27,981 nucleotides of DNA, from IMG/VR virus record IMGVR_UViG_3300010430_000383, positions 1-27,981 of that record; one strand, 5' to 3'. Position numbers and translations under genes: made by a program. The notes beneath the pieces are model-generated. The model saw only the letters and a list, made by a program, of their open reading frames with translations, did no database searches and was not told where the DNA came from. How positions within the stretch are numbered: the first letter of the stretch is position 1; each line of letters opens with the position of its first letter. Below, one piece after another: positions 1 to 27,981 of the stretch. Source of the stretch: a virus.

Positions 1-1375
1 CCTGAAAGAACTTCGCGAGCAGTTTGCAGAAGCGGCTGCCGACATCCAAGCGTTCCGCAATCGGGACGAATGGACAGCAGAAGACAAGCAGAACTTCGAG
101 GAAGTCTGCGAACGCTACGATTCGCTTGATGAGCAAATCCAAGAGCAAGAGCGCGTAGACGCCCGCATTGCCCGTATCGCTGAAGTCGAAGAACGACACA
201 GCCAAGAGCAATCGGAAGCACGCAGCGAAGTCGGCAAAGCACGGCAGACCCGCAGCATCGAGCGCGGCGAACGTGCCCCGACCGAGGAAATGAAGCTGCG
301 TGCGTTCCAGAAATGGCTGCAGCGTGACTCGAAGGCTGGCTTTAGTTTGTCCGACGAAGACAAGCACACGCTCCGCGAATTGGGCTACGGCGAGAACGCT
401 GGCGACGAAGTCATTATGCGTCGCTACAACAGCAACCGCCAAAGCGCTGGCCAGTGGGCCGATTATAACGGCATCAACTGCCAGCCACAGCAGCGTGCCA
501 ACCTGACCGTTGGAACCGCTGGCGACGGTGGCGAAACGGTGCCGGAAGGCTTCGTTCAAGAGCTGGAAACCACAATGGAGGCCTTCGGCGGCTTGCGTCG
601 TGTCTGCCGTATCCTGTCGACTGAGTCTGGCAACGACTTGCCGTGGCCGACCATGAACGACGTTTCCAACAGCGGCGCGCTGCTGGCGGAAAACACCACG
701 TTTGGAACGTCCGTAGAGCCGACGTTTGCACAGATTGTTTTCAACGCGTACAAGATTTCATCGACCCCGATGATTGCTTCGCGAGAACTGCTTACCGACT
801 CGGCATTCGTATTGCCTAGCATTATTGGCGCGGCACTTGGTGAGCGTATCGGGCGTGGACTTGCTGGCTACCTGGCAACCGGAACCGGTTCCAGCCAGCC
901 TCAGGGCATCACTGTTGGCGCATCCGCAGGCGTTACTGCTGCGTCCGCAACCGTCGTTGACGTTGACGAACTGATTGAACTGCAATCGTCGCTGGACGAA
1001 GCCTACGAAGGCGGGCCAAACGTTGGTTGGGCGATGAACAAAGCTGTTCTAACTAACATTCGTTACCTGAAGTCGGACACAGGTACCGGTTACGACCAGT
1101 ATCTGTGGCAGCCTGGCTTGCAAGCTGGAACGCCCGCGCTGCTGTTGGGCCGTCCGGTTGCGGTTGTCGAAGAGATGCCAGCCCAAACGACCGGCTTGGT
1201 GCCAATCGTCTACGGCGACATGAGCAAATTTGTTTGCCGTGACGCTGGGCCAATGGCAATGTTCGTGATGTCGGAACTGTTCCGCCAAACGGACTGCACG
1301 GGCTTCGTGGCGTTCAGCCGTCACGATTCGAAGGTTATCCAGTCGGCAGCTATTAAAAAGCTGACGATGGCGTAA
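1..1375 (+). CDS. Major capsid protein, HK97 fold (5' partial)
   Basis: This is the shell-forming subunit of the phage head. The frame is open from base 2, so the gene starts upstream of the window; 457 residues are visible. The first ~95 visible residues are charged and rich in E, Q and R (for example EEVCERYD, EQIQEQERVD). That is the usual coiled-coil delta (scaffolding) domain, removed by the prohead protease in HK97-type phages. The mature part follows with family-like stretches such as ISSTPMIASRELLTDSA, ATGTGSSQPQGI, and LLGRPVAVVEEMP near the C-terminus, typical of the Phage_capsid family. An internal ATG at 290 is in frame but would remove the delta domain, so it is not the start. 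A terminator-like hairpin follows the stop. The family call is firm; the protease cleavage site is not located. Confidence 0.93.
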   Translation, partial: LKELREQFAEAAADIQAFRNRDEWTAEDKQNFEEVCERYDSLDEQIQEQERVDARIARIAEVEERHSQEQSEARSEVGKARQTRSIERGERAPTEEMKLRAFQKWLQRDSKAGFSLSDEDKHTLRELGYGENAGDEVIMRRYNSNRQSAGQWADYNGINCQPQQRANLTVGTAGDGGETVPEGFVQELETTMEAFGGLRRVCRILSTESGNDLPWPTMNDVSNSGALLAENTTFGTSVEPTFAQIVFNAYKISSTPMIASRELLTDSAFVLPSIIGAALGERIGRGLAGYLATGTGSSQPQGITVGASAGVTAASATVVDVDELIELQSSLDEAYEGGPNVGWAMNKAVLTNIRYLKSDTGTGYDQYLWQPGLQAGTPALLLGRPVAVVEEMPAQTTGLVPIVYGDMSKFVCRDAGPMAMFVMSELFRQTDCTGFVAFSRHDSKVIQSAAIKKLTMA

Positions 1376-1386
1376 ACCGCTTTTAT

Positions 1387-1447
1387 CGGGTGGCCCTGCC
1401 AAACAACATGCCCCACAACGGCGGGGCCGCCCGTTTTCTTTCTTTCT
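1387..1447 (+). terminator. Terminator-like hairpin after the capsid gene
   Basis: Bases 1387-1400 pair with 1420-1433 in a 14-bp stem containing two G-U pairs. The loop is 19 bases, and the stem is followed at once by TTTTCTTTCTTTCT. This has the form of a Rho-independent terminator. Because essential tail genes continue downstream on the same strand, it probably acts as a partial terminator or 3' stabiliser, giving more capsid message than tail message. Confidence 0.72.
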
Positions 1448-1459
1448 AAGGTGCGCACA

Positions 1460-1684
1460 ATGTACGTAAAATTGAAACACAGCTGGGCCGGTAATAGACC
1501 TGGCGACGAAGTCGAGGCACCCGACTATCTGGCGGAACGATGGATTGCCGAAGGCTCGGCGGTTGCAATCGACAAGCCGAAGGCTGAACCCAAACCAGAA
1601 CCGGAATTCGTGGACCCTGAAAAGGAAGAAGCGAAGAAGCCCGCACGCAAGAAACGGCAGGCGCGCAATGATAAGTCTGAGTAG
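1460..1684 (+). CDS. Small charged head protein of unknown function
   Basis: A 74-residue protein starting MYVKLKHSWAGNRPGDEVEA and ending in a highly charged Lys/Glu/Pro tail (KAEPKPEPEF, then EEAKKPARKKRQ). ATG 1460 is preferred over GTG 1451, because the AAGG at 1448-1451 sits at normal distance from 1460 and would lie inside the other start. Its place between capsid and head-tail connector is where many siphophages carry a short accessory head protein. The N-terminal pattern resembles small phage proteins of this position, but no named domain is claimed. The 3' end overlaps the next gene by 17 bases. Confidence 0.7.
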   Translation: MYVKLKHSWAGNRPGDEVEAPDYLAERWIAEGSAVAIDKPKAEPKPEPEFVDPEKEEAKKPARKKRQARNDKSE

Positions 1685-2228
1685 GGCGAGCATTCCCGAC
1701 TTCCGCGATATGGGTGGCGTCCCTGAGCTTAAACGCCACCTGCGGATAATGGGTGACTACGCTGACTTGGAAGTCGGCGACATCGGAAACGAAGCCGTTG
1801 CGTTCATCGAGGAACTGGCGCGGATTACGGTATTCCAGTCGACCTATACCTACGGTATGGACTGCCTGGAAAGTTACTTCAGCTTGCCGCAGGGTCCGCT
1901 GGTTTCCGTAACGTCCATCCAGTATCAAGACACCGACGACGCACAGCAGACCTGGGCCAGCACTGAGTACGATGTAGACGCATCAGCAGGCACCGTGCGG
2001 CTCGCTTATGACAAGGTGATACCGCAGACCATTTCCCCCGCTGGCGTCGTTGTAACGTACGTAGCGGGCCACAGTGCGGACTGGGCTGGACTTCCGCCAT
2101 TAGTGAAGCACGTCATCAAGCTGGTAGCGCATGAGATGTACTACCAGCGCGACGCCTCGCCCAATCACGAAAAGGTTGTCAACGCAGTAATCCAGTTGAA
2201 CGCAGGCGATGAATTCGGGCAAATATAA
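1668..2228 (+). CDS. Head-tail connector protein, gp6-like
   Basis: A 186-residue protein. ATG 1668 is chosen because the longer open frame upstream only reads the basic tail of the previous gene in another frame. The pattern matches the phage gp6-like head-tail connector family: an early helix with DAD-type acidic residues (GDYADLEVGDIGNEAV), then LPQGPLVSVTSIQYQDTDDA, a Y-D-V strand, VVVTYVAGHSADW, and a C-terminal helix PPLVKHVIKLVAHEMYYQRD. Such proteins form a ring below the portal that closes the filled head. It overlaps the gene before by 17 bases and the gene after by 20, so translation is probably coupled. Family assignment is from memory of conserved positions, with no search run. 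Confidence 0.82.
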   Translation: MISLSRASIPDFRDMGGVPELKRHLRIMGDYADLEVGDIGNEAVAFIEELARITVFQSTYTYGMDCLESYFSLPQGPLVSVTSIQYQDTDDAQQTWASTEYDVDASAGTVRLAYDKVIPQTISPAGVVVTYVAGHSADWAGLPPLVKHVIKLVAHEMYYQRDASPNHEKVVNAVIQLNAGDEFGQI

Positions 2229-2529
2229 ATACCCCGCGACCGTTTATCAGCCAGCCGTGGAAAAGGTACGGACCACACGCGAACGCAAGGCGCTGTTTAA
2301 CGTGTGGGTATCGATGGAACCGACGTCGGCTGGCGAGTCCACGCGGGGCGAAGGCATTGAGACCTCTAACGCGTTCACGCTTCGTTGCCCTTGGTTCCCC
2401 TGCGACTGGAATACCGCATGGTATATCGAGCTGTGGGACGGGCGCAGGCTGAGCATTGACGGCGTAATAAACAAAGACGAAACAAACCACGAATGGCAGA
2501 TAACAGCCACACAAGAGGCTAGAACGTAA
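2209..2529 (+). CDS. Head-tail joining (adaptor/stopper) protein
   Basis: A 106-residue protein with the pattern of the phage head-tail joining family (Phage_H_T_join): an early strand, then ALFNVWVSMEPTSAGES, a central turn, ELWDGRRLSIDGVINKDET, and a C-terminal WQITATQEA strand. This group forms the stopper or adaptor ring between head and tail. It begins inside the end of the connector gene (20-base overlap), the expected order for neck genes. The stop TAA overlaps the next ATG by one base. Confidence 0.82.
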   Translation: MNSGKYKYPATVYQPAVEKVRTTRERKALFNVWVSMEPTSAGESTRGEGIETSNAFTLRCPWFPCDWNTAWYIELWDGRRLSIDGVINKDETNHEWQITATQEART

Positions 2530-2828
2530 TGGCAAAAGTTCACAATACAGTTTCACAGGCTTACACCGTCAGCAGTACGGCGGTCAGCCTACAGACAATC
2601 GGCTTCTCCGCGGCACAGGTTGCCGGCGGACTTACGTTGACGGTAACGGGTGATACAGTCATTCGGTACTTGGTCGACCAGACACCAACCGCCACATTCG
2701 GGCACATTATCCCAGCAGGCGAAACGGTGGAATTCATTCGTGGCGACTTTGCTGATATGGAATTTATCCGTGGCAGCGGCACCGACAGCGTAGCTACATT
2801 CACGCTCGAGACACGCGTAGACGTATAA
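2529..2828 (+). CDS. Small neck-region protein, unknown
   Basis: A 99-residue, Thr/Val-rich, probably all-beta protein (TVSQAYTVSSTAVSLQTIGF, TLTVTGDTVIRYLVDQTP, PAGETVEFIRGDFADMEFIR). It has no Cys, membrane segment or recognised domain. It is translationally coupled to the preceding stopper gene by a one-base overlap and lies just before the large LamG protein. The beta-rich composition fits a small decoration or structural virion protein, but this rests on context only. Confidence 0.68.
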   Translation: MAKVHNTVSQAYTVSSTAVSLQTIGFSAAQVAGGLTLTVTGDTVIRYLVDQTPTATFGHIIPAGETVEFIRGDFADMEFIRGSGTDSVATFTLETRVDV

Positions 2829-2837
2829 GGGGCTTCG

Positions 2838-5800
2838 ATGCGACGCAGAACGAAGAACAAGAACCGCCGCCGAGGCTCGTCTGGTGCAGGCACGCCTGCA
2901 CAGCTTCTGGGCGACCAGCTACAGCTACGCGTTGAGCCTGGACGCATCAGCCCTGCCGCCCGCACCGTCTACGGCGTAGAGCGATACACGGACCCACTGC
3001 AAAGCGGCACGCCACGGCAACTGCTGCCGAAGTATGCGGTCACGCTTAACGGGACGAGCGAGTATATCAACGCTGGAAGCATCGGTGCGAACAGGAACCG
3101 CACTATAACAGCGTGGGTTAAGGTTAATTCTTTGCCGGGAACTAACGCCCGATTTTTCTCTAATACGTCTAACTCGCCTACTGCAAACAGCGGTTTAGAT
3201 TGCTACGTCACGAGCACAGGCGAGGTTGGCTTATTTCTTGACGGCGTGGCAACCGTGTCATCGGCTGGCGTGATTACGGCGGGCACGTGGTATCTACTAT
3301 CTGTTACCGTTGCTAGTGACGGCACGGTCAGTGCCGCCATCAACGCTAGTGAGGTTGTGGCGGGCGCCGTTGCTGACGTAACGTCCGGCAACGACCTTCT
3401 GCTTGGGCGATACGGGCTTTCATCTACAAGTTTTCTCAACGGCGCGTTTGACGATATTCGCGTATATGACGGCGTGTTGTCGCAAGCTGACTTGCTGGCG
3501 ATTGCTGGATTGTCAACTGGAAGCCAATCGGGGGTAGCGGTTTCCTTAGTGCCGTCACGGCACTACAGATGCGAAGACCCGGTAACGTCCGTGACGCTTC
3601 GCAACAGTGGCAGCTTGGGCAGCGCAGCCGATGCAACGATTACGACGGCTGCAATCGCCACGGTTCGCGGCACGGCAAGTCCAGTCTATTCGTTTGCCAA
3701 TTCCGTTGGCGGAACGCAGGCTTGGTGTTCGGATGGCGTGGATGACTATCTGGACACGCAGCTGACGCTCGACGGAGCGACGGCGTTTACGGTGTGGCGG
3801 CGAGCAAGGTATCTCAGTACCAACGCCTACGACCTGGACGGGTTCATCAACTCGCTTGGTTCTGCCATACAGTTTGGGCGTAACACTGGCGACAACGAAA
3901 TATATTTTGCGTATACCAATGAGAGTGGGGGGCAGGTTTACCAACCCGCAGTTACCATCCCAGATGGTGAAATTCATACTCTATCGGTGAGTGCTGAGGT
4001 TGGGGGTAACTACTCTGCGTGGCTCAATGGGACTGAGTTGGTCGACACAGCGGTTGGTTCGCCTTTCACTGCGATATCAAACAGCGAGACATTCTGGATT
4101 GGCGAGAACAGCAATGCAGGCTCGCCACATAACAGTCACACCGAATACTACGAATACCTAATTGCCGACCGTGTCCTAACCGACGACGAACTAACATGGC
4201 TTGAAACAGGCGGACAGTCTGGCACCGCAATCGACTTCGAGAACGACGCCAGCATCCTGCTATACACAGATTTCAGCCAACAGACGGCAACGCAGATTGT
4301 CAACCAAGCCAACCGAAACCTGCCAATCCTGAAAGCATCTGGCAGCGCGGCGGGTGAATTGACGATGGTTCCGCGAGGCGAGAGCGATACGACGACGGAC
4401 GTTGACCAAGCGGACTATAGTTATCGCACGGCGATTTATCTGCCGGGCGACACGTGGGCGCGTGCCGATATGGGTTCTGCCCTGATTCCAGCAACGGGCG
4501 ACTTCGACATCTCGGTTGACTTCAACCTACACGCAACCGACTCAGCGGATACATTCCAAACGCTATTGAGCCAGTTCAAGACATCGTCTACTGACGGGCG
4601 AGTTCTGTGGAGGATAAACAAGGCGAGCCTTTATCTCGACTTTCTTATTGTTAACGCTTCCCCCGGCAACGCGCAGCTACAAAGTGGCAATAACGCAATC
4701 ACGGTTGGCAAGTGGCACACCGCGAGGGTTGCACGGGTGGGGAATGTGTTCACTATGTGGCTAGACGGCGTTCAGGTGGCGACGCAGACAGTGGCGGTAA
4801 CCGTTGATACCACATCCAATACCTTCATCGGTCAAGGTGAAGAACAGCTAACGACACATGACGAATTCAACGGACTCATCAGCAACATCGACTTCAACGG
4901 CACCCAATACCTAACCACGCCCAACGAAACCATCAGCGGCTCGACGCTCACCAATGCGTCATACGTCAACGTAGTTCGTGGCAAACCCGGCACGCTGCAA
5001 CACACAGGCATTGCACCGCGCGACATGCCGCTGAGCAGTCCGTGCGTGACGCTGAATGGGAGCACGGAATATCTAACGCTGCCAGTGGATTTAAGCGGTG
5101 CGTCTAGCTGGAAGTTTTCAGCATGGCTAAAGACATCCGACGCCGGTAATTTTGTAATTCTCGAAGCACGCGACGCAGATAACGACGGTTATCTAATTTC
5201 GTATAGTTCGGGAACGCTTTTCGTCTCTAGTGACACTACAGACAACGGCGTTGCCATTTCTAGCCTTGTAGACGGCAGCTGGCACTTATTGGAAGTCGAG
5301 TTTACTGGTTCGTTTAGCATAGTAACGCTTGACGGAACTATCATTGATACAACAGCACTGTCTGCTGTCGCTTCCTTGGCAAGGACCGACGTAGTTGTGG
5401 GTAGGCGGGTAGATGGTGATGTGGCAACACACTTTACAGGCAATGTGGGCTTGATTGAATTTACCGTTGATGGCGTAAGCAGCAACTACCCACTAACCGA
5501 AGGCGCTGGCGACGTAGCTCACGACGTATCAGGCAACGGCAACGACGGCACCATTACCGGCACGCTTGCTAACATCTGGACTAACCAGACGAATGTGCCC
5601 GGCAGCGGAACGCTGGTCGAGGATGGCTATTCGGTGGGGACTTGGTTTGATGGGGCTAATGATTACTTCTCGCGGGCGAATCTGCTTGGCGGTTCAGCAA
5701 AACTTTGCGTATCGCTTTGGATGCGGGTCGATTCGCTTGCTGCCACTAGGGTAGTAATTGGCGAATATGTGCCAACCGGAAATCAACGCGGTTTTTTGTT

Positions 5801-6554
5801 AGTTGTGGAGACTGACGGAAAAGTCAGAATAACCGTTAGCGAAAACGGCACTACAGTCGCAAATGCCTCAACGGCAACATCTGTAATCACAGCTGGTCAA
5901 TTGCATCACGTATCAATGACGTTTGACGCTGGTACGGTTGTGTATGAAATCGACGGTAATACTGTCGGGACAGTATGGAGCGATACAGCTAGAACATTCG
6001 TTTATGGTTCAACCGCCGACTTCGAAGTCGGTGCATACGATGGCGGTTCCTTTCCGTTCGCCGGTACGCAGTCACAACTGCTAGTCCACAAAGACCCGAC
6101 CGTCGTCTGGGACGCTGCAACCAAAGCTGCCATTCGAGCAGCGGGCAAAACGTCCGATGTTGCGGCCATCGTAAGCGACTTAGGCGGCGCGGCTTGGTAC
6201 TTCCCAGACGCCAAGACAGAAACGCTGCAAAATCTGCCATCCCTTACGGTCAACGGAGCGCCAGAGCAGTGGGTTGTTCCAGCTGGCACGGGCTTGCCAG
6301 CAATCAGCTACGGACCTGGCTTGCTTCCGCCCAACTGCTCGCTGGACCTGTACTGCAACGAGGACGACGCACCGTTTAGCCAAGGGCTGGCGGCACTACT
6401 GACGGACGGCGACTACGCATACGACGATGGCGGGCCGGAAGGTGACAGCCTATTCAGGAAAACAGACAACAGCAACGGCGAAGAGCTGGCGGTTATTAAG
6501 CCGGCAGCCACAGGTGCAGAACTGACCATCCTTGAGGCGTGGGACAGTGACTAA
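2838..6554 (+). CDS. Large virion protein with five LamG-like domains
   Basis: A 1238-residue protein preceded by a good AAGGGG ribosome site. After a basic N-terminal ~40 residues (RRRTKNKNRRRGSS), at least five concanavalin A/LamG-like modules can be seen. They start near residues 66 (TLNGTSEYINAG), 290 (CSDGVDDYLDTQL), 535 (GDTWARADMG), 735 (TLNGSTEYLTLP) and 930 (WFDGANDYFSRA). Each has the usual order: 'N/DG..DY' strand, 'SVTV'-type strand, 'A.LNG..V' turn and 'IG' strand. LamG domains generally bind glycans or proteins, so a role in host or surface adhesion from the particle is likely. The position between neck genes, rather than among tail fibres, is unusual. The last ~150 residues have no repeat. 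The next gene overlaps its end by 8 bases. Confidence 0.85.
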   Translation: MRRRTKNKNRRRGSSGAGTPAQLLGDQLQLRVEPGRISPAARTVYGVERYTDPLQSGTPRQLLPKYAVTLNGTSEYINAGSIGANRNRTITAWVKVNSLPGTNARFFSNTSNSPTANSGLDCYVTSTGEVGLFLDGVATVSSAGVITAGTWYLLSVTVASDGTVSAAINASEVVAGAVADVTSGNDLLLGRYGLSSTSFLNGAFDDIRVYDGVLSQADLLAIAGLSTGSQSGVAVSLVPSRHYRCEDPVTSVTLRNSGSLGSAADATITTAAIATVRGTASPVYSFANSVGGTQAWCSDGVDDYLDTQLTLDGATAFTVWRRARYLSTNAYDLDGFINSLGSAIQFGRNTGDNEIYFAYTNESGGQVYQPAVTIPDGEIHTLSVSAEVGGNYSAWLNGTELVDTAVGSPFTAISNSETFWIGENSNAGSPHNSHTEYYEYLIADRVLTDDELTWLETGGQSGTAIDFENDASILLYTDFSQQTATQIVNQANRNLPILKASGSAAGELTMVPRGESDTTTDVDQADYSYRTAIYLPGDTWARADMGSALIPATGDFDISVDFNLHATDSADTFQTLLSQFKTSSTDGRVLWRINKASLYLDFLIVNASPGNAQLQSGNNAITVGKWHTARVARVGNVFTMWLDGVQVATQTVAVTVDTTSNTFIGQGEEQLTTHDEFNGLISNIDFNGTQYLTTPNETISGSTLTNASYVNVVRGKPGTLQHTGIAPRDMPLSSPCVTLNGSTEYLTLPVDLSGASSWKFSAWLKTSDAGNFVILEARDADNDGYLISYSSGTLFVSSDTTDNGVAISSLVDGSWHLLEVEFTGSFSIVTLDGTIIDTTALSAVASLARTDVVVGRRVDGDVATHFTGNVGLIEFTVDGVSSNYPLTEGAGDVAHDVSGNGNDGTITGTLANIWTNQTNVPGSGTLVEDGYSVGTWFDGANDYFSRANLLGGSAKLCVSLWMRVDSLAATRVVIGEYVPTGNQRGFLLVVETDGKVRITVSENGTTVANASTATSVITAGQLHHVSMTFDAGTVVYEIDGNTVGTVWSDTARTFVYGSTADFEVGAYDGGSFPFAGTQSQLLVHKDPTVVWDAATKAAIRAAGKTSDVAAIVSDLGGAAWYFPDAKTETLQNLPSLTVNGAPEQWVVPAGTGLPAISYGPGLLPPNCSLDLYCNEDDAPFSQGLAALLTDGDYAYDDGGPEGDSLFRKTDNSNGEELAVIKPAATGAELTILEAWDSD

Positions 6555-7017
6555 AGTAAAAGTCGAACTGGAAGGTATTAAAGAATTTGAAAAGCTAGTT
6601 GGACAGGTTGCACCCAAGGAAGCCAAAAAAGCTATAAGGAAATCACTCCGCGAGGCTGGAAAGTACGTTAAGGCTGTGGCTAAACGCAACGCTCCGGTAG
6701 ATACGGGCTTGCTGCGACGCAAGATAAAGGTAAGGGCGGCAACGGCACGCAATGGCGTCAAAATGAAACGTGGCGTCGCTGGCATTATTGTCGTCAGCGG
6801 GCTTCCAGGAAAGGGTGGCAATACGGGCGACGCTTACTATGGCTATTTCCTGGAGCTGGGCACCAAGGAACGGCAAAAGGCATCCGGCCAAAAAACGGGC
6901 CGCATTAAAAAGGGCGAGCACAAATTCCTGGCTCCATCGCTTTACAGAAACAAGGCCAAAGTTCGAAAGTTCTTTATGCGTAACTTGAGAAACAGAATCC
7001 GGTCGATGGCGAAATGA
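6547..7017 (+). CDS. HK97 gp10-like neck/tail-completion protein
   Basis: A 156-residue basic protein. It reads TKVKVELEGIKEFEKLVGQV, then a helix of paired Lys, then RNAPVDTGLLRRKIKV, followed by YYGYFLELGTKERQ and a basic C-terminal tail. The 'APVDTGxLRxSI ... YxxxxExGT' layout is the signature of the HK97-gp10-like family, found at the head-tail joint next to tail terminators. GTG 6547 is preferred because GAGG lies 9 bases upstream; TTG 6532 is also in frame and would add five residues. The stop overlaps the next start as ATGA. Confidence 0.86.
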   Translation: MTKVKVELEGIKEFEKLVGQVAPKEAKKAIRKSLREAGKYVKAVAKRNAPVDTGLLRRKIKVRAATARNGVKMKRGVAGIIVVSGLPGKGGNTGDAYYGYFLELGTKERQKASGQKTGRIKKGEHKFLAPSLYRNKAKVRKFFMRNLRNRIRSMAK

Positions 7018-7940
7018 TACTTCTAGCGCTTTACGATTACATCACCAGCAGCCAGCGGACAAACGATGGCGTGCGTAATCGTGCGCGGCGTATAATTCGC
7101 CACTATGTCGGTGACAATATCTACCTGAGCGTTAGACCACAGGAACAGAAAGACCATCTAATTGTACTGAGCGCCGCCGGCGGCGACCCGATTTTGCGGC
7201 TGGACGACTTAGCACAGAACGCGATTGCAGAGGTTGACGTTGAGCTATACAGCACGAACAAAGACCGCTACGAAATAGCCGAAGCAATAAAGCAGCTGTT
7301 TCATCAGTACCGGGGCACGCTAAACGGCGACTACAGCACGCAAGGCATTTTTCTGCAGTCGGAACCATACGAAGACCCGATAGAGCCACTGGGTGCTGGG
7401 CAAGACTGGCTTTACCGCACAACGGTCACGCTAAGCGTCGAGCACAACCAGACGCTGCCGGCTTTTGGCCTTGCTGAGTTTATTTCTACAGTTGAGCAAG
7501 ACAATCCAGGCGACCCAACAGACGATGGCATTCTGCTGGTTGATTCGCTTTCGTGGACGCCAGACGACGACGCCTTCCCGGTTAGTGACGGTGTGGCAAT
7601 CAATGGCCACGCTTGGCGTGTCGGCGAGAATGACAACATCAGCGAACAGATTTTCGCCAGTGCGAAAGCTGCTGCAACAACGTACAGCATCTACGTTAGG
7701 TACAGACACACGGGCGTAAACCCTGGCGACGCAACGCTGGCTGTAGATGGCGAAGCGTTTGCGATAACGTCAAACGGCAGCAGTGATACATACGATGGCG
7801 CATCGACGGTGCGCAACACGGACGGCTGGTCGCTAGTGGGCACAAAAGCCCTGACGGCTGGCGTAAAAGAATTAATTATTGACGGGCCGACAACGTCATC
7901 TGATGCAGTAATCGTTGACCGTGTCGCCTTGGTGCCATAG
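7014..7940 (+). CDS. Tail terminator (gp17/DUF3168-like) with extra C-terminal domain
   Basis: A 308-residue protein. Residues ~1-150 look like the DUF3168/gp17 tail-completion fold: an N-terminal helix LLALYDYITSS, HLIVLSAAGGDP, the strand IAEVDVELYSTNKDRYEIAE, a helix, and LYRTTVTLSVEHNQ. These normally end near 130-150 residues. Here another ~150 residues follow a DNPGDPTDDG linker. They read as a beta-sandwich (YSIYVRYRHTGVNPGDATLA, then WSLVGTKALTAGVKELII and VIVDRVALVP), the layout of galactose-binding or CBM-like domains. The N-terminal part caps the tail; the C-terminal part may decorate the neck or bind sugar. It follows gp10 with an ATGA overlap. Confidence 0.72.
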   Translation: MILLALYDYITSSQRTNDGVRNRARRIIRHYVGDNIYLSVRPQEQKDHLIVLSAAGGDPILRLDDLAQNAIAEVDVELYSTNKDRYEIAEAIKQLFHQYRGTLNGDYSTQGIFLQSEPYEDPIEPLGAGQDWLYRTTVTLSVEHNQTLPAFGLAEFISTVEQDNPGDPTDDGILLVDSLSWTPDDDAFPVSDGVAINGHAWRVGENDNISEQIFASAKAAATTYSIYVRYRHTGVNPGDATLAVDGEAFAITSNGSSDTYDGASTVRNTDGWSLVGTKALTAGVKELIIDGPTTSSDAVIVDRVALVP

Positions 7941-7951
7941 GAGTACATGTA

Positions 7952-8365
7952 ATGGCAAGTTTGGGAAATGGCTCTTATGTCCAAGTGGACGGGACCAAAA
8001 TTGCACGCGTAATTAGCGTGGCCGGCATTTCACGCAGCGTCGCAGTTGTGGACGTTGAGGAACTGGAGCCACAGGCTGCAAACCCACTGAGGCGAAAGCT
8101 ATTTAGTGACCGTGTAGAGCATGACGGATTCGAGGTTACGCTGCACGGCGACTTCGGCTCTGGCCCCGATGCTGCAGCGTGGATTCAAACACTGGGTGGC
8201 GCAAGTGTGGCAATCGCAGTCTACTCGCCGGACTCCAATAAATACTGGTCCTCTACAGGCGTAGTGCAGGCAAGCAATAGCGGCGACTTAAATATAGATG
8301 AAGCACATGTGCAGACGTTCACTATACACCTAGACGGGAATAACAACATTGTCACATACCAATAG
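7952..8365 (+). CDS. Major tail (tube) protein candidate
   Basis: A 137-residue protein with an AGGAG ribosome site. It reads ASLGNGSYVQVDGTKIARVI, then VAVVDVEELEPQAANPLRRK, EHDGFEVTLHGDFGSGPDAA and VQTFTIHLDGNNNIVTYQ. The early 'V-D-V' strand, the long loop with two basic residues and the final long strands match small siphophage tail-tube subunits. Its place, directly after the terminator and before the chaperone pair, is where the tube gene always sits. No domain search was possible, so the call rests on position and fold pattern. Confidence 0.72.
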   Translation: MASLGNGSYVQVDGTKIARVISVAGISRSVAVVDVEELEPQAANPLRRKLFSDRVEHDGFEVTLHGDFGSGPDAAAWIQTLGGASVAIAVYSPDSNKYWSSTGVVQASNSGDLNIDEAHVQTFTIHLDGNNNIVTYQ

Positions 8366-8549
8366 TCCTGAAGTGAAAGTCGTGGACGGCAGCGCTATAT
8401 TCATCGACGGCAAGTTAGTTGCCGGCGTCGGTGGCGGCTGCTTGCAGATGTTTGAGCTGCTTTCTGAAGCGACTATCGCGGAAATCCGAAAATTGGTAGA
8501 ATTCGATAGTGTGAATCCACCGATTCCGATGGAGCCTAAAGTTGTTTGA
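8349..8549 (+). CDS. Small protein between tail tube and chaperone genes
   Basis: A 66-residue ORF starting with TTG inside the end of the tail-tube gene; a GTG at 8373 is an alternative start. A weak GGGAA lies upstream of TTG. The product has a short beta part (VDGSAIFIDGKLVAGVGG) followed by a helix (CLQMFELLSEATIAEIRKLV). It ends 8 bases inside the next gene, and its tail contains the GGAG that drives that gene. The function is not recognised; small genes of this kind occur next to tail chaperones. Confidence 0.5.
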   Translation: MSHTNSPEVKVVDGSAIFIDGKLVAGVGGGCLQMFELLSEATIAEIRKLVEFDSVNPPIPMEPKVV

Positions 8550-8907
8550 ACATCAATTGCGTATTCGGTCTGTTGACGTACCAGGCATTGACGAAGAATT
8601 CTACATCAAGGAAATGTCTGCACAGGCGGCTTGGTCTGTAGAATTTGAGGCGAAGAAAGGCGAACAGCCGGAGTTCGCTTTGGCCGTTATCGCCAGCCGC
8701 TGCAACGCTGACGGCCATCTAGTCTACCCGTGCCGATTCCTTGTCAATGGAATGGAGTACGACAAGGAAATTGCGGACAAAATACGGGAAATGCCGAGCG
8801 GCCCAATGGGAGTTATTACAGCGGCTATACGTGCCTTGCAGTGGCTAGAGCCAGACGCACCGAACCGCAGCGAACGCACGGAACGGGTGGCGGCAAAAAA
8901 CGAATAA
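8542..8907 (+). CDS. Tail assembly chaperone, G-type
   Basis: A 121-residue protein starting at TTG 8542, with GGAG at 8531-8534 at good distance. It lies between tail tube and tape measure, exactly where lambda gpG stands. The body reads FEHQLRIRSVDVPGIDEEFY, MSAQAAWSVEFEA, and a helical C-terminus MPSGPMGVITAAIRALQWLE. These chaperones bind the tape measure and recruit tube subunits and are not kept in the finished tail. Six bases before the stop is the slippery heptamer A AAA AAC, and a shifted product reads on into the downstream frame (separate entry). Confidence 0.78.
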   Translation: MFEHQLRIRSVDVPGIDEEFYIKEMSAQAAWSVEFEAKKGEQPEFALAVIASRCNADGHLVYPCRFLVNGMEYDKEIADKIREMPSGPMGVITAAIRALQWLEPDAPNRSERTERVAAKNE

Positions 8908-9050
8908 AGCGGGATGCCCTTTACCGGGCCGCCCGCATCGTCTGCCACCATTACCGCTGGGACTACGTCGAGTACATGGAACGCGTTAGCCCGAACCGCA
9001 TATTAGAAGACATTACGTTTATGGAATGGTTCAATAATGGCGGAAAATAA
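8542..9050 (+). CDS. Tail assembly chaperone GT fusion by -1 frameshift
   Basis: Slippage at 8895-8901 moves the ribosome from the G frame into the -1 frame. That frame then reads RIKRDALYRAARIVCHHYRW and on to a stop at 9048, giving a product of about 169 residues. The T part has the family feel of short tail chaperone extensions (a helix with YVEYMERVSP, ending MEWFNNGGK) and has no start codon of its own with a ribosome site. It overlaps the tape measure start by 14 bases. Lambda-type phages need a fixed G to GT ratio, which such signals set. Confidence 0.76.
8895..8936 (+). promoter_or_regulatory. Programmed -1 frameshift signal
   Basis: In the G frame the codons read gcA AAA AAC, the canonical slippery heptamer (8895-8901). 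After a 7-base spacer a stem-loop follows: GCGGG 8909-8913 pairs with CCCGC 8932-8936, and GCCC 8916-8919 pairs with GGGC 8926-8929, around a TTTACC loop. Heptamer, spacing and structure are all in the range known to promote -1 frameshifting. Confidence 0.85.
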
Positions 9051-10122
9051 CGTAGTAGCGTCAATGTCTGTTTTGGTGAAAGCCGACAATAGACAATTCA
9101 AACGCAAGATGAAGGAGACGAAGTTTGAGGTTCGCTCCTTCGGTGACGTTTCTAAGGACATGCAAAGAAGCGTTGTACAGTCATTCTCGCGAATGTCTGG
9201 CGTTAGCGTGCGTTCGCTTTCCGCCATTGCGACCGGGGCTTCACTTGCCGGAGCTGCTGTGGTTGGGTTGGGCGCTGGAATGTTCACGCTTACCAATCGC
9301 ATATCTACTGGCGTGGATGAACTAACGAAAACGGCTGAGTCGCTTGGTATGACGACGCAGTCATTGGAAAAGTGGCGGCTTGCCTCCGCTAAGGCTGGCG
9401 TCGAAAATAACACACTGACGGACGGCATCCGAACATTCAGGCAACGCGTCAGTGAGTTAGGGCAGGGCACGGGCGAGGCTACGCGCTATTTTCAACTGCT
9501 TGGTTTAACCTACGAGCAGCTATCAAGTATGGACCCAGGCGACGCACTGGAAGTGACAGCGAAGCGGATAGAACAGCTTGGGACCACGTATGATAAGCAG
9601 GCTTTCTTTCAAAGGCTAACCGGCGAAACGGCAGGATTTCAGTTTGGCCGGCTGCTCAAGGATAACGCGGCGGCTGTGGTGGAAGCCGAGGCTACGATTG
9701 CAAAGTCTGGCGGACCAATTACTGAAAAGCAGATTGCAAACGCAGTCAAGTTTAAGGACTCAATGTCAGACCTTGCCTTTGCCGCAAACAAGCTTGGCAT
9801 TGCTTTGGTCGATGTGTTTGGTGACGATATACAAAACTCTGTCGAGCAGCTGCGCGAATTCCTGGTTGAAGGTGCCGAGTTCTTCAAGTCAGCGAATGAA
9901 TCATTCGATGTAATGAGTGCATTCACTGGCGGAATATCTTCGTTAGGTAATTTCCGGCAGCACGGTTTCAGTTCGCTATTAATGCCTGGGGCACTTTCGC
10001 CCATTCCAGCACTACACGATGCCACGGTGCGTGCAAACGAGCCAACACAAATGCGGGGCAACCGCGCAACAAATGACCCAACAGCGCAAGCCGTGTATGC
10101 AACAAGGGGGCACTTTCACTAA
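9037..10122 (+). CDS. Tape measure protein (short)
   Basis: A 361-residue protein directly after the G/GT chaperones, where the tape measure always lies. The N-terminus is charged (ADNRQFKRKMKETKFEVRSF). A hydrophobic glycine/alanine stretch follows (ATGASLAGAAVVGLGAGMF), then long helices with the tape-measure pattern KTAESLGMTTQSLEKWRLAS and ELGQGTGEATRYFQLLGLTY. At roughly 1.5 angstrom per residue the length would set a tail of only about 50-55 nm. Most siphophage tape measures are longer than 600 residues, so this is a short-tail design, or part of the length function lies elsewhere. It overlaps the T frame and, by one base, the next gene. Confidence 0.8.
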   Translation: MAENNVVASMSVLVKADNRQFKRKMKETKFEVRSFGDVSKDMQRSVVQSFSRMSGVSVRSLSAIATGASLAGAAVVGLGAGMFTLTNRISTGVDELTKTAESLGMTTQSLEKWRLASAKAGVENNTLTDGIRTFRQRVSELGQGTGEATRYFQLLGLTYEQLSSMDPGDALEVTAKRIEQLGTTYDKQAFFQRLTGETAGFQFGRLLKDNAAAVVEAEATIAKSGGPITEKQIANAVKFKDSMSDLAFAANKLGIALVDVFGDDIQNSVEQLREFLVEGAEFFKSANESFDVMSAFTGGISSLGNFRQHGFSSLLMPGALSPIPALHDATVRANEPTQMRGNRATNDPTAQAVYATRGHFH

Positions 10123-11201
10123 TGCCGAGACTAGCAGGAACTATACTGGCTTCAGGGCCAAACCTGAGTACGCTTTCCTTAGGCTCAACGCTTGGTCTGC
10201 TTGAGTCACCCGCAAGCGACATCAGCAGCATTACCGAAGGCCGAATCGTTCAGGTGTGGCAGCTGATACTTTCCAGCAACGCACCAGCGATTGACGGCCA
10301 TACGGCTATCAACCTGGCCTGGCTTAAGGGGATGCCACAGCGAGGCACAGCGTATGTAAACAGCTACACTGGGGCAAGCAATGGCGTTAGCACGACGCTG
10401 AGCGGTGCCAGCTACCACCCTTCATTGTTTGCCTACGAATTCCGTGCCTACACGCCACGCCCGATTGACGGCAAGCGTGTATGGGAAATTGAGGTTATTT
10501 ACCGCGAGCCAATTTGGGGCAACGACGAATACCCAGGCACGGCTAGGCAACCGCCAGCCCTGCGGAATTGCGAATATCGATTCGATTTCGTAGACATCCA
10601 GTTCGACGAAGCGGAAGCGTATAAAATTAGCAGCTCGGGAGCGAAGGCGTCCGACTTCAATTCCAAGCAGACCGTGACGCACACGAACGGCCAGCCTCTG
10701 GACCGCCCGCTGAAAGTCACGCGCAAGTCACCGGTGGTTGACATTTGGTTCAACACATACGACCAGACGTTATCGACTTTCATAATGCTATACTTTGACA
10801 ACAAGTTAAACAGCGACGAGTTTAACCTGTTTGGCTACCCTGTGGGGAAATACGAAGCGAGAGTATTGTTGGCCGAGCAAGAGCAAGCTGGATACTATAG
10901 CGGAAGCCCTTATTATCGCGTCCATGTACAGATGATGCTGGCCCCCGACCCTAGCTATCACTGGGTGCAAGTGCCAAGCGTTGGGAATATCAACAGCCTT
11001 GGCCTGGCCATTACAAGCGAAGATGGGCACTTACGGGGGAATGCTGGCTTGCAGGAAAACGGCGAACCGGCAGACAGCAGCAACCCACCAGCCGTGCTGA
11101 AGTGGTCCACGCTGGGCACGCGTCCGTTCAATTCAATTGTGGCCGGCGAGGGGCCGCTGGCTTCTGGCTGGCTTGCAAACCTAAGAGGAAAACTAGGCTA
11201 A
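10122..11201 (+). CDS. Tail-tip protein, unknown (distal-tail position)
   Basis: A 359-residue protein following the tape measure, with one-base overlaps on both sides. It has mixed beta-rich segments (EFRAYTPRPIDGKRVWEIEV, and later PLKVTRKSPVVDIWFNTYDQ) and no signal peptide or membrane segment. In siphophages this position holds the distal tail protein or hub, so a baseplate role is likely. I do not recognise the family from sequence. Confidence 0.7.
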   Translation: MPRLAGTILASGPNLSTLSLGSTLGLLESPASDISSITEGRIVQVWQLILSSNAPAIDGHTAINLAWLKGMPQRGTAYVNSYTGASNGVSTTLSGASYHPSLFAYEFRAYTPRPIDGKRVWEIEVIYREPIWGNDEYPGTARQPPALRNCEYRFDFVDIQFDEAEAYKISSSGAKASDFNSKQTVTHTNGQPLDRPLKVTRKSPVVDIWFNTYDQTLSTFIMLYFDNKLNSDEFNLFGYPVGKYEARVLLAEQEQAGYYSGSPYYRVHVQMMLAPDPSYHWVQVPSVGNINSLGLAITSEDGHLRGNAGLQENGEPADSSNPPAVLKWSTLGTRPFNSIVAGEGPLASGWLANLRGKLG

Positions 11202-11557
11202 TGGCAACGCTAAATTTCACGCACTCAAATAACTACAACGCATCTGGTGCAACCTTTAGTTACACCGAGGAAACGGGGGCCGGCACGCCGGGCGTTATCG
11301 TCGTCAGCACTGGCGTCACAACCGTTGACCTGTCGCAGTTAACAAGCCCAGAGATAGCGGTTATCACGAACCACGACGAAGCCAAGGTGGTTGTGTTCGG
11401 CGTGGAGTCTGGCGGCTCTATTGTCGAAGTCGCAACAATACCGGCTGGTGCGTCGCTTCCGCAAAAACTATCGCCAAACGCAACCTATATGCTCAAGCTG
11501 GCGGCGGGTGAAACGGGTGACGCGCGCGTATCATTCGAGGGCTTTGGCAGTGCGTAA
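11201..11557 (+). CDS. Small beta-rich tail protein, unknown
   Basis: A 118-residue protein starting at ATG 11201, which shares its A with the stop of the preceding gene; the open frame extends further upstream but only through that gene. The sequence is beta-rich (SGATFSYTEETGAGTPGVIV, then VAVITNHDEA-like strands) and ends VSFEGFGSA. It resembles neither a chaperone nor a peptidase. It lies among tail-tip genes and overlaps the next start by 8 bases, so a minor tail role is inferred from context. Confidence 0.65.
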   Translation: MATLNFTHSNNYNASGATFSYTEETGAGTPGVIVVSTGVTTVDLSQLTSPEIAVITNHDEAKVVVFGVESGGSIVEVATIPAGASLPQKLSPNATYMLKLAAGETGDARVSFEGFGSA

Positions 11558-12827
11558 CCCAAACCGGCCCGCTATTCCAAACGCAAGGGACGCCGCCAAA
11601 ATACGGCGCGTGGTCCGACCTGCGATACAGAATACGGTGCCGGAACCGCACCTTCCCATAACTTCGCCAGGGTATCTCGCTACAGCTGACGCTGACATTG
11701 TCGCCAATGGCTCTGGCCCGTTCACGGTGCAGAACGGAAACCCTAACCAAAAAGAGGGTAGCCAGCTTGGCTTGACTGCTTACACGCTTTCCGCGTTACA
11801 GCAGGGCGATACGGCGTTTCTAACTTGGGTTTCGGCTGCCGGCTCTGGCGGCGGTTATTGGCTTGCCGTTGGTGGCGAGGCATCGCTCTGCTTTTCCCCG
11901 TGTGACCTGTTTGGGTTGCTTGAGACCCTAAGTCTCAATAGCGACGCCCGCCAAATACTATCAAGGATGCAGCTAGATTGCGGATGCGCCCAGCAGGAGA
12001 CTGTCAGCTGTGCGGAATGCAAAGACGGGGCAATGCCGGCGAATGTGACGGTCCTAATATCTGGCGTTGAGGTTAACCCATACGACCCAGTTGGGGTTCC
12101 CGATATCTTTGTCGACCCGGACGGGCACGCAGAGGACCTGACGCTCTACGGCCCGTCAATCAAGGAGCAATTCAACCAAGAGCATCAGCTCGAAATGCCT
12201 GGCTGTGCCAACTTTAAGACGCTAGAACTTGAGCTTGCAGATAGAAATGCCGTCGTGCAATACGTCGCCAGCCTTAGCATCAATTTTGGGGAAAATGACG
12301 CTGGCACCTTTAAAACTTGGAACGCTGTCTTGAGCCTTTCAAGGTTTTTCGGCGGGCAGGTATTCGAGTATTACTTTAGCGGGGAGGACCTAGGGGCGGA
12401 CTGCTTCGGCGTCTATGCTATCGACTTCTCGCACCTGACGGCACAGTTCAACTCAGGAAGCTGGACAGATGAAGAAAATCCATATCTCGACCTGCGTAAC
12501 CTACAGATAATCATCAGCCCGACAGTGCAAACGGTTGCTGCTGCTGCTGCTGTTCGCACGCCGCTGACGGGCTATCTAAACGGTACCTACTTCTACAATC
12601 CAGGCGTAGCGGTTGATAGCGTCACGTTTCCGCTGCCTGAAAGCCCCAACGATAACGACTTCGTGAAAGTTGTTTTTGGCGGTACAATAGGCTATGGCGA
12701 AACGGTGGTAAATAACCTTTCATTCAGTGGCGGGACCGTGTTTGGCGAGTTCCCGGCAGCCGTCGCATCTGGAAGCACAATAACACTCCAATACAGCGCC
12801 GACTTTAGCAGGTGGTATGTGGTATGA
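11550..12827 (+). CDS. Tail-tip/minor tail protein, unknown, Cys-rich centre
   Basis: A 425-residue protein. GTG 11550 is chosen because GAGG lies 9 bases upstream; the longer frame upstream overlaps the previous gene entirely. The N-terminus is basic and proline-rich (NPNRPAIPNARDAAKIRRVV). A central cysteine cluster (DCGCAQQE, CAECKDG) could bind metal or form disulfides. Two later parts read as beta-sandwich strands (TGYLNGTYFYNPGVAVDSV, ASGSTITLQYSADFSRWYVV). The function is not recognised. It is joined to the next gene by ATGA. Confidence 0.66.
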   Translation: MRNPNRPAIPNARDAAKIRRVVRPAIQNTVPEPHLPITSPGYLATADADIVANGSGPFTVQNGNPNQKEGSQLGLTAYTLSALQQGDTAFLTWVSAAGSGGGYWLAVGGEASLCFSPCDLFGLLETLSLNSDARQILSRMQLDCGCAQQETVSCAECKDGAMPANVTVLISGVEVNPYDPVGVPDIFVDPDGHAEDLTLYGPSIKEQFNQEHQLEMPGCANFKTLELELADRNAVVQYVASLSINFGENDAGTFKTWNAVLSLSRFFGGQVFEYYFSGEDLGADCFGVYAIDFSHLTAQFNSGSWTDEENPYLDLRNLQIIISPTVQTVAAAAAVRTPLTGYLNGTYFYNPGVAVDSVTFPLPESPNDNDFVKVVFGGTIGYGETVVNNLSFSGGTVFGEFPAAVASGSTITLQYSADFSRWYVV

Positions 12828-13618
12828 CGTTTTGGCCCCGTTCTAACGACCCCGGAATCGAGCACGCATTGGACGTTATCTACAGCGATTACGGCGTGCG
12901 TGCGTCGGTTGTGCAGAAGTCCAAAGACCTGCTTAAGTTTGGCCGCAATCCCAGCTGCGGCACGTCCTATGAGACCGTGTGGAACCAGGGCGGAACAGAA
13001 ACGCTAATCACAACAAACAGCATCGACACGTTATCTAGTTCAAACGCTGGCGACATGCAGGCTGTTGTTGTCGAGGGCCATACGCTGGCAAGTGATAACT
13101 TTACATTCGTTGTGCAATCCGCAACGCTCAATGGCCAGAATAAAGTTGTTCTTTCTACGCCACTGGCTCGAGTCACGCGCGTCTATAACAATGATTCGAC
13201 GGACTTCGCTGGCGACATCTATTGCTATGAGGATGATACAATCGTTTCTGGCGTCCCGCAGACTACCGCCAAGATTCACGCCAAGGCAGTCGCCGGCGAC
13301 AACTCCACGCAGAAGTGTGCAACGACCCTGTCGTATCGTGACTATGGCATTATTACCGCAATGGAGGTTGGCGTATTTGAGAAGTCATCAGCGTCAGCCG
13401 ACTTCGCTTTGCAGATAAGGCGCTACGGCAAAACATTCCGCACGGCCTCGCGCGCAGCTTGCAGCAACCAATCTGGCGCTCTAGAGATTAGGTTTTATCC
13501 TTATATCATCGTGCCCGCCAACGCTGACGTGCGAATTGTGGCCGCAGCAAGCGGGGCGAATGTCGACGTTGCAGCAGAATTCCAGACGATATTGGCGATT
13601 GACACAGCACTAGCTTAA
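12824..13618 (+). CDS. Virion-associated protein, unknown
   Basis: A 264-residue protein. ATG 12824 is preferred: AGGTGG lies 8 bases upstream, and it gives the ATGA overlap with the gene before, whereas GTG 12812 has no site. The order of motifs (FGRNPSCGTSYETVWNQGG, then VVVEGHTLASDN and TLNGQNKVVLSTPLARVTRV) recalls a structural protein family I remember from phages of marine bacteria, with 'E-T-V/I-W-D/N-x-G-G' near residue 50. That memory is not backed by a search. A late tail or fibre-linked role is inferred from context. Confidence 0.62.
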   Translation: MTFWPRSNDPGIEHALDVIYSDYGVRASVVQKSKDLLKFGRNPSCGTSYETVWNQGGTETLITTNSIDTLSSSNAGDMQAVVVEGHTLASDNFTFVVQSATLNGQNKVVLSTPLARVTRVYNNDSTDFAGDIYCYEDDTIVSGVPQTTAKIHAKAVAGDNSTQKCATTLSYRDYGIITAMEVGVFEKSSASADFALQIRRYGKTFRTASRAACSNQSGALEIRFYPYIIVPANADVRIVAAASGANVDVAAEFQTILAIDTALA

Positions 13619-13628
13619 AGGGCCACGC

Positions 13629-14297
13629 ATGGGCAATACGCTGGTAGTCGGAGACTTGCACGCACCATTCTGCAAAGGGGGCTATCTTGAGCACTGCGTT
13701 AGGGCTTGGAACGAGTACGGCTGCGATAGCGTTGTTTTCATCGGTGACGTGCTGGACAATCATTACTCAAGCTACCACGAGACAGACCCAGACGGCTATT
13801 CAGCCGGCGAAGAACTGGACCGCGCCATTGACCAGCTCGGCGACTGGGTTGCAACCTTCCCAGATGCCGTCATCACAATCGGCAACCACGACCGCATCGT
13901 CGGGCGTAAATGCTTCAGTTCGGGCGTATCGAAACGATGGGTTCGCACGTACCAGGACGTACTGGACGCGCCCGGCTGGAACTTTGTCGAGGAATACTTT
14001 GACGAATCGACGGGCGTACTGTATCAGCACGGCGAGGGCGGGACGGCTCGAACGGTTGCGGCACGCGAGCAGGTATCCACGGTTCAGGGCCACAGGCACA
14101 GCGAGGCTTACGCCTGGCACTTGGCCAACCGACGCCAGCGGCTTTGGGGCATGCAGGTCGGCTGTGGTCTGGACAGACGCAGCTACGCAGCAGCCTATGC
14201 GAGAGTCGGCCCCAAGCCGGCTATTGCGTGCGCGGTTGTCGCAGACAATGGGCGGTTACCGATAGTGTCAATGATGGAGCTTGGCAATGATTTCTGA
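13629..14297 (+). CDS. Calcineurin-type metallophosphoesterase
   Basis: A 222-residue protein with an AAAGGG ribosome site. All the metal-binding motifs of the family are visible: GDLH at 8-11, GD at 39-40 (FIGDVLDN), GNHD at 85-88, a His in YQHGE (134) and GHRH at 154-157. The fold binds two metals and cleaves phosphomono- or diesters; the substrate cannot be read. It is compact, with no signal peptide. It lies at the end of the late operon, away from replication genes, which is odd for a nucleic-acid enzyme. It may act on host nucleotides, RNA or protein phosphate late in infection. Confidence 0.85.
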   Translation: MGNTLVVGDLHAPFCKGGYLEHCVRAWNEYGCDSVVFIGDVLDNHYSSYHETDPDGYSAGEELDRAIDQLGDWVATFPDAVITIGNHDRIVGRKCFSSGVSKRWVRTYQDVLDAPGWNFVEEYFDESTGVLYQHGEGGTARTVAAREQVSTVQGHRHSEAYAWHLANRRQRLWGMQVGCGLDRRSYAAAYARVGPKPAIACAVVADNGRLPIVSMMELGNDF

Positions 14298-14556
14298 AGC
14301 AAAGCCGCTATCGGTCGACGTGCTTGGGTTTGATATCCCAATAAAGTACGTGACGTACGCAGACCTGCAATGTTGGGGCGTGGCTGTCTATGAACCTGGC
14401 TGCGTAGAGTTACGCATAGCGTCAGAGGCCACAGGACGCCGCCTAGCGTCCACTATCTTTCACGAGCGGCTAGAACTAGCCTTAATGATTGTGGGCTTTA
14501 GCGGCGACGAGGCGGCCAAGGAACAAGTCATCTGCGTCGCTGAACTTCTGCTTTAG
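14287..14556 (+). CDS. Minimal zincin-like phage protein with HERLE motif
   Basis: An 89-residue protein. ATG 14287 has GGAG seven bases before it. It follows the layout of small phage zincin-like proteins: an N-terminal 'V-x-G-x-x-I-x-Y-V' strand (VLGFDIPIKYVTYADL), a hydrophobic strand, then a helix with HE (TIFHERLELALMIVG) and a final helix with Glu (EQVICVAELLL). In active members the motif is HExxH; here it is H-E-R-L-E, so the second zinc ligand is changed to Glu. It overlaps the phosphoesterase gene by 11 bases, and its TAG stop is the first three bases of repeat element copy A. Confidence 0.62.
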   Translation: MISEAKPLSVDVLGFDIPIKYVTYADLQCWGVAVYEPGCVELRIASEATGRRLASTIFHERLELALMIVGFSGDEAAKEQVICVAELLL

Positions 14557-14575
14557 CTCAGTAGGCTAGAGCGCC
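14554..14575. repeat. D-arm-like boundary element, copy A
   Basis: On the + strand it reads TAGCTCAGTAGGCTAGAGCG then CC, close to the D-arm of a tRNA. It lies exactly at the meeting point of the two convergent operons. The + gene stop (TAG 14554-14556) and the - gene stop (TGA 14560-14558) are both inside it. On the - strand all three frames meet a stop in or just after the element. Confidence 0.85.
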
Positions 14576-14905
14576 TTGTATAAGTTCAATTCGCGTATAG
14601 CCGATACGCTTCGCCCACAGTTTGTCGCCGACCATGATTTGGCTGGCGTTGCCCCATATTTCAGTACCAACCAAGCCGCCCATGTCGCCCTCCGGCGGGT
14701 TAACAACAGTCAGCACCGATTGCCCTGCAACGGCTCCCGGCTCCCGTGCTTCAAGGTGCAATCGCAAACACTTTTTTCCAGTGGAGGTGCCGTGACAGGA
14801 AGGGCAGTCGTCCCATCCGTTGTCGTCTTTCCCTGTGTTGTCGCAAAAATCACAGTCGCCGGGAAAAATTTGCGTTACCGCCCTTATTCGTGCGTCAATA
14901 CTCAC
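14558..14905 (-). CDS. Small protein with DnaJ-like zinc finger
   Basis: A 115-residue protein starting at GTG 14905, with AAGGA about 9 bases upstream. C18-x2-C21 followed by NTG, then C34-x2-C37 with HGT (CDFCDNTGKDDNGWDDCPSC), is the DnaJ central zinc-finger pattern, here one pair of CxxC-G motifs. Such fingers bind one zinc and usually contact protein. The rest is beta-rich, and the end is GALAY, encoded by repeat element copy A. It is the last gene of the leftward operon. Its start lies just past element copy B. Confidence 0.72.
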   Translation of the reverse strand: MSIDARIRAVTQIFPGDCDFCDNTGKDDNGWDDCPSCHGTSTGKKCLRLHLEAREPGAVAGQSVLTVVNPPEGDMGGLVGTEIWGNASQIMVGDKLWAKRIGYTRIELIQGALAY

Positions 14906-14925
14906 TGGTTTGTCCTTAAAGGTTT

Positions 14926-14947
14926 TAGCTCAGTTGGCTAGAGCGTC
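14926..14947. repeat. D-arm-like boundary element, copy B
   Basis: On the + strand this copy is TAGCTCAGTTGGCTAGAGCG then TC, the best match to the consensus. It encodes the C-terminal DALAN and the stop of the minus gene ending at 14930. The next minus gene starts 20 bases further on. Confidence 0.87.
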
Positions 14948-15607
14948 TGCTAGTTCATCGTGCCCTATCACCGTCTCGACTGGTCGCCGGTCCCCGATTG
15001 CAGCTACCTCACGGATGATGTCGGGGCATTTTCGCCAGATGGTTTCCGCATCGGCGCCGGCATAGGCGGCATCGGCGCCGGCATAGGCGGCATAGGCGGC
15101 GGCACAGGCGGCATGGGCGGCGGCATTGGCGGCATTCCCGGCATAGGCGGCATTGGCGGCATTCCCGGCATCGGCGGCATAGGAGGCGGCATTGGCGGCA
15201 TTCCCGGCATCGGCGGCAGTCGGTTGGTCTACCACTGGTTCTAGCCCTCGCAATTTCGCTGCCTGCTCATGCAGCCCTTTGGCATCGAGTGCGATTGGGG
15301 CAACCTCCCGTACCGCCCAATCGGAAAATCGATACGCTCGCTGACGTTCCACTGATGGGTCATCGGTTCGCGTGCCAAGGATTTCCCAAGCCAGCGGACC
15401 GTAGAGCTCGCCGAGAAGTGCTTCAGGCATCGCGTCGTTGGTTGTGATGATGAAGCTTCGAATCACTAGGCAGACACAACTGTTGTAGTCTCCGTCCGCA
15501 CCTCTGCCGCAGAGCATGTTTGAGGCGGTCATCAAGCATGCAGTGTCGACGCCATTGCCTGCTCCGTGAGTTAGGTGGATGATTTTCCCGGTTTCTGGGT
15601 TAAACAT
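14930..15607 (-). CDS. Unknown phage protein with Ala-rich repeat domain
   Basis: A 225-residue protein; ATG 15607 has AAAGGAAAACC before it. Residues 1-125 are a folded part (CLMTASNMLCGRGADGDYNS, then ALLGELYGPLAWEILGTRTD and FSDWAVREVAPIALDAKGLH) that I recall from other phage proteins with alanine-rich tails but cannot name. Residues ~130-185 are an alanine repeat (units such as AANAAYAG, AAYAAYAGAD), probably a helical solenoid or spacer. It is encoded by a 6/9/15-base tandem repeat at about 15050-15225. The end (IIREVAAIGDRRP then DALAN) returns to normal sequence. The two Cys in the N-terminal part may be structural. Confidence 0.72.
   Translation of the reverse strand: MFNPETGKIIHLTHGAGNGVDTACLMTASNMLCGRGADGDYNSCVCLVIRSFIITTNDAMPEALLGELYGPLAWEILGTRTDDPSVERQRAYRFSDWAVREVAPIALDAKGLHEQAAKLRGLEPVVDQPTAADAGNAANAASYAADAGNAANAAYAGNAANAAAHAACAAAYAAYAGADAAYAGADAETIWRKCPDIIREVAAIGDRRPVETVIGHDELADALAN
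15050..15225 (-). repeat. GCC/GGC tandem repeat coding for Ala-rich segment
   Basis: The + strand shows many copies of GGCGGCAT, GGCATAGGC and GGCATTCCC in tandem, coding AAN/AAY/AGN units on the - strand. The antisense frame is also open (Gly-rich) but has no ribosome site and is a shadow. Such arrays can change length by slippage. Confidence 0.85.
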
Positions 15608-15634
15608 GGTTTTCCTTTCTGTTGGTTAGTTGAC

Positions 15635-15656
15635 TAGCTCAGTTGGCTAGGGCGTC
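15635..15656. repeat. D-arm-like boundary element, copy C
   Basis: On the + strand it reads TAGCTCAGTTGGCTAGGGCG then TC. The single change (A to G) keeps a G-U pair in a + strand D-stem but would break it in the - strand RNA. It encodes DALAN and the stop of the minus gene ending at 15639. A degenerate half copy (GTTGGTTAG) lies just left at 15621-15629. Confidence 0.86.
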
Positions 15657-15887
15657 TTGTGCGATTTTGGCGCAGTACCTATGTCCGCTTGCGTGCTCGT
15701 ATTCGCAGTATTTTGACTCAGCGATTTGGCGCAAAGCGGATTCCAGCTTTTCAATGCGTTCGCGATACCGTGCGAACCCATCAATCAGTGCATACATCTC
15801 GACCATGTCAAGCGTGTATTCGTCCTGCTGGTTTTTCAACTCAAGCCGCAGGATTTCAATTACGTTTTTGTGTCGTTCTTCACTCAT
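15639..15887 (-). CDS. Small coiled-coil phage protein
   Basis: An 82-residue protein, mostly helical with heptad-like Leu/Ile spacing (NVIEILRLELKNQQDEY, RERIEKLESALRQIAESK). It ends with a small His/Cys part (CEYEHASGHRYCAKIAQDAL). Short phage ORFs often end with 'IEELEAAL-RxIA...C...IAxxAL', so the end is family-like rather than random; the function is unknown. The start at 15887 has only a weak site (GAGCTGATAACC), which lies inside element copy D, so its translation may depend on the gene before. Confidence 0.68.
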   Translation of the reverse strand: MSEERHKNVIEILRLELKNQQDEYTLDMVEMYALIDGFARYRERIEKLESALRQIAESKYCEYEHASGHRYCAKIAQDALAN

Positions 15888-15893
15888 GGTTAT

Positions 15894-15915
15894 CAGCTCA
15901 GTTGGCTAGAGCGTC
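15894..15915. repeat. D-arm-like boundary element, copy D
   Basis: On the + strand it reads CAGCTCAGTTGGCTAGAGCG then TC. Here the upstream minus gene has already stopped at 15931, 15 bases before the element. The sequence is therefore kept without coding for anything, which argues that the element itself is selected or spreads. The next gene starts 6 bases beyond. Confidence 0.86.
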
Positions 15916-15930
15916 GGGACAAGTTGATAG

Positions 15931-16299
15931 TTATGTTGCTAACTCTGTATCAACCTCACGAATCCCGTAGCGGCTCAATTCAACGATTCCTAAATTAGTC
16001 GATCCGTCCTTCCACCACACGTCGAAGTGGTCATGGAACGCATAGCACGTCCCTTCCTTTTCGCCGTCTGTTACAGTGAATTTACGGCACGAGGACTGTT
16101 TAAGCCTCTTTAGTGCATCGCGGAACTTGCCACCACTCGCGGAACCCTTTATCCCAACGCATTCACACGCCATCCACCAAAGGTTGGTCATTTCAACCGC
16201 TTCGCTTTCGCGGAACCTTCGCTCTTCGTCGAGCCGCTCTAATTCATCAAGGTTTCTCAGCCAACGCCAAAGCCAGTATTTATTTTCGTCGTGGTTCAT
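15931..16299 (-). CDS. Unknown small acidic/aromatic protein
   Basis: A 122-residue protein with a Trp-rich, charged N-terminal helix (NKYWLWRWLRNLDELERLDE, ERRFRESEAVEMTNLWWM). A basic stretch (GKFRDALKRLKQSSCRKF) follows, then a beta part (GTCYAFHDHFDVWWKDGSTN). No domain is recognised. The start region has two ATGs (16307 and 16299) after AGGAAACC; the first opens only a three-codon ORF that overlaps the real start, perhaps a coupling device. Confidence 0.68.
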   Translation of the reverse strand: MNHDENKYWLWRWLRNLDELERLDEERRFRESEAVEMTNLWWMACECVGIKGSASGGKFRDALKRLKQSSCRKFTVTDGEKEGTCYAFHDHFDVWWKDGSTNLGIVELSRYGIREVDTELAT

Positions 16300-16362
16300 G
16301 GTTTCATGGTTTCCTATTTGGTGGCTGTTTCCCGTTTGAGAAATTGTTGTGTTTCAGGCAAC

Positions 16363-16377
16363 TAGCCCAGTTGGCTA
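16363..16377. repeat. D-arm-like boundary element, copy E (diverged)
   Basis: On the + strand it reads TAGCCCAGTTGGCTA, then diverges (CTCGCC). The change T to C at position 5 makes the stem TAGCC/GGCTA perfect where other copies have a G-U pair. It supplies the TAG stop of the minus gene ending at 16375. Only two minus frames are closed in this copy. Confidence 0.7.
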
Positions 16378-16575
16378 CTCGCCGATTCCCAAATCCGCTT
16401 GGCCTTCCGCGCGCTGCCGCTGTGCTTTAGTTAACCGCACGGACGTGTCATTGTATCCGATGAACTTGCCGCACAGCGAGCACGTAATGCGTTCGAAGTG
16501 CGTGCGGTAGTAGTCCTTAATTCGCGCCCGTCGCCAGTGCTGCGGGTTGTTGTGTGGCGTTGCCGGGCAAGTCAT
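16375..16575 (-). CDS. Small Cys/His protein, possible zinc ribbon
   Basis: A 66-residue basic protein: TCPATPHNNPQHWRRARIKD, then ITCSLCGKFIGYNDTS and VRLTKAQRQRAEGQ. There is one clear CxxC, with a Cys/His-rich N-terminus that could complete a zinc site. It starts in an ATGA overlap with the upstream gene and ends in repeat element copy E. The function is unknown. Confidence 0.66.
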   Translation of the reverse strand: MTCPATPHNNPQHWRRARIKDYYRTHFERITCSLCGKFIGYNDTSVRLTKAQRQRAEGQADLGIGE

Positions 16576-17360
16576 TTTGTGCGCTTCTTTGTGATTACTG
16601 CTTTAGCGGCTGCGGCTTTCATTCTCGCGGTTTTCGTGGCCCTGCTTGGCTTCAACCGCATTGCAGGGGAATCCAGTTTTATCATCCTGTTTAAACTTAA
16701 GGAAACAGAATCGTAATACAGTCCCTTGGAGTCCTTACTTTGATAACTATTGTAAGAGGGACGTATTGCACTACAGAATATTTTGTGTGCTGGCGAGCTC
16801 AATAACCATTGCAGTTCCTGGTGTGACATTTCTATAGCGCCATGAGCCTTGCCGGACACAATACTTGCTAAGTGGGAAAGCAATACCATAGCTGCGTGTT
16901 TCCCCCTGTGTTTTCCTATTTTTGCGCGCCTTAACCTACCTTTAACTAATTCAAACGTGAAATTTCCCTCTATGCCTTTAATTGGGTTATCCCTGCCGCG
17001 AAGACCGTTCCACACAAAGTGCTTAACACAAGACCCAACAGATGCGACCAGCGGGTCGACTAGCGAGCGCTGGGTTATGCCACCCAGTGAATCGCAAATA
17101 ACTGCATCTGGCTGTAATTCTACTATCATTCTATGTAGCTGGTCGCAAGTCGCGACCCCACCTCGTGAACGTACGCCGTCTACGTTCCCTTGGACGCAGT
17201 CTACCCCAATCCCAATTAAACCGCGACGTTCTGCTTCTTCGTGGTCCAGCCCTGCTTCACCGGCGAGATACATTACACGCCAGCCGGGCGACGCTGCCTC
17301 GGCTATGCGGTTCCACGCCCATTTTCGCCAGTGGGCTTTTGTTGGATTGTCGTATTTCAC
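16572..17360 (-). CDS. Rossmann/methyltransferase-like protein, unknown
   Basis: A 262-residue protein starting at GTG 17360, with GGAGG six bases upstream. Residues ~25-95 have the order of a class I methyltransferase core: VMYLAGEAGLDHEEAERRGL (glycine loop), GIGVDCVQGN (acidic end of strand 2), then GGVATCDQL and QPDAVICDSLGG (strand 4). A textbook GxGxG and a catalytic DPPY/NPPY or PC motif are missing, so an active enzyme is not proven. The C-terminus is a Lys/Arg-rich tail (ATKTARMKAAAAKAVITKKR), probably for nucleic acid. It overlaps the gene before by GTGA and the gene after by ATGA. Confidence 0.62.
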   Translation of the reverse strand: MKYDNPTKAHWRKWAWNRIAEAASPGWRVMYLAGEAGLDHEEAERRGLIGIGVDCVQGNVDGVRSRGGVATCDQLHRMIVELQPDAVICDSLGGITQRSLVDPLVASVGSCVKHFVWNGLRGRDNPIKGIEGNFTFELVKGRLRRAKIGKHRGKHAAMVLLSHLASIVSGKAHGAIEMSHQELQWLLSSPAHKIFCSAIRPSYNSYQSKDSKGLYYDSVSLSLNRMIKLDSPAMRLKPSRATKTARMKAAAAKAVITKKRTK

Positions 17361-17710
17361 TCTGGCCTCCTTGTATTAATGACTTCGATACCCAACAGCT
17401 TAGCATCCCGTGCCCAGTCGTCAAACCATCCCAACGGCTGACGCAACAGCCTGCCCGCCATCGCGTCACGCAACATGGCCTCGCTGTTCTCAATGTGCTT
17501 CGCCTTGGCGTCCCGCTGCCACTGGTGCATCGGCTCGCTGTACTGCGGTCGATAGTATCGCTCGATACTGCGGACCACTTGCAGCCGCTGACGCATCGGC
17601 AGCCGGGTTAAGTCTAGCCGCGATTCGTAGACGCCGATATTCGTGTGCGTAATGCGTACCGGCACAGCGTGTAGCTGTGGGCCGGTGATTAAGAGCGCGA
17701 GGACAAGCAT
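17357..17710 (-). CDS. Small predicted secreted protein, unknown
   Basis: A 117-residue protein with AGGAG before ATG 17710. The first 15 residues, MLVLALLITGPQLHA, form a short hydrophobic run ending in A-x-A-like residues, so a signal peptide is plausible; the run is short and lacks a basic start. The rest is charged and helical (LPMRQRLQVVRSIERYYRPQ). It sits within early genes, overlapping the nuclease candidate by 22 bases. A periplasmic or membrane role in infected cells, such as exclusion, is possible but not shown. Confidence 0.6.
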   Translation of the reverse strand: MLVLALLITGPQLHAVPVRITHTNIGVYESRLDLTRLPMRQRLQVVRSIERYYRPQYSEPMHQWQRDAKAKHIENSEAMLRDAMAGRLLRQPLGWFDDWARDAKLLGIEVINTRRPE

Positions 17711-18186
17711 GTGCCAGGCTCCTGTTTTGACATAAACGGAAGTTCAAACAGTGCATTGCTGGCAATCATGCAATCAATGCTTGGCGTATAGCCCCACGTG
17801 TCGTTTTTCTGAGGAGAGTTAACCCGCTTCAGCTCGCCGCCGCATTGGCAAAGTTTAAGGTGCTGCCCTATTCTTTCAAATGGCGCAACAAACATCCGAA
17901 ACACTTTCTCTTCTGGGTTTATAAATAAATAGAAAAGATAGTCGCACTCAGTCAGTTTTCGAAACCAACCCTCTTCGTCCCACTTCCGGTTGCTCCATTC
18001 CTCAATAAACAGATTTCCTGTGTAGGTCTTTTCCGTCTTTACCTCGACATTAAGCCAGCCCCACGTTATGTCGCCGCGCTTCTCTTGCCCGTCCCTGCCT
18101 TCAATTGGTTCACTACCCAGCAGCGACCGCCTAACAACCCTTTCTCCAAGCTTCCCTAGCTCGCAGTTTTTTTTGTAATAGTGCAT
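17689..18186 (-). CDS. PD-(D/E)XK nuclease candidate
   Basis: A 165-residue protein from ATG 18186; a GTG 12 bases upstream lies inside the AAGGAG and is less likely. The helix NCELGKLGERVVRRSLLGSE, then D39 in KRGDITWGW, then E48-V-K50 in LNVEVKTEK give the 'E...D-x8-E-x-K' layout of the PD-(D/E)XK nuclease fold, as in Holliday-junction resolvases and restriction enzymes. The C-terminal half has CQCGGELKRV, a possible zinc loop. The substrate is unknown. Its start overlaps the HTH gene by 31 bases. Confidence 0.66.
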   Translation of the reverse strand: MHYYKKNCELGKLGERVVRRSLLGSEPIEGRDGQEKRGDITWGWLNVEVKTEKTYTGNLFIEEWSNRKWDEEGWFRKLTECDYLFYLFINPEEKVFRMFVAPFERIGQHLKLCQCGGELKRVNSPQKNDTWGYTPSIDCMIASNALFELPFMSKQEPGTCLSSRS

Positions 18187-18848
18187 GACTTGCCCCACTC
18201 CTTAATAATCCAGTTAACGAAACGTCGCGACAGCCCTGTTCGTTCGCATATCACAATTTCGGAAACACCGCTTGCGTGTGCCTGCTTGATTAGCCGCCTG
18301 CCTTCCGCACCGTCGACAGTAAGGCAGCCAATGTGACGCACCCAGTTTGCGACCCTGCCTTTAGCTATGTCGTATCCGGCCTGATGCGTTAGCAGTGTGG
18401 CTATTGCGTCAGCCGGCAAACCGTCTTTGCGCATTGCTATTGCCCTCCTAATTAAAACCTGGTCGCTGCTGCTTATCCCCCTCATCGACTGCTCTGGGCC
18501 GTTGCCGTCTATCTTGCGGACGTAATCACCCTTGACTAGCGCCAGCCAATTGACCTCGTAGCGCGGTCGCAAGCCTTCCGGCACTGGTCGGACGCAGTCC
18601 GTTGTGTCGTTTCTTTCTCGCCGGCCTGGCCCGCTGTCTGTCCAAGTGCTTATCGTCACTCTCACATTACTGAATCCCTTGCTTGCCGTTCGCGGCACGC
18701 CACCCCAGTCGAGCAGCACAACCTGGCGGTCGATATCATACCCGCAGGCGGTCCACAGCCCCCGCTGGACGGCGTAAAGGCACGATTCGACATCGTACCG
18801 GCTTTCAGTCATCCGCCCGTCTGGCGTTATTAGTGCGTCGTCAATCAT
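18156..18848 (-). CDS. Protein with two helix-turn-helix-like segments
   Basis: A 230-residue protein; ATG 18848 gives an ATGA overlap and has AAGGA before it. The first ~120 residues are unrecognised (SRYDVESCLYAVQRGLWTAC, VVLLDWGGVP). Two tandem C-terminal segments look like HTHs: RRAIAMRKDGLPADAIATLL with GRVANWVRHIG, and IKQAHASGVSEIVICERTGL with RRFVNWIIKEWG. The second has the 'I-x-x-x-TGLSxRxVxxII' form of resolvase or sigma-type HTHs. A DNA-binding regulator, perhaps of late genes, is inferred. Confidence 0.65.
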   Translation of the reverse strand: MIDDALITPDGRMTESRYDVESCLYAVQRGLWTACGYDIDRQVVLLDWGGVPRTASKGFSNVRVTISTWTDSGPGRRERNDTTDCVRPVPEGLRPRYEVNWLALVKGDYVRKIDGNGPEQSMRGISSSDQVLIRRAIAMRKDGLPADAIATLLTHQAGYDIAKGRVANWVRHIGCLTVDGAEGRRLIKQAHASGVSEIVICERTGLSRRFVNWIIKEWGKSCTITKKTAS

Positions 18849-19270
18849 CGCCCCGCATCCTTCCAGATATCGGCTAGTGTTTGGCTGCGTTCGTATTCTT
18901 CGCGTTCGTTTTGGGCTTTCTTGGCGGCCGCCTTGGCGGCCCACTTGTCCGCGTACGTGTTGCTGTTAACGGGCCGGTTAGGTCGCTTCCGCTTATCTTC
19001 GCGCTCCCACCTGTTGACCGCCATTTTCCAGTCGGCCATTTTATTGCGTCCGACCATCCAGCCCTTGCACGCATAGAATTCGTAGAAGTCCAGCGGGTCC
19101 AGCCCGTAGCCCTTTTCCTGGCAATAGTCGCGGATTTCGGCGACCGTCGGCGGCGTAAAGCGGTCACGTTTACAGCGTAGAAATAGCGCCTTACATTTCT
19201 TCTCGGCATCTGCCCGCCCCTCTTTCGTGTCGGCAAGGTATGCCGCGCGGAATTCTTCAAAGTAATCCAT
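18845..19270 (-). CDS. Phage replisome-organizer fragment (DnaT-like C-terminal domain)
   Basis: A 141-residue protein starting at ATG 19270 with AAGGGG before it. The block FTPPTVAEIRDYCQEKGYGL, LDPLDFYEFYACKGWMVGRN and MADWKMAVNRWERED is the conserved domain found at the C-terminus of many phage replication initiators, of the type '(F)-PP-T-x-E-(E/I)-x-x-Y...D-(P)-x-x-F-x-x-x-(Y)-x-x-(K)-GW...M-x-DWKxAVxxW'. Here the domain stands almost alone: the usual N-terminal winged helix is missing, though the small gene just upstream may supply it. A Lys/Ala-rich tail follows. The role is likely helicase loading or origin complex assembly. Confidence 0.8.
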   Translation of the reverse strand: MDYFEEFRAAYLADTKEGRADAEKKCKALFLRCKRDRFTPPTVAEIRDYCQEKGYGLDPLDFYEFYACKGWMVGRNKMADWKMAVNRWEREDKRKRPNRPVNSNTYADKWAAKAAAKKAQNEREEYERSQTLADIWKDAGR

Positions 19271-19272
19271 GC

Positions 19273-19539
19273 TCAGCCCCTTATGATTCTGTAAGAACTC
19301 TTGCCGGTACTGCCAGTGTAGACCAGCGGCACTGATTCCAGCACTTTGGCGGCAATCCCGCGCTTGATACTTGCCCGCACCTGATAAATACCCCAGCCGC
19401 TGCGTTCGCTGATTTCCTCCATGAACAAGCCCGGCGCAACGCCGAATGTTACTTCCTGGCTCGCCTGTAGTTGCTCGAGTGCGATGTAAACGTCGTGGTC
19501 GCACGCTTCATCGGCTGTCATTTCTTTGTAGTACTTCAT
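19273..19539 (-). CDS. Small winged-helix-like protein
   Basis: An 88-residue protein. ATG 19539 shares its A with the stop of the gene before (TGATG) and has AAGGGG upstream; longer in-frame starts overlap that gene fully. The core (LFMEEISERSGWGIYQVRAS, IKRGIAAKVLESVPLVYTGS, SSYRIIRG) fits a winged helix: recognition helix then beta wing. It stands 2 bases before the replisome-organizer gene, so together they may correspond to a split initiator protein. Confidence 0.66.
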   Translation of the reverse strand: MKYYKEMTADEACDHDVYIALEQLQASQEVTFGVAPGLFMEEISERSGWGIYQVRASIKRGIAAKVLESVPLVYTGSTGKSSYRIIRG

Positions 19540-19874
19540 CACGCACCCCTTACTTTCTGCCATAGGCTGGCTATCAATTGCCCCCTCAGTCCTGCCGTTT
19601 TCGCCAGCTCGCACAACCGCTTGTAGCTTCGCCAGCCAGCCTTGCGGACTTCTGATGACTCGGTGTACGCATAGTGCCAATCGTGGCTGGCCGCTGCGTG
19701 TATTACCTCCTTCTCTTTCAGTTCTGCACCCCAGCACACGCCGGCTTCCGACCAATACTTCGACAGCTCAGGTTCTAGTTGCTGCCTGGTCTGGTAGCAG
19801 CGCGAGCAGGTTTCGGTGCCTTGCGTAAACGTGTGGCCGTACGCTTCGGCTGGTATGGTTGTCGTGTCATTCAT
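19539..19874 (-). CDS. Unknown early protein with CxxC
   Basis: A 111-residue protein. One CxxC near residue 23 (ETCSRCYQTRQQLEPELSKY) is followed by helices rich in Trp (KYWSEAGVCWGAE, ASHDWHYAYTESSE). It is probably cytoplasmic and no family is recognised. It overlaps the NinG-like gene by 8 bases and the next gene by one base, so it belongs to the replication/recombination block of the operon. Confidence 0.64.
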   Translation of the reverse strand: MNDTTTIPAEAYGHTFTQGTETCSRCYQTRQQLEPELSKYWSEAGVCWGAELKEKEVIHAAASHDWHYAYTESSEVRKAGWRSYKRLCELAKTAGLRGQLIASLWQKVRGA

Positions 19875-20358
19875 AGCGTTCTAGTTTCCTTCGTAGCTGG
19901 TGAAATTCTAACCTGTACTTGTCCGATAGTTCCTTGACTTGGTCGCGGTTCAACGTCCGCCGCGTTTCCGATTGCAGCTGCTTCATCCTGTCCATTCCCA
20001 GATGGTGAAATATGAAAGTGTCAAACGCCTGCTTATTTCCGTAACCGCTTCCGCTGCTGTCCGGCATATTGCAGACCGAGCATTGCGGGTAGACGTTCTC
20101 CTCGCACAGCATCAGCCATTCCCGTCCCTTGCTTTTGGGTATCCAGTGGCCACCCTGGATAATAATGTGCTTCTTGCTTTGGTGCTTCCAGCGGCTTTTC
20201 CACGGCAGTAAACGCCCGCACGTCACGCAGCAACACATCCCCATATCCGTCTCAATGGCCTGGTAGCGTCCATCAATCATTGCCGCTTGCGTGTGGGCTA
20301 CGCCAGCCCTCGCACGTACTAGTCGCTGGAGCCATCCTGCTGCTGTCTCTGGTTTCAT
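19867..20358 (-). CDS. NinG-like recombination/HNH-related protein
   Basis: A 163-residue protein, ATG 20358, with AAGGA upstream. CCVTCG (C44-x2-C47), IIIQGGHWIPKSKGRE (H71), LCEENVYPQCSVCNMPDSSG (C93-x2-C96) and a C-terminal helical part with HHLGMDRMKQLQSE match the lambda NinG pattern, a zinc-bearing HNH-like fold linked to Rap/RecA-type recombination. It differs from lambda NinG by an early C-rich stretch (MCCCVTCG). It lies after a structured 141-base intergenic region, which may control it. Confidence 0.78.
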   Translation of the reverse strand: MKPETAAGWLQRLVRARAGVAHTQAAMIDGRYQAIETDMGMCCCVTCGRLLPWKSRWKHQSKKHIIIQGGHWIPKSKGREWLMLCEENVYPQCSVCNMPDSSGSGYGNKQAFDTFIFHHLGMDRMKQLQSETRRTLNRDQVKELSDKYRLEFHQLRRKLERYE

Positions 20359-20499
20359 TGTTGCACATCCTTAAAAGCCTGGCGGCGGGTGACTAGTCCA
20401 ACCGCCAGACCCCCTCACCTAGCCCGCAACGAGCGGGCCACTGTTAGAGATAGGCTGCCGCGCCAGTCAAAAAAACGCGGCAGCCCCAGGGCACCACCC
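20359..20499 (-). promoter_or_regulatory. Structured intergenic region with three hairpins
   Basis: No ORF fits here. On the - strand three stem-loops follow one another. GCTGCCGCG 20454-20462 pairs with CGCGGCAGC 20476-20484 in a 9-bp stem whose loop holds seven T (minus sense). GCCCGC 20422-20427 pairs with GCGGGC 20433-20438. CTGGCGG 20379-20385 pairs with CCGCCAG 20402-20408. The last holds the loop motif GACTAGTCACC also found at 24383-24424. None is followed by a T-run on the minus strand, so they are not plain terminators. The last hairpin ends just before the ribosome site of the NinG-like gene. Confidence 0.66.
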
Positions 20500-21120
20500 C
20501 TAGAACGGAATATCGTTCGACTTCAGCAACGCGTCGACCTTATCTTGCGGGTCCGATGCGGTTCTGGCTTTCGCTTCGTCCGACGCCAGAATGCGCTCCT
20601 TCAGGTGGTCCGCAAACGTGTCAAAGGTTTCTTGGTCCCAATCGCTGATGGACCACATGACCGTGCTGCTAATCTGCGGAGGGCACGTTACGCCGTCCAT
20701 CAGTTTCGCAATGCTGCCAATCTGAACGCCAGACTTGCCGGTTGTCGCGTTCACCCATTCCTCTACTGTAATCTGGCACGGCTGCCCAACGACAGCCGAA
20801 ACGTCAACGCCGTGTGCCAGCTCTGACGCCGTGTAGTCTTTGCCCCGCCAAGACTTGAGAATCTTTCGAAGCGTCGCACGCTCGCCAAGCGACCACGTTA
20901 CCCGCTTCCACATCAACGCCGGGCCGGATTCCTCGCTGACGATGTTCGGGAACTCAAAGCCGAGCACGATTTCATTCTTGGCGTATGAATCGTCCCATCG
21001 CTTATCTTCCCACGTCCCAAGCTCAATCATCTGTACGCATCGTGCAACGTGCGTGCCCGGCTCTGGCTTAACGTATTTGCTTTCGCCTTGGCTGGCTTCC
21101 TGTTTAATTACAAACCCCAT
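20500..21120 (-). CDS. SSB-like single-strand DNA binding protein candidate
   Basis: A 206-residue protein; ATG 21120 is taken because the longer frame overlaps the exonuclease gene. It is beta-rich (KYVKPEPGTHVARCVQMIEL, NEIVLGFEFP, VVGQPCQITVEEWVNATTGK), compatible with an OB fold. It ends in SNDIPF, very close to the DDDIPF tip by which SSB proteins call partner enzymes. A central helix (GERATLRKILKSWRGKDY) is basic. It stands right after the 5'-3' exonuclease in the operon (13-base overlap), the usual pairing in phage recombination modules. No direct family name is claimed. Confidence 0.7.
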   Translation of the reverse strand: MGFVIKQEASQGESKYVKPEPGTHVARCVQMIELGTWEDKRWDDSYAKNEIVLGFEFPNIVSEESGPALMWKRVTWSLGERATLRKILKSWRGKDYTASELAHGVDVSAVVGQPCQITVEEWVNATTGKSGVQIGSIAKLMDGVTCPPQISSTVMWSISDWDQETFDTFADHLKERILASDEAKARTASDPQDKVDALLKSNDIPF

Positions 21121-21890
21121 TTCATCGTCTCCAAATCGGTTCTTAAAGTCAGTAAAAATCTCAAATCTTCCAGCTGTGACAGAAAGTCTGGCCACAGCTT
21201 TTGTTGCTTCGGTCGCAGTAGTTCGACCGGCATAGTTTCCAGCGGTCCATCGTGCTGACGCATCACCGCGGCGGATAGTTTCGGGCCGTAGCCGGGCAAC
21301 CCCTTAATGTTGTCGGCGCTGTCGCCAATCAAACACTGGTAATCGACCCAGCGTTCAGGGCCAAAGCCAAAGTCAGCCCGCATATCGTCCTCTGTGTACG
21401 TCTGCGGCTTACCTGTATCGCTAACACGTTTGCATATCCCCACCACCCCTTTCTGTAAGCACTGGTTAAAGTCCTTGTCAACGCTGTGTATCTGACACCG
21501 CACGCCACGTTCCGCCGCTTGCCTGGCGACGGACGCTATAACGTCGTCAGCTTCCCAGTCGCGAGGCGCGGACAATGACTCCCAACCCTCGAAGCTGCCA
21601 AAAATCTGACACGCCTTGTAAGCCCGCAGTAGTTCCTCTGGCGGCTTGTCGCGCTGAGCCTTGTAAGTTGTCACCCGTTCTTTGCGTATGTTGCCGGGCG
21701 TGTCCCAGACAAGCACAAAGCGTGCATCACACCGCAGGGCCATTGAAACCTGCCGACCGTATCGCCTTACGTTGCCAAGCCGCACGGCAAATTCGTCTAT
21801 CGCTGGCTGTTCGTCGTATGGTTCGTCCCGCTTGTTTGCGCTCCAAAACGAGCGGAACACAAGCCCGGCGGCTTCGATTAGGATTACCAT
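21108..21890 (-). CDS. 5'-3' exonuclease, FEN/PolI-N family
   Basis: A 260-residue protein; ATG 21890 has AGGA upstream and overlaps the small gene before by 7 bases. It shows family blocks: VLVWDTPGNIRKERVTTYKA (D63, arch region), DWEADDVIASVARQA (E113, D115, D116), IHSVDKDFNQCL (D138, D140) and LIGDSADNIKGLPGYGPKLS (D190, D193, helix-3-turn-helix). These enzymes cut 5' flaps and resect DNA from 5' ends, for replication and recombination. The first metal ligand, normally Asp in 'LLVDG', is Glu here (VILIEAAGLVF, E6), and the Gly is Ala. Such a change could weaken or alter activity. Confidence 0.86.
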   Translation of the reverse strand: MVILIEAAGLVFRSFWSANKRDEPYDEQPAIDEFAVRLGNVRRYGRQVSMALRCDARFVLVWDTPGNIRKERVTTYKAQRDKPPEELLRAYKACQIFGSFEGWESLSAPRDWEADDVIASVARQAAERGVRCQIHSVDKDFNQCLQKGVVGICKRVSDTGKPQTYTEDDMRADFGFGPERWVDYQCLIGDSADNIKGLPGYGPKLSAAVMRQHDGPLETMPVELLRPKQQKLWPDFLSQLEDLRFLLTLRTDLETMKWGL

Positions 21891-22006
21891 TCTTGTCTGT
21901 CCTGCTCGCGGTCCATTACCCACACCAGCCACTGGCAGTACGCACTGCCGGCAATCAGCGAAAGCAGAATCAGTTCTATCGCGTGGTGCTCGATTATATC
22001 AAACAT
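21884..22006 (-). CDS. 40-residue single-pass membrane protein
   Basis: A very short gene with a clear ribosome site (GGGAG seven bases before ATG 22006) and overlaps on both sides: 8 bases with the gene before and 7 with the exonuclease. The protein starts MFDIIEHHAIELILLSLIAG, continues as a hydrophobic helix (SAYCQWLVWVM) and ends in a charged tail (DREQDRQEW). One membrane helix of about 20 residues is expected. The function is unknown. The tight packing argues that it is real. Confidence 0.7.
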   Translation of the reverse strand: MFDIIEHHAIELILLSLIAGSAYCQWLVWVMDREQDRQEW

Positions 22007-22241
22007 CGTCAGGCTCCCTGTTTAGGTTGCTTTCCGCCTGCGCTATCTGCATTGCCCGCAGCAAGTCGCACAGCAGCGGCGGTGCTGGAAGGCCAAGCCG
22101 AAAGAATTTGTTTAGCTCCTTGCCTAACGCCTTCAAGCTGCCGTCCATGTCTGCTTGATTTCGAAAGGCAATCACGACGCGTGCCAATTCCTTATCGTCC
22201 TTGGCGTCGTCGACCATCACCCAGGTGCGTTTCTCATCCAT
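21999..22241 (-). CDS. Small unknown early protein
   Basis: An 80-residue protein starting at ATG 22241 with GGAG 8 bases upstream; the longer frame upstream runs through the kinase gene. The N-terminal part is charged (DEKRTWVMVDDAKDDKELAR) and the rest looks helical (GSLKALGKELNKFFRLGLPA, DLLRAMQIAQAESN). No family is recognised. It overlaps the kinase by 8 bases and the membrane peptide by 8, so the three are probably co-translated. Confidence 0.68.
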   Translation of the reverse strand: MDEKRTWVMVDDAKDDKELARVVIAFRNQADMDGSLKALGKELNKFFRLGLPAPPLLCDLLRAMQIAQAESNLNREPDDV

Positions 22242-22806
22242 CGTTTTTCTCCGTTCTTGCAATCCACGCCCGCACAATGCTAGCTATACGTCGCTCGTCG
22301 TCCGCAACGCCACGGTTGCAGAAGTCCAGCGACTCGCAAAAGTCCGGCTCGAAGTATCCACGGCTGTCGCCTTCGAACGAGCGGCCCTCGCGGTGTATCC
22401 GTATCAGCAGATTGTGGCCTTCGACGGCTTCGCATACTGCCCTGGCTTCTGGCTCAAAGCCGCTGTCGGTGAACACAACACGCGGCATAAACGTCTGCCG
22501 GCAGCGCTCCGCCGCCAAATACCCAAATATCATCTGGCCAAACACAGGCTTAGCCCATTGCTCGGAAAATGATATCCACACCTCGCGGGGCGTGAGTCCG
22601 CCGAATATGTCCGCCGGGTAGTCCTTGGACGCGTTCCGGTACTGTTCGATTTCCAGATGATTCAAACCAAACATACCAGCTACGCCCCCAGTTATCGGTG
22701 CTGCGAACTTGTCGCGGCGAAACGCGAGCTGCGTGTTCAATACGTCGCCTAAGTGGTCCTTGCCGCAACCTGGCGGCCCGTTCAGAAAAACTATGTGCTT
22801 TTTCAT
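22234..22806 (-). CDS. Deoxynucleoside monophosphate kinase
   Basis: A 190-residue P-loop kinase. ATG 22806 has AAAGGG upstream. The P-loop is GPPGCGKD at residues 10-17, the 'GxxGxGKD' form seen in phage dNMP kinases such as T4 gp1. A lid-like part (ITGGVAGMFGLNHLEIEQYR) and GLTPREVWISFSEQWAKPVF, then VVFTDSGFEPEARAV (Walker-B-like strand) fit that family. It raises dNTP precursors for phage DNA synthesis, possibly including modified bases. The open frame continues upstream through the Gly-X repeat as an Ala-Thr repeat, but that part has no start site. Confidence 0.84.
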   Translation of the reverse strand: MKKHIVFLNGPPGCGKDHLGDVLNTQLAFRRDKFAAPITGGVAGMFGLNHLEIEQYRNASKDYPADIFGGLTPREVWISFSEQWAKPVFGQMIFGYLAAERCRQTFMPRVVFTDSGFEPEARAVCEAVEGHNLLIRIHREGRSFEGDSRGYFEPDFCESLDFCNRGVADDERRIASIVRAWIARTEKNDG

Positions 22807-22822
22807 TTCGTGCCCTTTATTG

Positions 22823-23020
22823 TTATCCGTCACCGATGCCGTAGCCGTAGCCCCTGCCGTTGCCGTAGCCGTCGCCGTAGCCGTCGCCGTCGCCGTAGCC
22901 GTCGCCGTCGCCGTAGCCGTAGCCGTTGCCGCTGCCGTTGCCGTTTCCGTAACCGCTGCCGTAGCCGTAGCCATAACCGCAGCCGTCGCCGTAGCCGTAG
23001 CCGTAGCCGTCGTTATTCAT
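22823..23020 (-). CDS. Gly-X repeat protein, array 1
   Basis: A 65-residue protein beginning MNND and then strictly alternating glycine with Y, D, N, S, C, R or I: (GX)n. Its ATG lies in the tail of the DUF6948-like gene (8-base overlap), as in array 2. The DNA is a hexamer repeat of GGC plus TAC/GAC/AAC type codons. It ends in a segment (GYGNGRGYGYGIGDG) that is identical inside array 2, so array 1 looks like a shortened copy. A flexible or beta-roll-like secreted or sticky peptide is possible; no fold is assignable. Codon pattern and overlap support translation. Confidence 0.62.
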   Translation of the reverse strand: MNNDGYGYGYGDGCGYGYGYGSGYGNGNGSGNGYGYGDGDGYGDGDGYGDGYGNGRGYGYGIGDG

Positions 23021-23387
23021 TCTCCCACTCCCGCATTTCTTGAATCGACTTTCGTCCCGCATCCGTGCAATAAATAACCTCGCAGGCGTCCAACAAATCA
23101 ATCTCTGGCACTTCGTTCGCGTATTTGCACGAACTTGCGTCTGTCGTCCCTTCCGTCGCTAATCCGCTCAGCGTCTTACCGTGCCATTTCCAAAGCCTCC
23201 GCGACCGGAGCAGCTTGACCTCGCGTCCTTCGCGATGTTTCACCCATCCAGCATGCACGCCGGCGTCTCTGCACCGAATTATTGCGTATCGCAACCCGTC
23301 GCAGTCTGTCTCGCTTAGCGACTGTACGCTATCTGCTGGGATGTACTTTACTCCGTTTACTTCGATGGTTTTTGCGTCAATTTTCAT
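23013..23387 (-). CDS. DUF6948-like phage protein, copy 1
   Basis: A 124-residue protein, MKIDAKTIEVNGVKYIPADS at the start. The central block RYAIIRCRDAGVHAGWVKHR, RRLWKWHG, LATEGTTDASSCKYANEVPE and CEVIYCTDAGRKSIQ follows the layout I remember for DUF6948 phage proteins ('YVIVRT-x-AGVFAGYL ... RRLWYW ... CKFPCEVDEI ... EIIPCT'). The function of that family is unknown. The copy at 23641-24015 is nearly identical (about nine in ten residues). The ~50 bases before each ATG are also conserved though they do not code for the same protein. Confidence 0.75.
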   Translation of the reverse strand: MKIDAKTIEVNGVKYIPADSVQSLSETDCDGLRYAIIRCRDAGVHAGWVKHREGREVKLLRSRRLWKWHGKTLSGLATEGTTDASSCKYANEVPEIDLLDACEVIYCTDAGRKSIQEMREWENE

Positions 23388-23438
23388 TTTTTGGTAGCTT
23401 CCGTTTTAAAAGAGTAAAAAATTAAAGGTTCTGTTTTA

Positions 23439-23648
23439 TCAGCCGCTGCCGTTGCCGTTGCCGTAGCCGCTGCCGCTGCCGTTGCCGTAGCCGCTGCCGT
23501 TGCCGTAGCCGCTGCCGTCGCCGTAGCCGGTGCCGTCACCGATGCCGTAGCCGTAGCCCCTGCCGTTGCCGTAGCCGTCGCCGTCGCCGTAGCCGTAGCC
23601 GTTGCCGTCGCCGTCGCCGTAGCCGTAGCCGCTGCCGTCGTTATTCAT
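23439..23648 (-). CDS. Gly-X repeat protein, array 2
   Basis: A 69-residue MNND(GX)n protein. Its ATG at 23648 overlaps the end of DUF6948-like copy 2 by 8 bases (ATGAATAA), the same joint as array 1. X is mostly Y, D, N or S, with one R, I and T. The shared internal segment with array 1 shows that the two arose by duplication of the whole two-gene module and then changed length. Antisense frames are open too but lack start sites. Confidence 0.62.
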   Translation of the reverse strand: MNNDGSGYGYGDGDGNGYGYGDGDGYGNGRGYGYGIGDGTGYGDGSGYGNGSGYGNGSGSGYGNGNGSG

Positions 23649-24015
23649 TGACCCACTCCCGCATTGCCTGAATCGAAAGACGACCAGCGTCGGTGCAATA
23701 AATTACCTCGCAGGCGTCTAACAGGTCAATCTCTGGCACTTCGTTCGCGTACTTGCACGAACTTGCGTCTGTCGTGCCCTCTGTCGCCAATCCGCTCAGC
23801 GTCTTGCCGTGCCATTGCCAAAGCCTCCGCGACCCAATCAGCTTAACTTCGCGCCCTTCACGATGTTTCACCCAACCCGCATGTACGCCTGCGTCTCTGC
23901 ATCGGATGATTGCATATCGCAACCCGTCGCAGTCTGCCTCGCTTAGCGACTGCACGCTGTCTGCTGGGATGTACTTTACGCCGTTAACTTCGATGGTTTT
24001 TGCGTCAATCTTCAT
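23641..24015 (-). CDS. DUF6948-like phage protein, copy 2
   Basis: A 124-residue paralog of the 23013-23387 gene. The main differences from copy 1 are ETDC/EADC, LLRSRRLWKW/LIGSRRLWQW and RKSIQEMREWENE/RLSIQAMREWVNE; the rest is almost the same, with many silent changes. That points to a duplication old enough for synonymous drift but with the protein kept. Upstream in-frame ATG 24060 would add 15 residues, but copy 1 has no matching start, so ATG 24015 is chosen. The ribosome site is weak (GAAAGC), which may mean control through the conserved leader. Confidence 0.75.
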   Translation of the reverse strand: MKIDAKTIEVNGVKYIPADSVQSLSEADCDGLRYAIIRCRDAGVHAGWVKHREGREVKLIGSRRLWQWHGKTLSGLATEGTTDASSCKYANEVPEIDLLDACEVIYCTDAGRLSIQAMREWVNE

Positions 24016-24060
24016 TTTTTGTAGCTTTCGTTTAAAAAGAGTGTAAATTAAAGGTTCCAT

Positions 24061-24276
24061 TTAGCCGTAGCCGTAGCCGTCGCCGCAGCCGTAGCCGCTG
24101 CCGTCGCCGTAGCCGGTGCCGTCACCGCTGCCGCCGCTGCTGCCGCTGCCGTAGCCGCTGCCGCTGCCTCTGCCGTAGCCTTCGCCGCAGCCGTCGCCGT
24201 AGCCGTAGCCGTCGCCGTAGCCGTAGCCGTAGCCGTAGCCGTCGCCGCTGCCGTAGCCTCTGCCGTCGTTATTCAT
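24061..24276 (-). CDS. Gly-X repeat protein, array 3
   Basis: A 71-residue MNND(GX)n protein, ATG 24276 with GGAG six bases upstream (GTG 24288 would lie before that site). It shares the MNND start and a GDGTGYGDGSGYG block with array 2. Unlike the other two it is not preceded by a DUF6948-like gene but by the structured gap 24289-24431, so it has its own initiation. X includes C, E, R and a GSSGGSG break in the alternation. Confidence 0.62.
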   Translation of the reverse strand: MNNDGRGYGSGDGYGYGYGYGDGYGYGDGCGEGYGRGSGSGYGSGSSGGSGDGTGYGDGSGYGCGDGYGYG

Positions 24277-24288
24277 TTTATTCTCCAC

Positions 24289-24431
24289 GTTTCAAAGCCC
24301 CACTTCCGCCGGGCGGTTTAATCACCATTAGCCTACCCGGCGAGGGGTCCAAGGAGCCGGCACCCCTAGCATGCCGGTCTGGCACCGTCCCGCGACATGG
24401 TGACTAGTCGTTGCGGGAACGGTGGCAGTTC
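24289..24431 (-). promoter_or_regulatory. Structured intergenic region with conserved-loop hairpin
   Basis: No ORF fits. On the - strand a strong hairpin lies just after the ParB-like gene: bases 24413-24424 pair with 24383-24393 (11 bp, one bulged base). Its 19-base loop holds GACTAGTCACC, the motif of the hairpin at 20379-20408. A second hairpin CCGGCA/TGCCGG (about 24357-24377) carries CTAGGGGTG, a 9-mer also present beside the 20500 gene stop. A third small inverted repeat CCGCC/GGCGG lies near 24307-24317. The region leads array 3. Confidence 0.68.
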
Positions 24432-25205
24432 TTAGCGTTTTCCTTTAACCGCTTCCCGCTCGTCGCCTTCCTTCAGTCGGTAATTGTAAATTCGCAGCAG
24501 TTCATTGAGAACCAAATCGTCACGCCCGTCGCTTTGCCCGTACAAATGCTTTGCGAGTATCGGGGCTGCTGGGTGGTTTTTAAACCGACGCTTTGCGCGC
24601 TTGTGGTCCAAGTCGTTATTGTGGACCAAGCGAAACCACGCCTCCAAAAACTTGCGCTGCAGGCTCTCGCCTTCGCCGTGGAAGCATTCCGCAAGCAGTG
24701 CGATAGCTTCCCCGAATTTTTCAGCCGAGCGTGCGTGCCACTTGTAAAGAACAGCAACCGCACTGCAGGCGGTCCCGCTTTTACTGCTTGCAACGATTCG
24801 ATAACCGTGCTTTGCCATCAGTGCCGAAATCTCTTCTTCTACCGGCTCACCTGCCGCAAGCCTTGCCTTGAAACGGTCAAACCTCGACTGGTTGCGCTGC
24901 TGGTTCAATTCGTCGTGCAACCTTGCCTCGTCCTGCACAGTAAGCCCCTTAAATGCCTTGCACGGAATTGTTGCAATGCCTTGCCGTTCCGCGGCATCCT
25001 TGCGGTGCTGGCCGTCAATTATCGCAATCTTGCCATCGTCCCTGACATTAACCACAACTTCACCCGCCAGCTCTTCGCGGTACTCTTTCTTCCACGGTCG
25101 CAGCTGCCTCTGGTAGGTGTGGTCTACGTAAGTCAAACCCGGCTTGAGTCGCTTTCGCGTGAACTTAAATTTTTCGTCCGCGTTTTTAGTCTCAATTGTA
25201 CACAT
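24432..25205 (-). CDS. ParB/sulfiredoxin-fold protein (DGQHR type)
   Basis: A 257-residue protein. Residues 25-85 carry the ParB N-terminal fold: VDHTYQRQLRPWKKEY, VVVNVRDDGKIAIIDGQHRK (DGQHR at 64-68) and AAERQGIATIPCKAFKGLT. The DGQHR form is found in DndB-like and phage ParB-like proteins (DUF6551 type from memory). The rest is helical (ARLHDELNQQRNQSRFDRFK, FKARLAAGEPVEEEISALMA) with no clear C-terminal HTH, so it is not a normal partition protein. It starts 2 bases after the Mom-like gene and probably works with it or in DNA-end/nucleotide processing. Function is not proven. Confidence 0.76.
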   Translation of the reverse strand: MCTIETKNADEKFKFTRKRLKPGLTYVDHTYQRQLRPWKKEYREELAGEVVVNVRDDGKIAIIDGQHRKDAAERQGIATIPCKAFKGLTVQDEARLHDELNQQRNQSRFDRFKARLAAGEPVEEEISALMAKHGYRIVASSKSGTACSAVAVLYKWHARSAEKFGEAIALLAECFHGEGESLQRKFLEAWFRLVHNNDLDHKRAKRRFKNHPAAPILAKHLYGQSDGRDDLVLNELLRIYNYRLKEGDEREAVKGKR

Positions 25206-25207
25206 AA

Positions 25208-25900
25208 TTACTTATCCTTAGTTGCTGGTTTTGGATAAGGCAGGACCGGTAGCAACAAACGCCGGCTTGCCCATTTCTTAAGAATCTTAACGTAACGAAA
25301 CTGCCTAAACTTGTGTTCTTTGCAGTCCTGCTTTCTGGACTGTATGTACGCTGCCGCACTGCTTAGCTCTGGCCTGCGTGACATTAAGCTGCGATGATAA
25401 AAGACACCGTCTAATTCGTAAAACCTTGCCACATGCTCGCCGCAATACAGGAAGCTGCACGCCTGGTAAACTACACCTAACCGACCGCACCGCTCATCTG
25501 CGAATGACTGTATCCAAGCAACGTCCGGCAGCTTGCGGCGTATGTATTTCACCGAATAGCTGATTGCCTTGCTTTCGCTGTTGCGGGGCATTTCGTCCGA
25601 GACCCACATGCGATTCAGCTCCAAGTATTGGTTCAGCTTGGTGCCTTCAACCACTGAAGCCATTGACGCCGGATTCATTGCGTACCCGTACTGCAAAACG
25701 CCTTGCAGCTTCCGGCCCGCAAACAACCCAAGATGCACGTACGACGCAGCGTAGAATTTCTTGCTGTAATGGTTCGTCATAATCACGTCGTTCGCCTCCT
25801 TCCTTGGTATTTCTTCCACCCGAAACGCGTCAGCCCCGAAACCGACAAGCGTTTGCTCGCCAAACAGCACTCCCTGATTGCTGTAAACGTAGCCAATCAT
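25208..25900 (-). CDS. Mom-like DNA adenine modification enzyme
   Basis: A 230-residue protein with the GNAT-related Mom layout: VIMTNHYSKKFYAASYVHLG (NHYS 43-46), LQGVLQYGYAMNPAS, LELNRMWVSDEMPRNSESKA (93-112), WIQSFADERCGRLGVVYQAC (SFAD 132-135) and FYELDGVFYHRS. In phage Mu, Mom turns adenine in DNA to N6-carbamoylmethyl-adenine and shields phage DNA from restriction. The residues conserved in the family (NHYS, ELNR, SFAD) are all present, so activity is likely. The C-terminus is a basic tail. ATGA joins it to the XRE gene, so the repressor-like protein and the modifier are co-expressed early. Confidence 0.82.
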   Translation of the reverse strand: MIGYVYSNQGVLFGEQTLVGFGADAFRVEEIPRKEANDVIMTNHYSKKFYAASYVHLGLFAGRKLQGVLQYGYAMNPASMASVVEGTKLNQYLELNRMWVSDEMPRNSESKAISYSVKYIRRKLPDVAWIQSFADERCGRLGVVYQACSFLYCGEHVARFYELDGVFYHRSLMSRRPELSSAAAYIQSRKQDCKEHKFRQFRYVKILKKWASRRLLLPVLPYPKPATKDK

Positions 25901-26124
25901 TCAAACAAATCCCGAATTCCACATCCAAGCCCCGACAGAATCGCCAGTAGCGTTGGTATCTTTGGCCAGCGCTTGCCCAGCTCGACCCGGCACAGGCTCT
26001 CAGGCGGCAGCTGTGCCGCTTCAGCAGCGCGGGTGACTGTCCAGCCCTTTGCCTGCCGCAATGCCCTTAGACGGCGGCCCAAGGCCTCACGTCGCATCCT
26101 GTCGATTAGTGCCTTATCGTTCAT
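25897..26124 (-). CDS. XRE-family HTH regulator
   Basis: A 75-residue protein made of a single Cro/C1-type domain: RLRALRQAKGWTVTRAAEAA (helices 1-2), QLPPESLCRVELGKRWPKIP (recognition helix and turn) and TLLAILSGLGCGIRDLFE. There is no oligomerisation or peptidase domain, so it is Cro-like in size. GGGAG lies seven bases before ATG 26124. It is the third gene of the leftward operon and could bind the palindromes at 26549-26618. Confidence 0.86.
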   Translation of the reverse strand: MNDKALIDRMRREALGRRLRALRQAKGWTVTRAAEAAQLPPESLCRVELGKRWPKIPTLLAILSGLGCGIRDLFE

Positions 26125-26356
26125 CTTTATCTCCCTTCCAGAAAAGCCAGCGACAGCCTCCCTGCCTGTATCCTTTGTCGTTTACAAGCCAGACGCCGCG
26201 TGCGTCCATTACATATCGGTTGAAGTCATGGTCTGACGCTTCGTTTGCGAGGTGGCCGGCACACCATTTTTCGCCGTTCTTATTCACTATGACCGTGTCC
26301 CAATCCAGCTCGTCCATCGCTTCCGCAAGGCCGTTGTATATTTTTTCGTTGTTCAT
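26114..26356 (-). CDS. Unknown small early protein
   Basis: An 80-residue protein: NNEKIYNGLAEAMDELDWDT, then VNKNGEKWCAGHLANEASDH and a basic/aromatic end (YRQGGCRWLFWKGDKDE). One Cys/His cluster (CAGH) and one CRW are seen, not enough for a zinc motif call. ATG 26356 overlaps the preceding ORF by ATGA, and the end overlaps the XRE gene by 11 bases. Confidence 0.66.
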   Translation of the reverse strand: MNNEKIYNGLAEAMDELDWDTVIVNKNGEKWCAGHLANEASDHDFNRYVMDARGVWLVNDKGYRQGGCRWLFWKGDKDER

Positions 26357-26496
26357 CTGCCACGCATCCCTTTAAACCCACCATATGCCGCCCGTGGCCT
26401 CGACGTAGATACTGTCCACAAAAGGATAGGACAGAATTTCCATCCCCTCGGCAGCTTCTGCTGCCAGCTGCAGATTATTTTTTTCTTCTTTTTCAT
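26353..26496 (-). CDS. First short ORF of the early operon, possible frame slip
   Basis: A 47-residue ORF with AAGGA upstream of ATG 26496. It begins MKKKKKIICS and then reads an unlikely mix of W, C, R and P. A run of seven A follows codon 4 (minus strand 26484-26478). In the -1 frame after the run the sequence is much more protein-like: AT-free codons for LQLAAEAAEGMEILSYPFVD and IYVEATGGIWWV with a stop at 26372. Either the run causes slippage, or one base is missing, or the short ORF is a leader peptide. The ATGA with the next gene favours the listed frame. Confidence 0.45.
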   Translation of the reverse strand: MKKKKKIICSWQQKLPRGWKFCPILLWTVSTSRPRAAYGGFKGMRGR

Positions 26497-26542
26497 CGTT
26501 TCGTGTCCTTGGTTAGTTGCGTCAGCCACTCTCAGCACATGT

Positions 26543-26571
26543 AATATCGTCTAACCAGACGCCCGCGTCAA
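26543..26571 (-). promoter_or_regulatory. Leftward early promoter candidate
   Basis: On the - strand TTGACG (26571-26566) lies 17 bases from GATATT (26548-26543), matching 5 of 6 and 4 of 6 of the sigma70 boxes with ideal spacing. It is 47 bases before the first leftward ATG. An inverted repeat GTCT-AACC-AGAC (26549-26560) lies between the boxes and could be an operator. Confidence 0.62.
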
Positions 26572-26579
26572 TAGAATCG

Positions 26580-26618
26580 TGGCGGATTCTGGAAAATTTT
26601 CCAAGGTATTTTCCGCCA
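26580..26618. promoter_or_regulatory. Nested palindromes, operator candidate
   Basis: The perfect 12-base palindrome GGAAAATTTTCC (26591-26602) lies inside a wider inverted repeat TGGCGGA (26580-26586) / TCCGCCA (26612-26618). A further half copy TATTTTCC follows. This is just upstream of the leftward promoter boxes, between the two divergent units, and fits binding by the XRE protein or a host regulator. Confidence 0.6.
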
Positions 26619-26657
26619 TCGTCGTAAGTCGTTACGCCACAACGAATTAAAATTTTT

Positions 26658-26687
26658 TTCGGAAGCCCGCAAATCGTATGCTATACT
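26658..26687 (+). promoter_or_regulatory. Rightward promoter candidate
   Basis: TATACT (26682-26687) with a TG two bases before it (extended -10, TGCTATACT) is preceded 18 bases upstream by the weak TTCGGA, and by a T-tract that may act as an UP element. It would drive a long leader (about 320 bases) into the + gene at 27015. Confidence 0.5.
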
Positions 26688-27014
26688 TTTCGCTGTCGTG
26701 GGGCGTACCCGGATGCGACGTTAAACAAAGTGAAGGGGTAGGCAGCCGCGCCGGACACCGGACACCCACTAGAGCGAAGCAAACGCTTTGGGCAATGGAA
26801 ACGGCGGTCGCCTACAGCATCTCCTACCAGCTGCCATCTCTTTTAAAGGATGGGGGGTAAGGGGGGCTGTAGACGCACCGCAACCGTTTTCCGTTTGCCT
26901 TAAAGCAAAGCAAACAGCTCTTTTAAGCTCTTTAATAGCGCTTAAATACAAGAGAACTAAAAGACCCAAATTGACCGCCGGACGCGGTCCAGCCCCATAG
27001 ACACAGGTAACTAA
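26688..27014 (+). other. Non-coding leader or origin-like region
   Basis: No convincing gene lies here; the open frames lack ribosome sites. It contains a tandem CCGGACA repeat near 26750, a G-rich purine tract with two runs of six G (26852-26857 and 26861-26866), direct repeats AAAGC AAAGC near 26900, an AT-rich part with CTCTTTTAA twice (26837 and 26917 areas), and a perfect hairpin GACCGC 26973-26978 / GCGGTC 26984-26989 shortly before ATG 27015. Origin, leader RNA or attachment site are all possible. Confidence 0.5.
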
Positions 27015-27614
27015 ATGACCGCTAAAGGCATCAGTATCGAAATGCCAATCGGGGCTGACGCACCGACTTTGGCTGACGGCGTAACGCCTAACCCGTTTTT
27101 TGCGTACATCAGCCAAGCCGCAAATCGTGCTGGCTATCGCGGAGTTGAAGTCATCGACGGTAAGTTGTGGCTCCGCAAAATCACCGACCTGGACCAGACC
27201 AGCGGCTTTCGGCTTAGCTTGCTGGCTCAAATCATCACGCAGGCGGAAGCGCTGTTTGGCGGCCCGATTGAAATCCACAACTACCCAACAGCCTTAAAGG
27301 TTGCCAAGGCGAACGCTGACGGCGAGCTGCCGGAATACGTCACAGACTTTGCTGACGTTGTTGTGACGCCAGCCGTGCCGGAAGAACTGGACCCGGAAAC
27401 GGGCGAGGTTGTGACGCCAGCCGTGGAAGCCGTCACGCGACGCGTTCGCTACAGCGACCTGACGTTGGCCGGCGAAAGCGAAACGCACTATTTCTACATC
27501 GCGGCGAATGGCCGCCGTTACGTGCCCGGCACCGAGGCTGTGCAGCTTCAGGGCGAAACGGGCGTTTCTGTTGTGCCGTTGTCGGCAATCCCAGTATCAG
27601 AACCATCAGAATAG
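27015..27614 (+). CDS. Unknown rightward protein
   Basis: A 199-residue acidic protein with AGG eight bases before ATG 27015. It reads DGVTPNPFFAYISQAANRAG, then FRLSLLAQIITQAEALFGGP, a short duplicated strand (VVVTPAVPEELD / EVVTPAVEAVTR) and GETGVSVVPLSAIPVSEPSE. It has no signal peptide, membrane helix or known domain. It heads the rightward unit after the control region, and a secreted protein gene follows 9 bases later. Its role may be virion-related, since rightward genes on this genome are late, but this is only inferred. Confidence 0.68.
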   Translation: MTAKGISIEMPIGADAPTLADGVTPNPFFAYISQAANRAGYRGVEVIDGKLWLRKITDLDQTSGFRLSLLAQIITQAEALFGGPIEIHNYPTALKVAKANADGELPEYVTDFADVVVTPAVPEELDPETGEVVTPAVEAVTRRVRYSDLTLAGESETHYFYIAANGRRYVPGTEAVQLQGETGVSVVPLSAIPVSEPSE

Positions 27615-27623
27615 GTTGGTCCC

Positions 27624-27981
27624 TTGAAGAAATTCTTCTTTTCTCTGGCTGTTTTTGCGTGCATTAGCGCGGCTGCAATGGGGCAAAGTGCTGCCCGCCG
27701 CGGCGTCGACCCCGACGTGCAGGTTATTAAAGCGAATGTCGCGCAGCTGTTGCTCGACATTGCGGACATTGAAGCGAAGGTAGACGTGCTGAAAGCGGAC
27801 GGCGACGCCCGCGACATCGCAATCGCAGCGCTGACCAGCCCGAACGTGCCTACGATTGACTTTGACGAAACGTCCTACGCTGTGGCTGAGCTGATATCTG
27901 AAGCGTTTACGGGCACGTGGACAGACCCCAACGCCAGCGAAGCTGAACGGGTTTCCGAAATTTACTTTTCGCTGAATGGAC
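27624..27981 (+). CDS. Predicted secreted protein (3' partial)
   Basis: Starts at TTG 27624 and is open to the window end (119 codons). The first 20 residues, KKFFFSLAVFACISAAAMG, form a classic signal peptide: two Lys, a hydrophobic core and small residues before the cut near AMG-Q. Next comes a helical, probably coiled-coil stretch (VIKANVAQLLLDIADIEAKV, LKADGDARDIAIAAL) and an acidic part (FTGTWTDPNASEAERVSEIY). The ribosome site is weak (AGGTTGG). Export to periplasm or surface is expected; the function is unknown. Confidence 0.66.
   Translation, partial: MKKFFFSLAVFACISAAAMGQSAARRGVDPDVQVIKANVAQLLLDIADIEAKVDVLKADGDARDIAIAALTSPNVPTIDFDETSYAVAELISEAFTGTWTDPNASEAERVSEIYFSLNG

Follow-up and report, generated by a model that had tools for sequence, protein, structure and literature searches.

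A tRNA D-arm-like element bounds chains of small gene cassettes in two nearly unrelated phages and may mark the joints of their exchange

Introduction

The gain and swap of small accessory genes by phages are mostly explained by random illegitimate recombination and selection. A phage locus in which copies of one short tRNA-like sequence separate successive small genes raises the question of whether such genes are also joined at a dedicated boundary. If so, the boundary would supply a concrete mechanism for building small-gene regions, and the recruitment of tRNA fragments as recombination joints would become a testable idea.

The locus lies in the whole IMG/VR record IMGVR_UViG_3300010430_000383 (27,981 bases, hereafter the window), part of a tailed-phage genome whose genes include a capsid protein and a metallophosphoesterase. 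Leftward genes form a block on its right side and encode, among others, a NinG-like protein, a 5'-3' exonuclease and a Mom-like protein. The window also carries a DUF6948 gene in two copies, at 23013-23387 and 23641-24060 (-), with proteins 94% identical and with adjoining repeats coding for (GYGDG)n; a third relative lies in the G001 contig described below (L138:3446-3769).

Results

Element copies and genes in the window

Using the query TAGCTCAGTTGGCTAGAGCG on the + strand, we recovered four element copies (A to D) with 0-1 mismatches, and a repeat search picked up a diverged fifth copy (E), all at the positions given by a first-pass annotation of this DNA (Table 1). The maximum number of query matches in 100 dinucleotide shuffles of the window was 0, which rules out a chance repeat. 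As annotated, the copies lie at the ends of leftward small ORFs: A, B, C and E supply the stop codons, and copy D comes after the stop codon of its ORF. On the - strand, each of copies A to D shuts every reading frame in a span of about 17 nt, and copy E shuts two, again in agreement with the annotation; of the 21-nt stretches of the window's - strand, just 0.24% show such three-frame closure. Copies A, B and C are in frame with the ORF ends ..ALAY*, ..DALAN* and ..DALAN*, respectively. A protein C-terminal tag (..DALAN*) was rejected as the identity of the element, the reading frame at the element differing between copies. This variation, together with the position of copy D outside any ORF, upholds the earlier argument that coding does not explain the repeat.

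Table 1. Features of the array in the window (positions in the 27,981-base record)
Feature	Position	Strand	Remarks
Element copy A, last array boundary	14554..14573	-	TGA of ORF 14558-14905 (-), TAG of ORF 14281-14556 (+)
Cassette ORF A-B, 115 aa	14558..14905	-	GTG start; possible zinc ribbon (weak)
Element copy B	14926..14945	-	exact query match
Cassette ORF B-C, 225 aa	14930..15607	-	Ala-rich middle; sole cassette gene in common with G001 (L026:10786-11487)
Shared cassette unit	14926..15662	-	DNA similarity to G001 spans element B through element C and ends there
Element copy C	15635..15654	-
Cassette ORF C-D, 82 aa	15639..15887	-	start 22 nt after first base of element D
Element copy D	15894..15913	-	3' of the stop of ORF 15931-16299, beyond that ORF
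Cassette ORF D-E, 122 aa	15931..16299	-
Element copy E, diverged, first array boundary	16363..16378	-	TAG of ORF 16375-16575
66-aa ORF ahead of array	16375..16575	-	ends in copy E; overlaps start of upstream phage gene 16572-17360

The first-pass annotation had missed that the TAG inside copy A is also the stop of the convergent + strand ORF (91 aa); looking for relatives of this ORF among the fetched loci, to judge whether the array truncates it, gave none. Searches for relatives of the outer cassette genes gave none for ORF D-E and, for ORF A-B, none besides a sister contig (G002, below). ARAGORN and Rfam found no tRNA gene or Rfam match in the window, so that a tRNA gene or known RNA was rejected as the identity of the element there, and ARAGORN found no complete tRNA cloverleaf in G001.

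A second array in another phage

The element alone retrieves tRNA genes, and we therefore searched IMG/VR viral contigs with the element followed by AGG and ATG at suitable spacing, yielding 13 loci. Twelve were tRNA genes or tRNA-like sequences; the remaining one (L005) lay in an 89.7-kb, 41% GC phage contig, IMGVR_UViG_3300010430_000013 (G001). There, eight element copies within 2.3 kb (L026:10504-12771) bound seven small ORFs (72, 233, 85, 32, 67, 68 and 123 aa) that point the same way and have the stop-element-start layout of the window. The unit first proposed from the window, one ORF plus one boundary, thus recurs in G001.

Outside tRNA-like sequence, two further search patterns matched only G001 and G002, a 19.5-kb sister contig of the window from another dataset; window bases 1-15218 and G002 are 99.99% identical, so that this contig adds no exchange data. 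Besides the sister contig, relatives of the metallophosphoesterase gene adjacent to the array were found at 79 loci (49-59% identity); relatives of the DUF6948 gene were found in nine further records. None of these had an array. Neither the Ala-rich gene nor the element + ATG pattern turned up in two scans of GTDB species genomes, and searches of known phages and plasmids for the cassette genes were likewise without a match. Compared with known phages, array DNA gave sole matches of 26-36 nt, at the element, falling on tRNA-Pro in several annotated records.

Similarity between the arrays stops at the elements

The window and G001 are nearly unrelated, having in common one cassette gene and, outside the arrays, a DUF6948 gene and a short end of a tail protein. 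The shared cassette encodes an Ala-rich protein (225 aa in the window, 233 aa in G001) that is 68-71% identical between the two, at a DNA identity of 74% for the gene. The DNA match begins at element B, extends 8 nt past element C and ends there; in the 192-200 nt flanking the shared unit on each side, the alignment was no better than that of shuffled sequence. Among the twelve ORFs compared between the arrays there was no related pair besides the shared cassette, which makes one cassette in common out of four in the window and out of seven in G001, with unrelated neighbours. The first-pass annotation had proposed looking for gain, loss or swap of ORFs with breakpoints inside the element and had named a fixed gene order among relatives as evidence to the contrary. 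Its interpretation is supported: the shared unit is bounded by elements on both sides, and the ORFs of the G001 array are otherwise almost wholly different.

The Ala-rich middle of the shared protein (window 15050-15225 (-); L026:11110-11372 (+)) is built of imperfect 9/12-base units. Its length and its residues differ from one phage to the other, both ends of the protein being strongly conserved. An AlphaFold model of the protein, built from two sequences, was discarded (mean pLDDT 42).

Composition of the arrays

The G001 array has a GC content of 53%, against about 40% on either side. A two-change-point fit put the edges, within 2 log units, at 10485-10569 and 12704-12844, around the first (10504) and last (12757) elements, and the best fit was unchanged when the Ala-rich stretch was masked. 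The array thus looks imported, and the coincidence of its GC breakpoints with the outer elements supports the earlier cassette interpretation. In tetranucleotides, the G001 array was unlike all 500 chunks of the same length from G001; the window array was likewise compositionally odd, with 0 of 300 chunks equally distant. When the shared gene was left out, the trinucleotide distance between the two arrays was 0.185, comparable to that of random pairs of window chunks (0.187 +- 0.039), and each array lay farther from its own phage (0.270 and 0.224). This composition suggests that the two arrays drew on one cassette pool, foreign to either phage, with the proviso that small accessory genes may deviate for other reasons.

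The conserved core of the element

The coding-strand sequence of the element is (GACGCT)CTAGCCAACTGAGCTA. A 15-nt stretch (TAGCCAACTGAGCTA), preceded by a weaker GACGCTC, shows no or almost no variation among the 13 copies and is far better kept than the shared gene. It is the reverse complement of a tRNA D-arm, at about positions 8-21, the weaker GACGCTC then corresponding to 22-28; all 13 copies are antisense to the tRNA on the coding strand. In our judgement this likeness is too long for coincidence. All four pairs of the D-stem are intact in just 5 of 13 copies and broken in the other 8, and we rejected the D-arm hairpin as the conserved feature. The tRNA-like core of the first-pass annotation holds as a likeness of sequence, then, and not as a preserved stem. 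Eleven of the 13 copies retain a TAGC...GCTA pair on the two sides of a 7-nt centre.

The core usually gives stop codons in three frames, and the upstream ORF uses the TGA frame or the TAG frame in some copies and stops ahead of the element in others, which indicates a constraint on nucleic acid rather than on protein. In copies wD, g1, g4 and g6 the start codon lies exactly 22 nt past the first base of the 15-mer CTAGCCAACTGAGCT; among the copies overall, the distance from element to start varies. The core contains no Shine-Dalgarno sequence (AGGAG), and such purine-rich sites as occur are downstream of the element. In neither array did promoter-like sites exceed chance, and the elements showed no terminator-like stem, so that promoter or terminator modules were rejected as well.

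Discussion

A proposed route of exchange

We consider it probable (about 0.6) that the array consists of mobile small phage gene cassettes joined at a tRNA-derived boundary, and we propose a recombination route for it. Each unit would comprise one ORF with its leader and one boundary copy, and units would pass between unrelated phages with the joints in the boundary, as is seen in a single unit and at the two outer edges of a single array. Judging from the sequence, the three-frame stops that the boundary usually carries would close any joined ORF, and the start codon shortly downstream would leave the next ORF translatable. Joining would most likely take place by short-homology recombination between boundary copies (15-22 nt), carried out by phage recombination functions; the main alternative to such joining would be a site-specific recombinase acting in trans. 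We favour the homology-based route, alongside which the NinG-like protein of the window may be cited, and in either case the element itself would presumably be the recombination site.

Exchange is favoured by the occurrence of arrays of the same layout in two nearly unrelated phages, by the ends of the shared unit at elements and the GC change-points around the outer elements of G001, by the likeness of the arrays in trinucleotides at a distance from their own phages, and by a core near-invariant in 13 copies whose reading frame varies. Against it stand the small number of cases (two independent arrays with one shared cassette), the near-identical sister contig, which shows no exchange in the part covered, and the failure to find a tyrosine or serine recombinase in the window, G001 or G002, contigs that may be partial. 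The PF00589 profile matched none of these three possibly partial contigs and 14 of 14 controls. A block that moved once and carries regulatory repeats would produce much of the same evidence, which also counts against exchange.

A bolder form of the proposal, a phage-borne integron-like cassette system whose site is a tRNA D-arm fragment with a three-frame stop and whose accessory-gene pool crosses unrelated phages, is a tentative idea that we think doubtful. In either form of the proposal, a dedicated boundary, built from DNA that hosts have to retain in their tRNA genes and acting as a stop in any frame, would, if real, provide a simple signature for cassette pools in other phages.

Comparison with known systems

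Literature searches gave no described match to this cassette array, in line with the novelty claimed by the first-pass annotation. PeSL mobile regulatory cassettes, reportedly described by Arbiol 2010 and Comeau 2014, offer the closest functional parallel. As cited in PMC4503421, they are short repeated intergenic sequences of T4-like phages said to mediate the shuffling of small genes. To the extent that this citation describes them, both systems have short repeats between small genes, and in both the genes between repeats differ from phage to phage; a PeSL, however, consists of a promoter and a stem-loop, whereas neither promoter nor terminator was found here, the core is D-arm-like with three-frame stops, and the phages are nearly unrelated. 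On this comparison the arrays would work most like a PeSL-type shuffling boundary.

The closest anatomical parallel is the Start-Associated Sequences of Cluster K mycobacteriophages, 13-bp repeats that are confined to one phage cluster and whose Shine-Dalgarno core (AGGAG) stands 3-7 bp ahead of the start codon (PMC3203893). They too are short repeats in one orientation at junctions of non-structural genes, before genes of different families, and may contain the upstream stop codon; unlike them, the present element lacks a Shine-Dalgarno core, stands at varying distances from the start and occurs in unrelated phages. Halovirus HF2 also has repeated sequences between its genes, 29-58 bp long and carrying promoters, but its tRNA-like gene is a separate attP candidate, apart from the repeats (PMC8707807).

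Integron cassettes, to which the first-pass annotation had compared the locus, match in layout only. One ORF and one short site per unit, in one direction and in an array, are features of both; no integrase was found in the possibly partial contigs, and the site is about 15-22 nt long, without paired attC sites. On inspection for the attC motif pair of R'' (RYYYAAC) with R' (GTTRRRY), the + strand GTTGGCT deviates from the latter, and no paired second site is seen. An integron was rejected on these grounds. Since defining features of PeSLs, of Start-Associated Sequences and of integrons were looked for in the array and not found, we filed it under none of them.

Alternative explanations

The element might instead be a regulatory or translational signal (stop and re-initiation, a repressor site or an RNA-protein site) in an array that moved as a block, with no joint at the element. 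Its uniform orientation and position at stop-start junctions, the exact 22-nt spacing to the start codon in four copies and the similar placement of the Cluster K Start-Associated Sequences at gene junctions (PMC3203893) agree with such a role, yet it would leave unexplained, on its own, why the similarity of the shared unit ends at both elements and why the outer GC steps lie around elements. With neither a Shine-Dalgarno sequence in the core nor a promoter or terminator at the elements, we hold this explanation to be rather unlikely.

Another alternative is an integron-like process, in which a site-specific recombinase encoded in trans, by the host or by an unsequenced part of the phage, would insert circular cassettes at a core site that may be TAGC-N7-GCTA. 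It would fit the single-orientation units of one ORF and one site, the joints at the site, the symmetry kept in 11 of 13 copies, and the common use of tRNA genes as integration targets (PMC9897764). The site is short, however, no attC-like site was seen, and no tyrosine or serine recombinase was found in the window, G001 or G002. Known tRNA integration sites, to our knowledge, rarely use the D-arm, which further weighs against this process, and we regard it as quite unlikely.

It is very improbable that the element, as RNA, modulates translation of the following gene by pairing with tRNAs of the host or with tRNA halves: the mRNA strand is complementary to the D-arm, with 13 of 13 copies antisense on the coding strand, but several substitutions would break the pairing (for example C-to-A at core position 13, g2 and g8), and a shared orientation is in any case to be expected from the cassette layout. 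A chance repeat, coding repeat or assembly artefact, for which we found no supporting point, can practically be dismissed given the shuffles, the varying reading frame and the presence of the element in the independent contig G001 and in the sister contig from another dataset.

Neighbouring genes in G001 and other tRNA-like loci

Directly before the G001 array lies a GDP-mannose 4,6-dehydratase gene (L026:8098-10311 (+)) whose Pfam match falls in two stretches; a mid-gene insertion apparently splits it and may be an intein. The protein encoded at L026:16530-17510 (+) starts with MKIKFETLEKKELFAID, which we take to resemble the LEPRxLL-type start of planctomycete surface proteins and which gives a hint as to the host of G001. 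Another locus, L010, carries a T-arm followed by a D-arm (7716-7802 and 7969-8031 (+)), the permuted order for a tRNA, and similar T-arm/D-arm sequence occurs in L007, L008 and L013. Matches to the Rfam YrlA (Y RNA-like) family scored 33.6 and 36.1 bits, below its gathering score of 69, and sequences of this type are possibly phage-borne Y RNA-like RNAs.
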